Shown here: piece after piece, positions 1 through 64,000 of the stretch
Position numbering within the stretch: position 1 is the stretch's first letter
How the letters are laid out: each line of letters begins with the position of its first letter
Source: Opitutaceae bacterium
GTDB taxonomy: Bacteria; Verrucomicrobiota; Verrucomicrobiia; Opitutales; Opitutaceae
Length of the DNA: 64,000 nt
Direction: 5' to 3'
Assembly (NCBI GenBank): GCA_027482185.1
Contig: JAIXWF010000013.1
Location: 310,001-374,000, forward strand
The notes under the pieces: model-generated
What the model saw: the letters and a program-made list of their open reading frames with translations, nothing else
The model's database searches: none
What the model was told of the DNA's origin: nothing
Position numbers and translations under genes: made by a program

Positions 1-1
1 C

Positions 2-196
2 CAGCGCGACAAGATGATCGCGGAGTACGAAGCCCTCGCGAAGCAACTCAAGGACGCGACGGAAGAGCAGAAGAAAGCGATTTTGGCCAAGATGGAGGAA
101 CGCAAGAAGGCGTTCGAGGAAGCCCAGAGTGCGCTCCATCGGCAGATCCGCGACGAGCAGCGGCGGCAGCGTCAGAACGCGACCCCGCGGCGCTAA
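2..196 (+). CDS. C-terminal end of a charged coiled-coil protein (partial)
   Basis: The reading frame is open to the left edge of the window, so only the last 64 residues are visible. They are almost entirely charged helix (EEQKKA, KMEERKKAFEEA, RDEQRRQRQ) with heptad-like spacing, so a coiled coil is likely. An internal ATG at 14 exists, but codons upstream of it continue the same helical style. No family can be named. A strong hairpin terminator follows 35 bases after the stop, so this gene ends its transcription unit. Confidence 0.6.
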   Translation, partial: QRDKMIAEYEALAKQLKDATEEQKKAILAKMEERKKAFEEAQSALHRQIRDEQRRQRQNATPRR

Positions 197-230
197 CCCT
201 TTGGCGTAAACCTTAGCGTAATATCAGTCG

Positions 231-267
231 AAAAAGGCGGTCACCCCAGGTGGCCGCCTTTTTTTCT
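231..267 (+). terminator. Rho-independent terminator
   Basis: A 12-bp stem (AAGGCGGTCACC pairing with GGTGGCCGCCTT, one G-T wobble) closes a very short loop and is followed by seven T. The A-run before the stem pairs with the T-run, so it could work in both directions. It separates the partial first gene from the outer-membrane protein gene. Confidence 0.85.
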
Positions 268-366
268 TCCTGTCACCGCGGCGAACATGGCTTGAGTGGT
301 CTCCGCCGCCGACCCACGCTTTCCGACCCTGCGTTGTTTCTGTCCTTGATCCCATTCCCCGAAGTC

Positions 367-1497
367 ATGCGCCGTTTCTCGTTCGCCGGCTGGGCCCTTG
401 GCTTGGCGAGCGTCGGTTGCTGCGCCGATGCGACGAAGGCCGAACTGGCGGCTTGGTTGGCCCGGCAACCGAAGTGGAGCGTCTCGGTGTCCGCGGAGAG
501 CGCCGCCGGTTACAAAGACAACCTCTTGCTGAGCGCCAACGGACCGGAGGGCAGCCCGTTCGTGCGCGGGGCCGCCGATTTCCTTCTGCTCCATGTGCCG
601 CAGGGGCCGGCCGACTTTTCCTTCTTCGGCCAAGTGGAGCGGACGCAGTTCCTCGCCGACCGATCGGTCGATGGCGAGACGAGCGTATGGGTGCAGACGG
701 ACGGCGGGTACCGTTGGGGCGACCGCTTCAAGGTTTCGCTGCCGGTCACGGGTTACTTTTACGACCAGGTGTTCGATGTGTCCGACACCGACGTCGAGCG
801 GCTCGTCGCGGAATTGCGGGTGCAGGGATTGATGGTTGGGCCGACCCTGCGGTGGACTCCGGGACCGGCGTGGTGGCTGGAAGCGCAGGCGCTGGGCGAA
901 CGCAAACGGTACGACGACGGCGCGAACGACGGCGACATCGGCGAGGGCCGGATGCAGTTGGGTTGGCAACCCGGCGCGCGCTGGCGCCTGAGTGCGGCGT
1001 GGCAGCAGCGTTGGCGGAAGTTCGACCGGCGCGCGCAGTATTCGGCGGCGGGCCGCGAGCTCGCCGGAACCGCCCTGAAGATCGCGGAAGGCGAAGGCGA
1101 GGCCCGGGCCGAAATCACGTGGGACCGCGCGGGCCGCTGGAAATCCACGCTCCGGCTGGCCCGGCTTTCCTACCGCGACAACGGTTCGGGCTACTTCAGC
1201 TACACGGACCGCAAGTCGGCGGTGGAGACGGAGTGGCGGAGCGACCTTTGGCGGGTGCGGCTCGACGCCACCGCGAACCGCGTCGAGTTCGACGTGCAGA
1301 CGGTGGGCTTCGGCATCGATCCGCCGGCGCGGATCAAAGAGGAGTACGGCGCGACGCTGCGCGCGGAGCGGAAACTCGGCCCGCGGTGGATTTTGCTGGC
1401 GGAGTACGGCTGGGAGCGCAGCCGGTCCAACGACCGGTTCGCTTCCTACCGCGTGAACGAAGGCTTGCTAGGGGCGCGCTGGAGCTGGGAAAAATGA
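367..1497 (+). CDS. Predicted outer-membrane beta-barrel protein
   Basis: A 376-residue protein of unrecognised family. The start is put at ATG 367 because the frame's earlier ATG (250) lies inside the terminator and would add 39 non-hydrophobic residues, while 367 opens directly onto a basic and then hydrophobic segment (MRRFSFAGWALGLASVGCCA) that looks like a Sec signal. The mature part alternates aromatic and polar residues, is rich in W/R/Y, has many short amphipathic strands and ends in a tryptophan-containing strand, as outer-membrane barrels do. It is followed after 16 bases by a histidine kinase on the same strand, so the two may be co-transcribed. The barrel assignment is inference from composition. 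Confidence 0.6.
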   Translation: MRRFSFAGWALGLASVGCCADATKAELAAWLARQPKWSVSVSAESAAGYKDNLLLSANGPEGSPFVRGAADFLLLHVPQGPADFSFFGQVERTQFLADRSVDGETSVWVQTDGGYRWGDRFKVSLPVTGYFYDQVFDVSDTDVERLVAELRVQGLMVGPTLRWTPGPAWWLEAQALGERKRYDDGANDGDIGEGRMQLGWQPGARWRLSAAWQQRWRKFDRRAQYSAAGRELAGTALKIAEGEGEARAEITWDRAGRWKSTLRLARLSYRDNGSGYFSYTDRKSAVETEWRSDLWRVRLDATANRVEFDVQTVGFGIDPPARIKEEYGATLRAERKLGPRWILLAEYGWERSRSNDRFASYRVNEGLLGARWSWEK

Positions 1498-1513
1498 GGC
1501 GGTCCGCCCCGCC

Positions 1514-2914
1514 ATGTCCGCTCCCGCCGTCCCGTCGTCCCTCGCCCGCTATGCGCCGGCGGGCGTGCTCGCACTGACGGTGATCGTCTTCGCGGCCGTT
1601 GTCGCGACGGTGACGTGGCAGCTGCGGACCGGCCTGCGGGAACAGATTTTCCAACGCGAGGCGCGGACGCTCGCCGCCGTCGCCGCCATGCAACTCGACA
1701 ACCGCGCCGGCGAGTTGACCGGCGTGCGTCTCGAGGATGCCCCGGGCGCGCTGCTGGTCGCCGTGCTGAAGACGTCGCAGCTGCGCGGGGTTGCCGGAGT
1801 CAGGATTTTCGACGCGCGGCGGCGCCTTTCCGATGCGTGGCCGTTCCGCTGGTCCGAGGCGGCGCCGCCGGACGAGCTCTGGCCGCGGCTCGCGGGCGGC
1901 GAAGCGGTGGGCCGCTGGCACGAAGGCGAATCCGGCGAAAGTCTGCTCGGGCTCGCGGAGCCCGGACCCGGGACCGCGGCGCTCGAGGCCTGGGTGCCGC
2001 TGCGGCGCAATGCCGGCGGCGGCCTGCTCGGCGTCGCGCAGTTTGTGGTCGAGGACGAACAGCTGGCGGCGGACCTCGAGGCGCACGATGTGCGGCTGTG
2101 GACGCAGGCGATGCTCGCGTGGGCGATCGGTTCGGCCGTGATCGTGTTTGCCGTCGGCTCGACCCTGCGGCGCCTGGCGGCCGCGAACCGCGCGTTGCGT
2201 GCGCAGAGCGAGGACCTCGTGCGCGCGAACCGCGAACTGGTGCTCGCGGCCAAGACTTCCGCCCTCGGCACGGTCACGGCGCACCTGATGCACGAGCTGA
2301 AGAATCCGCTGGCCGGCCTCGAGATTTTGGTCGCAGGCCAAGGGAACGACGGCGGCGGCCGGGGCGAGGCGGGCGGGGAATTGGCCGCGGCGTCGGCCCT
2401 GACGCGCCGGCTGCGCACGATGGTGAACGACGTCGTCGGCGTCCTGCGCGACGAGCAGGGCGGCGCGGCCTTCGAACTCACGGCGGCGGAGGTGGCCGAG
2501 ATCGCCGCCGCGAAGGTGCGGGCCGAGGCGGCGCAGCGCGGCGTCGTCCTCACGGCGGGCGGGCCCGACGACCTGGCTTTGTCGGGCCGGCGCGGAAACT
2601 TGGCGACGTTGGTGCTGCGGAACCTCCTGCAGAATGCCGTGGAAGCCACGCCGGCGGGCGGGCGCGTCGCGCTCGAGGCGCGCCGCGGCGCGGACGGCGG
2701 GATCGAATTCCTGGTGACGGATACGGGCAGCGGCCTGCCCGACACGGTGCGGGCGCGGCTCTTCGAACCTTGCACGAGCACGAAGGCCGGCGGCACGGGC
2801 GTCGGTCTCGCGCTGAGCGCGCAGCTCGCGCAGCAGGCGGGCGGCGTACTCGGGTTGGTGCGGAGCGACGCGGGCGGGACAAGCTTCCGCCTTGTGTTGG
2901 CCCCGGAGGCGTGA
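1514..2914 (+). CDS. Membrane-bound sensor histidine kinase
   Basis: A 466-residue two-component sensor kinase. A transmembrane segment at about residues 17-38 and a second at about 203-222 frame a periplasmic sensing domain. A short coiled stretch (about 224-248) leads to the dimerisation helix with phospho-acceptor His260 in HELKNPL. The ATPase domain shows the N box (NLLQNAVEA), G1 (DTGSGLPD), and a GTGVGLAL G2 box. The CTSTKAGGTG lid resembles NtrB/AtoS-type kinases. No response regulator gene is adjacent, so its partner lies elsewhere. It follows the barrel protein by 16 bases. The sensed signal is unknown. Confidence 0.88.
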   Translation: MSAPAVPSSLARYAPAGVLALTVIVFAAVVATVTWQLRTGLREQIFQREARTLAAVAAMQLDNRAGELTGVRLEDAPGALLVAVLKTSQLRGVAGVRIFDARRRLSDAWPFRWSEAAPPDELWPRLAGGEAVGRWHEGESGESLLGLAEPGPGTAALEAWVPLRRNAGGGLLGVAQFVVEDEQLAADLEAHDVRLWTQAMLAWAIGSAVIVFAVGSTLRRLAAANRALRAQSEDLVRANRELVLAAKTSALGTVTAHLMHELKNPLAGLEILVAGQGNDGGGRGEAGGELAAASALTRRLRTMVNDVVGVLRDEQGGAAFELTAAEVAEIAAAKVRAEAAQRGVVLTAGGPDDLALSGRRGNLATLVLRNLLQNAVEATPAGGRVALEARRGADGGIEFLVTDTGSGLPDTVRARLFEPCTSTKAGGTGVGLALSAQLAQQAGGVLGLVRSDAGGTSFRLVLAPEA

Positions 2915-2974
2915 TTCGAGCTCGGCCTGCAAATTTTTGGCTCAGTTTACTGCCGGCGCGGGTCTGGGGCGGGC

Positions 2975-4975
2975 GTGCGGACCCTTGGCTTCGTTTTCCG
3001 GATTTGGCGGCTGTCTTGGCTTTTGCTGCTGGGCGGGGCGGCGGCGCACGCCCAAACGGACGGCTCGCTGCGCTGGAAATCGTCGGTGCAGGGCTACATC
3101 ACGCTTTCGTCGCCGGCGCTGAGCGCCGATGGGAACACGATCTACATCGGCGTTGAGCGGGCGAACGGAGGCCGGGTCGTCGCACTGCCGCCGGACGGAG
3201 TGCGGCCCCGCTGGATCCGCGACCTGCGCGACCCGGTCGATTCGTCACCCGCGGTGGGGGCCGACGGCACCGTCTACGTCGGTTGCGTGGACGGCCGGCT
3301 TTATGCGCTCCGGCCTGAGACCGGTGAGATCAAGTGGGAGGTGAATTCGGGCGGATTTGTCACGAGTTCGCCGGCGATCGGAGCGGATGGCACCGTGTAT
3401 TTCGGCACGGCGGCAGGCAAACTCTATGCCGTGACGGCCCAGGGCGCGGTGCGCTGGACGTTCGCAACCGGCGGCACGATCGATTCGTCGCCGGCGATCG
3501 GGTCCGACGGCACGATCTACTTCGGTTGCGACGACCGCCAACTCTACGCCGTGAATCCCGACGGTTCGGAGAAGTGGCGGCTCGCGACCGGCGGCCGGAT
3601 CTTTGCGTCGCCGGCGATCGGAACGGACGGCACCGTCTATGTGGGATCGGCCGACCAGCGGTTGTACGCCGCCAATCCGGACGGAACGTTGAAGTGGTCC
3701 TATTTCACCAACGGCGACATCCAGGCGTCGCCGGTGCTCGGGGCGGACGGCACCGTCTATTTCGCCTCGGCCGACGCCTATTTCTACGCGCTCAACCCGG
3801 GAGGTGCGGACGCGCAGCGGCTCCGGTGGCGCACCGACATCCGCTCCACGACCGTGTCGACGGCGGTGGTGCGCGCGGACGGCGCGATCATTTTCGGGGC
3901 GGACGACCGGCGCGTGCGGGCGTTGCATCCCGCGACCGGCGCGGTGCTGTGGAGCTACCAGGCGGACGACGCGATCGAGTCCTCGCCGACGATCGCCCCG
4001 GACGGCTCGATCTACGTCGGTTCGTTGGACGGCTTCGTGCACAAGCTCAACGGCAACGGCTCGCCGCTGTCGTCGGTGTCGTCATGGCCGGGATTCCGCC
4101 GGAGCGCGGCGCACGACGGCCGGGCGCCGGTCCGGACGGGCACGGGGCAACTGGTCAACCTGGCGACGCGCGCCCGGGTTGAAGGCAACGAAACCTTGAT
4201 CGCGGGATTTGTCGTCCAAGGCCGCGAACGGCGCGCCTACCTGCTGCGCGGGGTCGGGCCGGCGCTGGCGGCATTCGGGCTCGCGGGGATGGCGGATCCG
4301 CGGTTGAACCTCTTCTCCGGCGGAACCGGAGTCGGCGGCAACGACAACTGGGGGCAGAACGAGGCGAGCCTGTCCGACGGACTTTCGATCACGGACACCA
4401 GCGCGGCGGTCGGGGCGTTTCCGCTGCCGGACGGCAGCCGGGATGCCGCGCTGCTGATCCCGCTTCCGCCGGGCCTCTACAGTTCCCATTTGCGCAGCAC
4501 CGACGGGCGGGGCGGGGTGGTGCTCGCCGAGATCTATGACGCGCTTGGCGGCGATCCGACCTCGCGCCTCGTCAACCTCTCGACCCGCGGGCAGGTCGGG
4601 GTGGGTGAAAACGCGCTCTTCGCCGGCGTCGTGGTCGGCGGTTCCGGAGTCACCCGTCTGTTGCTCCGCGCGGTCGGCCCGGGTCTGGCACAATTCAATG
4701 TCGGCGGCGTGCTGGCGCGTCCGACGATGGCCTTTTACCGGTCCGCGGGAGCCGGGGTGCAGACCTTGGTGCGCTCGAATACCGGCTGGACCACCGGCGG
4801 TTTGGCGCAGGATTTGGCGGGGGCGGCGACCTTGGTCGGGGCGTTCGCGTTGCCCGAGGCCAGCGCGGACTGCGCCATGGTGGTGGAGGTGCCTCCCGGG
4901 CCCTATACGATCCAGGTTTCGGGGGTGGGCGACACCACCGGAGAGGCGCTGGTTGAGATCTACGTTTTGCCCTGA
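2975..4975 (+). CDS. Secreted PQQ-type beta-propeller protein with tandem C-terminal domain
   Basis: A 666-residue exported protein. The only upstream start in frame that precedes the signal peptide is GTG 2975, giving a basic start, the hydrophobic WLLLLGGAAAHA, and cleavage near AHA-Q. Residues about 35-385 contain at least eight propeller repeats of the form SSPAIGADGTVYFG..DGKLYAV. The last about 275 residues are two copies of a domain with core words LLRGVGPALAAFG, VGAFPLP, SRDAALL and LAEIYD / VEIYVLP. The same tandem domain ends two other secreted proteins in this window (31231-34050 and 37646-41872). The second copy here is more divergent (SADCAMV replaces SRDAALL). The function is unknown; surface display or secretion by the C-terminal domain is a guess. 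Confidence 0.8.
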   Translation: MRTLGFVFRIWRLSWLLLLGGAAAHAQTDGSLRWKSSVQGYITLSSPALSADGNTIYIGVERANGGRVVALPPDGVRPRWIRDLRDPVDSSPAVGADGTVYVGCVDGRLYALRPETGEIKWEVNSGGFVTSSPAIGADGTVYFGTAAGKLYAVTAQGAVRWTFATGGTIDSSPAIGSDGTIYFGCDDRQLYAVNPDGSEKWRLATGGRIFASPAIGTDGTVYVGSADQRLYAANPDGTLKWSYFTNGDIQASPVLGADGTVYFASADAYFYALNPGGADAQRLRWRTDIRSTTVSTAVVRADGAIIFGADDRRVRALHPATGAVLWSYQADDAIESSPTIAPDGSIYVGSLDGFVHKLNGNGSPLSSVSSWPGFRRSAAHDGRAPVRTGTGQLVNLATRARVEGNETLIAGFVVQGRERRAYLLRGVGPALAAFGLAGMADPRLNLFSGGTGVGGNDNWGQNEASLSDGLSITDTSAAVGAFPLPDGSRDAALLIPLPPGLYSSHLRSTDGRGGVVLAEIYDALGGDPTSRLVNLSTRGQVGVGENALFAGVVVGGSGVTRLLLRAVGPGLAQFNVGGVLARPTMAFYRSAGAGVQTLVRSNTGWTTGGLAQDLAGAATLVGAFALPEASADCAMVVEVPPGPYTIQVSGVGDTTGEALVEIYVLP

Positions 4976-5111
4976 ACCCAGGCCCCGGTCGTCGTCCGCG
5001 CCGGGCGCGTGATGCCGGGAGATGGCCGGGAAACTGCTTGCCACTGCGCCGTCGCCGCATGGACACTTCCGGGCGACTACGACCGCGCTCCAAGCACACT
5101 CAAGCAACCAC

Positions 5112-5130
5112 GCGGGGCTTCCCCGCTTTT
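5112..5130 (+). terminator. Short hairpin plus T-run before the next gene
   Basis: A 6-bp GCGGGG/CCCCGC stem with a CTT loop is followed by TTTT, 137 bases after the propeller gene stop and only 11 bases before the next start. It may terminate the upstream transcript or act as a leader hairpin for the downstream gene. The stem is short, so confidence is moderate. Confidence 0.45.
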
Positions 5131-5140
5131 CCCGGACTAC

Positions 5141-7126
5141 ATGGACGACAACGCTCCCAAGGAGAATCCGCCCGCGGATTTCAACAAACTCGATTTGAGC
5201 CAACTGAAGGCCTTCAGCTTCGGCACGCAGTGGACTCAAGAGAAACCCGCTCCGTCCGACCGCCGCGACCACGGCGATGGCGGGGATCGTCCCCGCCGTG
5301 AAGATCGTCGCGAAGGCGCCGGTCCCGATCGGCGCGACCGCCGGGTTTTCCGGCGTCCCGCCGGTCCCGGCGGCGATGCGGCTCCGAGCGGCGGTGCGCC
5401 CGCTCCGGCGGGTGGCGCGCCGGCTCCGCGCGAATTTTCCGGCGACCGTCGGCCGCGCCAAGGCGGCGGTTACGGCGGCGGTCCCGGCGGTCCGCGCCGC
5501 GAAGGCGGCGGCTACGGCGGCGACCGCGGTCCGCGCTACGGCCAAGGCGGCCCCGGCGGTCCCGCCGGCCGCGGCGCGCCGCAGGATCGCGGCCCGTACG
5601 ACAGTCCTTATTACGCGGTCACCTTCTATCCGGAGGACACCAGCTTCAACACGCTCGTGCAGACGATCCGCAAATCGTGCCGCACGGTGGAGCTCTTCGA
5701 GATCGCGCGCACGGTCGTCGCCAAGACGGACCGCTTCGTCGTGGTGCTCGCCCACAAGCCCGCGCCCGCCGCCGCTCCTGCGGCCGAAGGCGCCCCGGCG
5801 CCGAAGCCGGCGAAGCCCGTTTTCCACATTTCCGTGCCGGACGGGATTCCGTTCGAGTCCGACGAGGCCGCCGTCGCCCATGTGCTCGGCCGCCATCTCG
5901 ACAAGTTCTTCGATTCCGCGGAAGCGGAAGTCGAGCCGCCGAAGGGCAACTTCCAGGTGATCAACAAGTGCAGCCTGACGGGCGAATTGCTCGGGCCGCC
6001 GAATTACCACCGCTACAACCAGATTCTCCAGCAGCACTACGCCGCGAAAATCGCGTCGCGCATGTCGCTCGAGGCCTTCCGCTCCCGCATCGAGACGGTG
6101 CGCGATCCGGAGGCCGTCAACCAGTGGTTGGCGAAGATGAAGAAGACCACGCGCTACACGTGGAAACTCAACGCCAAGCCGGCCCCGGCCGCGCCCGCGC
6201 CCGCCGCCGAAGCCGCGCCTGCGCCGGCCGAAGGCGCGCCCGCCGAGGCGGCCGCTCCCGTGGAAACCGCGCCCGCCGCGGCGCCCGCGCCGGACACGAC
6301 TCCGGTCTTCGACACGCTCGAGGACGCCCGCCTGCACCTGCTTACGCACGCCCGTGACAAGGTGGTGCGCACGACCGAGACGGCCCGTTTCCACGGCAAG
6401 ATCGCCGAGACGATGCCCCCCGGAGAAATCCGCCGCGCCGTCGAAGGCGCGCTGGAGCGCCAGCGTCGTTTCCCGTTGGATACGGCCAACGCCCTCCGCG
6501 GCCGCCTGCGCCGCGAGCACTTCACGATCTTCAAGAAGGGCTCCAAGGGCGTGTCGTACGTCTGCGCGGTGAAGCGGAAATTCCGCGTGCCGGGCCAGAC
6601 CTTCGGCGAGAGCATCGGCGCGCTGATCGCTTTCATCGAGGCGCACCCGATGGTGCGCGCGAGCGAGCTGACGTCGAAATTCCTCGGCATTGCCGGCGTC
6701 CCTGCGGCGCCCGCGCCCGCTGCGGCTCCGGCGGAAGGGGCGGCCCCGGCCGCCGAAGCGCCGAAGGCCGAGCCGACGCTCACGCTCGACGAACGCGCCA
6801 AGATCTCCCGTCTGCAGGGCGACCTCATGTGGCTGGTCCGCGAGGGCTACGTCACCGAGTTCATCGACGGCCGCCTCTTCGCGCCGCCGCCGATGGTCGA
6901 GGCCCGCAAGAAGGAGATCGAGGGCGACGAGCACGACCCGGAGAACTTCCCCGAAGTGCCCGCGGCCGAGGCGGCTCCCGCCCCGGTTCCGGCTGCGCCG
7001 GCGGAAACTCCGGCCGCGGACGCCCCGGTCGCCGAGACTCCCGCCGCGCCCGCGGCCGAGGTGCCGGCGCCGGAATCTCCGGCTCCGGAAGCCAAGCCCG
7101 ACGCCGGTCCGACGCCGGCCGCCTGA
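5141..7126 (+). CDS. Uncharacterised Ala/Pro/Gly-rich protein with conserved globular blocks
   Basis: I do not recognise this 661-residue protein. The start is set at ATG 5141 (MDDNAPKENP), which opens a soluble acidic start; the frame's earlier ATG at 5009 would add a 44-residue leader spanning the hairpin. Layout: an Arg/Gly-rich disordered part with GGYGG and GDR words (about 45-150); a block containing SPYYAVTFYPEDTSF and FEIARTVV (about 150-210); a block with SLTGELLGPPNYHRYN (about 225-345); long Ala/Pro linkers; a basic block with HFTIFKKGSKGVSYV (about 385-515); and a part resembling a winged helix (LDERAKISRLQGDLMWLV, GYVTEF) near 545-590; then an Ala/Pro tail. No signal peptide or membrane segment. 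The RGG-like region and basic blocks would suit nucleic-acid binding, but that is inference. Confidence 0.7.
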   Translation: MDDNAPKENPPADFNKLDLSQLKAFSFGTQWTQEKPAPSDRRDHGDGGDRPRREDRREGAGPDRRDRRVFRRPAGPGGDAAPSGGAPAPAGGAPAPREFSGDRRPRQGGGYGGGPGGPRREGGGYGGDRGPRYGQGGPGGPAGRGAPQDRGPYDSPYYAVTFYPEDTSFNTLVQTIRKSCRTVELFEIARTVVAKTDRFVVVLAHKPAPAAAPAAEGAPAPKPAKPVFHISVPDGIPFESDEAAVAHVLGRHLDKFFDSAEAEVEPPKGNFQVINKCSLTGELLGPPNYHRYNQILQQHYAAKIASRMSLEAFRSRIETVRDPEAVNQWLAKMKKTTRYTWKLNAKPAPAAPAPAAEAAPAPAEGAPAEAAAPVETAPAAAPAPDTTPVFDTLEDARLHLLTHARDKVVRTTETARFHGKIAETMPPGEIRRAVEGALERQRRFPLDTANALRGRLRREHFTIFKKGSKGVSYVCAVKRKFRVPGQTFGESIGALIAFIEAHPMVRASELTSKFLGIAGVPAAPAPAAAPAEGAAPAAEAPKAEPTLTLDERAKISRLQGDLMWLVREGYVTEFIDGRLFAPPPMVEARKKEIEGDEHDPENFPEVPAAEAAPAPVPAAPAETPAADAPVAETPAAPAAEVPAPESPAPEAKPDAGPTPAA

Positions 7127-7148
7127 TTTTCCGCGGCCGGTTGTCGGT

Positions 7149-7619
7149 ATGACCGCCGCGGACGTCGAGGCCTACCTGCACCGCCACATCCCGCTTTCCG
7201 CGGCGATGGGCGTGCGGGTGGCCGATTGCACCGCCGCCGGCGTCACGCTGGCGGCGCCGCTCGAGCCGAACGTCAACCACCGCGCGACCGTCTTCGGCGG
7301 CAGCATCTCCGCAGTCGCGATCCTGGCGGCGTGGTCTTGGCTGCACTTTGCGCTGCGCGGTGCCGGCGAATCCGCGCGGCTCGTCATCCAATCGAACCGT
7401 ATCGATTACCTTGCGCCGGTCGCCGGCGACTTCACCGCCCGCTGCGAAGGTGTTTCCCCGGAGCGGCTGCGGGTGTTTCTCGCGACGTTCCGCCGCCACG
7501 GGCGCGCGCGGCTGGAGGTGGCGGCGCACCTCGATTACCAAGGCAAGGTGGCCGCAAACTTTGCCGGCGACTATGTCGCGGTTCGGTTGCCGGCGGAAGC
7601 CGACGTCACCGCAGGGTGA
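7149..7619 (+). CDS. Hotdog-fold thioesterase (YiiD C-terminal-domain type)
   Basis: A 156-residue hotdog protein. The start ATG 7149 follows the upstream stop by 22 bases. Recognisable are HIPLSAAMGVRV at the N-terminus, the central helix region NHRATVFGGSISAVAILAAWSWL, SNRIDYLAPVAGDFTARC, and a final VAANFAGDYVAVR strand. This order matches stand-alone copies of the thioesterase domain found at the C-terminus of YiiD, predicted to hydrolyse acyl-CoA or acyl-ACP. Its last 14 bases overlap the tail of the convergent tsaE. The substrate cannot be told from the sequence. Confidence 0.75.
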   Translation: MTAADVEAYLHRHIPLSAAMGVRVADCTAAGVTLAAPLEPNVNHRATVFGGSISAVAILAAWSWLHFALRGAGESARLVIQSNRIDYLAPVAGDFTARCEGVSPERLRVFLATFRRHGRARLEVAAHLDYQGKVAANFAGDYVAVRLPAEADVTAG

Positions 7620-8043
7620 CGGTGTGGCGTTCGTCGGGCAAAATCCCGAGTTCCAGGTGCAGGGTGCCGGGCGGCAGCCAGGCGGAGATCTTTTCCGGCC
7701 ACTCGACGGCCAGGCACCACGGCGAAACGAGAAAGTCGGCGAGCAGCAGGTCCTCGACCTGCCGCGCGCCCTCGAGGCGGTAGGCGTCGAGGTGCAGCAA
7801 ATTCACCGGACCGCGGTGGAGCGTGAAGATGTTGAAGGTCGGACTGGTGACGGCTTCGGCGAGGCCGAGGCCGCGCGCCAAGCCTTGGACGAAGGTGGTC
7901 TTGCCGACGCCGAGGTCGCCGTGGAGCGCGAGGGTCGTGTCGGGCGGCAGACCGGCGGCGAACTCCGCCGCGAGCGTCCGCATTTCCTCGGCGGAGGCGG
8001 TCGTGATGCCCGCCCGCAGGCGGTCGAGGAGCGGGGCGGCCAT
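7606..8043 (-). CDS. tsaE: tRNA threonylcarbamoyladenosine biosynthesis ATPase TsaE
   Basis: 145 residues, normal for TsaE, the ATPase that partners TsaB/TsaD in making t6A37 on ANN-decoding tRNAs. The P-loop GDLGVGKT lies at 42-49, followed by the family words SPTFNI, HLDAYRL and VEWPEK. The start is CAT 8041-8043 (MAAPLLDRL), because the frame's earlier ATG at 8124 lies inside thiL. It begins 7 bases after the thiL stop and is the last gene of the leftward run. Confidence 0.92.
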   Translation of the reverse strand: MAAPLLDRLRAGITTASAEEMRTLAAEFAAGLPPDTTLALHGDLGVGKTTFVQGLARGLGLAEAVTSPTFNIFTLHRGPVNLLHLDAYRLEGARQVEDLLLADFLVSPWCLAVEWPEKISAWLPPGTLHLELGILPDERHTVTLR

Positions 8044-8050
8044 GGGCGTT

Positions 8051-8998
8051 TCAGCGCAGGTGCTCGTAGCCCTGGTACGCGGAAAGATCCAGCGTGCCGG
8101 GCACGGTCCGGTCGGCGGCGACAAACGTGCCGACTTCGGTTACGGGAGTGCGGGGAAAGGCCCGGTCCCAGGCGCGGGCGAAAGCGGCACGATCGGTTTT
8201 CGCGGCGAGGGCGAACACCAGCTCGTAGTCCTCGCCGTCGGTGAGCGCCGCCGCCGTGCCGACCCGGCGGCGACGGGGCAGGGCGGCTTCGACGAGGGCG
8301 GCGCGATTGCCGCGGGGGGTGAGCGCATGCAGGTCCTTCGCGAGGCCGTCGCTGAGATCCATCATGGCCCGCACGTCCGGCTGCCGCGCCAGCCACGCGC
8401 CTTCGGCGAGCCGAGGCGTGAAACGGTAGTGGTGGCCGGAGGCGAGGCTGCCGCCGAGCACGCCGGTGACCCAGATCGTGTCCCCGCGCCGGGCGCCGGT
8501 GCGGGTGACGACGCGCGGTCCGGCGGCGGTGCCGAGCAGCGTGAGGCTGGCGGCCAGGACGCCGTCGGCCTGCGCGACATCGCCGCCGACGATGGGGACG
8601 CCGAACTTCCGCGCGGCGGCGGCCAAGCCGCGGTAGAAGGATTCGAGCCAGCGGCAGTCGACGCGGCGGTCGAGGGTGAGGGCGAGGACGGCGGCGGTGG
8701 GTTGGCCGCCCATCGCGGCGAGATCGCTGAGATTGCGTTTGAGCAGTTTGGCGCCGACGGCGCGGGCGGGGACGCCAGCGTCGAAGTGGCGCCCGAAGAT
8801 CACCGGATCGACGGTGATGAGCTGCGGGCCGGCCGAGGCGGGCAGCACGGCGCAATCGTCGCCGATGCCGAAGGGAGCGCGGGGCGAGATCGAGCCGAGC
8901 CACCCGCGGATCGAAGCGATCAGCCGTGATTCGCCCCACGCGCCGACCGAGTCGGCCGCGTTTTTGGCAAACGGTTCGAAGCTGCCAGCCGGGGTCAT
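8051..8998 (-). CDS. thiL: Thiamine-monophosphate kinase ThiL
   Basis: 315 residues, the usual size. ThiL phosphorylates thiamine monophosphate to thiamine diphosphate. Family marks are FGIGDDCAVL (43-52), the LITVDPVIFGRHF segment, VGAKLLKRNLSDLAAMGG, PIVGGDVAQADG, and MMDLSDGLAKDL. In the second segment most homologues have VTTDMLVEGVHF, so the DxxxExVHF motif is modified here to DPVIFGRHF; the ATP/Mg motifs are intact. It lies between the CPBP protease and tsaE on the minus strand, with a 7-base gap to tsaE. Confidence 0.88.
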   Translation of the reverse strand: MTPAGSFEPFAKNAADSVGAWGESRLIASIRGWLGSISPRAPFGIGDDCAVLPASAGPQLITVDPVIFGRHFDAGVPARAVGAKLLKRNLSDLAAMGGQPTAAVLALTLDRRVDCRWLESFYRGLAAAARKFGVPIVGGDVAQADGVLAASLTLLGTAAGPRVVTRTGARRGDTIWVTGVLGGSLASGHHYRFTPRLAEGAWLARQPDVRAMMDLSDGLAKDLHALTPRGNRAALVEAALPRRRRVGTAAALTDGEDYELVFALAAKTDRAAFARAWDRAFPRTPVTEVGTFVAADRTVPGTLDLSAYQGYEHLR

Positions 8999-9000
8999 GC

Positions 9001-9035
9001 AGTCGAGAGTCGAGGGTTGGGAGTCGAGGGTTGAG
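9001..9035. repeat. Heptamer tandem array (AGTCGAG / GGTTGAG units)
   Basis: Five consecutive 7-base units read AGTCGAG, AGTCGAG, GGTTGGG, AGTCGAG, GGTTGAG. The array lies just upstream of the thiL start in the 108-base gap between thiL and the CPBP gene. It is one of about ten heptamer arrays in intergenic DNA of this window. Confidence 0.8.
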
Positions 9036-9106
9036 CGAGCGATCCGTCGATGGACGGAAAGCGTTGCTGCGGCCCGCCACCCGAGGAGCCAAACGGTCGC
9101 ATGGGT

Positions 9107-9952
9107 TCAGTCCGTCACGCCGCCGAGGATCAGCAGCACGGTATTCAGGTTGAAGAGGGCGTGGGCGACGATCGGGGTGCCGATGCGGCCGGTGCGCTCG
9201 TAGGCGAGGGAGAAAATCACGGCGAGCACCACGAGCGGGGCGAGGCTCGTGAGCCCGCGCAGCGTGGACCAATCGACGTGCAGGGCGCCGAAACAGAGTG
9301 CCGGCGCGACGAGGGCGAAGCGCCGGGCGAGGCGGGTGCGGAGGTAACGGAAAAGGCCGGCGCGGAAAACGAGTTCCTCCGTGACCGGCGCGATGAGGAC
9401 GGCGAGCGCGACCATGATGGCCAGCGTGACGGGCGACTCGGCGTCGGCGAACATCCGGATCAGATCCTGGCGTTCCGCGGGCAGGCCGGCCGCGTGCAAC
9501 ATCAGTTCCCAGAGTTTGGCGGTGCCGACGAGGAGCGGGAGGGCCATCAGGAAAACGCCCGCGCCGGCAACGAGATCCCTCCGGCCGATGCGCGGCAGTT
9601 CGGGCGGCGACGGCACGAGCGGGTGCCGGTTGAGGACGAGGTGGAACAAGAAGTAGCCGCCGAGCATGCCGAGTTGGGCCGCGGCGCCGCCGGCGACAGT
9701 GACAGCGTCGCCCGCGAGGCCGGCGGTGCGCGCGAGTTTGGTGCCGGCAAGGGCGACGATCGTACTCGTCACCATGACCGCGAGGAGCAACGCCGCGAAA
9801 TCCGTCACGGGCAATTCCCACGCGGGCAAACGCACTTCGGCGGGCTGCGCCCGCGCGGCCGGAGAGAGGACGTGGCGCCAAAGCAGGACCGCGCCGGCGA
9901 ACAGGAGGACCAGTTCGGCGGCGACGACCACGACGGGCAGCGATTCCGGCAT
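9107..9952 (-). CDS. CPBP-family intramembrane glutamic endopeptidase
   Basis: 281 residues with about eight hydrophobic segments. The three CPBP/Rce1 motifs are present in order: EELVFRAGLFRYL (EExxxR), FGALHVDW (FxxxH), and VAHALFNLN (HxxxN). These supply the catalytic Glu and metal/water-coordinating His residues inside the membrane. The start is CAT 9950-9952 (MPESLPVVVV), leading straight into a membrane segment; the much longer frame upstream is shadow of pyrC. It sits 53 bases downstream of pyrC. The substrate is unknown; family members process prenylated proteins or bacteriocin-related peptides. Confidence 0.85.
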   Translation of the reverse strand: MPESLPVVVVAAELVLLFAGAVLLWRHVLSPAARAQPAEVRLPAWELPVTDFAALLLAVMVTSTIVALAGTKLARTAGLAGDAVTVAGGAAAQLGMLGGYFLFHLVLNRHPLVPSPPELPRIGRRDLVAGAGVFLMALPLLVGTAKLWELMLHAAGLPAERQDLIRMFADAESPVTLAIMVALAVLIAPVTEELVFRAGLFRYLRTRLARRFALVAPALCFGALHVDWSTLRGLTSLAPLVVLAVIFSLAYERTGRIGTPIVAHALFNLNTVLLILGGVTD

Positions 9953-10005
9953 GACGGGAGTCGAACGGACGCGGGGCCGGCCGCAAGGCCGGACCTCACC
10001 CTGTC

Positions 10006-11301
10006 TCAGCGGGAGACGATCTTGCCGTCGGCGAAGACGATCTTGCCGCCGACGACCGTGGTGCGGACGCGGCCGGTGAGCGTTTGGCCGGACCAGGGGG
10101 AATTGCTCGATTTGCTGAAGCCGGCCTTGGCGTCGTAGCGCCATTTCTCGTCGGGATCGAAAAGGCAGAGGTCGGCGTCCGCGCCTTCCGCCAACGTGCC
10201 GGCGGGCAAATTCATCAATTTCGCGGGCCGGCGCGTCATCAGGTCGACGACGAAGGGCAGCTTGAAACGGTTTTGCCGGACGAGGATCTCCAACGTGACG
10301 GGCAGGGCCGTCTCCAGACCGAGGATACCGTTGGGCGCGTAGTCGAATTCCTTGTCCTTCTCGTAGTCGGTGTGCGGCGCGTGGTCGGTGGCGACGATGT
10401 CGAGGGTGCCGTCGCGCAGGCCGGCGATGAGGGCCTGGCGGTCCGCCTCGGTGCGGAGCGGCGGGTTCATCTTGAAGTTGGTGTCGTAGGTCGCGAGCGC
10501 GTCGTCGGTGAGGGCGAGGTGGTGCGGCGTGGCTTCGGCGGTGACCTTGACGCCGCGGAGCTTGGCGCGGCGGATGATGTCGACGGAGAAGCGCGACGAG
10601 ATGTGCTGCAGGTGGATGTGCGCGCCGGTGTATTCGGAGAGGATGACGTTGCGGGCAACGATCAGGTCTTCGGCGGCGTTGGGCCAGCCGCGGAGGCCGA
10701 GGCGGGTCGACATGACGCCTTCGTTCATGACGGCGCCCTGGGTCATGGAATGGTCCTGGCAGTGGTCCATGACGGGCAGGTCGAACATCTTCGCGTACTC
10801 GACGGCGCGCCGCATGAGGTCGTTGGACTGGACGCAGTCGCCGTCGTCGGTGATGGCGACGACGCCGGCGCGTTTGAGCGAGCCGATGGGGGCGAGGGCC
10901 TGGCCCTTCATGCCGACGGTGATGCAGCCGGTGGGGTAGACGCGGACGACGGCATCGCGGGCGATGACGTCCTTCATCAACTGGATGGTGCCGGCGTTGT
11001 CCGCGACGGGGGACGTATTCGGCATGCAAATGACCGAAGTGAAACCGCCGGCGGCGGCGGCGCGGGAGCCGGTGCCGATGGTTTCCTTGTGGGCCTGGCC
11101 GGGTTCGCGGAAATGGACGTGGATGTCGACGAGGCCGGGGCAGGCGACGAGGCCGGCGGCGTCGATCACCTTGGCGCGTTTCTTCGCGGCGGCGGAGAGC
11201 GACGGGACGAATTTGCCGGCTTCAATGCAGACATCGCCGGCGGCGTCGCGTTTGGCGGCGGGGTCGATGACGCGGGCGTTTTTGATCCAGAGGGAAGACA
11301 T
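10006..11301 (-). CDS. pyrC: Dihydroorotase
   Basis: 431 residues, class I dihydroorotase, converting carbamoyl-aspartate to dihydroorotate in pyrimidine synthesis. The metal-binding HVHFREPG is at 61-68, CMPNTSP follows, and the ATDHAPH motif with the catalytic Asp is present, so this is an active enzyme and not the inactive PyrX-type partner of ATCase. It follows pyrB by 59 bases, an order (R, B, C) seen in many bacteria. Confidence 0.95.
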   Translation of the reverse strand: MSSLWIKNARVIDPAAKRDAAGDVCIEAGKFVPSLSAAAKKRAKVIDAAGLVACPGLVDIHVHFREPGQAHKETIGTGSRAAAAGGFTSVICMPNTSPVADNAGTIQLMKDVIARDAVVRVYPTGCITVGMKGQALAPIGSLKRAGVVAITDDGDCVQSNDLMRRAVEYAKMFDLPVMDHCQDHSMTQGAVMNEGVMSTRLGLRGWPNAAEDLIVARNVILSEYTGAHIHLQHISSRFSVDIIRRAKLRGVKVTAEATPHHLALTDDALATYDTNFKMNPPLRTEADRQALIAGLRDGTLDIVATDHAPHTDYEKDKEFDYAPNGILGLETALPVTLEILVRQNRFKLPFVVDLMTRRPAKLMNLPAGTLAEGADADLCLFDPDEKWRYDAKAGFSKSSNSPWSGQTLTGRVRTTVVGGKIVFADGKIVSR

Positions 11302-11360
11302 CGGGGATGGGTCCGCGGGAGGCGCAGGAGTCGCGAAAAGGGAAGGAGGCGGGCGCCGGT

Positions 11361-12305
11361 TTACTCGACGGGCATGACGGACTCGGGCTGGCCGCCGGCG
11401 CAGAGGTAGAGGACGGCCATGCGGACGGCGATGCCGTTGGTGACCTGCTCGAGGATCACGCTGCGTTCGCCGTCGGCGAGTTCGCTGTCGATCTCGACGC
11501 CGCGGTTGATCGGGCCCGGGTGCATGATGATCGCCTTGGGGTTGAGCCAGGAGGCGCGGGTCTTGTTGAGCCCGAACATGCTCGTGTATTCGCCGAGCGA
11601 AGGGAAATGGCCGGCGGCCTGGCGCTCGTGCTGGATGCGGAGGAGCATGACGACCTCGGCGTCGGCCAGCGCGGATTTCAGATCGTGGGAAACCTTGACG
11701 CCCATCTCGGTGAACCAGCCGGGCACGAGGGTGGAGGGGCCGACGAGCGTGACGGCGGCGCCGAGCTTGGTGAGGGCGTGAATGTTGGAGCGGGCGACGC
11801 GGCTGAAGAGAATGTCGCCGAGGATGACGACCTTGCGGCCCTTGAGGCTGCCGAGGTGCTCGAGCATCGTGAACGTGTCGAGCAGGCCCTGGGTCGGATG
11901 CTCATGGGCGCCGTCGCCGGCGTTGATCACGGGGATGTCGAGGATGCGGGAAAGGTAGAGCGGGGAGCCGGCGGCGGCGTGCCGGATGACGATCATGTCG
12001 GCCTGCAGGGCCTGGATGTTTTCGGCAGTGTCGCGAAGGGTCTCGCCCTTGGTGGTGCTGGAGCTGGCGGCGTCGAAGGCGATGACATCGGCGCTGAGGC
12101 GCTTGGCGGCCATGTCGAAGGCCATGCGCGTGCGCGTGCTGGGCTCGAGGAAGAGATTGACGATCGTCTTGCCGCGGAGGGCGGGGACCTTCTTCACGCT
12201 CCGCTGCAGGGTGCGTTTGAACGCGGCGGCGGTGGTGTGGATCTGCCCGATTTCCTCGAGGGTCAGTTCCTCGATGGTGAGCAGGTGGCGGCGGTTCCAG
12301 GGCAT
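11361..12305 (-). CDS. pyrB: Aspartate carbamoyltransferase catalytic subunit
   Basis: 314 residues. The start is CAT 12303-12305 (MPWNRRHLLTIEEL); the frame's earlier ATG is inside pyrR and adds low-complexity residues. Carbamoyl-phosphate binding motif EPSTRTRMAFDMA, the HEHPTQGLLD loop and MHPGPINRGVEI are all present. It begins 19 bases after pyrR. No pyrI-like regulatory subunit is adjacent, and with pyrR present regulation is probably at the RNA or PRPP/UMP level. Confidence 0.95.
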   Translation of the reverse strand: MPWNRRHLLTIEELTLEEIGQIHTTAAAFKRTLQRSVKKVPALRGKTIVNLFLEPSTRTRMAFDMAAKRLSADVIAFDAASSSTTKGETLRDTAENIQALQADMIVIRHAAAGSPLYLSRILDIPVINAGDGAHEHPTQGLLDTFTMLEHLGSLKGRKVVILGDILFSRVARSNIHALTKLGAAVTLVGPSTLVPGWFTEMGVKVSHDLKSALADAEVVMLLRIQHERQAAGHFPSLGEYTSMFGLNKTRASWLNPKAIIMHPGPINRGVEIDSELADGERSVILEQVTNGIAVRMAVLYLCAGGQPESVMPVE

Positions 12306-12324
12306 GGCGGAGAAGGACGAAGGA

Positions 12325-12891
12325 TCAGAGCGCGGAGGCGTTGGCCGCGGGGCCGGCGGGGATGAGGCGGATGGTGTCGCGGCGGGGCGACTTGGGGTCG
12401 AGGTGGACGACGACCTTTTCGTCGGCGGCGGGGGCGACGGAGAGCCCGACAAAATCGGCGGCGAGCGGGAGGCGGCGGCCGCCGCGGTCGACGAGGACGG
12501 CGAGTTCGACCTTGGTCGGGCGGCCGTGGTCGAAGAGTTCGTCGAGGGCGGCCTTGACGGTGCGGCCGGAGAAGAGGACGTCGTCGACGAGAATCACATC
12601 GGCGCCGTGGACATCGCCGGGGATCTGAGTCGGGGCGAATTCCTTGGGGATGGGGTGGCGGCCGATGTCGTCGCGGTGGAAGGAGATGTCGATGGTGCCG
12701 ACCTTGACGGGGAGCCGGTAGGGGGCGGCGGCGAGGGCGAGGCCGAGGCGGCGGGCGAGCTCGATGCCGCCGTTGGCGACGCCGAGGAGGAGGACGGTTT
12801 TGCCGCCGCGGTGGCGTTCGGCAATGCCGGCGGCGAGCTGCGCGAGCGCAGCCCGGATCTCTGCGGGTCCCATGGTCTTTGCGTTGGCCAC
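12325..12891 (-). CDS. pyrR: Bifunctional pyr operon regulator / uracil phosphoribosyltransferase PyrR
   Basis: 188 residues. The PRPP-binding loop VILVDDVLFSGRT is at 99-111, with the preceding GTIDISFHRDDIG region typical of PyrR. Family members bind pyr mRNA in a UMP-dependent way and cause attenuation, and can make UMP from uracil. It is the first gene of pyrR-pyrB-pyrC. I looked for a PyrR binding loop and an attenuator in the leader (12892-13000, minus strand) and saw no convincing one. Confidence 0.92.
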   Translation of the reverse strand: MANAKTMGPAEIRAALAQLAAGIAERHRGGKTVLLLGVANGGIELARRLGLALAAAPYRLPVKVGTIDISFHRDDIGRHPIPKEFAPTQIPGDVHGADVILVDDVLFSGRTVKAALDELFDHGRPTKVELAVLVDRGGRRLPLAADFVGLSVAPAADEKVVVHLDPKSPRRDTIRLIPAGPAANASAL

Positions 12892-13004
12892 CGCGCAGGG
12901 TTGTGACGTTCCGGTGAAGGCGAGGGAAGGCTTTTTTGGAATCGGGCGGCTGAGGGGTAAGGATCGGCGGTTTTGGGTATGCGGCGCGGATCAGGGCGTT
13001 GCTG

Positions 13005-13064
13005 GTAGGGGCGCGGCTTGTCCGCGACCGGTCGGGGCAGGGCGCGCACGAGGCGCGCCCCTAC
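13005..13064. repeat. Palindromic element with GTAGGGGCG ends, copy A (60 bp)
   Basis: The element starts GTAGGGGCGCG and ends CGCGCCCCTAC, an inverted repeat, with an internal GCACGAG word near the right arm. Two relatives are at 31103-31154 and 42234-42284. It lies in the 277-base gap between pyrR and the GntR gene, which otherwise shows only the GntR promoter region. Confidence 0.75.
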
Positions 13065-13131
13065 AGGGTCGGCATTCCGAAGGCTTTGCGGCGCGAGAGC
13101 GTGAAGGGGAGAGCAAATTCGAACTATTGGC

Positions 13132-13165
13132 TTGCCTGTACTAACCGTACTAGTGCATATAGTAC
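13132..13165 (+). promoter_or_regulatory. Promoter and palindromic operator of the GntR gene
   Basis: GTACTA (13147-13152) and TAGTAC (13160-13165) form a perfect inverted repeat with a 7-base spacer. TATAGT at 13158-13163 overlaps its right arm and could be the -10, with TTGCCT (13132-13137) as a weak -35 at long spacing. The operator ends 3 bases before the ATG at 13169, so a transcript from this promoter would be leaderless or nearly so. This placement fits autorepression by the YtrA-type regulator encoded next. Confidence 0.6.
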
Positions 13166-13168
13166 AGC

Positions 13169-13552
13169 ATGCTCCCGTTCACCGTCGAACTGAAGCCGGG
13201 TCTGCCGGTCGCGGAACAGATTCTGTTCGCGGTGAAAAAGGCGGTGGTGACGGGGCAGTTGCGGCCGGGGGATCGGTTTCCGTCGGTGCGGGTGCTGAGC
13301 CTCGAATTGAAGGTAAATCCGAACACGGCGCACAAGGTCGTGGCGGCGCTGGTGGCGGAGGGGGTGCTCGTGACGACGCCGGCCGTGGGCAGCGTGGTGG
13401 CGGAGCGGGAACCGGGCGGACGCCGCGAGCGCACGGAATTGCTCGGCGCGGAGGTCGAATGGCTGGTGGTCGAGGCGAAGAAACTCGGGCTCGAGCTCGA
13501 GGACGTGCAGGCGGCGCTGGCGGCGCATTGGAAGCGCCTCGGCGGGAAGTGA
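13169..13552 (+). CDS. GntR-family (YtrA-type) transcriptional regulator
   Basis: 127 residues: an N-terminal winged helix-turn-helix (VAEQILFAVKKAVVTGQLRPGDRFPSVR then NPNTAHKVVAALVAEGVLVT, split here into two motifs) and a short C-terminal helical dimerisation tail instead of a ligand domain. That size is typical of the YtrA subfamily, which usually represses an adjacent ABC transporter. The ABC ATPase follows 43 bases downstream on the same strand, and a perfect palindrome overlaps the promoter. There is essentially no room for a ribosome-binding site on a transcript starting at the predicted position. Confidence 0.9.
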   Translation: MLPFTVELKPGLPVAEQILFAVKKAVVTGQLRPGDRFPSVRVLSLELKVNPNTAHKVVAALVAEGVLVTTPAVGSVVAEREPGGRRERTELLGAEVEWLVVEAKKLGLELEDVQAALAAHWKRLGGK

Positions 13553-13595
13553 GCGGGCGGAAGCAACGATTTCAAAACCAGGAGAGCGCAGAACC

Positions 13596-14510
13596 ATGAA
13601 CATCATCGAAACGGAAAACCTGACCCGGCGTTTCGGCCGGAACGACGCGGTGAACGGCCTGAACCTGGCGGTGCCGGAGGGCAGCACGGTCGCGCTGCTC
13701 GGAGCCAACGGAGCGGGCAAGACGACGACGCTGAAGCTCCTGATGAACCTCTTGCAGCCGACGGCCGGCTCGGCGCGCGTGCTGGGCGCCGACTCGCGGC
13801 GGCTCGGCGAGAAGGAATTCGCGCAGATCGGCTACGTCTCGGAAAACCAGGAGTTGCCGCTGTGGATGACGGTGCGGCAGTTGCTCGATTACTGCCGGAA
13901 TTTTTATCCGACCTGGGACCGCGACCTCGAGGCGACGCTGCTTAAGCAGTTCGCGTTGCCCACGGACCGGCCGCTGAAGCAATTGTCCCGCGGCATGACG
14001 ATGAAGGCGGCGTTGCTGTCGTCGCTGGCCTATCGGCCGAAGCTGCTGGTGCTGGACGAGCCCTTCAGCGGGCTCGATCCGCTGATGCGGGACGAGTTCA
14101 TCTCGGGCGTGCTAGAAGTGTCGGCCACGGGGCAATGGACGGTGGTGGTGTCGTCGCACGACATCGGCGAGGTGGAACGCCTGGCGGACCGGGTGGCGAT
14201 GCTGGACGCGGGGCGACTGCGGCTGGACGAGACGACGGAGGCGTTGCTGGGCCGTTTCCGGCGGATCGAGGCGACGCTGGACGAGGCGCCGGCGGCGCTG
14301 CCGGCAGGCCTGCCGACGGCGTGGCGGGAGGTCGAGCACGCGGGGCGGGTGATCCGGTTTGTGGATACGGCGTATGCGCGCGAGGCGACGGAGGCGGCGT
14401 GCCGGCGGCTCTTTCCGGACGCGGCGGTGGTCGCGCAGCCGATGGCGTTGCGGGACATTTTCATCGTGCTGGCGCGGCAGGCGCGGGGAGCGGCGGAGGC
14501 GGCGGCGTGA
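13596..14510 (+). CDS. ABC transporter ATP-binding protein (YtrB-like)
   Basis: 304 residues. Walker A GANGAGKTT at 36-44, Walker B LLVLDEPFSGLD near 149-160, and the switch His in VVSSHDIGE. The signature is altered to LSRGMTMK, which is common in the YtrB/CcmA-like branch. The last about 90 residues form a C-terminal extension. An AGGAG site lies about 11-15 bases before the start. It powers the two permeases encoded next, and its stop overlaps the first permease start. Confidence 0.9.
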   Translation: MNIIETENLTRRFGRNDAVNGLNLAVPEGSTVALLGANGAGKTTTLKLLMNLLQPTAGSARVLGADSRRLGEKEFAQIGYVSENQELPLWMTVRQLLDYCRNFYPTWDRDLEATLLKQFALPTDRPLKQLSRGMTMKAALLSSLAYRPKLLVLDEPFSGLDPLMRDEFISGVLEVSATGQWTVVVSSHDIGEVERLADRVAMLDAGRLRLDETTEALLGRFRRIEATLDEAPAALPAGLPTAWREVEHAGRVIRFVDTAYAREATEAACRRLFPDAAVVAQPMALRDIFIVLARQARGAAEAAA

Positions 14511-16063
14511 ACCCGACCCTGGCGATTGTCCGCAAGGACCTGCGCCGGCTCGGGCCGGCGGCGGCGCTGTGGACGCTGATGCAGGCAGGAGTGACGCTGT
14601 GGCTGCGGCAGGCGACTTGGCCCGAGACCAGGCCGGACCTCAAAGCGGCGACGGAATGGATGCGGCGGACGGAATCGTTCGTGACGGCGGCGGGCGTGCT
14701 CATGGCGGTGATGCTGGTGCTGCTCGCGGGCGCGTTGGTGCTCGAGGACCGAGTCGCGGGATCGACTTCGTTTTGGCAAACGCGTCCGATCGGCGGCCGG
14801 CGGTTGCTGGGCGCGAAGGTGCTGACGGCGGTTTTGCTTTTCGGAGTGCTGCCGTTGGCGGTGATGATGCCGGTCTGGTTCGGGATCGGATTGACGGCGG
14901 CGGAAACGGCGCAGGCGGCGTGGCTGCTGGGGTCGTCGATCGCGGTGCTGGTGCTGGGGGCCCTCTGCCTGGCGGGATTGGTCCGGAACATCGGCGAGAT
15001 GGCGTTTGCGGCGCTGGTGACGTTTGCGCTGACGGTGCTGGGGTTCAGCGCAACGGGAACCGGCAAGGTGGACGAGGCCGGGGTGCTGGAGACGAAGATG
15101 TACCTGGGCATCGCGCTGCTTTTGGCGGGCGCGGCGGTCTTGCTGTTGCGGCAATATGCCAATCGGCACACGGAGCGGCACTGGATCGCGGCGGTGGCGG
15201 GCCTCGCGGCGGTGATCGGGCTGCAAGCGGCGTGGCGTTGGGACTGGATCGCGCATTTACCGGAGCCGGAATTGGCGGCGGCGGATCGGGCGATGGTGCC
15301 CGAGTTGCGGAAACTCGTGACGCCGGCGGAGGCGGGCGTACCGCGGGCGCTGTTCCTGACATTGCCCGCGGCCGCGGAAAACGGCGAGGCGGTCGGACCG
15401 TGGACCGGGCAGGGCACCTTGCGTTGGGCGGACGGCCGGAGTGCCGCGTGGCGGCTCACGCCGGGCGGACTGTGGGGCGACGAGGCGGCGATCCGGTTGG
15501 CGGGCGTGCGCCCGGGCAGCGGACCGTTGCCGTGGAATATGGCGCTGAGTTTTACGGCGCCGCCGGAGGGTGCGCCCTGGCCGCGGGCGGGCGAAGCGCA
15601 TTTCGCGGGCGAGATCGGGCTGGCGCGTTACCGCTGGCAGGTCCTGCACCGCGTGCCGGTGCGCGACGGCGTCGCGGCCGCCAACGGCCCCGCCCGCCTG
15701 CGGATCATCGGCTGGGTGCCGGACGCGCCGGCGAGCCTGCTGATCGAGGAAAGCGATTCGGGCGTGCGCCCCTTCGGCTCGCGCGAACTGCGGGCGCGGG
15801 ATCCGCAGCGGCGCGATGCGTTTTTGCTCGTGAACGAAAGGCTAGGGATCGTGAAGGCGTTGCATCCGCGGGATCTCGGCAACGCGGGATTCAGCGGCGT
15901 GCGGCACGGGTTGCGGGTGCTCGAGACCTCGGTGCCGCGGGGGCAGGCGGCCGACTGGGCCGAGGGCGCGGTCCTCGTGCAAGTACGGTTCGACCGGATA
16001 CGGAGCTTCGATCGGAAACTGGAAAACGTGCCGCTGGCGCTCGGGCAGGAGGAAAAACCATGA
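14507..16063 (+). CDS. ABC transporter permease with large extracytoplasmic domain (paralogue 1)
   Basis: 518 residues. The start is the GTG at 14507 that overlaps the ATPase stop (GTGA), implying translational coupling. The first half has about seven hydrophobic segments. The word FWQTRPIGGRRLLGAK after the second segment matches FWRTRPISGARLLAAK in the next gene, so the two permeases are paralogues. Residues from about 250 on are a soluble, presumably extracytoplasmic, region of about 270 residues. The substrate is unknown. Confidence 0.75.
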   Translation: MNPTLAIVRKDLRRLGPAAALWTLMQAGVTLWLRQATWPETRPDLKAATEWMRRTESFVTAAGVLMAVMLVLLAGALVLEDRVAGSTSFWQTRPIGGRRLLGAKVLTAVLLFGVLPLAVMMPVWFGIGLTAAETAQAAWLLGSSIAVLVLGALCLAGLVRNIGEMAFAALVTFALTVLGFSATGTGKVDEAGVLETKMYLGIALLLAGAAVLLLRQYANRHTERHWIAAVAGLAAVIGLQAAWRWDWIAHLPEPELAAADRAMVPELRKLVTPAEAGVPRALFLTLPAAAENGEAVGPWTGQGTLRWADGRSAAWRLTPGGLWGDEAAIRLAGVRPGSGPLPWNMALSFTAPPEGAPWPRAGEAHFAGEIGLARYRWQVLHRVPVRDGVAAANGPARLRIIGWVPDAPASLLIEESDSGVRPFGSRELRARDPQRRDAFLLVNERLGIVKALHPRDLGNAGFSGVRHGLRVLETSVPRGQAADWAEGAVLVQVRFDRIRSFDRKLENVPLALGQEEKP

Positions 16064-17655
16064 ACCTGATTTTCGCCGTGGTACGGAAGGATGCCCGCGC
16101 CTTGGCCGGCCGCATGGCTTGGTGGCTGGGCCTGATGGTCCTGAAGCTGGCGGTCGGGGCGTGGCTGTTTTTGAGCCCCGACGTGACGCGGGCGATGTTC
16201 GATAAGGCGGGCTACGCGCTGATCGTGCTGGCGCTGACGGAGGGCGCGCTGCTGTTTCTGCTCGCGGCTTTGCTGGTGCGGGAGGATGCGCCGGCCGGGG
16301 AAAATACGTTCTGGCGAACGCGGCCGATTTCCGGGGCGCGATTGCTCGCGGCCAAGATGACGGGGGCGTTCCTCCTGCTCGTGTTGCCGGCGATCGCGAC
16401 GTCGCTGCCGTGGTGGCTGCTGGCGGGGGGGATGGACGCGACGGCGTTACTGCGGGCGGGCGCGCTGATGTTGGGGGTGCAGGCGGCGGTGATTTTGCCG
16501 GCGGTGATGATGGCGGCGGTGACGGACTCGCTCGGCCGGATGTTGGTTTATTCGGTGCTGTTGCTGGGGGTGGGCAGTTTGTTCGCGGGCTACGTGGGCG
16601 TGTTCGTGGCGGCGCCGAGCCAGAGTGCCGAGGAAGGGAATTGGCGGCTATGGGTGTGGGCCGGAGGCGCGGCGGTAACGGCGATGGCGATCGTATTGGC
16701 GCAGTATCTCGGCCGGCGACCGTACCGCGCGGCGCTGACCGCGGTGTTGGGCTTGGGTGCGGCGTTGGGGTTGGCGCGGTGGTGGCCGTACTCCCCGGCG
16801 TCGATGGCGGCGGGCGGGGCCTTGGAGCTGAGGCTGGGGGAGGGAACGATCTCGCCGCAGAACCCGCGGGAGCGGGCAATCGCCGCGGTGACCCTGGCCA
16901 CGGAATTGCGGGGCGCCGAGCCGGGGCAGTTCGCCGTCGGCGATGCGATCAGGACGGAGTGGCGATTGGCCGACGGCGGAACGAGTGCCGGCTTGGGCGG
17001 AGGATTTATGCCCGGGCACGCGCCGGCGCGGCGGGAAGTTGCGCGGGCGCTCGGCTTCGGGGAGCCGGAAAAAGCGGCGGCATCCGATCCGGCGGTGCGG
17101 ACCGAATTGCGGCTGGTTGCATGGGCCGACCGGCGGATGCTGGAGCGGCTGCGGGCGGGGCCGGCCGCGCTCGCCGTGACCGCCGACGTGTCGTTGTTGC
17201 GTCCGGTGCCGGCGGCGTCGGCGTCCTTCGCGCCCGGGACGACGGTGCGCGGCGGCGGGCGATCGACGCGGGTGCTGGGGATCGTGCGACGCGACGGGGA
17301 CCGGCAGCTGCCGCTCGCGCGCCTGCTGCAGACCGAGTTGGCGAGCGTGCCCGACGGCATGATCATCGGGTCCTTGCGCAATCGCCGCGGCGCCGCTTAC
17401 GCGGGGATAGCGCCGCTCTTTCTGGTGCAACGCGAGACGGCGGCGGTGCGGGCGTTGAACGCGGGCTCGACGATCAATCTGCTCGTGGCCGGCGTGCTGC
17501 TGACGTTGGGCGAGGCGACATTGGACGCGGGGAGTTACGACGGGGCGACGCTGGCGCTCATCGACTGGCGGGAGGAGCGGCGCGTGCGGGTCGAAACGAA
17601 GAGCGATCCGGTGCGGCTGATCTGGGCGGAGCCGAAAGGTGCGGCGGCGCGCTAG
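16060..17655 (+). CDS. ABC transporter permease with large extracytoplasmic domain (paralogue 2)
   Basis: 531 residues. The ATG at 16060 overlaps the upstream stop (ATGA). About seven membrane segments fill residues 15-245, with the shared FWRTRPISGARLLAAK motif near 86-101. A soluble domain follows to residue 531. It probably forms a heterodimer with paralogue 1 under the GntR-regulated ATPase. Its stop codon interlocks with the stop of the convergent creatininase gene. Confidence 0.75.
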   Translation: MNLIFAVVRKDARALAGRMAWWLGLMVLKLAVGAWLFLSPDVTRAMFDKAGYALIVLALTEGALLFLLAALLVREDAPAGENTFWRTRPISGARLLAAKMTGAFLLLVLPAIATSLPWWLLAGGMDATALLRAGALMLGVQAAVILPAVMMAAVTDSLGRMLVYSVLLLGVGSLFAGYVGVFVAAPSQSAEEGNWRLWVWAGGAAVTAMAIVLAQYLGRRPYRAALTAVLGLGAALGLARWWPYSPASMAAGGALELRLGEGTISPQNPRERAIAAVTLATELRGAEPGQFAVGDAIRTEWRLADGGTSAGLGGGFMPGHAPARREVARALGFGEPEKAAASDPAVRTELRLVAWADRRMLERLRAGPAALAVTADVSLLRPVPAASASFAPGTTVRGGGRSTRVLGIVRRDGDRQLPLARLLQTELASVPDGMIIGSLRNRRGAAYAGIAPLFLVQRETAAVRALNAGSTINLLVAGVLLTLGEATLDAGSYDGATLALIDWREERRVRVETKSDPVRLIWAEPKGAAAR

Positions 17656-18443
17656 CCCTGGCGGGCGGCGCGGCAAACCTCGACGATCGCGGCGGCGGTG
17701 GCGGCGGATTGGACTTCGAGCCAGCGTTGGCCGAGTTCGGGCGTGGCGACGGCGGCGTCGCCCATGATGCCGGTTTTCGAAAGATCGGCGGAGACCCAGG
17801 CCATCGTGGCGGGAGCGCGTTCGGGGCGGAGGTTGCCCATCGTCTCGACGCGGCCGCAGTAGTCGGCGACGGCCTTGGACATGTCGACGTACTGCGGCAG
17901 GGCCGCGAGCAGGAGGGCGGTCTCGGCGGTGTTCGCGTGGTAGCCGAACGTCGCTTCCTGCGGCGGCAGCGGCATGTCGACCTTGGGCGCGAGGCTGCCG
18001 CAGCGCAGGCCGAGGGTGGCGGAGATTTCGCGCAGCGTGTAGACGATCACGGCGATGTTGCCGCCGTGGGTGTTGAGGATGGCGAGATTCTTGAAACCCC
18101 AGGCGTGGATTTGGCGGGCGACGGCCCAGAGCTGGGCGCGGAGCGTGTCTTTGGAAACGAAGAGCGTGCCGGGGAAGCCGGTGTGCTCGTTGCTCTTGCC
18201 AATCGTGATCGGGGGCGCGACGTAGACCGAGGCTTCGGGCGGCAGCAGCGGCAACGCGCGCTCGAGCCAGACTTGGGCGAGGAAGGAATCGACGGCGACG
18301 GGCAGGTGCGGGCCGTGCTGCTCGATGGCGCCGGTGGCGAGGATGACGGGGGCGACGGCTTTGTCGGGCAACGAGGCGATCTCGCGCGCCGTCATGCCCG
18401 GCAGGTAGCGGTTGCGGTAGGACGGAAAGGGCGGGTGGTCCAT
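17652..18443 (-). CDS. Creatininase-family metal-dependent amidohydrolase
   Basis: 263 residues, normal for the family, which opens cyclic amides (creatinine) or removes formyl groups (FAPy deformylase) using two metals. The ligand set is complete: Glu41 and His43 in EQHGPHLP, Asp52, His126 in NTHGGN (usually NGHGGN), and Glu175 in HANTAET with His170. The start is CAT 18441-18443 (MDHPPFPSYRN), 5 bases after the divergent homologue's stop, so the two are tightly coupled. It is the last gene of the leftward arm of the metabolic island. The true substrate is unknown. Confidence 0.9.
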   Translation of the reverse strand: MDHPPFPSYRNRYLPGMTAREIASLPDKAVAPVILATGAIEQHGPHLPVAVDSFLAQVWLERALPLLPPEASVYVAPPITIGKSNEHTGFPGTLFVSKDTLRAQLWAVARQIHAWGFKNLAILNTHGGNIAVIVYTLREISATLGLRCGSLAPKVDMPLPPQEATFGYHANTAETALLLAALPQYVDMSKAVADYCGRVETMGNLRPERAPATMAWVSADLSKTGIMGDAAVATPELGQRWLEVQSAATAAAIVEVCRAARQG

Positions 18444-18448
18444 GGCGG

Positions 18449-19222
18449 TCAGGGTTGCGCGGGCAAAATTTTGCCGCCGTGCGGGAGCGGCGGATACGCG
18501 TGGATCTCGCCGAGGAGACCGACGAGGCGGACGGCGGCATCGTCGAGGAGGGCGGGGGCCGCCGCGCGGGCGGCAGCGAGCGGAAGGGCGGGTTCGGCGA
18601 GCGGGTGGACGCGTTCGTCGCCCCACGGGCGCGGGAACGGCGGCTCGGAAGCGCCGCGCGGCGGCGGTTCGGCGTCGCAGCCGGTGAGCGCGGTGACGAG
18701 GGTCTGGAAAGTGCGGCGGGATTGGCTGCGGACCGGATGCAGGTCGAGGCCGAGGCCGCTGAGGCTGATGCGGAAAATCTGCAAGCCGAGGGCGATGCGG
18801 TTGTCGCGGGCGACGGCGGCGATAAACTCTTCGTTCCACGGGCTGGCGTTGTAGAGCAGCACGCGTTTGAAGCCGGATACGGCGATGGAACCGAGGACAT
18901 CGGCGAGGAAGCCATGGGCGACGGGCGGCTCGACGGCGAAGGCGCAGCCCGGATCGGAACCGAGGACGAAACGCAGCGGCGGGATCACGAGGATCGGCTG
19001 GCCGGCAGGGCGGCGTCGCGAAGCGGCGCGGAGGACGTGCATGAGCACGGTTTCCTCGGCGTCGAGGGCGTGGCCGAGGCCCCAGTCGGCGGTGCCGCAG
19101 AGCGGGACGACGACGAGGGTATGCGCGGGATTGGGCCAGCGGGAAAATTCGGGCCAGCGGTGCCAGGCCCAGAAGGTGGCGTCGTCGGCGACGCAGAGCG
19201 GCACGGGAGTCGGGGCGCTCAT
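18449..19222 (-). CDS. Degenerate creatininase homologue lacking metal ligands
   Basis: 257 residues with creatininase topology but no catalytic residues. Where the active copy has GAIEQHGPHLP..D, this one reads GTADWGLGHALD; where it has NTHGGN this has NASPWNEEF; where it has HANTAET this has VRSQSRRTF. The frame is intact and its start overlaps the ridA stop (ATGA), so it is a maintained gene and not a wreck. It probably acts as a structural partner or regulator of the active enzyme encoded 5 bases downstream. The assignment rests on alignment by eye. Confidence 0.65.
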   Translation of the reverse strand: MSAPTPVPLCVADDATFWAWHRWPEFSRWPNPAHTLVVVPLCGTADWGLGHALDAEETVLMHVLRAASRRRPAGQPILVIPPLRFVLGSDPGCAFAVEPPVAHGFLADVLGSIAVSGFKRVLLYNASPWNEEFIAAVARDNRIALGLQIFRISLSGLGLDLHPVRSQSRRTFQTLVTALTGCDAEPPPRGASEPPFPRPWGDERVHPLAEPALPLAAARAAAPALLDDAAVRLVGLLGEIHAYPPLPHGGKILPAQP

Positions 19223-19614
19223 CGGGCGGCGGTAATTTCGACTTCGACGCAGCAGCCGGGGCGGGCGAGGCCCTTGACCTCGAGGAGCGTGCTGGCGGCA
19301 AGGGCGCCGCCGAGGTAGCGGTCGCGCACGGCGGTGAACTTGGGGAAGTCGGCCATGTTGGTGAGATAGGTCTGGGTGCGGACGACGTCGTCGAAACCGA
19401 GATCCGCCGCGGCCAGGATCTGGCCGATGAGTTTGAAAACGTAGTCGGTCTGGGCGGAGGCGTCGTCGGGCGCGACGACCTGGCCGGAGGGATCGACGGC
19501 GAGTTGGCCGGTGGCGTAGAGCGTGCGGCCGGTGCCGAAATCGAGGAGAATGCCGGGGCTGTAGGCGCCGCGCGGGGCGGCGAAGCCGGGCGGGTAGATG
19601 ATCGTCTTCTTCAT
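19219..19614 (-). CDS. RidA-family enamine/imine deaminase-like protein
   Basis: 131 residues. Family words are LYATGQLAVDPSGQVV, DYVFKLIGQILAAADLGFDDVVRTQTYLTNM, FPKFTAVRDRYLG and the C-terminal RPGCCVEVEITAA, with the usually conserved Arg replaced by the RPGCCVE context (commonly RP..l.VEVe). RidA proteins hydrolyse reactive enamines or, in clusters such as Rut, assist breakdown of pyrimidine-ring products. The start is CAT 19612-19614, overlapping the stop of the DUF2165 gene. Confidence 0.88.
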   Translation of the reverse strand: MKKTIIYPPGFAAPRGAYSPGILLDFGTGRTLYATGQLAVDPSGQVVAPDDASAQTDYVFKLIGQILAAADLGFDDVVRTQTYLTNMADFPKFTAVRDRYLGGALAASTLLEVKGLARPGCCVEVEITAAR

Positions 19615-20108
19615 GGGGCGAGTTCGTCGTCGGGCTGGTTGAGGTAGAGGAGCCCGAGACCGAAGATGGCGAACATGCGGAACGCGGCGGTCTGGCCGTT
19701 CCAGGTCGGGGATTGCCACATCAAAAACCATTCGCCGCCGACGGTGATGAAGGCGACGAACCACTGCAGGAGGCTCAGCACGAGACCGGCGCTGGCGAGG
19801 ACCTTGGCGCGCTGCCAAGCGGCGGCGGAGCCGCCGCGCGCGGCCCAGAGTTGCTTCACGCCGAGGGCGATGAGGGCGCCGGCGGCGAATTCCCAGAGGA
19901 TGATCGAGGCGTAGAACGCATGGTGCACGGCGGGACTGTCGATCGCGCGCCACATGAGTTTGTTGCCGGGGAACGTCGTGCTCATGTTGAGGACGTTCTT
20001 CACGAATTGGAAATTGGAGTCGTAGTCGGTGACGTTGTTGAACGCCACGAGCAGGAGGAAAAACGACGAGGCGGCGGTGAGGGCGATTTTCGCGAGGCGG
20101 ATGATCAT
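19611..20108 (-). CDS. DUF2165 small integral membrane protein
   Basis: 165 residues with four membrane segments (about 8-25, 65-85, 100-125, 145-160). The words FNNVTDYDSNFQFVKNVLNMSTTFPGN and EWFLMWQSPTWNGQ are typical of DUF2165. Its function is unknown; its overlap with ridA implies a role linked to the island, perhaps in transport. About 200 bases separate it from the amidohydrolase upstream. Confidence 0.8.
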   Translation of the reverse strand: MIIRLAKIALTAASSFFLLLVAFNNVTDYDSNFQFVKNVLNMSTTFPGNKLMWRAIDSPAVHHAFYASIILWEFAAGALIALGVKQLWAARGGSAAAWQRAKVLASAGLVLSLLQWFVAFITVGGEWFLMWQSPTWNGQTAAFRMFAIFGLGLLYLNQPDDELAP

Positions 20109-20169
20109 CGGGAGGGGAGGCGGGGCGGGCGCGGAGGGGAGGATGGGGCGTGGACGAAGGCTGAGGAGG

Positions 20170-20280
20170 GGGACACAGAGGTCACGGAGTGAACACGGAG
20201 TTCACGGAACGGAAATGGGCGGGGAGGAAATTGCCGGAACGGGATTGCCGGAACGGAATTGCGTTCCGGCAAGGGAGGCG
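20170..20280. repeat. CACGGAG-type and CCGGAACG-type short direct repeats
   Basis: The gap between the amidohydrolase and the DUF2165 gene holds ACGGAG words at short spacing (ACACAGAG, TCACGGAG, ACACGGAG, TTCACGGA) followed by three GCCGGAACG/GTTCCGGC words. The same CACGGAG style recurs at 47491-47531 and 48617-48640. Confidence 0.55.
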
Positions 20281-20307
20281 GAGGCGTTCTTCAAAGCGGA
20301 GTTGGGC

Positions 20308-21606
20308 TCAGCGGTCCTGGAGTTCGGCGTAGTCGGGGAGGGGAGCGGGGGCGAAGCCGTCGGCGTTGACGATTCGGCGCGGGCTGCCGGGGCGGCTGAG
20401 GAGTTCGCTGAAGCGCTGCACGCCGAAGACGACGAGGTGGGCGGGCGAACCGGGGGCGACGCGGCCGTAGGTCGGCAGGCCGACGAGATCGGCGGCGGTG
20501 CGGGTGACGGCGCCGACGGCGGCGTCGAGGCGCACATCGAGATGGGCGAGGCGGACGCTTTGGACGAGGACTTCGGCGGCGTCGTAGTCGCCGAAGGCGT
20601 AGAAGGCATCGCGGACATTGTCGCTGGCGCAGGCGACGGGCACGCCGGCATCGAGGAGATCGTGGACCAAAGTGAGGCCGCGCCAGAGGGGCGTCCGGGG
20701 AAAGACGGTGCCGGCGCTGCGGCGGTCCTGCAGGTAGACGTTGCAGAGCGGGAGGGAAACGATGCCGAGGCCGGCGGCCTTCACGAGATCGATGGTGGAG
20801 CGGGCGCGGTCGCGGGGCTGGACGGCGAGGCTGCAGCAGTGGCCGCAGACCGCGGGCAACGTGAACCCGTTGCGCAAGATGCCTTCGGCGACGAGGCGGA
20901 GGCACTCGGCCTGGGGGTTGTCGTTTTCGTCGACGTGCAGGTCGATGCCGAGGCCGCGTTCCTGGGCGAGTCGGAGCAAGCCGTCGATCTGCGCGGGCAG
21001 GTCGGGATTCATCTGCAGGAAACCGCCGAGGGCAGAGGCGCCGTAGCGGACGGCGAGGTCGGCGATTTTGCGGCCGGTGTCGGAAACGAAATCGGCGCCG
21101 CCGCACAGCGGAATGGTCTGGAGTTCGATGCGGCCGCGCCACTCGGCGCGGAGCCGGGCCATGGTGGCGTGGCTGACCTCGGACCAAGGCAGGCCGGTGT
21201 CGAGATGGGTGCGGATGACGCGGGTGCCGTGGGCGTAGGCGGTGCGGAGGGCGAAGCCGGCGCGGCGGAGCAGGTCGGCCTCGGTCCAGTTGTCCTTGTC
21301 GTTGGCGAGGCTCGTGATCGCTTCCCAGAACGTGCCCGTGCGGTTGGGCGCGCGGTGCCAGGTGTGCGTTTTGTCGAGGTGGACGTGGGCGTCGACGAAG
21401 CCGGGGAAAACGAGGGCGCCGGCGGCGTCGATTTCCGCGGTCGCGGCGGGCGCGGCGGCGGAGGAAGACGGAGTAACGGAGACGATCTCGTTTCCGGCGA
21501 GGCCGACATCGCAGAGCACGGCCGGCTCGAGCGGATCGACGGCGCCGCGCGGCAAATCGGGCGGGAGCAAGGCGGCGGGGACGCGGGCGCGGCGCAGGAG
21601 CAGCAT
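20308..21606 (-). CDS. Cytosine/creatinine deaminase-like amidohydrolase
   Basis: 432 residues, close to CodA. Metal site and catalysis are visible: HVH at 74-76, HVDEND with His224 and Glu227 (CodA HCDEIDD), GHCCSL with His256, LPLCNVYLQDR, and ASDNVRD with Asp329. CodA-type enzymes deaminate cytosine, and the same fold acts as creatinine deaminase. The substrate here is not known. It is the first gene of the leftward arm, divergent from the FAD oxidase across a 107-base promoter region. Confidence 0.85.
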   Translation of the reverse strand: MLLLRRARVPAALLPPDLPRGAVDPLEPAVLCDVGLAGNEIVSVTPSSSAAAPAATAEIDAAGALVFPGFVDAHVHLDKTHTWHRAPNRTGTFWEAITSLANDKDNWTEADLLRRAGFALRTAYAHGTRVIRTHLDTGLPWSEVSHATMARLRAEWRGRIELQTIPLCGGADFVSDTGRKIADLAVRYGASALGGFLQMNPDLPAQIDGLLRLAQERGLGIDLHVDENDNPQAECLRLVAEGILRNGFTLPAVCGHCCSLAVQPRDRARSTIDLVKAAGLGIVSLPLCNVYLQDRRSAGTVFPRTPLWRGLTLVHDLLDAGVPVACASDNVRDAFYAFGDYDAAEVLVQSVRLAHLDVRLDAAVGAVTRTAADLVGLPTYGRVAPGSPAHLVVFGVQRFSELLSRPGSPRRIVNADGFAPAPLPDYAELQDR

Positions 21607-21656
21607 CGCGGAATGAAAGCACCGGCGATGCCATGCGCGAGGTCGGTCCAGACTTT

Positions 21657-21670
21657 TGGCAAAGGTGCCA
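21657..21670. promoter_or_regulatory. Small palindrome in the divergent promoter region
   Basis: TGGCA, four bases, then TGCCA: a perfect inverted repeat between the divergent amidohydrolase (start 21606) and FAD oxidase (start 21714). It could be an operator controlling both arms. No convincing -10/-35 pair could be fixed. Confidence 0.4.
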
Positions 21671-21713
21671 GTCCGGTGGCAGCGAACCTGCTATTTCGGG
21701 TCCGGAACCCTGC

Positions 21714-23162
21714 ATGCCCAATCTTCCCGAAGCCCTTCGCCTTGAACTCCGCACCCTGCTCGGGGCCGAGCACGTGATCGAGAACGGCGAGTCCCTCGAA
21801 ACGCTTTCCAAGGACTTCTACTGGTATTCGCCGGTGCTGAAGCGGAAGTTGGACGACAAGGTCGCCGACCTCGTGGTACGGCCGGGTTCGCTCGACGAAT
21901 TGAAAGGGGCGATCGCCGCGTGCTTCCGGGCGGGCGTGCCCGTGGTGCCGCGCGGCGGCGGCACGGGCAACTACGGCCAATGCGTGCCTTTGTTCGGCGG
22001 CGTCGTGATCGATCTCGCGCGGTTGGACAAAATCCATTCCGTGGCCGGCGGCGTCGTGCGGGCGGAACCCGGCGCGCGGCTCGGTACGATCGAACCGACG
22101 GCGCGGGCCGCGGGTTGGGAGCTGCGTTGCCTGCCTTCGACCTGGGTCAAGAGTTCCCTCGGCGGCTTTTTCTGCGGCGGTTCCGGCGGCATCGGCTCGA
22201 TCACGTGGGGCGGCATCAACGCCGCCGACAACGTGAAGTCCGTCACGGTGATGACCTGCGAGGCGGAGCCGCGGCTGCTGAAGCTCGAGGAGCGCGACGC
22301 GATCAAGGCGCTGCACACCTACGGCACGACGGGATTTCTGGTGGAGATCGAGATGCGGCTCGCGCCGAAGATCGACTACGAGCAGCTCATCTTCAGTTCG
22401 CCGAACTGGGACACGTTGCTGACGTGGACGGACGGCGCGGCGCGGAACGGGACCTGGCGGAAACGGCTGGTGACGCAGTTCCAATGGCCGATCCCGTCGT
22501 ACTTCAAACCGCTCGCGAAGTATTTCCGCAACGGCGAGCACACGAGTTTCCTGCTGGTGGACCGCGCGCAGGCGGCGGAGGTCGTGGCCGCGGCGGAGGC
22601 CGCCGGCTTGACCACGGTGTTCCGGCAGCCGCTGGCGGATCCGCCGAAACCGCCGTTCATCACGGATTACACGTGGAACCACACGACGCTGTGGGCGATG
22701 AAGTCGGACCCGACGATCACTTACTTGCAGGTCGGCTACGGCGAAAATTTCCGCGCGCAATTTGCCGAACTCGAACGGCGTTTCCCGGGCGAGATCCTGC
22801 AGCACCTCGAGTGGGTCGCCGGCAATTCCAAGATGATGCGCAATGCATCCGACGGCGCGACGCCCTCGCCGGCTTCGATCGTCATCGGCGCGATCCCGCT
22901 GGTCTTCTTCAAGAACGAGGCCCGACTGGCCGAGATCATCGCCGCGTGCGGCGAGATCGGCGTGGGCGTGGCCAACCCGCACACCTTCGTGCTGGAGGAG
23001 GGCGGCCGCCATCCGAACATCGCGGAGAAACGCGCCCTGAAGGACGCGGTCGATCCGAAGGGCCTGCTCAATCCGGGGAAGATGAAATCATATCCCCGCA
23101 ATCCATTCGATCCCGGAGCGGCCGCCGTGGCCGCGGCCGCGATCGCCGCCGAGGCGACCTGA
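21714..23162 (+). CDS. FAD-binding oxidoreductase (GlcD/vanillyl-alcohol oxidase type)
   Basis: 482 residues. The FAD_binding_4 domain begins near residue 50; VPRGGGTGNYGQ (78-89) is the FAD pyrophosphate loop, and GGSGGIGSITWGG follows near 155. The C-terminus has DPKGLLNPGKMKSY, the usual end motif of the superfamily. The start is ATG 21714 (MPNLPEALRLEL); the earlier in-frame ATG at 21633 would run into the divergent promoter. It probably oxidises the imported compound or a breakdown product. It is the first gene of the rightward arm, 16 bases before the ABC ATPase. Confidence 0.82.
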   Translation: MPNLPEALRLELRTLLGAEHVIENGESLETLSKDFYWYSPVLKRKLDDKVADLVVRPGSLDELKGAIAACFRAGVPVVPRGGGTGNYGQCVPLFGGVVIDLARLDKIHSVAGGVVRAEPGARLGTIEPTARAAGWELRCLPSTWVKSSLGGFFCGGSGGIGSITWGGINAADNVKSVTVMTCEAEPRLLKLEERDAIKALHTYGTTGFLVEIEMRLAPKIDYEQLIFSSPNWDTLLTWTDGAARNGTWRKRLVTQFQWPIPSYFKPLAKYFRNGEHTSFLLVDRAQAAEVVAAAEAAGLTTVFRQPLADPPKPPFITDYTWNHTTLWAMKSDPTITYLQVGYGENFRAQFAELERRFPGEILQHLEWVAGNSKMMRNASDGATPSPASIVIGAIPLVFFKNEARLAEIIAACGEIGVGVANPHTFVLEEGGRHPNIAEKRALKDAVDPKGLLNPGKMKSYPRNPFDPGAAAVAAAAIAAEAT

Positions 23163-23178
23163 CCCGCGCGCGACCCGC

Positions 23179-23946
23179 ATGAGCGCCCCCTCCCTCGTTC
23201 GGATCGAGCATGTGTCCAAGCGCTTCGGCAGCGGCCCCCTCGTCCTCGACAACATCGGCCTGACGGTCGAGCGCGGCGAGTTCGTCAGCCTGATCGGGCC
23301 CAGCGGCTGCGGCAAATCGACGCTGCTGCGCCTCATCGCGGGGCTCACGGAACCGACGTCGGGCCAATTGGTGATCGACGGCATGACACCGGAGGACGCG
23401 CGCGAGCTGATGTTCTTCGTGTTCCAGGACGCCAACCTGATGCCGTGGCGCAAAGTGGCGGAAAACGTGGAGCTGCCGCTCTTGCTCCGCGGCGATGCCA
23501 CGGCGCGCCGCACGGAGCGCGTGAAACGGATGCTCGAGGTCGTCGGCCTGGGCGACGCCGCGGGCAAGTTCCCGTGGCAGCTGTCGGGCGGCATGCGCAT
23601 GCGCGTATCGATCGCGCGGGCCCTGAGCGTGGCGCCGGAGATTCTGCTGCTGGACGAACCGTTCGGTGCGCTGGACGAAATGACGCGGGACAAATTGAAC
23701 GAGGACCTGCTCGCGTTGCGGCAGACGGATCCGTTCACCGGTTTCTTCGTGACGCACTCGGTGGCGGAGGCGGTGTTCCTTTCGACGCGCATCGTGGTCT
23801 TGGCCGCGAATCCCGGGCGCGTTTCGACGGTGATCGACGTGCCGTTCCCGTATCCGCGGCCGCCGGAGCTGCGGGAAACGCCGGAATTTCTCCAGTTGCT
23901 CGCCGCTACGGCGCGGGCGCTGCGCGCGGTGCGCGGGGGCCATTGA
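23179..23946 (+). CDS. ABC transporter ATP-binding protein (SsuB/TauB/ThiZ type)
   Basis: 255 residues. Walker A GPSGCGKST at 40-48, Q-loop FVFQDANLMPW, signature LSGGMRMRVSIARAL, Walker B ILLLDEPFGALDE, and switch His in VTHSVAEA. The PFGALDEMTR wording is typical of the nitrate/sulfonate/pyrimidine importer group. It lies between the FAD oxidase and its permease, 7 bases before the latter. Confidence 0.92.
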   Translation: MSAPSLVRIEHVSKRFGSGPLVLDNIGLTVERGEFVSLIGPSGCGKSTLLRLIAGLTEPTSGQLVIDGMTPEDARELMFFVFQDANLMPWRKVAENVELPLLLRGDATARRTERVKRMLEVVGLGDAAGKFPWQLSGGMRMRVSIARALSVAPEILLLDEPFGALDEMTRDKLNEDLLALRQTDPFTGFFVTHSVAEAVFLSTRIVVLAANPGRVSTVIDVPFPYPRPPELRETPEFLQLLAATARALRAVRGGH

Positions 23947-23953
23947 ACCGCCG

Positions 23954-24742
23954 ATGAAATCCACGCGTCTCATGGCTTGGTTGCAGCCGGCGATCACGGG
24001 TCTCGCCCTGATCGGGCTGTGGTATGCGGTGAAAGCGGGTTTCAAGATCCCGACCTTCGTGCTGCCGTCGCCGGGCGAGATCGCGCAGGCGGCCTGGGAC
24101 GAACGCGGCCCGCTGCTGTCCGCCGCGATGGTGACGGTGCGCGGCGCGCTGCTCGGCTTTTTCGCGGCGGTGAGCGTGGGCTTTTTGCTCGCGATGGCGC
24201 TCGGGTTTTCGCCGCGGATCAAGGCGTCGTTCTACCCGTACATTTTGATTCTGCAGATGATGCCCGTGACGATTTTGGCGCCGGTCTTCGTGCTGTGGCT
24301 GGGGCAGGGGCTGCCGAGCATCGTGGCGATCACGTTCATGATCGGGTTCTTCCCGGTGGTCGCGAACACGACGATGGGCTTCGTCTCCGTCGACCGGAAT
24401 CTCCGGGAGCTTTTCTTGATGTGCAAGGCGACGCGCGCGCAGGAAGTCCGCTACCTGCGCATCCCGGGCGCGATGCCGTATTTCCTCACCGGCATGAAAA
24501 TCGCCGGCACCTTGGCGCCGATCGGCGCGATCGTCGGCGATTTCCTCGCGGGCAGCGCGGAAAACGGCGTGGGCGGCATCGGCTTCATGACGATCGCGTA
24601 CTTCTCGCAGCTGAAGACGCCGGCGCTGTTCGCGACCGGGCTCGTGGCCTGCGTGATGGGTTTTCTCTTCGTCGGCGGGGTCAACTGGCTCCACTGGCGC
24701 CTCCTGCATTCGTGGCACGATTCGATGGTCAAAAAGGAATGA
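23954..24742 (+). CDS. ABC transporter permease (SsuC/ThiX type)
   Basis: 262 residues with six membrane segments. LPSPGEIAQA near the start and the EAA-like loop around ATRAQEVRYLRIPGAMPYFLTGMK (about 155-178) mark the BPD_transp_1 family, nitrate/sulfonate/pyrimidine branch. Its stop overlaps a possible ATG for the next gene, so the importer genes are tightly coupled. Confidence 0.9.
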   Translation: MKSTRLMAWLQPAITGLALIGLWYAVKAGFKIPTFVLPSPGEIAQAAWDERGPLLSAAMVTVRGALLGFFAAVSVGFLLAMALGFSPRIKASFYPYILILQMMPVTILAPVFVLWLGQGLPSIVAITFMIGFFPVVANTTMGFVSVDRNLRELFLMCKATRAQEVRYLRIPGAMPYFLTGMKIAGTLAPIGAIVGDFLAGSAENGVGGIGFMTIAYFSQLKTPALFATGLVACVMGFLFVGGVNWLHWRLLHSWHDSMVKKE

Positions 24743-24744
24743 GC

Positions 24745-25782
24745 ATGAACCCCAGCACCCGCGTTTCCCTCCTGTTCCGTTGCCTGGCCGCCGTCGCCGC
24801 GCTCGGCCTCGCCAGTTGCGGCGACAAGCCCGCCGCGACCGCGCCCGCCGCCGCGGGCGAGAAGCCGCTGACGAAGATCGTGCTTCAGACCGACTGGTAC
24901 GCGCAGCCCGAGCACGGCGGTTTCTACCAGGCGGTGGTCAAGGGGTACTACAAGGAGGTCGGCCTCGACGTGCAGATCGTGCAGGGCGGGCCGAACGCGA
25001 TCCCGACCCAGAAGGTGGCGATGGGCGCGACGCAATTTTCCATCGGCCGCACGGACGAGATCGCGATCGCGGTGGGTCGCGGCATTCCGCTCCAGGTCGT
25101 GGCGGCGCTGATGCAGCGGGATCCGCAGGCGATCATGTTCCACGAAGAGGGCGGCATCGGCGGGTTCAAGGACCTCGACGGCCGCAACATCATGGCCGTG
25201 CCGGGCGCCGGCTGGATCATGCTGATGGAGAAAAAATTCGGCATCAAGGTGTCGGTCACGCCCCTGGACTTCGGGCTGAGCCGCTTCATGGCGGACAAAA
25301 AGTTCGTCCAGCAGTGCTTCATCACGAACGAGCCCTACTACGTGCGCCAGCAGGGCGCGAAGCCGAAGACCCTGCTGCTTTCTGACATGGGGTTCTCGCC
25401 GTACCGTGTCTGGTACACGAGCCGCGCCTATGCGGCGAAGAACCCGGAGATCGTGCGCGCGTTCACCGCGGCGTCGATCCGCGGCTGGACGGAGTACATT
25501 TCCGGCGATCGCGCGGAGGCGGACAAGATCATCGGCTCGTTGAACAAGCAGATGGTGCCGGAGTTCATCGCCTACAGCGTCGGGGCGATGCGCGAGTTCA
25601 AGCTCGTGACCGGCGATCCCGCGAAGGGCGAGGCGGTGGGGAAGATCGACCCCGCGCGCCTCGAGGACGAGCTCCGGCAACTGGCCGCCATCGGCGTGCT
25701 GGGCCAGCCCGTGAAGCTCGCGGACATTTTCGATCCCCAATTTCTGCCGGAAGGCCTGCGGCCTGCAAAGGCCGCGCAGTGA
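24745..25782 (+). CDS. NMT1/THI5-like solute-binding lipoprotein
   Basis: 345 residues. A signal with lipobox LASC puts the lipidated cysteine at 25, so it is anchored in a membrane facing the periplasm. The mature part has the NMT1/THI5 (ThiY-like) pattern: TDWYAQPEHGGFYQA, GPNAIPTQKVAMGATQF, FITNEPYYVRQQG. Relatives bind thiamine-type pyrimidines, riboflavin and similar heterocycles. Start choice: AAGGA at 24734-24738 is 6 bases from ATG 24745 and abuts the alternative ATG 24739. A FAD oxidase, ATPase and permease precede it and a TonB receptor follows. Confidence 0.9.
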   Translation: MNPSTRVSLLFRCLAAVAALGLASCGDKPAATAPAAAGEKPLTKIVLQTDWYAQPEHGGFYQAVVKGYYKEVGLDVQIVQGGPNAIPTQKVAMGATQFSIGRTDEIAIAVGRGIPLQVVAALMQRDPQAIMFHEEGGIGGFKDLDGRNIMAVPGAGWIMLMEKKFGIKVSVTPLDFGLSRFMADKKFVQQCFITNEPYYVRQQGAKPKTLLLSDMGFSPYRVWYTSRAYAAKNPEIVRAFTAASIRGWTEYISGDRAEADKIIGSLNKQMVPEFIAYSVGAMREFKLVTGDPAKGEAVGKIDPARLEDELRQLAAIGVLGQPVKLADIFDPQFLPEGLRPAKAAQ

Positions 25783-25823
25783 GCCCTGGACCCCGCAACG
25801 GCTTCCGGCAGGAGGCCAAAACC

Positions 25824-28331
25824 ATGAGTACCATGAACCACACACCCATCCCACGTCTGCTGCTGCTGTCGCTGATCGGCGCCGGCGGCATCGAATCCAG
25901 GGCCCTCGCGCAAGCCGCGCCGGCCGCCAATCCCAACATCACCGTGCTCGAGAAGTTCATCGCTTCCGAGACCCGCGTCGAGAGTTCCGACACGCTGCTG
26001 CCCAACTCGCGGCCGGTCGATTCGCTCTACGGCTTCTCCCGCAGCCTGCTCGACACGCCCCGCGGCGTGTCGGTGCTGACGCCCGAGACGCTGGCGCTGC
26101 GCAACATCAACGACGTGTACGACCTGGCGTCGCTCGTCCCCGGTTCGACCGTCGTGAACTTCTACGGCGTGCCCGGCATCCCGACCACGCGCGGCCTTTT
26201 CACCAGCATCTATTTCAACGGCATGCAGCGGGTGTGGAACCGCAACGGCTACCCGACGTCGTTCGGCTCGCTCGAGTCGATGGACTACGTCCGCGGCCCC
26301 GCGCCCGGCCACTACAGCGCGGCCAGCCCCGGCGGCTTCGTCAACTTCCTGCCGAAGTCCCCGTACTACGACAAATCGCGCGGCTCCGTGCGCGCGAGCT
26401 ACGGTTCGTACAACGAGCTCCAGGTCCAGGCCGACGTCGGCGGCCCCGTGCTGATCGGCAAGACGCCTGCGGCCTTCCGCCTCTCGTTCACCAACCAGCA
26501 GGCCGACTCGTACTACGCCGGCATCAAGAACGACTACTTCTCGGCCTACGGCTCGCTGAAGTCCCGCCTTTCGGACACCGTCTCGATCTTCACCGGCGGC
26601 GAGTACTACCGCCACCGTTCGAAGGAGAATCCGGGTTGGAACCGCGTGACGCAGGACCTGATCGACAACGACAACTACGTCTTCGGTTCGCCGCTCAACG
26701 ACCTCACCGGCGCCAGCCTCACGGTGCGCCTGCCGAGCGGCCGGTCCTTCACGTTCGCGAACACGTCGCCCGGGCTCGTCAACCGCGCCGCCCTCGAGAC
26801 CGCGACGCCCTTCGGCGGCACCCGCGGCAACTTCGACGGCTCGTTCCTCGCCCTCGGCACCGGCTTCGCGGGTTCGGGTTTCCGCCCGGCTGTCGTGGCC
26901 GGCCGGCCCGACGCGCAGTTCTTCTACTCCTACCTCGGCGCCATCGACAATCCGACGGCCCGCACGGTCAAGCTCGACGGCAGCCAGGTCATCACCGACG
27001 CGCAGGACTACACCAACGCCGACACCTTCCTCGCGTTCTTCGACACGATCTTCACGCCGAAGAGCGGGCTCAAGGTGACGAACAAGCTCTTCCTCGACGC
27101 CTACAAGCGCGACAAGGTCTCGTCGTACGGCTACGGCGAATACGGCAAGAACCTTACCCTCGAAAACAAGCTGCTGGTCGAGCAGTCGTTCCCCGCCATG
27201 AAGGGCGTCAACCTCGTGTACGGCGCCTCGGTGCGCTACGAGGACGCGATCGCCAAGACCGAATTCACGGTCGAGCCGTTCAACCGCCGCGACATCTCGA
27301 AGGCCCCGACGAACAACGACCGCATGCTCTCCGGCGGCCAGCGCGACCTCTTGGGCAAAACCTACTGGGATCCGTTCGGCAGCTATTACAGCGACAACCT
27401 CACGGTCGGCGCCTTTTTGATCCCGGAGATCAAGTTCACCGAGGCCTTCTCGGTCATTCTCTCGGGCCGCATCGACAACGCGTCGTGGGACTGGGGCGTG
27501 CCCTACGGCCTCGGCGCCGACTTCAACAGCGGCCCGCGCAAGGGCGGCGGCACCACGTACACCAACTACAGCGTCAGCCCGACCTTGAAGGTGGCGCCCA
27601 ACGTGACGCTCTACGCCACCGGGCAGAAGGGCACGTCGTTCCAGGGCTTCTACGTCTCCGGCGGCATCAGTGCCGGCGACACGAACTACCAGGAAAGCAG
27701 CCTCGGCGAGTTCGGCGTCAAGGCCACCGCCCTCGACAACAAGCTCTTCGCGGGCGTGTCGTTCTTCTACCAGGAGCTGGTGAACTTCGACATCCGCGGC
27801 GGCCAGGCGATGCCGCAGCGCGGCAGCGGCGTGGAGTTCGAACTTACGGCCGATGTCTCGAAGCAGTTCAGCCTCGCGACGAACCTCACGTGGCAGGAGC
27901 ACTACTTCCGCTCCCCCACGATCCCGGGCGGTTTCGTGCCGCTCACGGCGCAGCAGCTCACGCAGTACGCGGGCATCTTCTCGTCCGACTTCGGCGGCCG
28001 GCCCAATCCGGGCGGTCCCCGCTTCGGCATTCCGGAGTGGAACGGCAGCATCTTCGCCAAGTACAACTTCGGCAACGGCTGGGTCCTCAGCGGCGGTCCT
28101 TCCTACACGACCAGCCAGTGGGGCAATCCGGACAAGACGATCAAGCTCCCCGCCTTCACGCTCTGGTCCGCGACGTTGCAGTACGTCACGCCGAAGTGGG
28201 AAGTCACGGCGGCCGGCCAAAATCTGTTCAGCGAACGGTATTTCCACTCCTTCGATTCGTTCGCGGCCAACGCGATCATCCTGAAGGGCGAGCCGGTCAC
28301 CCTGACCCTCTCGCTGAAGTACAAGTTCTGA
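25824..28331 (+). CDS. TonB-dependent receptor (siderophore-receptor-like)
   Basis: 835 residues. The start is ATG 25824 because AGGAGG at 25810-25815 sits 8 bases before it; a signal peptide ending near ALAQA follows. The plug has SLLDTPRGVSVLTPETL, IPTTRGLFTSIYFNGM and DYVRGPAPGHYS, then a barrel rich in alternating aromatic strands, ending LTLSLKYKF with a terminal Phe, as needed for outer-membrane insertion. As last gene of the importer operon (42 bases after the binding protein) it likely brings the same ligand across the outer membrane. Confidence 0.92.
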   Translation: MSTMNHTPIPRLLLLSLIGAGGIESRALAQAAPAANPNITVLEKFIASETRVESSDTLLPNSRPVDSLYGFSRSLLDTPRGVSVLTPETLALRNINDVYDLASLVPGSTVVNFYGVPGIPTTRGLFTSIYFNGMQRVWNRNGYPTSFGSLESMDYVRGPAPGHYSAASPGGFVNFLPKSPYYDKSRGSVRASYGSYNELQVQADVGGPVLIGKTPAAFRLSFTNQQADSYYAGIKNDYFSAYGSLKSRLSDTVSIFTGGEYYRHRSKENPGWNRVTQDLIDNDNYVFGSPLNDLTGASLTVRLPSGRSFTFANTSPGLVNRAALETATPFGGTRGNFDGSFLALGTGFAGSGFRPAVVAGRPDAQFFYSYLGAIDNPTARTVKLDGSQVITDAQDYTNADTFLAFFDTIFTPKSGLKVTNKLFLDAYKRDKVSSYGYGEYGKNLTLENKLLVEQSFPAMKGVNLVYGASVRYEDAIAKTEFTVEPFNRRDISKAPTNNDRMLSGGQRDLLGKTYWDPFGSYYSDNLTVGAFLIPEIKFTEAFSVILSGRIDNASWDWGVPYGLGADFNSGPRKGGGTTYTNYSVSPTLKVAPNVTLYATGQKGTSFQGFYVSGGISAGDTNYQESSLGEFGVKATALDNKLFAGVSFFYQELVNFDIRGGQAMPQRGSGVEFELTADVSKQFSLATNLTWQEHYFRSPTIPGGFVPLTAQQLTQYAGIFSSDFGGRPNPGGPRFGIPEWNGSIFAKYNFGNGWVLSGGPSYTTSQWGNPDKTIKLPAFTLWSATLQYVTPKWEVTAAGQNLFSERYFHSFDSFAANAIILKGEPVTLTLSLKYKF

Positions 28332-28353
28332 CGCCGATTTGTTTGGGGTGTGC

Positions 28354-28390
28354 AAACGCGGTCCGCTCCGGCGGGCCGCGTTTTTTTTTG
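28354..28390 (+). terminator. Rho-independent terminator of the importer operon
   Basis: The stem AACGCGGTCCGC pairs with GCGGGCCGCGTT around a TCCG loop, with one internal mismatch, and is followed by nine T. It begins 23 bases after the TonB receptor stop, closing the rightward arm. Confidence 0.9.
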
Positions 28391-28403
28391 TGCGCCCCAA
28401 GGC

Positions 28404-28690
28404 AGGGGACAGGAAGGGAGGAAGCGGATGAACAGGACGGGGGCCGAGGCGAGAGGGGCGAATTCCGGAGGTGAAGGCTCGGCCTTCGATCCTGTTCAAT
28501 CCGGTTTCAGCAATCCTGTAGATCCTGTCTCCGTCCGGCAGACGAAGGGTGGGCGTACGATTCTGTTTTTGGACAGGATGAACAGGAGGGCGGAGACAGG
28601 AGGGACAGGAACAAGCCGCCCGGCGTGAAGCCGCGGGTCCAGTCCTTTCCCGCTTTTCCAATCCTGTGCGTCCTGTCCTCGGAATCGGTT
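28404..28690. repeat. Bipartite ACAGGA/TCCTGT hairpin repeat, two units
   Basis: The gap before the AraC gene holds left arms of GGACAGGA and GGATGAACAGGA words and right arms of TCCTGTTCAATCC, AATCCTGTAGATCCTGTC. Two such units are arranged in tandem (about 28404-28535 and 28567-28690). The words repeat with a 9-base step. Short ORFs read through here look spurious. Related copies are at 41992-42336, 46514-46800 and 59781-59828. Confidence 0.75.
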
Positions 28691-28696
28691 CGCCGG

Positions 28697-29650
28697 TTAA
28701 CCGGCGAGCAGGTCGGTGCGGGCGCGGTCGCGGAATTCGCCCGGGGTCTGGCCGGTGGTGCGGCGGAAGAAGCGGCCGAAGTACGACGGGTCGTGGAAGC
28801 CGAGCCGGTACGCGATCTGCGAGGCGGTCAGCGTCGTGTGCGCAAGCAGCCGTTTGGCTTCGAGGACGATGCGTTCGTGGATGATCTCGCTCGCGGTGCG
28901 GCCGGTCTCGGCCTGCAGGTGCGCGTTGAGGTGCGTGCGCGAAACGCGGAGCAGGTCGGCGTAGTCGCCCACCTCGAGCAGGCGCGGGAAATGTTCTTCC
29001 AAGGCGACGCGGAAGCGGCGCGTCAGCAGGTCGGCCGAGGGCAAGGTCGCGATTCCGGGGCTGCGGCGATCGAGGAACTGCCGGCCGAGCGTGAGCAAAA
29101 TCGTGAGGTGGGCGCGGACGAAGTCGTCGCGGCCGGCGGCGTCGGGGCCGGCGTCCTCGTGCAATTGGGCGAAGGCCTGGTCGATGCGGCGACCTTCCGC
29201 GGCGTCGAGGTGCAAGATGGGATCGGCTTCGCCGTTGTAGAGAAACGGCATCTTGGCGAGCAGGCCGGGCTGGTCGCTGTTCACGGCGAAGAATTCCTCG
29301 GAGAAACTCGCAATCTCGCCCTTGGCCGGGGCGGCGAGTTCCCAGCTGTGGATCTGGCCCGGGGAAGTGAAGAAGAGCGTGCGGGGTTTGACCGGGTAGG
29401 TGCGGAGGTCGCTGCGCACGAGACCCGTGCCCTGGCGCACCCAGATGATCTCGAAGAAATCGTGGCGGTGCGGCACCGGGATCAGGCCGCCGAGGCGGTC
29501 CTGCTGGTCGTCCCCGCAGCGGATCACGTGGAACTGACCGGGTTTGCGGATGCCGCGGGTGTACGCGGACATCGGGTAAAGGGCGATGGTCCCGGGCGCG
29601 CCCTCACCGGGGCGACGGGCGTCCGGGGAACGATCGGCGGAAAACGGCAT
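28697..29650 (-). CDS. AraC-family transcriptional regulator
   Basis: 317 residues: an N-terminal cupin-like sensor part (PHRHDFFEIIWVRQGTGLV, FFTSPGQIHSWE) and a C-terminal double helix-turn-helix (TLTASQIAYRLGFHDPSYFGRFFRRTTGQTP in two helices). An alternative start at ATG 29572 (MSAYTRG) would remove a Pro/Gly-rich leader and is equally possible. It lies after the terminator of the heterocycle island and converges on it, and precedes nothing else on its strand, so its target is unknown; sugar-type sensing is usual for this architecture. Confidence 0.9.
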   Translation of the reverse strand: MPFSADRSPDARRPGEGAPGTIALYPMSAYTRGIRKPGQFHVIRCGDDQQDRLGGLIPVPHRHDFFEIIWVRQGTGLVRSDLRTYPVKPRTLFFTSPGQIHSWELAAPAKGEIASFSEEFFAVNSDQPGLLAKMPFLYNGEADPILHLDAAEGRRIDQAFAQLHEDAGPDAAGRDDFVRAHLTILLTLGRQFLDRRSPGIATLPSADLLTRRFRVALEEHFPRLLEVGDYADLLRVSRTHLNAHLQAETGRTASEIIHERIVLEAKRLLAHTTLTASQIAYRLGFHDPSYFGRFFRRTTGQTPGEFRDRARTDLLAG

Positions 29651-29705
29651 GAGCCCCGCGAAGCAAACGGAGGGCCAGAATGAACGTTATGCCGGTTTGC
29701 TCGTG

Positions 29706-30566
29706 TTACTTTTTTGGCGGCAGGCTGAGGAAGGCGATGAGGGCATCGAGCTGTGCATCCGTGTAGTGCGGGTGCGGCTCCATCTTGGCCGTGCTGGCAA
29801 ACCCCTTGGGATCACGGACGTAGCTGCGAAAGTAGGCCGGATTGTGCGTGGCATGGCCCACGAGGACTTCGAACGGTCGGCCGCCCTTGGTGCCGCCGAA
29901 GGTGCCGGTGTCGACGGGGCCGGCGTGACAGCTGGTGCAGGAGTGGATCCAGATTTCGCGGCCCTCCGCGGCGGCGGCGTTGGGTTTCGCCCAGCGTCCG
30001 GTGAAGAGGGCGGCAAAGCGTTCTTGGAACGAAGCAATTTCGATGGTGGCGACGCCCCAGGGTTTCTTGTGGCCGATGTCGAGGAGCGACTCGACGCCGG
30101 GGGAGACGGAATTGTCCACGCTGATGACGTAGGGGCCGGGGTTGAACTTGAGGCCCGGGGGCGGCCATTTCTCGGGGCCCTGGCCGTTGATCGCGAGGAT
30201 GAGGAAGGGCCGGCGTTCGCGGATGAAGGCGTCGACAAAGACCGAGGCGTAGCCGTCGGTGCACGTGGCCAGCACGGCATCGGCGCCGGGGCCGACGGGC
30301 AAGCGGGCCCAGAGATCGGCGAGGAAAACGACCGTGACTTCCTGTTTCCCCGGGACGAATTCGCCGTCGAGGGTGAGTTTGGTGGTCGGCAGCGCCGCGA
30401 GGTCGGTCCAGCGCACGTAACGCGATTCCCCGGCGGGCACGCCGGCTAGTTTCCCGGTGACGGCGAGGTCGGTCGGCCCGGAGCGCGTCGCGTGCAAGGT
30501 CAGGCTCGGCGCGGCTTGGAGCCCGCCGGCGAGCAGGAGCCCAAGCCCGAAGAGGCACCGGCGCAT
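29706..30566 (-). CDS. Secreted cytochrome c with molybdopterin-oxidoreductase-like N-terminal part
   Basis: 286 residues. The start is CAT 30564-30566, giving MRRCLFGLGLLLAGGLQAAP, a clean signal peptide; the frame's earlier ATG adds 20 residues of poor signal quality. Residues 20-150 (RYVRWTDLAALP, NPGPYVISVDNS) resemble the small domains of sulfite-oxidase-like partners. A single haem c site CTSCH is at 210-214, with a likely Met ligand in the AKMEPHPHY segment near 262. It should act in the periplasm in electron transfer. Same strand as the AraC gene, which starts 55 bases after its stop. Confidence 0.75.
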   Translation of the reverse strand: MRRCLFGLGLLLAGGLQAAPSLTLHATRSGPTDLAVTGKLAGVPAGESRYVRWTDLAALPTTKLTLDGEFVPGKQEVTVVFLADLWARLPVGPGADAVLATCTDGYASVFVDAFIRERRPFLILAINGQGPEKWPPPGLKFNPGPYVISVDNSVSPGVESLLDIGHKKPWGVATIEIASFQERFAALFTGRWAKPNAAAAEGREIWIHSCTSCHAGPVDTGTFGGTKGGRPFEVLVGHATHNPAYFRSYVRDPKGFASTAKMEPHPHYTDAQLDALIAFLSLPPKK

Positions 30567-30940
30567 TGAAAAAACGGGATTCCGCGAAACGCAGGGAAGA
30601 GGCATGGCCGGAAGGCACAGAAGCACGCGGGATGCCGGGCGGGAAGAGAAAGGGGCAGTAAGCCGAAAGCATTAAGCTCAAAGCCGAACTCCGAACTCCG
30701 AACTCCAAACTGCATCAACCACTGATGAACACTGATGGACACTGAATCGGAGGGAATCCGGAGCGCTCGGATTCCGCCCTCATGAATGGAGTTTAGTGAC
30801 CATCCGTGGTTCACGGCTTGAGAACTCCGAACACCGAACACCGAACTCCGAACTCCGAACTCCGAACCTTGCTCGTCGCCGCGCCCCGACCCAAAGCCCA
30901 AAACCCAAAGCCCAAAACCTACCTCCCTATATATAGAAGA

Positions 30941-30973
30941 CCCCCGGCATCCCGCAGAACGGGACACCGGGGG
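30941..30973 (-). terminator. Strong hairpin, likely terminator for the 31231-34050 gene
   Basis: CCCCCGG pairs with CCGGGGG and TCCCG with CGGGA, separated by symmetric CA internal loops, around a CAGAA loop. Read on the minus strand, a T-rich tract (TCTTCTATATATA) follows the stem. It is about 260 bases past the stop of the LamG/Ig gene, so the assignment is tentative. Confidence 0.5.
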
Positions 30974-31102
30974 CTCGCTTCAGACTTCGGCCGACACTGG
31001 CTGAAGGCGCGGCCGAAAGGGATGGGAAGTATAGGCTATCAGCTGTCAGCGATCAGCGGTCGGGGACCGGAGACCACGGCATCTCGGTTGGGCGGGCCGA
31101 TT

Positions 31103-31154
31103 GTAGGGGCGTCGCTCGCCGACGCCCTCGGGCGCCGACGAGCGGCGCCCCTAC
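31103..31154. repeat. Palindromic element with GTAGGGGCG ends, copy B (52 bp)
   Basis: A nearly perfect inverted repeat: arms of about 25 bases starting GTAGGGGCGTCGCTCG and ending CGAGCGGCGCCCCTAC, with a 2-base centre. It lies in the repeat-rich stretch downstream of the LamG/Ig gene. Most similar to copy C at 42234-42284. Confidence 0.85.
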
Positions 31155-31209
31155 GCAAACCTGGGAGCGCGGATTGGGAGATCGGGCTTTCACCTTTCAC
31201 CTTTCAACC

Positions 31210-31230
31210 GCGCGGCGCGCTGCGCCGCGC
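31210..31230 (-). terminator. GC palindrome directly after a stop codon
   Basis: GCGCGGCGC and GCGCCGCGC form a perfect 9-bp stem with a 3-base loop, abutting the stop codon of the minus-strand gene (31231-31233). Beyond it, read on the minus strand, comes GGTTGAAAGG and further heptamers. The same arrangement follows two other minus-strand genes (59886, 63224). It may work as a transcript-end hairpin, though no U-run follows. Confidence 0.55.
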
Positions 31231-34050
31231 TCAAGGCACTTCATAGATTTCCACGAGGGCTTCGCCGGAGGCGGCGCCGGTCGCGGCGGTGATTTGCATG
31301 GTGTAGCTGCCGGGATCGAGGAGCGCCAAGGTCGAGGCGTCGGCGGAGCCGCCGGCGAGGGCGAAGGCGCCGACGAACTCGCGGGCCTGGAGCATCTCGG
31401 TGACGAAGTCGGCGGCGGACCAGTCGTTGTTCGCGAGGATCGAACGCTGGTTGCTGTCGTAGATCTCGAGCTGCGGGTCGGCGATCGTGTTGCCCACGCC
31501 GAAGGCGGCGAGCTGCGGGCCGATGCCGCGGGTGAGCAGCGTGCGCTTGCCCTGGCCGGCGATGTTGAGGCCGAGGATCAGGGTGCTGTCGCCGGCGCCC
31601 GTGGGGCCGCGGACGGAGACGTTGGTGAACTTGCTGGCGCCGGTGACGTTGCCGGCGTCGTACACCTCGAAGAGCACGATGCCGCCCTGATCGGTGTTGG
31701 AGAACACGTGGATCGAGTAGCCCTTGCCGGCGTCGAGTTCGAGGACGGCGGCGGCGTCGCGGCTGTTGGCCGGGAGGCCGAAGGCGCCGACGGCGGAGAA
31801 GACGGGCGCGGCGGTGGCGGCCCAATCGTTGTTTTCGGCGATCTTGGTCTGGCCGTCGTACACTTCGAACTTCGGATCGGCCATCGTGCCGCCGACGCCG
31901 AAGGCGGCGAGGCCGGGACCGACGGCGCGGATGAGGACGCGTTTCTTGCCGGTGCCGGAAATGAAGACGGCGGGGATGACTTTGTCGGCGCCGGCGATGG
32001 CGATGCGGCCGGAGAGATTGCCGAGGCGGGAGGCGTCGGGGTTCAGCGTGACGGTGGCGGCGCTGCTGACGACGGAACTGCCGCCGCCGGTGACGCGGAC
32101 GGAGTATTGGCCGGCGTCGGCGGCGTTGACGTTTTGGCGGAGAAGGATCGGGCCGGTTTCGCCGGCGAGCGTGGCGCCGTTGCGCAGCCACTGGTAGGTC
32201 AGGCCGTTGCCGAGGGCGGACGTCGCGAGGGCGAAGGTACCGCCGGGGGAAACGACTTTGTTGAACGGCTGCAGCACGATCTGCGGGGCGGCCGCCGAGG
32301 CGGGCACGGAGAGGGAACCGGCGGTGAACGTCTGCGTGCCGGAGGCGCCGGTGACGCGGACCGTGTAGGTGCCGGCGTTGGCGGCGGTGACGGTGTTGAC
32401 GACGTAGGGGTTGGCGGTGGCGCCGGCGATGGCGACGCCGTTGAGGAACCACTGGTAGGTGAACGGGCCGGCGCCGGTGACGGAGATCGGCAGCACGAAA
32501 CGGCCGCCGGGGATGATGCTCAGCGTCGACGCGGTGAAACCGGCGGGCAGGGCGGGGGCGGCGGAGACGCCGGCGACCGCGGTGCCGCTCGTGCCCGCGA
32601 ACGAGAAGCTGCCGCCCCAGGCGCCCCAGGAGGAGGAGGTCTCGCCGTTGCGCGTGCTGCCGGGGTAGGAACTTTGGCCCGGGAGAATGGTGACGGTGAC
32701 GGTGCGCGTTTCGCCGACGCGGATCACACCGGCGTGGACGGCGGCTTTGCCGAGGGAGGAATCGTCGGTGTAGACATCGGTGCCCCACACGCCGCCGGAG
32801 CTGGCGCCGGTGAGAACGAACTCGAATGACTGGCCGACGCGGCTGCGGTAGCCGGTGAGGTTGACGGGGGCGCCGATGACGGTGGCGGGGAGGGCGGCGA
32901 CGGTGTTGGTGCCGGAGACGGCGGAGCCGACGCTGCCGCCGCCGGCGAGGGTGGAGACTTCGGCGTCGGTGAGGGCGCGGTTGTAAAGGCGGATTTCGTC
33001 GAGATCGCCCTGGAAGAGATCGAGCCCGTTGTCGGAGCCGGCGATCATCATCATGGCGCTGGAGAACGTCGTGAGCGCGCGGCCGGTCTCGATCGTGCGG
33101 TCGAGCTGGCCGTCGCGGTAGAGCCGGAGCGTGCCGTTGGCGAACGTGGCGACGAGGTGGGACCAGACGTTGTTGGCGACGGTGCCGGTGGAGTTTTGCT
33201 GCTGCGCGATCTGGTTGTTGGCGAGGAAGGCGAAGCGGCGCGTCGAATTGAGGCCGTCGAGGAACACGCCGTAGTAGTGGGACGAGGCGCCGGGGAACCC
33301 GATGGCGACGAGGCGGGGGTTCCAGTTGCCCGCGCCGGTGGGCCGGACGAAGGCGGAGATTGTCATGGCGCTCGTGGAAAACGTGTTGTTCACGAGGGCG
33401 CGGAGGCGGACGCCGTTGGTGCGGAGGGCGCCGGCGCCGACGCGGCCGGCGGTGCTCGAGACGGTGCCGTTGACGGGCGAGAGCGTGAAGCCGCGGCCGG
33501 AGTCGTCGCGGAGGAGATTGTTGGCGTCGTTGAAAGAGTAGTACGCGAGGAGGTCGCCGGTGGTGGTGCCGCCGCCCGTGCCGCCTCCGCCGGTGCTGCC
33601 ACCGCCGCCGGTACCACCCCCGCCCGTGCCGCCGCCGCCGGCGGCCGCGGTGAAGGAGGTGCTCGGATTGATGCGGTATTGGGACGTGCCGTTGCCGAGG
33701 ACGTCGCCGTACGCGGAGCTCAGTTGGTTGTTGGCGATCGTGGCGGAGCGGATGCCGAGGATGGCGAGCGAGGTGCCGCCGGTGATGGTGACGGCGCCGC
33801 TGGCGTTGACGGTGCCGGTGAGGCCGCCGGAGTTGAGGTTGAAGGTACCGTCGGCGGAGACATCCGCGATGTAGGCGCCGAAGCCGGATTCCGTGGTGCC
33901 TAGGATCGGTACGGTGATCCGGGTGTTGAGGGTGCCGATGTAGCGGCCGGCGAATTGGGCCTGGGCAAACACCGACGTGGCGGTGCAGAGCGTCACGGCG
34001 AGCAGCGCGCCGGCGCGAGGGAGGAAGGAGAGCAGGGAGCGGAGTTTCAT
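31231..34050 (-). CDS. Secreted LamG / LCCL-like / Ig protein with tandem C-terminal domain
   Basis: 939 residues. Signal peptide to about residue 30 (SVFAQ). A beta domain (31-135) is joined by a Gly linker (138-161) to a LamG-type lectin fold (165-370: LLAYYSFNDANN, WNPRLVAIGFPG, GDLDEIRLYNRALT). Residues about 395-490 look like an LCCL domain (GGVWGTDVYTDDSSL, AAVHAGVI, LPGQSSYPGS). Two Ig-like domains (about 500-675) follow, then two copies of the VGPGLAAFGVGG...VEIYEVP domain (675-939). Probably surface-exposed carbohydrate or polymer binding. Divergent from a TonB receptor gene. Confidence 0.82.
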   Translation of the reverse strand: MKLRSLLSFLPRAGALLAVTLCTATSVFAQAQFAGRYIGTLNTRITVPILGTTESGFGAYIADVSADGTFNLNSGGLTGTVNASGAVTITGGTSLAILGIRSATIANNQLSSAYGDVLGNGTSQYRINPSTSFTAAAGGGGTGGGGTGGGGSTGGGGTGGGTTTGDLLAYYSFNDANNLLRDDSGRGFTLSPVNGTVSSTAGRVGAGALRTNGVRLRALVNNTFSTSAMTISAFVRPTGAGNWNPRLVAIGFPGASSHYYGVFLDGLNSTRRFAFLANNQIAQQQNSTGTVANNVWSHLVATFANGTLRLYRDGQLDRTIETGRALTTFSSAMMMIAGSDNGLDLFQGDLDEIRLYNRALTDAEVSTLAGGGSVGSAVSGTNTVAALPATVIGAPVNLTGYRSRVGQSFEFVLTGASSGGVWGTDVYTDDSSLGKAAVHAGVIRVGETRTVTVTILPGQSSYPGSTRNGETSSSWGAWGGSFSFAGTSGTAVAGVSAAPALPAGFTASTLSIIPGGRFVLPISVTGAGPFTYQWFLNGVAIAGATANPYVVNTVTAANAGTYTVRVTGASGTQTFTAGSLSVPASAAAPQIVLQPFNKVVSPGGTFALATSALGNGLTYQWLRNGATLAGETGPILLRQNVNAADAGQYSVRVTGGGSSVVSSAATVTLNPDASRLGNLSGRIAIAGADKVIPAVFISGTGKKRVLIRAVGPGLAAFGVGGTMADPKFEVYDGQTKIAENNDWAATAAPVFSAVGAFGLPANSRDAAAVLELDAGKGYSIHVFSNTDQGGIVLFEVYDAGNVTGASKFTNVSVRGPTGAGDSTLILGLNIAGQGKRTLLTRGIGPQLAAFGVGNTIADPQLEIYDSNQRSILANNDWSAADFVTEMLQAREFVGAFALAGGSADASTLALLDPGSYTMQITAATGAASGEALVEIYEVP

Positions 34051-34110
34051 GGGGGCGTGCCGAAGCGAGTGTAGGCGACGGGAGTTTAGCCGCGCGCGGG
34101 AGATTCCACG

Positions 34111-34128
34111 ATACGCATAGGTGCGTAT
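34111..34128. promoter_or_regulatory. Perfect palindrome between divergent genes
   Basis: ATACGCA, four bases, then TGCGTAT: a perfect 7-bp inverted repeat, AT-richer than its surroundings, 61 bases upstream of the LamG/Ig gene start and 168 bases before the TonB receptor start. It is a good operator candidate for either or both genes. No regulator is adjacent. Confidence 0.5.
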
Positions 34129-34295
34129 GGGGATGGGACAAAGGGGCGGATCGGACGGAGGGACGGCGCGGCCGATGGCGCAGCGGGCGGGGAGAAAGTA
34201 GGCATTGCGCTGCGGTGTGTCCCGCGGCGAGGGTGGGCGTGCCCCTGCGGCCGGTGTTTTTGCCGCCGTTTCCCCAACCCCTGCGCATTGTCTCC

Positions 34296-37200
34296 ATGCT
34301 CCGCTTCTCCGCCCCTGCCTGCACCGGTCTGTTGGTCGTCTTGCTTGCCGCCGCGGCGGCGATTCCCGGGCGGGCGGCGGTTCCTTCCGCCGCGGTCGCG
34401 ACGGCCACCGGCACGGTGCAGGGCCGCGTCTTCAATCCGGCGACGCGCGAGTACGTCGGCAACGCCGAGGTCCGCCTCGGCGGCTCGGAGCGCGTCGTCT
34501 TTACCGAGAGCGACGGCACGTTCGCGTTTCCCGGGGTGCCGGCGGGACCGGCCGCGGTGACGGTGACGTTTTCCGGTTACCTGCCCGCGACCGAGACGTT
34601 CACCGTCGCGGCCGGCGAGATCGCGGCGCGGGAAATCAATCTCACGAGCGCCGCCGCGGCCGGGCCGGCGACGAAGGACGGCAAGGTGCAGCTGGCGGCG
34701 TTCACCGTCTCTTCGGAGCGCGAGGGCAACGCGAAGGCCGTACAGGCCCAGCGCCGCAATATGGATATCACCACGTCGGTTTCGTCGGACATTTTCGGCG
34801 ACATCACCGACGGCAACATGGGCGAATTCCTGAAGTACCTGCCCGGCGTCGACATCGACTACGTCGAGTCCGAAGCCCGTGGACCGCGCCTCGGCGGCAT
34901 GGATGGCCAGTACGTCGGCGTCACGGTCGACGGCATGCGCACGGCGAGCGCGGATTCGAACCGCGGCGGCGGCGACGCGTCCCGCGCCACGAGTTTCGAG
35001 AGCATTCTCATCACCGGCATCGAATCGATCGAGATCAGCCGCACGACGAGCGCGGAGTCCGACGCCGATTCGCCTTCCGGCACGATCAACATGCGCACCC
35101 GCCGCGCCTTCGACCGCCGCGGCCGCACCGTCGGCTACAACGTGAGCCTCAACTTCAACGCCGAGGAATTCACGCTGCGCAAGACCCTCGGGCCCGCGGA
35201 ACGCCTGCGCTACAAGTGGCGGCCCAACGCCCAGCTCGAGTACTCCGAGGCGTTTCTCAACCAGCGCCTCGGCGTGATGTTCACGGCCTCCCGCGCCAAT
35301 TCCTACACCGAGCAGTACTCGTTCACGCAGGACTACAACCGGACGCCCACGGCCGCCGATCCGCGCGGGCTCGTGATCCGCCAGCTCGATTTCAAGGACG
35401 GGCCCAAAATGATCTGGAAGGACGCCGTCTCGGTCGCCGTCGACTACAAGGCGACGCGCCGCCTCGTGCTCTCGCTCAACGCGGTCTACACCTACGTCGA
35501 GGGCGAGTTCTGGAACCGCAACTTCACCTTCGTCGCCGCCAATTCCAACACCAACGTGAACAACGGCCGCGGCACCGTCGGCGGCGACGGCCTGCTCACG
35601 CTGTCCACCCGCCGCACCGCGCAGAACACGATCCCCGCGATCAACAACGGCGGCGGCACCGCCGCGCTCGAGAACTACACGCGCACCGTGTCGCCGAAGT
35701 TCGAATACAAACTGGACAATCTGCTCGTCGACGGTGGCTTCAACTATTCCCGCGCCGTCAACGCGTACGTTTCCCTCGAGCGCGGGTTTTCGCAGGCCGA
35801 GACGCTTTCGCTCCCGGCCGACTGGACGGCGTCGCGGCCCGCCGCCGATTCCCATCGCTGGACCATCCGGCAGACTTCGGGACCGGACCCGTTCGAGCTG
35901 CGCAATTGGACCGGCGGCACCCGCGTGCAGAGCGCGAACAGCCGCTGGATCACCGAAATCTACCTCGCCTCCGCCAACGCCAAGTGGACGGTGCCGTTCT
36001 TCCGCGCCTTGCCGATGGTCCTGAAATTCGGCGGCAAATGGACCGAGGAAAACCGCAAGAACAACAACTACGCCCCGTGGGAACTCTGGCGGTACCTCGG
36101 CCCCGGCGGCGACGTGCTCACCGGTTACAACGCCGCCACCGGCCTGCCCAACATCACGGCGAGCGGCAGCTGGGCCAATCTCGGCTACGTCGCCGTCCAT
36201 CCCTTCGAGACGGGCACGACCGGCGCGCTCACGTTCACCGGCATCAACGGCGTCACCGCCAATCTGCCGCGCGCCGACCGCAAGCGCATCGGCGAACTGT
36301 TCCAGTCGCGTCCGCAGGATTTCATCCGCGCGGCGACGGTCGACAATTACTACACGGCCTTCGTCGCGAACCGCCGCAACTTCCGCCAGACGGTCACGGC
36401 GGGTTACGCGCAGCTCGACGTCAATCCGCTGCCGCGCTGGACGCTGCGCGGCGGCGTGCGCGTCGAGCAGACGGAAAACCGTTTCCTGGAATACGATCCG
36501 CGCCTGCGCCGCGAGATTTTGGCCGCCGGGTTTCCGGTCAACGCGGCCGGCCGCGCGACCAGTATTCCCGGGATCGAATACCAGTTTTTCAGCCAGCCGC
36601 GGAAGGTGCGCGAGAGCGATTACGTGAACGCGTTTCCTTCGGTGCTGACGAAGTACCGCTTCACGCCGAACTTCGAGTTCCAAGCCGGATTCAACCGCGC
36701 CATTTCGCGCCCGCCGATCGATTCGCTCACCGGAGTTTACAACGTGGTCGAGGACGCGCAGCGCGTCGACGCGCCGAATTCGTCCCTCGAACCCGAGCAC
36801 TCCAAGAACTACCAGGCGCGACTCGCGTACTACTTCGGCAACCGCGCGCCCGGCCAACTCACGCTGCAGGTTTCGCAAAACGACATCCGCAACCTGCGCG
36901 AGACCTTCGATTTCACAGCCTCGGAGTTCGGCGAGGAGGATCCCGATCTGCAGAACTACCTTTTCCGCACCACGCGCAACAGCGCCGAGACGCGCCGCTT
37001 CCGGAATCTCGAGCTATCGTACAACCAGACGCTCGGCTTTTTGCCGGAGGTCCTGCGCGGCACGAGCGTCAATGTCTCGTACTCGCGCACCTATGCCAGC
37101 CAGCGCCGGAACGGCATGGCGCCGCACCGCGTGTCGGCGCGGTTGGGGTATGCGTACAAGCGGTTCAACGGTTCGCTCGGCGGCGTGTTCACCGCGGAGC

Positions 37201-37433
37201 GGCCCGACGGCGTGTACGGCCGTTTCCGCGAGGCCGTCGCGCAATTCGACACCTCGCTGAATTGGAAACTGACCCGCCGTACGACGCTCTACGTGCAGGG
37301 CCGCAATGTCACGGGCCAGCCGCTGAAGTGGTTCGATACGCCGCCGGGCGTCGCGGAGCGCCGCCAGCGCGTGCTCCGGCAATACCAGGAGTACGGCGCG
37401 AATTGGAATTTCGGGGTGAAGGGGACGTTTTGA
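34296..37433 (+). CDS. TonB-dependent receptor with carboxypeptidase-regulatory-like N-terminal domain
   Basis: 1045 residues. The start is ATG 34296, opening a clear signal peptide (LLVVLLAAAAAIPGRAA). Residues about 35-115 are a CarboxypepD_reg-like fold (GTVQGRVFNPATREYVGNAEV, FPGVPAGP). The plug follows (GNMGEFLKYLPGVDIDY, GPRLGGMDGQYVGVTVDGM, IESIEISRTTSAESDADSPSG in pieces) and then a long barrel ending FGVKGTF. The words match the TonB-Xanth-Caul type of receptor used for oligosaccharides. The ligand is unknown; the secreted LamG protein is divergent to it. Confidence 0.92.
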   Translation: MLRFSAPACTGLLVVLLAAAAAIPGRAAVPSAAVATATGTVQGRVFNPATREYVGNAEVRLGGSERVVFTESDGTFAFPGVPAGPAAVTVTFSGYLPATETFTVAAGEIAAREINLTSAAAAGPATKDGKVQLAAFTVSSEREGNAKAVQAQRRNMDITTSVSSDIFGDITDGNMGEFLKYLPGVDIDYVESEARGPRLGGMDGQYVGVTVDGMRTASADSNRGGGDASRATSFESILITGIESIEISRTTSAESDADSPSGTINMRTRRAFDRRGRTVGYNVSLNFNAEEFTLRKTLGPAERLRYKWRPNAQLEYSEAFLNQRLGVMFTASRANSYTEQYSFTQDYNRTPTAADPRGLVIRQLDFKDGPKMIWKDAVSVAVDYKATRRLVLSLNAVYTYVEGEFWNRNFTFVAANSNTNVNNGRGTVGGDGLLTLSTRRTAQNTIPAINNGGGTAALENYTRTVSPKFEYKLDNLLVDGGFNYSRAVNAYVSLERGFSQAETLSLPADWTASRPAADSHRWTIRQTSGPDPFELRNWTGGTRVQSANSRWITEIYLASANAKWTVPFFRALPMVLKFGGKWTEENRKNNNYAPWELWRYLGPGGDVLTGYNAATGLPNITASGSWANLGYVAVHPFETGTTGALTFTGINGVTANLPRADRKRIGELFQSRPQDFIRAATVDNYYTAFVANRRNFRQTVTAGYAQLDVNPLPRWTLRGGVRVEQTENRFLEYDPRLRREILAAGFPVNAAGRATSIPGIEYQFFSQPRKVRESDYVNAFPSVLTKYRFTPNFEFQAGFNRAISRPPIDSLTGVYNVVEDAQRVDAPNSSLEPEHSKNYQARLAYYFGNRAPGQLTLQVSQNDIRNLRETFDFTASEFGEEDPDLQNYLFRTTRNSAETRRFRNLELSYNQTLGFLPEVLRGTSVNVSYSRTYASQRRNGMAPHRVSARLGYAYKRFNGSLGGVFTAERPDGVYGRFREAVAQFDTSLNWKLTRRTTLYVQGRNVTGQPLKWFDTPPGVAERRQRVLRQYQEYGANWNFGVKGTF

Positions 37434-37645
37434 GGGCTGGGGATGGGAATGAGAGAAATGGGACGGATGGGACGGATAGCGCGGTGGGAATGCGCTTGAT
37501 GGACTCGCAGGGGTAGCCCGGGGCTTTGCCCCGGGTCGGGATTGGGCGGCCGTCGGCGCGGATCGTACTTGGGTTGCGTTCCTCGGACCTCGCCGGATCG
37601 ATCTCTCAACTTTCAACTTTCAACTCTCAACTGCCCAATGGCGGC
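37434..37645. repeat. Repeats between convergent genes
   Basis: The gap between the TonB receptor and the convergent subtilisin holds two GGGACGGAT units (about 37461-37478), a perfect 8-bp CCCGGGGC/GCCCCGGG hairpin with TTT loop (37517-37535), and the heptamer array CTCTCAA, CTTTCAA, CTTTCAA, CTCTCAA (37603-37630). The hairpin could stop transcription from either side but lacks a T-run. Confidence 0.7.
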
Positions 37646-40600
37646 TCAGGGCATTTCGTAGATCTCGATCAGGCCGACGCCGGTCGTCGCGGCGACGCCG
37701 CTGAGTTGGACGGTGTAGGTGCCGGGCGCGAGGGTCACAAGGAGCGCGGCGTCGCGGCTGCCGGCGTTCGCCAGCGCGAAGGCGCCGACGCGGGCGAACG
37801 CGTTTTGCAGGGCCGTGCCGCCGCCCCAATCGTCGTTTTCGCCGACGCGCACCGTGCCTTGGAACAACTCCAGCCGGGGATTCGCGAGTGCGCCGGCGAG
37901 ACCGAAGGATGTGAGCGCGGGGCCGATGCCGCGGATGAGAATCTGTTTCTGCTGGTTGCCGGAGATCGAGAAACCGGCAATGAGCACGTCGCCGCCGGTG
38001 CCGACCTGCGCGCGGGCGGAGATGTTGGCGAGCCGGTTGGCGGCGGCGGTCGCCGTCGTGGGCTCGAGGTCGTAGAGTTCCGCCAACGCGATGCCGGCCG
38101 TGCCGGTGGGGTTGACGATCTCGGCGGTGTAGGCGCCGGCGCCGAGCGTGGCGAGCAACGCGGCGTCGCGGGAATCGGCGGCGAGCGGGAAAGCGCCGAC
38201 GCGGCCGGCGGCGTCGCGGACGTTGGCGGCGCCGGCCCAGTCGTCGCTGAACGCAACGGCGGTCGTCGTGCCGGCGACGTTGAGCCGGAGCTGCGGATCG
38301 GCGAGTACGCCGGTCACGCCGAAGGCGGCGAGGCCGGGACCGACGCCGCGGGCGAGCAGCGGTTTGTTCGCCGTGCCGGCGACGAAGAAGCCGACGGTGA
38401 GCGTTTCGGCACCGGTGCCGGCGTTGGTGCGGACGGACAGATTCACGAGTCGGCCGGGGATTGGGTTGGCGACCGTGACCACGGCCGGGCCGCTGGTGAG
38501 CGTGCCTTCGGGGCCGGTGACGCGGACGGTGTAGCTGCCGGCGGTGGCGGCGGTGACGGTCGCCACGGTATAGGTGGAAGCGGTGGCGCCGGCGATGACG
38601 GTGCCGTCCTTGCGCCATTCGTAGGTGAACGGCCCGTTGCCGGTGACATCGATGCCCAGGGCGAAGGTCTGGCCGAGGAAGGCTTCCTGGGCGCGGAGCG
38701 GCGTGACGATGGCGAAGGCTTCGGTGATGGCGCGGCCGGCGCGGCGGGCGTTGAAGCGGAACTGCGGCCAGGGACCGGCGGCCGGCGCGGCGCCGATGTC
38801 GAAGGCGTAGAGCTTGTCGTCGTTGCTGCCCACGTAGAGGCGGGTGCCGGCGAGAGCAGGGCTAGAGCGGACCCAGTTGCCCGTGTCCCAGGTGCGCTTG
38901 AGCGTGCCGTTGGGGTTCAGGGCGTAGACTTTGAAATCGTAGCAACCGATGTAGATCACGCCGTTGGCATCGACGGCGGGCGAACTGGCGCGCACTTCGT
39001 CGCCGAGCGTGTACGTCCAGCGCGCGGCACCGGTGGCGGTGTTCACGGCGTGGAGTTTCTTGTCGTAGCCGCCGAAGTAGACGGTGGCGCCATCGGGGCT
39101 GAGCGCGGGCGAAGAACTCGAACCGAGGGCGGCGCCGGTGTATTCCCAACGGCGTTGGCCGGCGGCGTTGACGGAAAACAATTTCCCGGTGTTGAGGACG
39201 CCGAAGTAGACGTTGCCGGCGGCGTCGATGGCGGGGACGGTGTAGATGTCGTTGTCGCCTTGGAAAACCCACTTCTGGGTGCCGTTGGGATTCACGGCGT
39301 AGAGCCGGCCGTTGTCGGAGCCCTGGTAAATCGTACCGTCGGGCGCGATCGAGGGACTGGCGTAGGTTTCGGTGCCGTCGGTGTCGAAGCGCCAACGCGT
39401 CGCGCCGTCGGCGGGATCGAGAGCGTAGAGAAAACCGTCGCCGGCTTTGAGGTAGATCGTGCCGTCGGCGGCGAGGGCGGGGCTGTTGGCTACGGGTATC
39501 GTAGATCCGAATACCTTCGACCACTTGAGGCCGCCGGCGGCGGTGAGGGCGTAGAGAGTGCCGTCGTTGGAACCGACGTAGACGGTGCCGTCGTCCGCGA
39601 CGGCGGGCGAGGCGGTGTCGATCGTGCCGCCGGTGGCGAAGGTCCATTTGCGGGCGCCGTCGGGGCCGATGGCGTAGACGGAGCGGTCGAGGCTGCCGAA
39701 GTAGACGGTACCGTCGCGGGCAACGGCGGGGGCGCCGGTGATACCGTCGGCGACGGGGGCCTGCCAGAGGGAATCGGTGAGACTGAGGGTGAACTGGCCG
39801 ACGGCGGCGGCGGACTTGGTGTCGACGCTGACGAGGTAGACGGTGCCGGCGACGGCCTCGACGGTGGCGAGGCTGCCGGCGTGGGCCGTGAGGTTGCCGG
39901 CGTTGTCGTTGGCGTCGACGAGGGCGAGGTTGCCGAGGGCGGTGCCGGTGTAGACGGCGAGGAGGGGATCGAAGTCGGCGCTTTCGGCGGCGAACTGGAA
40001 GCGGCCGCTGCGCGGGGCGGTCCAGCGGTACCAGAGGGACGCGCCGCCGGCGAAGCCGAGGATGCGGGGTTCGCCGGCTTCGCGGCCGGAGTTGGCGTTG
40101 GCGCCGGTGACGCGCGCGCTTTCGCCCGCGAGCACGACGGGATTGGCGAAGGCGTCGTTGGCGGGCGTGGTGCCGAGGCTGAGGAGCGTGAGGCCGCCGA
40201 CGGCGTCCTTGGCGGCAACGGCGATCTGGTACGTGGTGCCGGCGGAGGCGGCGAAGGCGAGGCGGCTGGTGGCGGCGCCGCCGTCGTTGTCGTTGGCGGC
40301 GACGGGGACGAGGGCGCCGAGCGCGGTGCCGGTGTAGACGGCGAGCACGGTGTCGTAGGCGCTGCCGGCGGTGGTGAGCGAGACGTTGCCGGAGGCGGGG
40401 GCGGTCCATTCCCACCAGAGGGTGGCGGCGGCGGGAAGGCCGGCGTGGGCGGGTTCGCCGGCTTCGGCGGTGGCGCCGGCGTTGCTCGAGCGGAGGGAGA
40501 GATTGGCGTTGGCGAAGCGGGGGCGGGCGGCGAAGTCGTCGTTGAAGGGACGGTTGCTGGGGGCGCGGAGGGCGGCGTCGACGTTGAGGCGGCCGCCGGT

Positions 40601-41872
40601 GTGGGCACGCCCGGCAAAGCGTTCGCCGGGATCGGTGCCGCGAAGCAGGCGGTTGATGAGCTGGCGGTAGGTGTCGGCCGGATACCGGGCCTTGAGCAGG
40701 GCGAGGGCGCCGGAGACGTGGGGCGCGGCCATCGACGTGCCGCTGAGGGTGGCGGTGCCGGTTGTGTTGGTGTAGCCGAGGGAAACGATTTCCGAGCCCG
40801 GGGCGAAGAGATCGACGGCGGAGCCGAAATTGGAACTGAGGCTGAGCTCGTCGCGGCGGGTGGAGTTGCCGACGGTGACGATGTTGTCGAGGGCGTGGGC
40901 CGCGGGGTAGAAGCGGGAAACGTCCATGTTGGCGGCGGAGTTGCCGGCGGCGGCGACGAAGATAACGCCGGCGTCGCGGGCGGCGGTGATGGCGGCGAGT
41001 TCGGTCTGCGTGAAACCGGAATTCCCGAGGGCGCCGTAGCTCGCGTTGATGATGTGGGCGCCGCGGGCGACGGCGTAGTTCACGCCGCGGGCGATGTCGG
41101 AGACGGAGCCGCTGCCGGTGGCGGGGAAGACTTTGACGGCCATGATCTGGACGCGCCAGGCGACACCGGTGACGCCGAGGCCGTTGTTGCCGACGGCGCC
41201 GATGGTGCCGGCGACGTGGGTGCCGTGGCCGTTGTCGTCGGTGGGGTTGCCGGATTGGCCGCCGTTGAGGAAACGCGCGCCGTTGACGTCGCCGAAGGTG
41301 GGGTTGGGGTTGCGCCAGAGATTGCCGGCGAGGTCCTGGTGGGCGAGGTTGACGCCGGTGTCGACGACGGCGACGACGACGGAGGAGGCGTCGGTGACGA
41401 GGTCCCAGGCGGCGGCGGCCTTGATGTCGGCGCCGACGATGCCGTTGTTTTGGCCGGTGTTGCGGAGGGCCCAGAGGGCGCCGCTGAGGTAGGACGGATC
41501 GTTGGGTTCGGCGGCGAGGTGGCGCAGGTAGTCCGGTTCGACGAACTCATAGCGGCCGGTGGCGCGGAGGCGGGCGATGGCGGCGTCGGGGGAATCGGCG
41601 GCGTCGAGCTCGATGATGCGGAGATCGCGGAAACGGGAAAACGTTTCGCGCACGCGGATGCCCTCGCGGGCTTCGGCGGCGTCGACGGAGGCGCGATGGG
41701 CGGCGAGCGGGCGGGCGAGGATGACGCGGTCGCGGTAGCCTTGTTGGAGTTCCCTGGCGGTGAGGGGCGGGCCGTCGGCCTCGGCGGCGGCGGTCGGCGC
41801 GGCGCGGCCGAGGGTGGCGAAGACGAGAACGGCGGCGAAAGCGAGGGCGAGGCGGGGAAAAACCGGGTTCAA
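37646..41872 (-). CDS. Secreted subtilisin-family protease fused to a PQQ-type propeller
   Basis: 1408 residues. Signal peptide to about 24, a propeptide-like region to about 120, then an S8 domain with Asp171 (VVDTGVN), His216 (NGHGTHVAG), Asn311 and Ser380 (GTSMAAPH), all present. Two prepeptidase-like beta domains (RPFNDDFAA and PANDAFANP starts, about 440-690) follow, then PQQ-type propeller repeats (SPAVADDGTVYVGS, SPSIAPDGTIYQGS; about 690-1020), an Ig-like domain and two copies of the GVGPGLAAFGVTG...VEIYEMP domain. Likely exported and active outside the cell or on its surface. Confidence 0.88.
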   Translation of the reverse strand: MNPVFPRLALAFAAVLVFATLGRAAPTAAAEADGPPLTARELQQGYRDRVILARPLAAHRASVDAAEAREGIRVRETFSRFRDLRIIELDAADSPDAAIARLRATGRYEFVEPDYLRHLAAEPNDPSYLSGALWALRNTGQNNGIVGADIKAAAAWDLVTDASSVVVAVVDTGVNLAHQDLAGNLWRNPNPTFGDVNGARFLNGGQSGNPTDDNGHGTHVAGTIGAVGNNGLGVTGVAWRVQIMAVKVFPATGSGSVSDIARGVNYAVARGAHIINASYGALGNSGFTQTELAAITAARDAGVIFVAAAGNSAANMDVSRFYPAAHALDNIVTVGNSTRRDELSLSSNFGSAVDLFAPGSEIVSLGYTNTTGTATLSGTSMAAPHVSGALALLKARYPADTYRQLINRLLRGTDPGERFAGRAHTGGRLNVDAALRAPSNRPFNDDFAARPRFANANLSLRSSNAGATAEAGEPAHAGLPAAATLWWEWTAPASGNVSLTTAGSAYDTVLAVYTGTALGALVPVAANDNDGGAATSRLAFAASAGTTYQIAVAAKDAVGGLTLLSLGTTPANDAFANPVVLAGESARVTGANANSGREAGEPRILGFAGGASLWYRWTAPRSGRFQFAAESADFDPLLAVYTGTALGNLALVDANDNAGNLTAHAGSLATVEAVAGTVYLVSVDTKSAAAVGQFTLSLTDSLWQAPVADGITGAPAVARDGTVYFGSLDRSVYAIGPDGARKWTFATGGTIDTASPAVADDGTVYVGSNDGTLYALTAAGGLKWSKVFGSTIPVANSPALAADGTIYLKAGDGFLYALDPADGATRWRFDTDGTETYASPSIAPDGTIYQGSDNGRLYAVNPNGTQKWVFQGDNDIYTVPAIDAAGNVYFGVLNTGKLFSVNAAGQRRWEYTGAALGSSSSPALSPDGATVYFGGYDKKLHAVNTATGAARWTYTLGDEVRASSPAVDANGVIYIGCYDFKVYALNPNGTLKRTWDTGNWVRSSPALAGTRLYVGSNDDKLYAFDIGAAPAAGPWPQFRFNARRAGRAITEAFAIVTPLRAQEAFLGQTFALGIDVTGNGPFTYEWRKDGTVIAGATASTYTVATVTAATAGSYTVRVTGPEGTLTSGPAVVTVANPIPGRLVNLSVRTNAGTGAETLTVGFFVAGTANKPLLARGVGPGLAAFGVTGVLADPQLRLNVAGTTTAVAFSDDWAGAANVRDAAGRVGAFPLAADSRDAALLATLGAGAYTAEIVNPTGTAGIALAELYDLEPTTATAAANRLANISARAQVGTGGDVLIAGFSISGNQQKQILIRGIGPALTSFGLAGALANPRLELFQGTVRVGENDDWGGGTALQNAFARVGAFALANAGSRDAALLVTLAPGTYTVQLSGVAATTGVGLIEIYEMP

Positions 41873-41991
41873 GCGGGAGGACCCTAGTCAGGGTCGCGCT
41901 GCAGACAAGCGGGGCGCGGACGGGTGCCGGGAAAGGCGGGTGAAGATGAGGGCGAAGCGGGCCGCGTGGGGTGAGCGGGCGGTTCGTGCGG

Positions 41992-42336
41992 AGGACAGGA
42001 CGGACAGGACTCGGGCGGAGGAGGAGACAGGACGGGGAAGCGAGGGCGAGGGAATCTGTTTCCTGTTCATCCGGTGGCTCGGGCGTCCTGTTGATCCTGT
42101 CCTCGGATCGGGGATTGGATCCGGAGAAGCGAGGCGGGAGCGATGGGGTGGACGGGAGGTTTTTGTTGGGGACAGGACGGACAGGAACTGGGCGGAGGAT
42201 GAAACAGGACGGGGAGGCGGGGTTGTATGTTTTGTAGGGCGTCGCCAGCCGACGTTCGAGGGCGCGGACGAGCCGCGCCCCTACTCAAGCTATCCTGTCA
42301 ATCCGGTGGCTCGGGTGTCCTGTAGATCCTGTCCTC
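41992..42336. repeat. Composite ACAGGA/TCCTGT repeat with a nested palindromic element
   Basis: The 477-base gene-free gap (41873-42349) is mostly this repeat. Two hairpin units (about 41992-42106 and 42168-42336) are joined by a spacer beginning CGGATCGGGGATTGG and ending GGGAGGTTTTTGTT. The same units and spacer recur at 46514-46800. In the second unit the loop contains the GTAGGGGCG-type element (42234-42284). Frames through it give low-quality SGRF/TGRTG-type peptides and are not genes. Confidence 0.8.
42234..42284. repeat. Palindromic element with GTAGGGGCG ends, copy C (51 bp)
   Basis: It starts GTAGGGCGTCGCCAGCCGACG and ends GGACGAGCCGCGCCCCTAC (quoted as two separate arms), closely matching copy B. 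Its position inside the loop of a TCCTGT hairpin unit shows it inserted into, or was copied into, an existing repeat. Confidence 0.8.
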
Positions 42337-42349
42337 GGATGGGAGCCCT

Positions 42350-43294
42350 TCAGGGCAGGGGCGTCAGGAGTTTGCGGTCGGCGAGCCACTCGGTGAAGCG
42401 CACGGGCCAGGCGCCGGCGGGGGACTTGTTCGCTTCGCGGAGGCCGAAGCCGTGGCCAGCGCCGGCGTAGAGGTGGAGTTCGGCGGGGACGCCGGCTTTC
42501 TTGAAGAGCAGGTACACGTTGGCGAGGCCTTCGGAGATGTCGGGGCGGTCGTTGTAGCCGGCGGCGAGGAAGACGGGCGGGGCGCCTTTCTCGGGGGCGA
42601 TGAGGGCGGATTTGCCGGGGTAGATCAGGGCTTGGAAATCGGGGCGCGCGCTTTGGCGGTCGATGGGGTCGGCGGCGGCGGGATCGCCGGCCGCGGCCTT
42701 CATCGCGGCGAGGAACGCGATCTCGCCGCCGGCGGAGAAACCAAGAATGCCGACCTTGGCGGGATCGACTTTCCATTCCGCGGCGCGGCTGCGGACGAGG
42801 CGGAGGGCGCGTTGGCCGTCGGCGAGGCCGTGCTGGTCCCACTGATACGGCGACTTGCCCTCGGGGGCGGCGGCGTCCTTGCCGAGCCGGTGCTTGAGCA
42901 CGAAGGCGGCGATGCCGCGCTGGACGAGCCAGTTGGCGACGTTGTAGCCCTCGTGGTTCATGACGAGGAAACGGTGGCCGCCGCCGGGCACGACGATCAC
43001 GGCGGTGCCGGTGGCGCGGTCGGCGGGCGGCAGGTAGACCGTGAGGGACGGATGGTGGATGTTGGAAACCTTGTCGCCGTCGACGGCCTCGGGTTCGCCC
43101 TTGCGCGCCTCGGAACCGGGCGCGCCGGCCGGCCAGAGCGGGACGACAGGGCGCGACGGATCGACGGCGAGGTTGGGCGGCGCGGCCTTGGCCGGGGCGG
43201 ATTTCGCGGGCGCGGCCGCGGGGGCCTGCGCGGCGAGCGGGGCGGCGAGGGCGAGGAGCAACGAGCAGAGTGGGAGCAACGACGGGGTGGTCAT
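42350..43294 (-). CDS. Secreted alpha/beta-hydrolase, acetylxylan-esterase-like
   Basis: 314 residues. Signal peptide to about 22 (LAAQA). The oxyanion segment VVPGGGHRFLV (101-111), nucleophile Ser187 in GFSAGGE, a catalytic Asp probably in YNDRPDIS, and His in GAGHGFG near 291 make a full triad. The layout matches the BD-FAE/acetylxylan esterase-type hydrolases that remove acetyl groups from plant polysaccharides. It lies on the same strand as a sensor kinase and a PL22-like lyase, which supports a polysaccharide role. Exact substrate unknown. Confidence 0.82.
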   Translation of the reverse strand: MTTPSLLPLCSLLLALAAPLAAQAPAAAPAKSAPAKAAPPNLAVDPSRPVVPLWPAGAPGSEARKGEPEAVDGDKVSNIHHPSLTVYLPPADRATGTAVIVVPGGGHRFLVMNHEGYNVANWLVQRGIAAFVLKHRLGKDAAAPEGKSPYQWDQHGLADGQRALRLVRSRAAEWKVDPAKVGILGFSAGGEIAFLAAMKAAAGDPAAADPIDRQSARPDFQALIYPGKSALIAPEKGAPPVFLAAGYNDRPDISEGLANVYLLFKKAGVPAELHLYAGAGHGFGLREANKSPAGAWPVRFTEWLADRKLLTPLP

Positions 43295-43373
43295 GGGGTG
43301 GAAGTGAAGGGCGGACGGAGAAGGCGAAAGGCGGAAGGCGAACGGCGAAACGCGGAAGGGAAGGCCGGCGGGC

Positions 43374-45098
43374 TTAGGTTTCGGTTTTTGCCGGCGGGGT
43401 GGCGGTGGGCAGGGCGAGGTGGAAGGTGGCGCCGCGGTCGGGTTGGGCCTCGGCCCAGACGCGGCCGCCGTGGCGCGTCACGATGCGGTGCACGAGGGCG
43501 AGGCCGACGCCGGTGCCCTCGAAGTCGCGGGCGGAGTGCAGCCGCTGGAAGACGCCGAAGAGCCGCGCGGCCTGCGCGGGATCGAAACCGGCGCCGTTGT
43601 CGCGGACAAAGACGACGACCTCGCGGGCGTCCGGGGCGGCGGGCTCGGCGCCGACTTCGATGACGGCGGGGTGGCGGCGGCGCGTGAATTTGACGGCGTT
43701 GCCGAGGAGGTTGGCGAAAACCTGGCGGAGCAGGGCGGGGTCGGCGACGACTTCGGGCAGCGGGCCGACGCGCCACTCCACGGCGCGGTCCGCGGTCTCG
43801 GCGGCGAGCCCGTGGCTCACCTCCGCGACGAGGGCCCCGAGGGAGACGGTTTGGACGGCGAGCTCGGCGCGGCCGACGCGGGCGAAGGCGAGGAGGTCGT
43901 CGATGAGCGCCGACATGCGGAGGGACTCGCGCTTGACGACGCCGAGGTGGCGGGCGACCTCGGGATGGGCGGCGCCGTCGGCGCGGAGTTCCGCGAGCTC
44001 GACGAAGCCGCAGATGTTGCGGAGCGGGGCGCGCAGGTCGTGGGAAACCGAATACGAGAAGGCGTCGAGCTCGGCGTTGGCGGCGACGAGGCGCGCGTTG
44101 AGGGTTTCGACCTCGGCGACGCGGGCGGCCAGTTCGGCGCTGCGCTCGGCGAGCTCGGCCTGGATGCGGCGGCGTTCCGCGAGCTCGGTGCGCATGCGGC
44201 GCTCGTGGGCGAAGAGCAGCAGGCCGGCGACGCAGGCCGCGGCGGCGAGGCCGGCGGCGATCTTGAAGGCGAGGAACCAGCGGGACGGGGCGACGTCGAC
44301 GGCGATCCAGCGCTCGTCGATCGCGCGTTTTTCCTGCGGCGTGAAGCTGGCGACGGCCCGGGCGACCATGGCGGCGAGCTCGGGCTTGGCCGGGGAAACG
44401 CCGAGATAGACATGGTTCGGGCCGTGGAGCACGCTCCCGAGCCGGAGATTGGTGAGGTGCAGGGAACGGATGTGGTGGGCGGCGGTGACGGCGTCGGAGA
44501 CGGTGGCGTCGATTTCGCCCCGGGCGAGGGCCTCGAGGACGGCGCCGGCGGATTCGTAGACGCGGAAGCGGCTGCCGGCGTAGAACTGCTCGACGGGACG
44601 ATCGCTGGAGACGTAGCCGCGGGCGAAGCCGAGCGTGAGGCCGCGCAGGTCCTCGGCGCGCAGCAGGTACGGCGAATCGGTGCGGGAAACGATGACGGCG
44701 GGCACCGAAATGTAGGGAGGGGAGAGCAGCATCGTTTCCCGCTGCTTGGCGCTGCCCATGAGGGTGGTGAGCAGATCGACTTCGCCGGCGGCGAAGGCGG
44801 CCTCGACGGCGGGCCAGTTGGGAAAAACGACGGGCTGGAAGACGAGGCCGGTGCGGGCGGCGAGGAGATTCAGGAAATCGAGGTCGATGCCCTGCAGACC
44901 GCCGCGGCCGTCGGGAAACGAGTAGGGCGCGAAGGCCGGGCTGAAGCCGACGCGGACGACGGGATGGGCCTTCGCCCAGGCCTGCTCGGCGGGTGAGAGG
45001 GCAAACGGTGCCTGGGCGAAGCCGGCGGCGCCGAGGGCCGGCAGCAGGAAAAAGAGCACCCGCCACGACAAAGTCGGTCGTCGGGAGATGCGCCGCAT
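43374..45098 (-). CDS. Sensor histidine kinase with periplasmic solute-binding domain
   Basis: 574 residues. Signal or anchor at 12-30, a type-3 extracellular solute-binding fold at about 46-267 (VRVGFSPAFAPYSFPDGRGG, GIDLDFLNLLAARTG), a membrane helix at 276-297, a coiled coil (300-345), then the kinase core with His353 in YSVSHDLRAPLR, N box NLLGNAVKF, G1 DNGAGFD and GTGVGLAL. The start is CAT 45096-45098; the longer frame upstream is shadow of the next gene. The binding fold suggests it senses a small molecule. No response regulator is adjacent. Confidence 0.9.
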   Translation of the reverse strand: MRRISRRPTLSWRVLFFLLPALGAAGFAQAPFALSPAEQAWAKAHPVVRVGFSPAFAPYSFPDGRGGLQGIDLDFLNLLAARTGLVFQPVVFPNWPAVEAAFAAGEVDLLTTLMGSAKQRETMLLSPPYISVPAVIVSRTDSPYLLRAEDLRGLTLGFARGYVSSDRPVEQFYAGSRFRVYESAGAVLEALARGEIDATVSDAVTAAHHIRSLHLTNLRLGSVLHGPNHVYLGVSPAKPELAAMVARAVASFTPQEKRAIDERWIAVDVAPSRWFLAFKIAAGLAAAACVAGLLLFAHERRMRTELAERRRIQAELAERSAELAARVAEVETLNARLVAANAELDAFSYSVSHDLRAPLRNICGFVELAELRADGAAHPEVARHLGVVKRESLRMSALIDDLLAFARVGRAELAVQTVSLGALVAEVSHGLAAETADRAVEWRVGPLPEVVADPALLRQVFANLLGNAVKFTRRRHPAVIEVGAEPAAPDAREVVVFVRDNGAGFDPAQAARLFGVFQRLHSARDFEGTGVGLALVHRIVTRHGGRVWAEAQPDRGATFHLALPTATPPAKTET

Positions 45099-45160
45099 GG
45101 GCGCAGATTGTCCGGCGGTGCGGCCGCGGCAAGCGCGGTCACCGGCATATACGCGGCCGC

Positions 45161-46471
45161 TCAGCGCGCCTTGGCGAGCTCGACGGCGTAGGTGTGGGTG
45201 ACGGCGCGGCCACGGTCGTCGCGCGGGCTGTGGAAGTTGCCGCTGAAGACGATCCATTTGCCGTCGGGCGTGAACGTGAGGTTGGGCTCGACGCCGGTGG
45301 TCTTGCTGTAGTCGTGACGGGACATGTCGACGAGTTTCTCGGATTTGAAGAAACCGATCTCGATCAACTCGCGGCCGGGTTCGCGCGGGGATTGGCCGCG
45401 GACCGGGACGGGCGTGAAAAGGTAGATCCATTGGCCCTGGGCGGGCGGGTCGATCGTCTCGCCGTCGGGTCCGCGGGCGGCGACGCTGCCGGGGTAACCG
45501 CCGTCGCCGGCGAAGAACTTGCCGTCGGGGGATTGGTTGTAGTGCACGGACCACTCCTCGCGTTTGAGGCTGTACCAGGTGCGTTTGCCGGTCGCGAGTT
45601 CGTAGCCGGCGAGCCAGAAGACGGTGCTGCGCGGGGTCTGCAAATCGTACCAGACCGTCTTGCCGTCGGGGCTGAAGAATTCATGGCCCCAGATCTCCAT
45701 GTTCATGGTGCGTTGGTGGACGGATTTGGCGGGGGAGCCGTCGGCGCGGAGCACCCAAGTGCGTTCGTTGAAGTGCCAGGGGCCCTCGTGGCAGAAGAGG
45801 ATCTGCAACGGATCGGTGGGCGAACACTGGAGGTGGTTGGTCCAGTCGTTTTCGCGGTGGCGGACGGTGAAGGCGCCGGTCTTGAGATCGAGGGTGAAGA
45901 TCTGTTTCGGGGTGCCGGCGGCCCATTGGGCTTCGAGGGTGCCGCCCATGCCGTTGGCGGGCGGGGTGCGCGGGACGACTTTGCCGTCGGGATCGGGGGC
46001 GATGCCGACGAGCAGGGTCTCGTCGCAATTGAGCGCGAACTGCGTGCCGCGGCCCTGGGGCGGGAGCTTGGCGACGAGGCGGACCGCCTTGGTGTCGAGG
46101 TGCACGGCCTTGAGCGCGCCCTCCTCGCGGGCGAGGAAGTAGGCTTCGCGCGTGCGCCAGGCGGTGGCGATGGGGCTGGCGTTCGCGAGAATGAGTTCGG
46201 TTTTCGGTTCGGCGCGGCCGAGGGTCGTGAGGTCGACGGCCGTAATGCCTTCGCGGGTACGGATGACGACCTTGTCGCCCTCGGGCGTGTAGGCGCGCTG
46301 GTGGAAGTAGAGACTGGTGCCGCCGGAGTCGGGGGACAGACGGATGATCCGGTGGCCGGTGCGGGCGTCGATCCATTCGCGGGGAAGCGGTTCGGCGGCG
46401 GAGGCGGCGGACGCGAGGCCGGCGAAGACGGAAAGGCTGACGAAGGCGAAGGGGCGAAGGAGGGAGGGCAT
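45161..46471 (-). CDS. Oligogalacturonate lyase-like (PL22) propeller protein
   Basis: 436 residues with a signal peptide to about 25. It starts with EWIDARTGHRIIRLSPDSGG and has DWTNHLQCSPTDPLQILFCHEGPWH, EIWGHEFFSPDGKTVWYD, VHYNQSPDGKFFAGDGG and EPNLTFTPDGKWIVFSG, the propeller-blade words of PL22 oligogalacturonate lyases. PL22 enzymes split short pectin fragments by beta-elimination with a metal held by His/Gln residues; several His are in place here but I could not verify each ligand. Cytosolic members are usual, so a signal peptide is notable. Confidence 0.72.
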   Translation of the reverse strand: MPSLLRPFAFVSLSVFAGLASAASAAEPLPREWIDARTGHRIIRLSPDSGGTSLYFHQRAYTPEGDKVVIRTREGITAVDLTTLGRAEPKTELILANASPIATAWRTREAYFLAREEGALKAVHLDTKAVRLVAKLPPQGRGTQFALNCDETLLVGIAPDPDGKVVPRTPPANGMGGTLEAQWAAGTPKQIFTLDLKTGAFTVRHRENDWTNHLQCSPTDPLQILFCHEGPWHFNERTWVLRADGSPAKSVHQRTMNMEIWGHEFFSPDGKTVWYDLQTPRSTVFWLAGYELATGKRTWYSLKREEWSVHYNQSPDGKFFAGDGGYPGSVAARGPDGETIDPPAQGQWIYLFTPVPVRGQSPREPGRELIEIGFFKSEKLVDMSRHDYSKTTGVEPNLTFTPDGKWIVFSGNFHSPRDDRGRAVTHTYAVELAKAR

Positions 46472-46513
46472 CGGGGGAGCCGGAGCCTGGGGAGGGCGGG
46501 CGGTTTTTAAGGG

Positions 46514-46800
46514 AGGACAGGACGGACAGGAATCGGGCGGAAGATGAAACAGGACGGGATGGCTAGGACCAGGGAGTCAGTCTCCTGTTCATCCTGTGAT
46601 TTGGCGTCCTGTGGATCCTGTCCTCGGATCGGGGATTGGGACCGGAGAGGCGGGACGGGCGCGGTGGGGTGGGCGGGAGGTTTTTGTTCAGGACAGGACG
46701 GACAGGAGGCGGAGACAGGACGGAACAGGATGCGGAGGAGGGGAAAAGGTTGGGTCCTGTTGATCCCGCGATTGGAAGTCCTGTAGATCCTGTCCTCGGT
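46514..46800. repeat. Composite ACAGGA/TCCTGT repeat, second copy
   Basis: The 356-base gap 46472-46827 holds two hairpin units (about 46514-46627 and 46691-46800) with left arms GGACAGGACGGACAGGA and right arms TCCTGTTCATCCTGTG...TCCTGTGGATCCTGTCC, joined by a spacer ATCGGGGATTGGGACCGGAGA...GGGAGGTTTTTGTT that matches the spacer at 42108-42166 at most positions. No gene is seen in it. Confidence 0.8.
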
Positions 46801-46827
46801 TCGGAGATCGGAGTTCGAGCGGGCGGA

Positions 46828-47469
46828 TCAGGGTTTGGCGGGACCGGGTTGCAAGTGGCCGGCGGCGACGCAGGCGGCGAGCATCTGTTCGGCGTAGCGC
46901 CAGAGTTCGGGGCAGCCGTCGTCGATGTGGCGGTTGCGGGCGATGACGCGGTCGGCGGTGACGCCGTGGCGGTTCCAGGCGGCGCCCTGCGTGAGGCAGT
47001 TGAGCAGCATGGGTTGGAAGCGGTCGACGGCGGCGGCGAATTTCGCTTCGGGCGTGGCGCGGGCCTCGAATTCGTCCCAGAGCGCGCGGAACGCGGCGGT
47101 TTGGTCGGGCGGGAGCAGGCCGAAGATGCGGTCGGCGGCGATAGACTCGCGCGCGTGCTGGTCGGCCATGGCGGCGGTGTCGTAGGCGAAGGTGTCGCCG
47201 GCATCGATTTCGACGAGGTCGTGCACGATGAGCATCTTGAGGACGCGGAGGACATCGAGGCCGGGCACGCGCGCGTGTTCGGCGAGGACGATGACGGCGA
47301 GGCAGAGGTGCCAGCTGTGTTCGGCGTCGTTTTCGGCGCGGCGGCTGCGCGTGTTGATCGTTTGCCGGAAGACCTCCTTCAAACGGTCGCATTCGGCGAT
47401 GAAGCCGATCTGGCGGACGAGGCGGGCGGCGGGGGAATCGGGAGGCGGGGTGGCCGCGGGGGAAGTCAT
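46828..47469 (-). CDS. HD-domain phosphohydrolase (YfbR-like)
   Basis: 213 residues, soluble. The metal-binding HD pattern is complete: His51 in ENDAEHSWH, His83-Asp84 in IVHDLVEIDAGDT, and a distal Asp in AAAVDRFQPML. The LKEVFRQT and SWHLC words fit the YfbR/HDDC2 group of nucleoside 5'-monophosphatases. A CACGGAG-type repeat precedes its start. Its gene context (SGNH hydrolase upstream, PL22 downstream, both on the minus strand) gives no functional link. Confidence 0.85.
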   Translation of the reverse strand: MTSPAATPPPDSPAARLVRQIGFIAECDRLKEVFRQTINTRSRRAENDAEHSWHLCLAVIVLAEHARVPGLDVLRVLKMLIVHDLVEIDAGDTFAYDTAAMADQHARESIAADRIFGLLPPDQTAAFRALWDEFEARATPEAKFAAAVDRFQPMLLNCLTQGAAWNRHGVTADRVIARNRHIDDGCPELWRYAEQMLAACVAAGHLQPGPAKP

Positions 47470-47937
47470 GGGGTTTTCCGCAGTGGGCTTGGAGTCACGG
47501 AGTTCACGGAGGAAGAAAAGGAGCTCACGGAGGAGCGGAGGGAGAGGCGAAGGTGTTCAGGGACAGCGGTGCGGTGCGGGTGACGGCGGTGGCCGCGAGG
47601 ACCGCGGGTCCGACTGCGTTTTCCAAATAAATGGGGCAAGGCTGGCGGGCGCGGGGCCTTGGGGCGATGCGAACTTCAGAGGAGTTGGCCGCAAGGCAGC
47701 GCAGAAGACGCAAAAACAGGCGGGGCGTGCGATGCCGTTGAAGCAATGGGTTCGGAGCAATTGCTTCCGGGCAAATTGGCTCCAAGCAATTGACGCGGCG
47801 GGATGGGCAAGGCGAAGGCGCTAGGTTTCTGCGCCGGCTGCGCCTCTTGGCGGCGATGCGGAGTTTGAGTCGGGCGGAGGCGAGGCCACTCGCCGGTGCT
47901 CGCGGCTCCGCGGGGAGACGAAGCGGCCGGCGGAGTC
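47470..47937. repeat. Gene-free stretch with short tandem repeats
   Basis: No gene seen in 468 bases. At 47491-47531 are CACGGAG words. At 47741-47797 a 14-15 base unit is repeated about four times (AAGCAATGGGTTCGG, AGCAATTGCTTCCGG, GCAAATTGGCTCCA, AGCAATTGACGCG), AT-richer than the surroundings. The rest shows no structure I can name. Confidence 0.6.
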
Positions 47938-48597
47938 CTACTTGAGCGCGGCGGCGACGAGGGGCTTCCAGATCGCGTAGCCGGCGGGGTTCATGTGGAG
48001 CATGTCCTTCACGAACAGTTCGGGGCGCGGTTGGCCCTGGGCGTCGAGCATCGCGGCCCAGACATCGACAAAACGCAGGCGCGGGTTTTTCGCGCAGTCG
48101 GCGGCGATGAGGGCGTTGAGTTCGCGGAACTTGGCCTCGTGCTTCCAGCGCGAGGGGCTGGGCTTGAGGCCGATGTAGACGATCTTGGTTTCCGGGAGGG
48201 CGGCGTGGACCTTGGCGACGAAGGCGCGGAAATCGGCGTGGATCGAAGCGACGGATTTGCCGACGTTGGCGTCGTTTTCGCCGGCGTAGAGGACGACGGT
48301 TTTCGGACGGTAGGGGATGACGATGCGGTCGGCGTAGAAGACGCTGTCGGCGAGTTCGGAGCCGCCGAAGCCGCGGTTGATCACGGGCAGGCCGGCGAAG
48401 TCCTCGGCGAGGGAGGTCCACTTCACGATCGAGGAGCTGCCGACGAAGACGATGCCGCCGGGGGCGGGGGCCTTGACGGCGTCGGCGGCGGTGAACTTGT
48501 CGATCGCGGCGGTCCATTTTTCCGGGGCGGCGGACAGGACCGGGACGGCGAGGGCGCAGACGAGGAGCGGGGCGAGGAGGCGGAGGGAGCGGAGCAT
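47938..48597 (-). CDS. Secreted SGNH/GDSL-type hydrolase
   Basis: 219 residues. Signal peptide to about 23 (VLSAA). Blocks I-V of the SGNH fold are seen: Ser54 in FVGSSSIVKW, Gly in RGFGGS, Asn108 in YAGENDAN, and Asp198/His201 in DMLHMNPAGY. The family includes esterases that deacetylate carbohydrates, matching the esterase and PL22-like lyase upstream. Same strand as the RND genes. Confidence 0.88.
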   Translation of the reverse strand: MLRSLRLLAPLLVCALAVPVLSAAPEKWTAAIDKFTAADAVKAPAPGGIVFVGSSSIVKWTSLAEDFAGLPVINRGFGGSELADSVFYADRIVIPYRPKTVVLYAGENDANVGKSVASIHADFRAFVAKVHAALPETKIVYIGLKPSPSRWKHEAKFRELNALIAADCAKNPRLRFVDVWAAMLDAQGQPRPELFVKDMLHMNPAGYAIWKPLVAAALK

Positions 48598-48786
48598 GGG
48601 AACTTCAGGAAACGGATTGGAACACAGAGGACACGGAGTCGGGCAGGAGGGGCACAGAGGCTGGACTGCAACCGGGGGACGCGCGGGTTTCGGTCTGCCG
48701 ATCCCTGCGCCTCCGTGAGGGCCGTAGAGAAATTTGTGGCCCGGCGCTGAGATTGGAAACGGGAGATCCGGGCGGTGGTGCGCGGA

Positions 48787-51700
48787 TTACTTGGCCATGG
48801 CGCCGCCGGAGGCGGCGGCGGCTTCCTCGCGCTCGATCTCGGCGGCGGGCTTGGGCGAGAGGTAGCGGGTGAACTTCTCCATATAGAGATAGAAGACCGG
48901 CGTGATATAGAGGGTGAGAAGCTGGGAGACGACGAGGCCGCCGCAGACGGCGAGGCCGAGGGTGCGGCGGGATTCGGCGCCGGCGCCCCAGCCGAGGGCG
49001 ATGGGCAACGTGCCGGCGAGGGCGGCGAGCGTCGTCATCATGATGGGCCGGAAGCGGACGAGGCAGGCTTCGTAGATGGCGGCCTCGGCGGCCTTGCCGT
49101 GGACGCGGCGGGCCTCGAGGGCGAAGTCGATCATCATGATGGCGTTCTTCTTCACGATACCGATGAGCAGAATGAGGCCGACGTAGCCGTACATGTTGAG
49201 CTCCTGGCCGAAGGCGATGAGCGTGATGAGCGCGCCGAAGCTGGCGGAGGGGAGGCCGGAGAGAATCGTGATCGGATGGACGAAATCCTCGTAGAGAATG
49301 CCGAGGACGATGTAGATCACGAGGACGGCAAGGAGGAGCATCCAGCCGAGACCGTTGAGCGAGCTGGTGAACGCGGCGGCGGTGCCCTGGAAGGTGCCGC
49401 TGACGGTGGCGGGGAGGACCTCGGCGGCGATGCGGCTGATTTGCTCGGTGGCTTGGCTGAGGGCGACGCCGTTCGCGAGGTTGAAGGTGATGGTGACGGC
49501 GGCGACCTGGCCGAGGTGGGCGACGGTGAGGGGACCGACGGTGGGTCGTACGGTGGCGACGGACTCGAGCGGGATGAGGCGGCCGGAGCGGTTGCGCAGA
49601 TGGAGAAGGGCGAGGGCGCGCGGGTCGCGTTTGAAGCGATCCTCCAGTTCCATGATCACGAAGTACTGGTTGGTCGGCGTGTAGATGGTGGAGACCTGGC
49701 GGGAGCCGAAGGCGCTGTAGAGCGTGTCCTCGACCTGCTGGGCACTGAGGCCGAGGGAGGAGGCCTTGTCGCGGTCGATCTCGATGACGAGCTGGGGGCT
49801 GGTGATGAGGAGGTCGGAATTGACGTCGATCAGGCCGGGGATCTCGCGGATGCGGTCGAGCATCGTCGGGGTGATGGCGTAGAGTTCCTTCAGGTCGGCG
49901 CCGGAGAGGGTGTATTGGTAGACCGAAGTGCCGCCGCGGGCGCCGATGCGGATGCTGGGCGGGACCTGCGGGAAGACGCGCACGCCGGGGATGCCGGCGG
50001 TGTCGTTGCGGATCATCTGGGCGACGACGGCGGCGGGCGGGCGCTTGTTGCGGTCGACCATGCCGACGAAGATCCGGCCGCCGTTGGCGGAGCCGGGGCC
50101 GCTGCGGGTGCCGCCGAGGAAGGAGGAGAAGTTTTCGACGTAGGGATTCTTGGCGATGGCGGCGCCGACTTGGCCCTGGTAGCGGACCATGGCGTCGAAC
50201 GAAACGTCCTGCGCCGCCTCGGTGGTGATGATGATGCGGCCGGTGTCCTCGGTGGGGATGAAGCCCTTGGGCACGATGGCGAGGAGCCAGACGGTCAGGA
50301 CGAAGCAGAGGCCGGCGACCACCATGACGGTGGCGCGCCAATTGAGGGAGGCCCGAAGGGTGGAGGCGTAAATCGCGAGGATGCCGTCGAACATCTTTTC
50401 CGTGGCCTGATAGAAGCGGCCGTGGTGCTGCACCGCCTGGTGCGGTTTCAGGAAACGGCTGCAGAGCATCGGCGTGAGCGTCAGCGAGACGAAACCGGAA
50501 ACGAGGATCGCGGCGCTGATCGTGACGGCGAATTCGTTGAGCAGCCGGCCGAGGATGCCGCCCATGAAGAGGACGGGGATGAAGACGGCGACGAGCGAGA
50601 TCGTCATCGAGAGGATGGTGAACCCGATCTCGCGGGAGCCCTTGAGCGAGGCGGCCATCGGGGATTCGCCGTGCTCGATGTGGCGGACGATGTTCTCGAG
50701 CATGACGATGGCGTCGTCGACGACGAAGCCGACGGCCAGGGTGAGCGCGAGCAGCGAGATGTTGTTCACGCTGAAGTTGCAGAAATACATCACCGCAAAG
50801 GTGCCGATGACGGCGATCGGGATGGCGACGCTGGCGATGAGCGTGGCGGCAAGCGTGCGCAGGAAGATGAAGATCACCATCACCACGAGGGCCACGGCGA
50901 GCACGAGGGTGAACTTCACGTCGTGGACGGATTCGCGGATCGCGATAGAGCGGTCGCTGAAGATGTCGAGGCTGACGGAGGCCGGGAGCTGGCTGCGGAA
51001 GGACGGGAGCAGTTCTTTGACGCCGTCGACGACCTTGATGGTGTTCGTGCCGGGTTGGCGTTGGACGAAGAGGACGACGCAGCGGTTTTCTTTGCCGGCC
51101 TCGCTGTTGGTGTTCTCGGCGGCGTCGGCGGCCGGGGCCTTGTTGGTGAACCAAGCGGCGGCCTTGTCGTTTTCGACGCTGTCCTCGACGGCGGCGATGT
51201 CGCCGAGGCGGACGGCGGCGCCGTTGCGGTAGCTGACGATGACGCGGCGGAAACCGTCGGCGCTGCGGAGTTGGCCGGTGGCGAGGAGGGTGGTGGACTT
51301 GTGGTCGCCGTCGAGGGTGCCGGCGGGGAGGTTGGTGTTGTTGGAGTCGAGGGCGGAGCGGACTTCGTCGATGCCGATGCCGCGGGCGGCGAGGGCGCGG
51401 GGGTCGAGGCGGACGCGGACGGCGTATTTCTGGGAGCCGACGACGTTGACCTGGGCGACGCCGTCGACGGTGGAGATGCGCTGGGCGATGACGGTCTCGG
51501 CGTATTCGTTGACCTCGGAGAGCGGGAGGGTCGACGAGCTGAGGGCGAGCAGCATGATCGGGTCGTCGGCCGGATTGGTTTTCCGGAAGGACGGCGGATT
51601 GGGCATGTCGCGCGGGAGGCGGCGCTGCACGGCGGAGATGGCGGCCTGGACGTCCTGGGCGGCGCCGTCGACGTTGCGGGAGAGGTTGAACTGCAGCGTG

Positions 51701-51972
51701 ACCTGGGTGTTGCCGAGGGAGCTGGTCGACGTCATCGAGTCGATTCCGGCGATGCTGGAGAACTGCTGTTCGAGCGGGGTGGCGACGGACGAGGCCATCG
51801 TTTCCGGGCTGGCGCCGGGGAGGTTGGCGCTGACCGTGATGGTCGGGAAATCGATGTTGGGCAGGTCGCTGACGGGCAGGCGCAGGTAGGCGAGCCAGCC
51901 GAAGAGGGTGATGGCCGCGGTGACCAGCACGGTCATCACGGGCCGGCGGATGAACGGTTCGGGGAGGTTCAT
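48787..51972 (-). CDS. RND efflux pump inner-membrane permease (AcrB/MexB-like)
   Basis: 1061 residues, the usual size. NLPEPFIRRPVMTVLVTAAI opens the first helix; TM4 carries the proton-relay Asp pair (GFVVDDAIVMLENIVRHIE), and TLTPMLCSRFLKP and the second half GILYEDFVHPITILSGLPSA follow. A Gly-X-X-Asp-rich IVKKNAIMMIDFALEARR is present. It exports hydrophobic compounds using the proton gradient with the adaptor encoded upstream; their genes overlap by 4 bases (ATGA, 51969-51972). No outer-membrane channel gene is next to it. Confidence 0.95.
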   Translation of the reverse strand: MNLPEPFIRRPVMTVLVTAAITLFGWLAYLRLPVSDLPNIDFPTITVSANLPGASPETMASSVATPLEQQFSSIAGIDSMTSTSSLGNTQVTLQFNLSRNVDGAAQDVQAAISAVQRRLPRDMPNPPSFRKTNPADDPIMLLALSSSTLPLSEVNEYAETVIAQRISTVDGVAQVNVVGSQKYAVRVRLDPRALAARGIGIDEVRSALDSNNTNLPAGTLDGDHKSTTLLATGQLRSADGFRRVIVSYRNGAAVRLGDIAAVEDSVENDKAAAWFTNKAPAADAAENTNSEAGKENRCVVLFVQRQPGTNTIKVVDGVKELLPSFRSQLPASVSLDIFSDRSIAIRESVHDVKFTLVLAVALVVMVIFIFLRTLAATLIASVAIPIAVIGTFAVMYFCNFSVNNISLLALTLAVGFVVDDAIVMLENIVRHIEHGESPMAASLKGSREIGFTILSMTISLVAVFIPVLFMGGILGRLLNEFAVTISAAILVSGFVSLTLTPMLCSRFLKPHQAVQHHGRFYQATEKMFDGILAIYASTLRASLNWRATVMVVAGLCFVLTVWLLAIVPKGFIPTEDTGRIIITTEAAQDVSFDAMVRYQGQVGAAIAKNPYVENFSSFLGGTRSGPGSANGGRIFVGMVDRNKRPPAAVVAQMIRNDTAGIPGVRVFPQVPPSIRIGARGGTSVYQYTLSGADLKELYAITPTMLDRIREIPGLIDVNSDLLITSPQLVIEIDRDKASSLGLSAQQVEDTLYSAFGSRQVSTIYTPTNQYFVIMELEDRFKRDPRALALLHLRNRSGRLIPLESVATVRPTVGPLTVAHLGQVAAVTITFNLANGVALSQATEQISRIAAEVLPATVSGTFQGTAAAFTSSLNGLGWMLLLAVLVIYIVLGILYEDFVHPITILSGLPSASFGALITLIAFGQELNMYGYVGLILLIGIVKKNAIMMIDFALEARRVHGKAAEAAIYEACLVRFRPIMMTTLAALAGTLPIALGWGAGAESRRTLGLAVCGGLVVSQLLTLYITPVFYLYMEKFTRYLSPKPAAEIEREEAAAASGGAMAK

Positions 51973-53189
51973 GCGGAGGTTTTCTTTTCCTTGGCTTCGC
52001 CGCCCTTGCTTTTGCCCTTGGGGCTGTCGGGGCCCTTGGCGCCGGCGGGCGACTTGATTTCGACGGCGCGGCCGGGGACGACGCGGAGCTGGCCGTCGAT
52101 CACGACCGTTTCGCCTTCCTTGAGTCCCTTGGAGATGACGGCGACGCCGTCGACCGTGCGTTCGACGGTGACGGGCCGGAGTTCGGCGATGCGTTCGGCG
52201 GAAACGACGAAGACATGCTGGCCGCTCTGGGAGGTCTGGATGGCGCTGGCGGCGACCGTGAGGACTTCGGGATTGGCGAGGGTCAGGGTGACGCCGGCGA
52301 ATTGGCCCGGCCAGAGGCGGTGGGCGGTGTTGGCGAAGGTGGCCTTGAGGCGGATGGTGCCGGTGGCGGAGTCGACGGTGTTGTCGACGAAGGTGAGTTC
52401 GCCGGTTTCCGGGGCTTCGCCGGCGCCGGGCGGCACGGCGGCGACGGGCAGGGTGCGTTCGCTGCGGGCGCGGTTGACGGCGGCGAGGTACTGCTGGGGC
52501 ACGCCGAAGGTGACGTAGATCGGGCTGACTTGATTGATGGTGACGAGGGCGCCGGAGTCGTTGGCGCGGACGAGGTCGCCTTCGTCGACGTTGAGGTTGC
52601 CGGTGCGGCCGGCGAAGGGCGCGCGGATCTGGGAGTACTCGAGCTGGAGCTTGGCGTTGGCGACTTTGGATTCGCCGGCCTGGACCTCGGCTTCGAGGGC
52701 GCGGGCGGTATCGGCCAGTTTTTCGATCTGTTCCTTGGCGACCGGGAGGTTGCGGTAGCGTTTGGCCTGGGAGGAGGCGGTCTCGAGTTGGACGCGGAGG
52801 CGCGTCAAGTCGGCCTCGGCCGTCTGGAGGGCGTTGCGGAAGGAGCGCGGGTCGATCTCGAAGAGGAGGTCGCCTTCCTTCACATCCTGGCCTTCCTGGA
52901 TGGCGATGCGGTGCAGGATGCCCGTGACCTGGGAGCGGAGGGTCGCTTGCTTGAGCGGTTCGACGCTGCCGATGGCGTCGACGATGAGGGGGACGTTCTT
53001 GCGTTGGACGGTGCCGACCAAGACGGGCGCGGCGCCGCCGCCGCCCTTGCCGGACTTGCCGCCCTTGGCGTTGCCGGCGCCGCCGGATCCGCCGGCGGCG
53101 GCATTTTCGCCGCAGCCGGCGAGGAGCCAAGGCAAAGTGGCGGCGAAAACGAAGGCGAGAGCGGGGCGCAGGCGACGGGAAGGCATCAT
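51969..53189 (-). CDS. RND efflux periplasmic adaptor lipoprotein
   Basis: 406 residues. Start at ATG 53189 (MMPSRRLRP), since the frame's first codon is a TTG and the nearby ATG gives a normal signal; lipobox LLAGC puts lipidated Cys at 26. A Gly/Lys-rich linker (about 30-55) precedes the membrane-fusion fold: VLVGTVQRKNVPLIV, IQEGQDVKEGDLLFEID (barrel-sandwich), a coiled hairpin (about 115-170), and SQIRAPFAGRTGNLNVDEGDLV. The C-terminal tail is again Lys/Gly-rich. It couples the permease to an outer-membrane channel encoded elsewhere. Confidence 0.92.
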   Translation of the reverse strand: MMPSRRLRPALAFVFAATLPWLLAGCGENAAAGGSGGAGNAKGGKSGKGGGGAAPVLVGTVQRKNVPLIVDAIGSVEPLKQATLRSQVTGILHRIAIQEGQDVKEGDLLFEIDPRSFRNALQTAEADLTRLRVQLETASSQAKRYRNLPVAKEQIEKLADTARALEAEVQAGESKVANAKLQLEYSQIRAPFAGRTGNLNVDEGDLVRANDSGALVTINQVSPIYVTFGVPQQYLAAVNRARSERTLPVAAVPPGAGEAPETGELTFVDNTVDSATGTIRLKATFANTAHRLWPGQFAGVTLTLANPEVLTVAASAIQTSQSGQHVFVVSAERIAELRPVTVERTVDGVAVISKGLKEGETVVIDGQLRVVPGRAVEIKSPAGAKGPDSPKGKSKGGEAKEKKTSA

Positions 53190-53350
53190 GGGCAAGGGAC
53201 GGAAGTAACCGAGCGGTGAGCGGCGAAGGGCGGTGTGGGCCGCCGACTTCCGGAGCCGCGAGTTGGGCCGCGCCGCACGGGTTTGTCAAAGGCGACGAGC
53301 AAGACGGGGCAAAATGCAAAACGTGATGGCGAAATCGGCCGCGTTTTTCG

Positions 53351-53375
53351 GGGTACCGGTGCGCCGGTCATACCC
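53351..53375 (+). promoter_or_regulatory. Hairpin in the serA leader
   Basis: ACCGG-TGCG-CCGGT is a perfect inverted repeat at 53355-53368, extended outward by GGGT and ACCC with a 3-base bulge (CAT). It lies 58 bases before the serA start, in a gap of about 240 bases without genes. It could be an operator or a leader hairpin. Confidence 0.35.
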
Positions 53376-53433
53376 GAAGCTTTTCCTTGCTTGCCCGGGG
53401 CGCGGGGATTTCCCTCGGAGCCATTTTTCTCCG

Positions 53434-55023
53434 ATGAAAGTCCTCGTTGCCGACAAGATCTCACCCAAGGGAGTCGCCTACCTGCGCCAGCAGCCGGGCC
53501 TTGAAGTGGTCGAGGCCTACGGCTCCTCTCCCGAAAAGGTGCTGGAACTGGTGAAGGACGTGCACGCGATCGCGGTGCGCTCCGAAACCAAGATCACGGC
53601 CGAGGTCTTCAAGGCCGCGCCCCTCCTCAAGGTCGTCGGCCGCGCCGGCGTCGGCGTGGACAACGTCGATGTCGAGGCCGCCACCAACCACGGCGTCGTC
53701 GTGATGAACACGCCCGCCGGCAACACTATCGCCACGGCCGAGCTCACGTTTACCCACATCCTCTGCGGCGCCCGCCCGGTGCCCCAAGCCGCCGCGTCGA
53801 TGAAGGCCGGCCAGTGGGACCGGAAGAGTTTCTCCGGCATCGAGCTCTTCAAGAAGACCCTCGGCATCGTCGGTCTCGGCCGCATCGGCGGCGAAGTTGC
53901 CAAACGCGCCCAGGCCTTCGGCATGCGCGTGCTCGCCTACGATCCCTACCTCGCGCCCAGCCGCGCCAAGGCCATGCAGGTCGAGGGCGTGACGCTCGAC
54001 GAATTGCTCAAGCAGTCCGACTACATCACGGTCCACATGCCGCTGACGGACGACACGAAGTACATGATCGACGAGGCGGCCTTCGAGAAGTGCAAGAAGG
54101 GCCTCCGCATCTTCAATTGCGCCCGCGGCGGCATCATCAAGGAAACCGCCCTCATCGCCGCCCTCAAGAGCGGCAAGGTCGCCGCCGCCGGCCTCGATGT
54201 GTTCGAGGACGAGCCGCTGGCGAAGGACAGCGAGTTCCGCGCCCTGCCCAACGTCGTCCTCACGCCGCACCTCGGCGCCTCGACCGCCGAGGCCCAGGAA
54301 TCCGTCGGCATCGAGATCGCCGAGCAGATTGCCGACGTGCTCAACGGCGGCGTGATCCGCAACGCCGTCAATGTTCCCTCGATCGATGCCGCCACCATGA
54401 AGGTGCTCGGGCCGTACCTCGACCTCGGCACCAAGCTCGGCACGCTCGTCCAGCAGATCGCGCCGGCCCAGATCGCGCAGCTGCGCATCACCTATTGGGG
54501 CAAGCTCGTCGACCTCGACGTCAACGCCGTCACCCGCTCCATCGAGCGCGGCTACCTCCGCCGGATCAGCGGCGAGGAAGTCAATTTCGTGAACGCCCCG
54601 GTTTTGATCGAGCGGCTCGGCGTCCGCGCCGAAGTCGTGAAGTCGACCGACGATTCCGGCTACTCGGAATTGATCCAGGTCGAGGCGATCACGCCGGACG
54701 GGAAAACGTTTTCCGCCGCCGGCACGCTCATCGGCAAGGGCAACCAGCCGCGCATCGTCAACATCAACGGCCGCGAGGTCGAAGTCGCCGCCGAAGGCAA
54801 ATTGCTCGTCCTCGAGAATCTCGACCAGCCGGGCATGGTCGGCGAGGTCGGCACCATCCTCGGCCAGGACAAGGTCAACATCGCCGACATGTCCCTCAGC
54901 CGCCTCACGCCGGGCGGCACCGCGTACATGGTCGTCCGCGTCGACACCGAGCCGAGCGAAAGCGCGCGCAAGGTGATCAAGAGCCACGCCGCCATCAAGC
55001 TGGCGAAGTTCGTGCAGCTCTGA
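53434..55023 (+). CDS. serA: D-3-phosphoglycerate dehydrogenase
   Basis: 529 residues, the long form with an allosteric domain and an ACT domain. SerA oxidises 3-phosphoglycerate for serine synthesis. Start at ATG 53434 (MKVLVADKISPKG). Substrate site VVGRAGVGVDNVDVEAAT (about 69-86), NAD motif GLGRIGGEVAKRAQAFG (about 148), catalytic Arg/Glu/His in FNCARGGII, DVFEDEPL and LTPHLGAST. The ACT domain with serine-binding loop ends the protein (ENLDQPGMVGEVG). 16 bases upstream of plsY. Confidence 0.95.
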   Translation: MKVLVADKISPKGVAYLRQQPGLEVVEAYGSSPEKVLELVKDVHAIAVRSETKITAEVFKAAPLLKVVGRAGVGVDNVDVEAATNHGVVVMNTPAGNTIATAELTFTHILCGARPVPQAAASMKAGQWDRKSFSGIELFKKTLGIVGLGRIGGEVAKRAQAFGMRVLAYDPYLAPSRAKAMQVEGVTLDELLKQSDYITVHMPLTDDTKYMIDEAAFEKCKKGLRIFNCARGGIIKETALIAALKSGKVAAAGLDVFEDEPLAKDSEFRALPNVVLTPHLGASTAEAQESVGIEIAEQIADVLNGGVIRNAVNVPSIDAATMKVLGPYLDLGTKLGTLVQQIAPAQIAQLRITYWGKLVDLDVNAVTRSIERGYLRRISGEEVNFVNAPVLIERLGVRAEVVKSTDDSGYSELIQVEAITPDGKTFSAAGTLIGKGNQPRIVNINGREVEVAAEGKLLVLENLDQPGMVGEVGTILGQDKVNIADMSLSRLTPGGTAYMVVRVDTEPSESARKVIKSHAAIKLAKFVQL

Positions 55024-55039
55024 GCTGCCGCCGATCGGG

Positions 55040-55672
55040 ATGACCACGCTCCTCCTCGCCGTTCTCGCCGGATACCTGCTGGGCGCCTTGCCCTTCGGGT
55101 ATCTCGTGGCGCGGGCGAAGGGCGTGAACATCTTCGAGGTCGGCTCCAAGAATCCCGGCGCGACCAACGTCCGCCGTGTCCTCGGCCACGGGCCGGGCAA
55201 CCTCGTGCTCTTCCTCGACGCGCTCAAGGGCGCGGTCGCCGCCGGGTGGCCGCGTTTCCTCGGGCCGATGGCGGAGATCGAAGGCGTGTGCGTCGCCGGC
55301 CTCGTCGCCGCGATCTTGGGCCACAGTTTCTCCTGCTTCACCGGTTTCAAGGGCGGCAAGAGCGTCGCCACCGGCGCCGGCGGTTTCCTCGTGCTGTTTC
55401 CCGCGGGCATGCTCGTCGGCCTCGTGGTGTTCGGCACGGCCGTCGGGCTGTCGCGGATGATTTCCCTCGGTTCGATGCTCGGCGCCGCGGCGCTGCCGAT
55501 CACGGCCCTCGTGCTGCAACGGTCGACGCTCCTCGTCAGCGTCGCCGCCGTCGTCGCCCTCTTCGTCATCCTCCGGCACCGCGCGAACATCTCGCGCATC
55601 CTCGCCGGCACCGAATCCAAGATCGGCCGCCCGGCCGCCGCGCCCGCCCCGGCGGACGCCCCGAAATCATGA
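55040..55672 (+). CDS. plsY: Glycerol-3-phosphate acyltransferase PlsY
   Basis: 210 residues, five membrane segments. PlsY transfers the acyl group of acyl phosphate to glycerol 3-phosphate, the first step of phosphatidate synthesis. Signature loops: GSKNPGATNVRRVLG (motif 1), GFKGGKSVATG (motif 2, phosphate loop) and a third Asn/Arg-containing loop near the end (RANISRILAGTE). It lies between serA (16-base gap) and hom (4-base overlap), so lipid and amino-acid synthesis share a transcript. Confidence 0.93.
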   Translation: MTTLLLAVLAGYLLGALPFGYLVARAKGVNIFEVGSKNPGATNVRRVLGHGPGNLVLFLDALKGAVAAGWPRFLGPMAEIEGVCVAGLVAAILGHSFSCFTGFKGGKSVATGAGGFLVLFPAGMLVGLVVFGTAVGLSRMISLGSMLGAAALPITALVLQRSTLLVSVAAVVALFVILRHRANISRILAGTESKIGRPAAAPAPADAPKS

Positions 55673-56991
55673 GCGATCGTCCCGTCCTCAACATCGGCCT
55701 CTGCGGCTTCGGCACCGTCGGCCAGGGCGTGTGGAAACACCTCTCCGCCAATCTGCCCGCCCTCGAATCGCGCCTCGGCGTGAAGCTCAACCTCGCCCGC
55801 GCCTCCGTCCGCGACCTGAAGAAGAAGCGCGGTGTCAAGGTCCCGGCCCGCGTCCTCACCGCCGATCCGCTCGCCATCGCCCGCGATCCCTCGATCCACA
55901 TCGTCTGCGAACTCATGGGCGGCACCACGGTGGCCCGCGAGGTCACGCTCGCGGCCCTCAAGCGCGGCGCCGTCGTCGTATCCGCCAACAAAGCCCTGAT
56001 CTGCGAACACGGCGCCGAGATCATCGCCGCGGCCCGCGCCCACGGCGGCCATTTCTTTTTCGAGGCCTCCGTGGCCGGCGGCATCCCGATCATCAAGGCC
56101 CTGCGCGAGGGTCTCGTCGCCAACCGTTTCACGCGGATCTACGGCATCCTCAACGGCACCTGCAATTACATCCTCACGCAGATGGAGGATCTCGACGCGC
56201 CGTACGCCGCCGTGCTCGCGGAAGCGAAACGGCTGGGCTACGCGGAAGCCGACGAATCCCTCGATGTCGACGGCTGGGACACCGCGCACAAGGCCTCCGT
56301 CCTCGCCTGGCTCGCCCACGGCGTCTGGGTCCGCACCGACCAGATGATCGTCGAGGGCATTTCCCGGATCACGCCGACCGACTTCAAGATCGCGTCGACG
56401 CTCGGCTTCGGGATCAAGCTGCTCGCCGTCATCACGCGCGACTTCGCGAAGAACGAACTCTCCGTCCGCGTCCACCCGACGCTCCTGCCCGAGGGCAACG
56501 TCGTCGCCAACGTCAGCGGCGTGTTCAACGCCGTGTCGGTCACGGGCGACGTCGTCGGCACCACGTTCTACAGCGGCCGCGGCGCGGGCCAGGACGCCAC
56601 GGCGAGCGCCGTGATCAGCGACATCGCCGACGCCGCCTCGCTGCTCAAGCACGGCAAGGGCGGGCATTTGCTCGGCGAGATTTCATCGGGGCCGGAAGCA
56701 ACCTGCCGGCTCGCGCCGCCCGAGAGCATCCGTTCGCGCTATTATCTCCGCCTCACGGTGAAGGACGAACCCGGCGTGCTCGCCCGCGTCGCCTCGGTGA
56801 TGGCGAAACACAAAGTTTCGATCGCGAGCGTGATCCAGACCCCGGCCGAGCGCCCGGGCGCGGCGTCGCTCGTGCTCACCACCCACGAAAGCAACGAGCG
56901 CGCGATCGGCGCGACGCTCCGCCGCCTCCGCGCCCTCGGCGCCGTGCTCGACGACCCCGTGCTGCTCCGGATCGGGGACTTCGAGCGCTAG
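55669..56991 (+). CDS. hom: Homoserine dehydrogenase
   Basis: 440 residues. NAD(P) motif GLCGFGTVGQGVW (9-21), VSANKALI, FEASVAGGIPII, ILNGTCNYILTQM, and KGWDT-like VDGWDTAHKASVLAWL are all present, ending in an ACT domain (VKDEPGVLARVASVMAKH) for threonine feedback. It reduces aspartate semialdehyde to homoserine. The ATG 55669 overlaps the plsY stop (ATGA). Confidence 0.95.
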   Translation: MSDRPVLNIGLCGFGTVGQGVWKHLSANLPALESRLGVKLNLARASVRDLKKKRGVKVPARVLTADPLAIARDPSIHIVCELMGGTTVAREVTLAALKRGAVVVSANKALICEHGAEIIAAARAHGGHFFFEASVAGGIPIIKALREGLVANRFTRIYGILNGTCNYILTQMEDLDAPYAAVLAEAKRLGYAEADESLDVDGWDTAHKASVLAWLAHGVWVRTDQMIVEGISRITPTDFKIASTLGFGIKLLAVITRDFAKNELSVRVHPTLLPEGNVVANVSGVFNAVSVTGDVVGTTFYSGRGAGQDATASAVISDIADAASLLKHGKGGHLLGEISSGPEATCRLAPPESIRSRYYLRLTVKDEPGVLARVASVMAKHKVSIASVIQTPAERPGAASLVLTTHESNERAIGATLRRLRALGAVLDDPVLLRIGDFER

Positions 56992-56993
56992 AT

Positions 56994-57093
56994 GAGTTGA
57001 GAGCTGAGGGTTGAGAGTTGAGAGATCCGATCTTTCAACTTCCGGCTCCGCTCTCATCTCCGGTGCTCTCAACTCTCAGCTCTCAACTCTCAA
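56994..57093. repeat. Inverted heptamer arrays between hom and lysC
   Basis: GAGTTGA, GAGCTGA, GGGTTGA, GAGTTGA (56994-57021) face CTCTCAA, CTCTCAG, CTCTCAA, CTCTCAA (57066-57093). The two arrays are approximately complementary and could fold into a long stem with a loop of about 44 bases. The left array starts 3 bases after the hom stop and the right one ends 9 bases before the lysC start. Confidence 0.75.
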
Positions 57094-57102
57094 CCCTCTC
57101 CC

Positions 57103-58317
57103 ATGGCCCGCATCGTCCAAAAATATGGCGGCACCTCCGTCGGTGACGTCGACCGCATCAAGAACGTCGCCCGCCGCATCAAGGAAATCCGCGACGCCGG
57201 CAACGAACTCGTCGTCGTCGTGTCGGCCCGCGCCGGCGTGACCAACGAGCTCATCGCCCGCGCCAAAGCCGTTTGCCCGATGCCGAGCGAGCGCGAGATG
57301 GACCAGCTCCTCTCGATCGGCGAACAGGAGACGATCGCCCTCACCGCCATGGCCCTCCACGGCATCGGCGTCGAGGCCGTCAGCTACACCGGCGCCCAGG
57401 CCGGCATCTTCACCGACAAGGTCCACACCAAGGCGAAGATCAAAACCATCAACGCCGCGCCCCTCGAGAAAGACCTCGAGTCCGGCAAGGTCATCATCGT
57501 CGCCGGCTTCCAGGGCATCAACGACGACGGCCAGATCACGACCCTCGGCCGCGGCGGCTCCGACCTCACCGCCATCGCCCTCGCCGCCGCGATCAAAGCC
57601 GACAAGTGCGAGATCTACACCGACGTCGACGGCGTCTACACCGCCGACCCGCGCGTCGTGAAAGACGCGAAGAAACTCTCGGAAATCAGCTACGACGAAA
57701 TGCTCGAGCTGGCCTCCCTCGGCTCGAAGGTCATGCAGACCCGCTCCGTCGAGTTCGCCTCGAAGTACGACGTCGTTTTCGAAGTCCGCTCCTCTTTTAA
57801 CAACAACCCAGGAACCATCGTGAAACAGGAAGTCGCTTACATGGAAAAGGTACTCGTCCGCGGCGTCGCAGTGGACAAGGACCAGGCCAAGGTCGTCGTC
57901 AGCAACATCGCCGACAAGCCCGGCACCGCCGCGACCGTCTTCAAGGCCCTCGCGAACGCCAACATCAACGTCGACATGATCGTGCAGAACGTCGGCCGCC
58001 AGGGCGTGGCCAACCTCACGTTCACGGTGCCGCTGTCCGAGAAGGACAAGGCCGTCGCCGCCCTCGCGCCCGCGCTCAAGGAAGTCGGCGGCGAAGCGAC
58101 GTTCGACGAGGCCATCGCCAAGCTGTCCGTCGTCGGCGTCGGCATGCGCACGCACAGCGGCGTGGCCGCCACGCTCTTCGACGCCCTGGCCAAGGCCGGC
58201 GTGAACCTCGAGCTCATCAGCACCTCGGAGATCAAGATCTCCGTCGTGATCGCCAAGGCTCAGGCCGACGAGGCCGCCCGCGTCGTGCACAAGGCCTTCG
58301 GGTTGGAGAATCTGTGA
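57103..58317 (+). CDS. lysC: Aspartate kinase
   Basis: 404 residues. Phosphorylates aspartate, the entry step for lysine, threonine and methionine. N-terminal KYGGTSVGDVDRI, then GFQGINDDGQITTLGRGGSDLTAI and YTDVDGVYTADPR (the kinase core), then two ACT domains (about 260-404) for feedback. Inside the gene, GTG 57820 and ATG 57841 are in frame, each preceded by AGGA, and sit just before the regulatory half, like the internal start that makes the beta subunit of alpha2beta2 aspartate kinases. The DNA there (57790-57850) is AT-richer than its surroundings. Confidence 0.95.
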   Translation: MARIVQKYGGTSVGDVDRIKNVARRIKEIRDAGNELVVVVSARAGVTNELIARAKAVCPMPSEREMDQLLSIGEQETIALTAMALHGIGVEAVSYTGAQAGIFTDKVHTKAKIKTINAAPLEKDLESGKVIIVAGFQGINDDGQITTLGRGGSDLTAIALAAAIKADKCEIYTDVDGVYTADPRVVKDAKKLSEISYDEMLELASLGSKVMQTRSVEFASKYDVVFEVRSSFNNNPGTIVKQEVAYMEKVLVRGVAVDKDQAKVVVSNIADKPGTAATVFKALANANINVDMIVQNVGRQGVANLTFTVPLSEKDKAVAALAPALKEVGGEATFDEAIAKLSVVGVGMRTHSGVAATLFDALAKAGVNLELISTSEIKISVVIAKAQADEAARVVHKAFGLENL

Positions 58318-58322
58318 TTCCC

Positions 58323-58401
58323 GGTAGCGAGTAGTGGGTAGCGAGTAGCGGGCATGCTTCGAGTGCCTGCTACTCGCTGCCCGCTACCCGCTACTCGCTA
58401 C
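58323..58401. repeat. Heptamer hairpin between lysC and thrC
   Basis: GGTAGCG, AGTAGTG, GGTAGCG, AGTAGCG (58323-58350) are followed after a short loop by CTGCTAC, TCGCTGC, CCGCTAC, CCGCTAC, TCGCTAC (58367-58401). Outer bases pair over about 20 positions with one wobble. It fills nearly the entire gap between the two genes of the threonine pathway. Confidence 0.8.
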
Positions 58402-58406
58402 TTTCG

Positions 58407-59771
58407 ATGAAGTTCCTTTCCACCCGGGGCCAGACCCCGCCGCTCGGGTTTTCCGATGCCGTCGCCACCGGGCTCGCGCCCGACGGCGGCCTGTATCTGC
58501 CGGAAACCCTGCCGGATTTCTCCGGCCGCCTCGCGGCGTTCGAGAAACTCTCCTACGCGGAGCTGTGCTTCGAGTTCCTCCGCGTTTTCGCGACCGACAT
58601 CCCGGCCGAGACGCTGCGGTCGATCGTCGCCGCGAGCTACACGCGCTTCAGCGACCCGGCGATCGCGCCGCTCAAGCCCCTCGCGAAAAACCTCTACGTC
58701 CTCGAGCTCTTCCACGGGCCCACGCTCGCGTTCAAGGACTTCGCCCTCCAGCTGCTGGGCAACCTCTACGCCCACCAGTGCCAGGTGCGTAGCCAGACGA
58801 TCAACGTCCTCGGCGCCACGTCGGGCGACACCGGCGCCGCCGCGATCCACGGCCTGATCGGCCGGCCCGGCACCGCCATCTTCATCACCTATCCCGACGG
58901 CCGCGTCTCGCCGCTGCAGGAGCGCCAGATGGCGTGCACCGGCGCGGACAACGTCTTCGCCCTCGCGGTCGACGGCACCTTCGACGACGCGCAGGCCGCG
59001 CTGAAGGAAATCTTCGCGGACCAGGAATTCCGCACGCGGCACCGCCTCTCCGCCGTCAATTCCATCAACCTCGCGCGCGTCCTCGCGCAGTGCGTGTACT
59101 ATCTGTACGCGTGGTTGAAACTGCCGGCGGCCGAGCGCGGCAACGTCGAGTTCGTCGTGCCCACGGGCAATTTCGGCAACGTGCTCGCCGGCTGGATGCT
59201 CCAGAAAATGGGCGTGCCGATCCGCGGTTTCCGCGTCGCCACGAACCAGAACGACATCCTCCACCGCCTTTTCACGACGGGCGAGTACCGCGTCGGCGAC
59301 GTGCTCCCGAGCCTTGCGCCGTCGATGGACATCCAGGTCGCCTCGAACTTCGAGCGCTTCATCTGGTTCGCCGTCGGCCGCGACCCGGAGAAAGTCCGCG
59401 CCGTGATGGCGGAGTTCAAACGCACGGGCGCGTACCGGTTCGAGAATTTCAACCGCGACACCTTCAGCGCCTCGCGCACGACGGATGCGGAAATCGCGGC
59501 GATCATCGCCCGCGTGTATCACGAGTACGGCTACATCGCCGACCCGCACACGGCCTGCGGCTTCAAGGAACTCGCGACCGACCGCGTCAACGTCGTGCTC
59601 TCGACCGCGAGCCCCGCGAAGTTTCCCGACACGATCAAGGCCGCGATCGGCGTCGAGCCGACGCACCCGAGCCTCGAAGTCCTCAAGACCAAGCCGATCG
59701 TGAAGCACCGCATTCCCGCCACGCCGGCGGCGATCCGAGCGTTCATCGAGGCTCGTGCGGTGGGGAGATAA
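58407..59771 (+). CDS. thrC: Threonine synthase
   Basis: 454 residues, the long class I form. Uses PLP to convert O-phosphohomoserine to threonine. MKFLSTRGQTPPLGFSDAV and GLAPDGGLYLPE start the protein, the PLP lysine is Lys110 in LAFKDFALQ, the phosphate loop ATSGDTGAAA follows, and VPTGNFGNVLAGW and ADPHTACG complete the site. It is the last gene of the serA-plsY-hom-lysC-thrC group. Confidence 0.95.
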   Translation: MKFLSTRGQTPPLGFSDAVATGLAPDGGLYLPETLPDFSGRLAAFEKLSYAELCFEFLRVFATDIPAETLRSIVAASYTRFSDPAIAPLKPLAKNLYVLELFHGPTLAFKDFALQLLGNLYAHQCQVRSQTINVLGATSGDTGAAAIHGLIGRPGTAIFITYPDGRVSPLQERQMACTGADNVFALAVDGTFDDAQAALKEIFADQEFRTRHRLSAVNSINLARVLAQCVYYLYAWLKLPAAERGNVEFVVPTGNFGNVLAGWMLQKMGVPIRGFRVATNQNDILHRLFTTGEYRVGDVLPSLAPSMDIQVASNFERFIWFAVGRDPEKVRAVMAEFKRTGAYRFENFNRDTFSASRTTDAEIAAIIARVYHEYGYIADPHTACGFKELATDRVNVVLSTASPAKFPDTIKAAIGVEPTHPSLEVLKTKPIVKHRIPATPAAIRAFIEARAVGR

Positions 59772-59780
59772 AGACCAAGG

Positions 59781-59828
59781 CAGGGGACAGGAAGGACAGG
59801 ACGGGGGTGGAGGATGAACAGGACAACA
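59781..59828. repeat. Partial ACAGGA repeat arm
   Basis: GGGGACAGGAAGGACAGGAC and GGATGAACAGGACAA words (left arm of the bipartite repeat) appear alone, without the TCCTGT right arm, in the gap after thrC. It may be a decayed copy. Confidence 0.6.
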
Positions 59829-59861
59829 AAGCCTTGGGCGCGTCGGTAGCTGAGGTCCGGC

Positions 59862-59889
59862 CTTTCAACTTTCACTTTTCAACTTTCAA
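59862..59889. repeat. Heptamer array (CTTTCAA) at the end of the phosphodiesterase gene
   Basis: Units CTTTCAA, CTTTCAC, TTTTCAA, CTTTCAA. The last unit overlaps the stop codon (59886-59888, minus strand) of the neighbouring gene. It continues into an 11-bp perfect GC palindrome at 59892-59915. Confidence 0.8.
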
Positions 59890-60698
59890 CCGCGGGCCGC
59901 GCCCGCGCGGCCCGCCAAGAATACCTGCAGGCGCGCGAGGTCGTCGACGTTGAGCAGGTCGACGCCTTGGTCGAGCAGCCAGGCCCAGACGCGTTCGGTC
60001 TGCGGTGCGGCCCAGAGGCGTACCTTTTTGCCCTCGGCGTGGGCGTCGCGGACGAGGGTCCTGAGGCGGGTGGTTTCCTCGGGCGAAGGATCGCCTTCGC
60101 CGCGCCACGCGAGCACTTTGCCGTAGGCGACGCTGACGACGGGGCACACGTTGGCCGGAATGCCCAGGCCCAGTTCCTCGGGTGTGGCGTCGAGGGCAAC
60201 GGGCGCCTGCGGGTCCGACAAAATGGCGTAGAACGGACGCGCCTTGCCGCCGGAAATGAAGATCGTCACCGGGCCGCCGCGGCCGGTGGCCGGATGGCGG
60301 AGCAAGTCGCGGAACGGCTCCAGTTCCTCGCGCAGGCGCGCATACGTTGCCGGGCCGCCGGTCTTGAAATCGATCATCAGGTAGAACGGACCGTCGTAGC
60401 CGGGATAAACGCGGCCGCCATTGGCTTTGATCCGGGCGGCGAGCGGCTCGAGGTAGAGCTTGGTCAGCGTGCGCGCGGGATCGAGGGTCTTGGGCCGGTT
60501 GTGCGCGACGTGCAATTGGCCCGCGATCAGGAACACGTCGGCCTCGATGGAAACGAAACCGTGGTCGAGCGCGTCGAGCAGCGGCCGTGCGTGTTCGTAG
60601 TCGTTGTGCGCGTGCGCCTGCGGCAAAGGGGTCGCGGCGCGCGAGGCGGAAAGGCAGAGGCAGACGAGCAGCGCGCAGAGGAGGGGCTGGGGAGACAT
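59886..60698 (-). CDS. Secreted PI-PLC-like phosphodiesterase (AIM6/GDPD-like)
   Basis: 270 residues. Signal peptide to about 22. The catalytic barrel motifs are AHAHNDYEHARPLLDALDHGF (His29, His31), SIEADVFL (Glu52, Asp54) and LHVAHN (His63, His66), with LMIDFKTGG in the middle, as in glycerophosphodiester and AIM6-like phosphodiesterases. The start is ATG 60698. The final codons (AARG and the stop) are made by a GC palindrome and heptamer array, so the C-terminus may have been extended by repeat DNA. Substrate unknown. Confidence 0.8.
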   Translation of the reverse strand: MSPQPLLCALLVCLCLSASRAATPLPQAHAHNDYEHARPLLDALDHGFVSIEADVFLIAGQLHVAHNRPKTLDPARTLTKLYLEPLAARIKANGGRVYPGYDGPFYLMIDFKTGGPATYARLREELEPFRDLLRHPATGRGGPVTIFISGGKARPFYAILSDPQAPVALDATPEELGLGIPANVCPVVSVAYGKVLAWRGEGDPSPEETTRLRTLVRDAHAEGKKVRLWAAPQTERVWAWLLDQGVDLLNVDDLARLQVFLAGRAGAARG

Positions 60699-60705
60699 GG
60701 GCGGA

Positions 60706-62238
60706 TCAGGGGGACTTCGGACCGGTGACGAGGAGGAAGATTTCCGGTGCGCTGTGATACGTGTGGAGTGTGCACGGCGGCAACGGCGGGAAACTGCCGG
60801 GGTCCTCGGCGACGACCTTCATTTCGAAGCGGCGGCGGAGGTCGGCGAGGTTGTTGGCGGTGGCGTCGTCGGGGTAGAGCGTCGCCCGGAGCAAAACGGG
60901 CCGGCGTTCGGTGCGGAAGTGCACGGCAATGTCCGCGGCCGGTTCCTGCGTCACGAGGTGGGAAGAGAGCCAGCGGGCCTCCGGGTGGCGGGCCCGGAGT
61001 TCGCGTTCGAGGGCATCATGGGCGACGGCGCCGCGGCCCGAGAATTCGTGCAGCAGCAGCGGCCCGGTAAAGCGCAGCGGGGCGATGAGCAAAATCGCCG
61101 TGACCGCGGCGGCGAGCGCGGGGCCGAACCGAGGGCGAACGGCCGCGAGGCGGGCGGCGAGGGCCGCGACGCCGATGCCGGCGAGGACGGCGGCGAGCGG
61201 GAGGACGGGGCTGAGGTTGCGCTCGAAGAAGACGCTGCGGGAGGCAAAGAGCGCGGCGAACAGCGCGACGGGACCGGCGAGGAGCAGCAGGGCGGCGAAC
61301 TGCCGGCGGGCGGCGAGTACCGCGATTCCGCCGGCGATCGCCGCGAGGCCGGGCCAGCCGAGGGTGGCGGCGAAGTAGCCGGCGAGCCAGTCGGCCACGG
61401 GGCCGCCGTCGAGGTGGCTGTGCGGGAGGTGTAGGCCGCTGTATTGGTCGGACAAGTACCGCAAACCGTGCAAAAAGGCGGCGGGGTTGGCCACGGCGCC
61501 GGGCGCGCCGAGGGCGAAGCCGGCGGCTGCCGCGAACGGAAATGCGGCGAGCCAACGCCAGCGCGCGGGTCCGGCCGTGCGGGCCGCGGCGAGCGGGACG
61601 AGCGGCAGCCACGCGAGCATCAGCAAGGTGATCTTCGTCGCCGCGAGCAGGCCGACCAAGAACGCGGCAGCGACGAGCCGGCCGGGGCGCAATTCCGCCG
61701 CGGGCCAGCAGCAAGCGACGGCGCCGAGCGTGAGCAAGGTGAGGAAGGCCTCGGGCCGCGCGAAATGGGCGTCCTGCACGAGCAGCGGCAGCACGGCGGC
61801 GAAGGCCAGCGCGACCAGACCGGCGACGGGGCCGGCGGTGCGGCGGGCGAGCGACGCCGTCAGCGCGAGGGCGCCCGCGGCCAGAACGACGGAGAAGAAG
61901 CGGTAGACGTACCAGCCGCCGTCGGCGGCACGCCACGCCTCGGTGCCGGGGACGAGTTTGGTGCCGCGGTAGAAGAAATAGACGGCGTAGAGGTAGGACG
62001 AGAAGTTGTACTGGTCGTACTTCAGGTCGGGGCCGAGGTTGGCCTTGGCCCAATTGGTGTCCCAGTCGCCGGAGCGGCGCATGTAGCCGACGACCTCGGC
62101 CGTGATCGGTTCGTCGGGGTGGCTCCAGCCGCGGTCGTACCAGGCGACGCGGAGGCCGCAGCCGGCGGCAAAGACCAACACCCAGAGCAGGCGCCCGGGC
62201 CAGGGGTTCCGGCGGGCCGCGGGAGCGGCGGCGTCCAT
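60706..62238 (-). CDS. GT-C family membrane glycosyltransferase (GT39/ArnT-like)
   Basis: 510 residues with about ten hydrophobic segments. The first periplasmic loop contains the acidic pair Asp42-Glu43 (SHPDEPITAEVV), the catalytic motif of PMT/ArnT-type transferases that use polyprenyl-linked sugars. The start is CAT 62236-62238; the frame's earlier ATG comes from shadow of the next gene. It begins 8 bases after the endonuclease/phosphatase-family gene's stop and ends 7 bases before the phosphodiesterase start. Acceptor unknown. Confidence 0.75.
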   Translation of the reverse strand: MDAAAPAARRNPWPGRLLWVLVFAAGCGLRVAWYDRGWSHPDEPITAEVVGYMRRSGDWDTNWAKANLGPDLKYDQYNFSSYLYAVYFFYRGTKLVPGTEAWRAADGGWYVYRFFSVVLAAGALALTASLARRTAGPVAGLVALAFAAVLPLLVQDAHFARPEAFLTLLTLGAVACCWPAAELRPGRLVAAAFLVGLLAATKITLLMLAWLPLVPLAAARTAGPARWRWLAAFPFAAAAGFALGAPGAVANPAAFLHGLRYLSDQYSGLHLPHSHLDGGPVADWLAGYFAATLGWPGLAAIAGGIAVLAARRQFAALLLLAGPVALFAALFASRSVFFERNLSPVLPLAAVLAGIGVAALAARLAAVRPRFGPALAAAVTAILLIAPLRFTGPLLLHEFSGRGAVAHDALERELRARHPEARWLSSHLVTQEPAADIAVHFRTERRPVLLRATLYPDDATANNLADLRRRFEMKVVAEDPGSFPPLPPCTLHTYHSAPEIFLLVTGPKSP

Positions 62239-62246
62239 GGTCCGGA

Positions 62247-63044
62247 TCAGCGGGCCGGGAGCAGCCGGAGTTCCGCGACGATGGGCAGGTGGTCGGAGGC
62301 CTCGGAGGAGAGGACCTGCATCGAGACCGGAGCGAAGGCGCCGGGCGTGAGCCAGATGTAGTCGATGCGCTTGTTGGGTTTGCGCACCGGGATGGTGTAG
62401 CCCGGTTCCCGATACAGCGCGGTCCACGTGTCGGTGAGGAAGGCGCGGAGGGCGGCGATGGACGGGGCGTCGGGAGCGGCGTTGAAGTCGCCGAGGAGAA
62501 TCACCGGCATCGCGGCGGCGGCGACGATGGCCTTGAGCTCGGTGGAACTGTGCTCGCGCTCGGCCGGGTCGCGGCGGGCGTCGAGGTGCGTGTTCATGAA
62601 GAGGATTTCGCGGCCGCCGACCTCGAGGACGACTTGCTGGACGCCGCGCTGTTCGCCGTTGGCAAAGGATTTGAGATGCGTATTTTTGGCGCGCTTGATC
62701 GGCAAGCGGGAGAGGACGGCGTTGCCGTATTCGCCGCCCTGATGCGGGATGTTTTTCTCGAAGACCACGGTCATGCCGGTGAGCTTGGCGAGTTCGGCGG
62801 GCAGGTCGCGTTTCTGGGTACGTTCGACGCCGCGGTCGACTTCCTGAAGGCCTACGACGTCGGGTTTGGCGTCGAGGATGACGCGGGCGATCCGTTCGAC
62901 GTCGAGTTTGCCGTCGATGCCCTCGGCATGGTGGATGTTGTAGGACATCACGCGGATCGAGGCCGGGGCGGCGGGGGCGGCGGAGAGGGCGGCCGCGGCG
63001 AGCAGGGACAGGAGGCCGGCGAGGAAGCGGAGAGCGGGGCGCAT
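62247..63044 (-). CDS. Secreted endonuclease/exonuclease/phosphatase-family protein
   Basis: 265 residues. Signal peptide to about 22. The start is ATG 63044 (MRPALRFLAG); the frame's longer start at 63176 would pass through heptamer repeats. Catalytic motifs SYNIHH (Asn36), LQEVDRG (Glu68), NTHLDAR, LGDFNAAPD and SDHLPIVAEL are complete. The family includes sphingomyelinase-like and inositol-phosphate phosphatases and nucleases. It is the first gene of the compact three-gene minus-strand group 63044-59886. Confidence 0.85.
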   Translation of the reverse strand: MRPALRFLAGLLSLLAAAALSAAPAAPASIRVMSYNIHHAEGIDGKLDVERIARVILDAKPDVVGLQEVDRGVERTQKRDLPAELAKLTGMTVVFEKNIPHQGGEYGNAVLSRLPIKRAKNTHLKSFANGEQRGVQQVVLEVGGREILFMNTHLDARRDPAEREHSSTELKAIVAAAAMPVILLGDFNAAPDAPSIAALRAFLTDTWTALYREPGYTIPVRKPNKRIDYIWLTPGAFAPVSMQVLSSEASDHLPIVAELRLLPAR

Positions 63045-63083
63045 AAAGGAAAAGAGGACCGGCAGTGTGGAAGGCCCGAGCGC

Positions 63084-63222
63084 GGTTGAAAGTTGAAAGG
63101 TGAAAGGTGAAGGCGCTCGGCGTTCAGCAGTCAGCCGGCGACTTCGGCAGTCGGTGGCCGGCGATCGGACCTTCAACTTTCAACTTCGGACTTTCAACCG
63201 CCGCCGCGCGGCACGCGGCGGC
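63084..63222. repeat. Heptamer arrays and GC palindrome between two minus-strand genes
   Basis: GGTTGAA, AGTTGAA, AGGTGAA, AGGTGAA (63084-63111), then CCTTCAA, CTTTCAA, CTTCGGA, CTTTCAA (63170-63197) in opposite orientation, then a 9-bp perfect palindrome GCCGCCGCG/CGCGGCGGC (63200-63222) next to the TonB gene's stop. The two arrays are roughly complementary. No gene in this gap. Confidence 0.75.
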
Positions 63223-63223
63223 C

Positions 63224-64000
63224 TCAGAGCTTCGTCGTGAGCGTGAGGTTCCAGCTGATGGGTTGCTTGAAGGCGTAGTAGCGCGGGACGGTCTCGCGGG
63301 CGGGCGAGGTGTAGTCGTTGTTGCGCGGGCGCATGACGTGGGCGCTTTGGGCGGTCGACGAGTAGGTGGGGCCGCGGTCGTTGAGCAGATTGTTGATCAC
63401 GAGGTTGGCCTGGACCTCGCGGCGGTTCCTGAAGCGCCAAGTGTAGGCGAGGGTGGCGGTGACGATCTTGTAGTCGTCGGGCGTGTAGGCCGGCGTGTAG
63501 GCGTCGGAATTGGGATCGTCGATGGCGCGCGTGGGATTGGCGGGATCGACGATGGTGTCCTCGACCTTCGACCAGTAGATCTGTTTGCCCCGGTAGCGGA
63601 CGCCGGCGCCGAAGCGCAGGCCCTTGAAGCGGCCGGTCTGGATCGTGTAGTCGCCGAAGAGATTCGCGACGGGTTGGTCCTGCTGGAGGCGTTTCCCGTC
63701 CACGATGTTCCGGCGGAAGCTGTAGATGTTGTTGTAGGCGTTGACGGCGTTGTTGACGTCGGAGGAGCGCTGGTTGACGGGAATGGATTCGTCGACGCGG
63801 GCGACGTTGTCGGCGCCGATGATGACGCCGGCGTCCTGGGCGATCTGCTTGAAGGCATCGGCGTTCTTGTCGATGTAGGCGCGGACGTCGGGGTAGGCGT
63901 CGGCCTCGTAGAGTTTCGGGAAACCGATGTTGCCGGTGAAGCGGAGGCCGCGCACGGGGTTGAAGACGATCTCGATCTCGTAGCCGTCGCCGCTGCGGGT
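63224..64000 (-). CDS. TonB-dependent receptor, C-terminal part (truncated by window edge)
   Basis: The frame is open through base 64000, so only the last about 258 residues of the barrel are seen. The end has GLRFGAGVRYRGKQIYW, WRFRNRREVQANLVINNLLNDRGPTYS and a terminal ISWNLTLTTKL strand, a common ending for large plug-containing TonB receptors of this bacterial group. Followed directly by a GC palindrome and TTGAAAG heptamers. Confidence 0.85.
   Translation of the reverse strand, partial: TRSGDGYEIEIVFNPVRGLRFTGNIGFPKLYEADAYPDVRAYIDKNADAFKQIAQDAGVIIGADNVARVDESIPVNQRSSDVNNAVNAYNNIYSFRRNIVDGKRLQQDQPVANLFGDYTIQTGRFKGLRFGAGVRYRGKQIYWSKVEDTIVDPANPTRAIDDPNSDAYTPAYTPDDYKIVTATLAYTWRFRNRREVQANLVINNLLNDRGPTYSSTAQSAHVMRPRNNDYTSPARETVPRYYAFKQPISWNLTLTTKL

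Follow-up and report, generated by a model that had tools for sequence, protein, structure and literature searches.

A divergent gene island of an Opitutaceae bacterium: a putative pathway for the uptake and breakdown of a pteridine-type compound

The divergent gene island at 17652–28331 of the window (the whole 64,000-nucleotide stretch of DNA that was analysed) probably encodes a pathway for the uptake and breakdown of a pteridine-type compound, whether folate itself, a fragment of it or a free pterin. Pteridines consist of fused pyrimidine and pyrazine rings. Profile scans with Pfam and NCBIfam found all the genes listed in the earlier note, each matching the family given there and arranged in two divergent arms as described. 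The features are:

17652–18443, − strand: crtA, creatininase-family amidohydrolase that retains the canonical ligands (PF02633, 190 bits, longer frame scanned; ligands and K-x-x-E-H motif)
18449–19222, − strand: crtB, probable degenerate creatininase-fold partner (profile match to CrtA; predicted model matches creatininases)
19219–19614, − strand: rid, Rid-family protein lacking the arginine of RidA (PF01042; alignments)
19611–20108, − strand: DUF2165 small membrane protein (PF09933, 206 bits)
20308–21606, − strand: codA-like amidohydrolase, candidate pterin deaminase (PRK07583, 467 against a cut-off of 403 bits; residue comparison)
21714–23162, + strand: fadox, FAD enzyme related to 6V42 (E 3.8e-91 to 6v42_A; Foldseek top match)
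23179–23946, + strand: ABC importer ATPase (PF00005)
23954–24742, + strand: ABC importer permease (PF00528)
24739–25782, + strand: NMT1/THI5-type binding lipoprotein (PF09084; nearest solved relatives 4nmy, 3ix1 and THI5)
25824–28331, + strand: TonB-dependent receptor (plug domain; partial TonB-siderophore model matches below cut-off)
28354–28383, + strand: intrinsic-terminator-like stem, then a T run (terminator scan)
28697–29650, − strand: AraC-family regulator, probable unit member (family match; homologues at 5 of 33 crtB loci)
29706–30626, − strand: cytochrome-c-like protein, possible unit member (PF13442; homologues at 6 of 33 crtB loci)

The AraC and cytochrome-c-like genes lie outside 17652–28331. 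There are two candidate ATGs for fadox (21633 and 21714), of which the second was chosen, and the binding protein starts at 24739 or 24745. Four-base overlaps join crtB to rid (19219–19222), rid to the DUF2165 gene (19611–19614) and, given the first ATG, the permease gene to the binding protein gene (24739–24742). The spacing between codA and the DUF2165 gene is 199 bases, and crtA and crtB are separated by a 5-base gap. Overlap coupling holds at rid, the DUF2165 gene and the binding protein gene but not at the creatininase pair, and the coupling of the genes had been slightly overstated. The strong terminator noted after the receptor is present: its stem has 13 pairs and a T run, and it is the longest of the 12 terminator-like sites in the scan (9.5 expected by chance). 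A promoter scan found no sigma-70-like promoter and an Rfam search gave no match.

The flavin enzyme, the CodA-like amidohydrolase and Rid

The only close solved relative of FadOx is 6V42, which is far ahead of other solved proteins (6v42_A, E 3.8e-91; next chain, 3e-13), and full-length similarity to it is well above that seen with other FAD_binding_4 enzymes. It was also the first Foldseek match of the predicted FadOx model, a mediocre one (mean pLDDT 61.4) that served only to obtain the title of the entry. That title, on which the folate link rests, is 'flavin oxygenase ... involved in folate catabolism'; a literature search found no paper naming 6V42 or 6V43. An alignment of 14 sequences, 6V42 included, has 65 invariant positions, among them a WNHTT motif. 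FadOx is the best clue to the substrate and, judged by sequence similarity, points to a pteridine. Because FadOx shares only about 40% identity with 6V42 and has two further paralogues in the genome, substrates may have diverged.

In the CodA-like protein, alignment shows that the positions of H61, H63, H214, E217, H246 and D313 (E. coli CodA numbering), which we take to be metal ligands and the catalytic Glu and His, are kept. Q156, D314 and W319, presumably the cytosine-site residues of E. coli CodA, are replaced by G, N and F, and these departures are common to the CodA-like enzymes of the clusters that were aligned. The protein passes the PRK07583 model despite the changed residues. The three replacements speak against a plain cytosine deaminase, and a plain cytosine-type substrate, one meaning of the pyrimidine-like ring proposed earlier, was not borne out. 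Published pterin deaminases are CodA-related amidohydrolases (PMC9513972, PMC13081902), and an 'endoribonuclease' gene, which we read as Rid, lies downstream of the pterin deaminase gene in V. paradoxus. By description, the likeness of the window protein to Arad3529 of Agrobacterium radiobacter and PDA of Variovorax sp. F1 (PMC9513972) is that of a CodA-related amidohydrolase; the Variovorax enzyme has 399 residues and the window protein 432.

In Rid, the position of the RidA arginine is occupied by Ser, as it is in all 14 aligned Rid sequences from the clusters; we take that arginine to be catalytic in the RidA imine deaminase. Like the Rut pathway, the island includes a flavin enzyme and a member of the Rid family, and marine clusters have a RutR-type TetR. 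However, Rid is far below the cut-off of the RutC model (56.6 against 169.1 bits) and neither RutA nor RutB is among the island matches, and the Rut reading was set aside.

The creatininase pair

CrtA keeps E, H, D and H, which we take to be the creatininase-superfamily metal-ligand positions, in alignments to 1q3k and to cluster relatives. Its score against the creatininase model TIGR04448 (72.3 bits) is far below the cut-off of 235, so creatinine amidohydrolase was rejected and the suggestion of a creatinine-like ring fell with it; the best NCBIfam match is MftE (104.7 bits, cut-off 172). A profile alignment places A, W, E and S at the metal-ligand positions in CrtB, which scores 25.7 bits in Pfam, under the cut-off of 31.3, and has no match among the NCBIfam models. 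A probable creatininase fold is backed by profile comparison with CrtA and by a predicted model, and CrtB looks like a disabled copy of the island's own creatininase-family enzyme.

The two genes adjoin in 33 of 33 relatives compared. Fusion of CrtB to CrtA was suspected at six loci; the gene caller recovered the fused frame at five and missed it at L078. No fadox, codA or binding protein gene was found in the stretch fetched at these five loci, and L080, a fused locus, has weak ABC-ATPase and phosphoribosyltransferase matches. A CrtB search of PLSDB plasmids gave no match. The pair is not tied to FadOx, since crtB is present in 60 of 150 family genomes against 24 for fadox, and fadox is absent from the stretch fetched at 16 of the 33 crtB loci. 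The creatininase pair also belongs to another operon, a RibA-like one: at other loci crtA-crtB lies with genes for RibA-like, phosphoribosyltransferase, formamidase and permease proteins. This set merges in part with the FadOx set at L026 and L103, and the two are mostly separate. The yeast URC uracil pathway was weighed as an analogue of this second operon and dropped, because the unassigned protein of the operon has no Pfam match.

We tentatively propose, as a possibility rather than an expectation, that CrtA and CrtB form a two-chain amidohydrolase, the active creatininase-fold subunit having an obligate metal-less sister that supplies part of the substrate site. It would serve two related ring-opening pathways of Verrucomicrobia, the flavin-oxygenase pteridine route of the island and a GTP-cyclohydrolase-II-like route with a formamidase, a second Rid and, in some genomes, a phosphoribosyltransferase. 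BrbF, of the creatininase family, has been proven to act as a formamidase, with a formylaminopyrimidine as its substrate (PMC9478397). It is annotated as a creatininase and CrtA is likened to it by description; BrbF serves riboflavin synthesis, whereas CrtA has a degenerate partner and a catabolic-looking cluster.

Recurrence of the gene set

Related genomes keep together the genes for the CodA-like protein, the flavin enzyme, the DUF2165 protein, Rid and the two creatininase-family proteins, and among the 150 family genomes fadox was found in 24, codA in 23 and both in 22. Plasmids of alpha-, beta- and gammaproteobacteria carry a core set again, made up of creatininase, ABC importer, CodA-like protein, flavin enzyme and Rid. 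All 14 proteobacterial loci read have the creatininase, the importer and Rid, and 13 have the CodA-like amidohydrolase, a count in which two items are known only as open frames and one amidohydrolase frame is interrupted. The divergent layout is seen again in a sister family. The island is more than a chance assembly, and the co-occurrence of the neighbours in relatives and other phyla supports the earlier note's reading of a single pathway that acts on a nitrogen heterocycle taken up by the cell. Of the 14 proteobacterial loci, 11 have a gene for a reductase or ferredoxin; the search of the window island showed none. In four genomes with an MFS variant, fadox and codA are on another contig.

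The earlier statement that no named system has exactly this set is weakened, as the folate-catabolism flavin oxygenase 6V42 is 66% identical to the Rhizobium cluster enzyme (65.5–66.7% across four clusters with the same gene set). In these Rhizobium clusters a member of the FadOx family (6V42/6V43) lies amid creatininase, CodA-like, Rid and ABC importer genes; 6V42 was compared by protein alone, and the neighbourhood is that of its Rhizobium relatives, not its own. The window island adds CrtB, DUF2165 and the TonB receptor and is without the Rhizobium NAD(P)H oxidoreductase. With ThiXYZ/FAMP salvage the island shares an NMT1/THI5-type binding protein and importer, but it has no thiamine salvage enzyme among its family matches and adds the flavin enzyme and amide hydrolases. 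The binding protein matches 3ix1 with E 2.5e-10, as well as THI5 and 4nmy, and its nearest solved relatives include thiamine-pyrimidine binders. TonB-like matches in relatives are diverse (22 to 69% identity); the unrelated receptor that would have spoken against one pathway was thus found in part, in that receptors vary.

Proposed pathway, alternatives and significance

What was observed is which genes are present, that the set is conserved, which residues differ, and that CrtA and CrtB are adjacent or fused; around this we infer a substrate and a series of reactions. The TonB receptor and lipoprotein-fed ABC importer would, from their families, take up the compound. The CodA-like amidohydrolase would strip the 2-amino group from the pterin, giving a lumazine-type dione, and FadOx, by analogy with 6V42, would oxygenate or oxidise the ring. 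CrtA, stabilised or gated by the degenerate CrtB, would hydrolyse the resulting cyclic amide or formamide, a step modelled on the creatininase-family formamidase that acts on a related pyrimidine. Rid may deal with a reactive intermediate of enamine or imine type; alternatively, it may be a specialised member of its family, as the usual arginine is absent. Counted against a pteridine were the distance of FadOx from 6V42 and its paralogues, the occurrence of the creatininase pair apart from FadOx, the thiamine-pyrimidine-binder relatives, the permeases and ring hydrolase of some related loci, the diverse receptors, the failure to find a reductase or ferredoxin gene and a DUF2165 protein without an assigned role.

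A single-ring pyrimidine (a modified cytosine, a uracil derivative or the thiamine pyrimidine), deaminated by the CodA-like protein, oxidised by FadOx and opened by CrtA, is a less probable substrate, to be given perhaps one chance against several. The binding protein does match FAMP-binding ThiY and THI5, although at E about 1e-10 this NMT1/THI5 similarity is generic. Marine clusters carry a TetR with a YcdC/RutR C-terminal domain, and a 2OG-Fe(II) oxygenase replaces codA in Agrobacterium F2. Related loci L030, L037 and L073 have xanthine/uracil-type permeases, with an AtzD/barbiturase-family ring hydrolase (cyanuric acid/barbiturate-type) at L073, which would suit simple pyrimidines or purines too. 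Against this, the window protein and the other aligned cluster enzymes have altered cytosine-site residues, and the close solved relative of FadOx is assigned by its PDB title to folate catabolism.

That the substrate is a purine- or nucleobase-like ring, on which CrtA-CrtB acts after a RibA-like opening, would agree with the second operon of relatives and its partial merging with the FadOx set at two loci; we consider it unlikely, as the window island has no RibA-like or phosphoribosyltransferase gene and the two sets are mostly separate. A loose collection of neighbours with no single pathway is very improbable: crtA-crtB and fadox-codA can each be found on their own and the receptor varies, but the core set is held together across phyla and the divergent layout appears again in the sister family.

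How bacteria break down folate and pterins is still poorly understood. In this context environmental degradation has been described as not fully elucidated (PMC9513972). Our literature search gave no paper on the gene set among the matches listed; subscription papers were mostly beyond its reach, so that this does not imply that the pathway is unpublished. The available parts of PMC12746152 and PMC7662398 do not mention folate or pterins. In view of the changes common to the CodA-like and Rid proteins, automatic annotation as 'cytosine deaminase', 'creatininase' or 'RidA' may be misleading across the whole group. If the two-chain proposal is true, the GTP-cyclohydrolase-II-like route would amount to a new form of catabolism of nucleobases or pteridines. 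CrtA-CrtB, fused in some genomes, offers a clean case in which to study the recruitment by an enzyme of a disabled copy of itself. A gene set common to Verrucomicrobia and three classes of Proteobacteria would provide both a marker for such breakdown and a testable order of enzymes.

Gene order and conservation of the island

The island, which lies in a genome of 6.4 Mb, contains every gene that the earlier note had named, in the divergent arrangement described there: codA, DUF2165, rid, crtB and crtA are on the minus strand, and fadox, the ATPase, the permease, the binding lipoprotein and the TonB receptor are on the plus strand, where a strong terminator-like site follows the receptor as claimed. 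To these we add the neighbouring genes for an AraC regulator and a cytochrome-c-like protein. Three of the tight overlaps that had been proposed are real (4 bases each), but the creatininase pair is separated by a 5-base gap. A putative ABC exporter, made up of one ATPase-like gene followed or accompanied by two long frames (13596-17655), adjoins crtA on the opposite strand, and its final frame runs 4 bases into the end of crtA.

We compared 33 loci gathered by CrtB similarity, 13 from Opitutaceae, Opitutae and other Verrucomicrobia assemblies and 20 from further genomes. The genome of the window probably belongs to the same group as the 13. At each of the 33, the first match beyond crtB is crtA, in the same orientation. 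There is a fadox gene in 17, rid in 16, DUF2165, the binding protein and a TonB-like receptor in 13 each and codA in 12; these counts are lower bounds, several loci stopping at contig ends. A search for co-occurrence of the neighbours had been proposed in the earlier note, and they do occur together: the 12 loci with codA all have fadox and DUF2165, and 11 have rid. Among 150 genomes of the family (E 1e-30), fadox is found in 24, codA in 23 and both in 22 (Fisher p about 5e-23, which is not a true probability because the genomes are related). The crtB gene is found in 60 of the 150 (E 0.001), including 21 of the 24 fadox genomes, although the match in one of these (G048) is weak and was interpreted as a lone creatininase. 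Of 337 genomes searched in the phylum, 15 have CrtB (E 1e-10) and 7 have FadOx (E 1e-40), and a sister-family genome (locus L103) has the same divergent layout as the island. We regard the island as real, conserved and catabolic.

The genome containing the window (G000) has two more FadOx paralogues beyond the island, 63% and 43% identical:
G000, contig C16, 281664-283064: FadOx paralogue
G000, contig C3, 1657087-1658427: FadOx paralogue

Another genome, G019, has an expanded island (L053 and L071-L075; contig C12, 545-656 kb) with many NMT1-type binding proteins, a xanthine/uracil permease and an AtzD/barbiturase-family ring hydrolase; all eight FadOx matches of this genome are on C12. At five further loci (L027, L029, L031, L038 and L039) rid-crtB-crtA lies beside an MFS transporter, in four cases also with a PhzF-family gene. 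Both fadox and codA are absent at these loci, and in four of the genomes (G148, G131, G114 and G072) both are on another contig.

FadOx and the plasmid gene sets of Proteobacteria

The best PDB match to the window FadOx is 6v42_A (E 3.8e-91; second-best chain, 3e-13). Foldseek also ranks 6V42 top, and the PDB title describes it as a flavin oxygenase involved in folate catabolism. Over the aligned part, identity to 6V42 is 65.5-66.7% for FadOx of four Rhizobium clusters and 43-46% for the enzymes from the marine, Roseateles and Agrobacterium F2 loci; it is about 40% for the enterobacterial enzymes and 39.7% for that of the window.

FadOx relatives, each below 60% identity, were found in 141 of 72,556 plasmid records. 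We read 14 neighbourhoods, 12 from FadOx records spread over genera and two reached via a Pantoea amidohydrolase. A creatininase, a Rid protein and a three-part ABC importer are common to all 14, although the creatininase of L060 and the Rid of L062 are represented just by open frames; the binding protein of the importer is similar to that of the window or annotated as THI5-like. A CodA-like amidohydrolase is present in 13, the frame in L060 being interrupted and unannotated; in Agrobacterium F2 a 2OG-Fe(II) oxygenase takes its place. An NAD(P)H oxidoreductase, PDR/VanB reductase or 2Fe-2S ferredoxin occurs in 11. Next to the cluster of R. leguminosarum CB782 are genes for urea carboxylase and allophanate hydrolase. 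The gene set is absent from pADP-1 and an Agrobacterium leguminum plasmid, where relatives of the amidohydrolase lie some kilobases from atzD. A search of the plasmid records for CrtB gave no match.

CodA-like, Rid and receptor proteins

The CodA-like protein passes the PRK07583 model and keeps the metal and catalytic residues; its identity to E. coli CodA in the aligned region is 27%. It has G, N and F at E. coli positions 156, 314 and 319, where Q156, D314 and W319 of CodA read cytosine. Of the 14 cluster enzymes aligned, 13, all but the interrupted Klebsiella frame, share N314 and F319, and position 156 is never Q. The island Rid has a serine aligned with RidA's catalytic arginine, as do all 14 cluster Rid proteins aligned; the second Rid of locus L026 retains the arginine. 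According to PMC9513972, the Variovorax F1 pterin deaminase is related to Arad3529 and can deaminate both folic acid and pteroic acid; its cloning made use of a V. paradoxus 'endoribonuclease' gene that lies downstream of the deaminase. 'Endoribonuclease' is an older name carried by Rid proteins, one so labelled in the plasmid-locus annotation, and the V. paradoxus gene would encode the same kind of Rid as the clusters. TonB-like matches in related loci are 22 to 69% identical to the window receptor, a range which suggests that the ligand may differ in form at the outer-membrane step.

The CrtA-CrtB pair and the likely substrate

CrtA keeps the creatininase ligands and has a K-x-x-E-H motif in common with the creatininases of the proteobacterial clusters (18 of 18 aligned). 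According to PMC9478397, BrbF, a member of the creatininase family, has been proven to be a formamidase that acts on a formylaminopyrimidine. On this precedent, CrtA could plausibly hydrolyse an amide or formamide. CrtB aligns with CrtA across most of its length (hhalign, 98.2%), and its predicted model (mean pLDDT 79) has 26 matches in the PDB at E 0.001, all to creatininase-family structures. In the hhalign alignment the ligand positions of CrtB are A, W, E and S. Despite this its own residues are well conserved, so CrtB seems unlikely to be a gene in decay. Five fetched genomes encode a fused CrtB-CrtA chain of 504-526 residues. In a CrtA tree of 50 sequences (midpoint root, some branches long), 41 Verrucomicrobial sequences form one group, within which the five fused sequences group together; eight proteobacterial sequences and one from Opitutaceae (L070, a single-creatininase locus) fall outside. 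The fused loci (L079-L082 and L087) are without fadox, codA or binding protein in the stretch fetched. The fused protein could possibly have a housekeeping role, for example as a BrbF-like formamidase.

A second operon with crtA-crtB is present at L030, L048, L049 and L051 and, in another family, at L105 and L106. Its partners, in varying subsets, are a RibA-like GTP cyclohydrolase II, F36 (an unassigned protein of 329-356 aa), a phosphoribosyltransferase, a xanthine/uracil permease, DUF3891, an amidohydrolase, a formamidase, a second Rid and an FAA hydrolase. It is reminiscent of the URC uracil pathway. Portions of it are merged with the FadOx set at L026 and L103. This suggests that CrtA-CrtB is a re-usable ring-opening module.

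The substrate of the island is most likely a pteridine, mainly on the ground of the similarity of FadOx to 6V42, the folate role of which is given by the PDB title; we infer both this substrate and the order of reactions, as we do the roles of CrtB and DUF2165. The island is a Verrucomicrobial version of a more widespread gene set, the flavin enzyme of which has a solved, folate-assigned relative.
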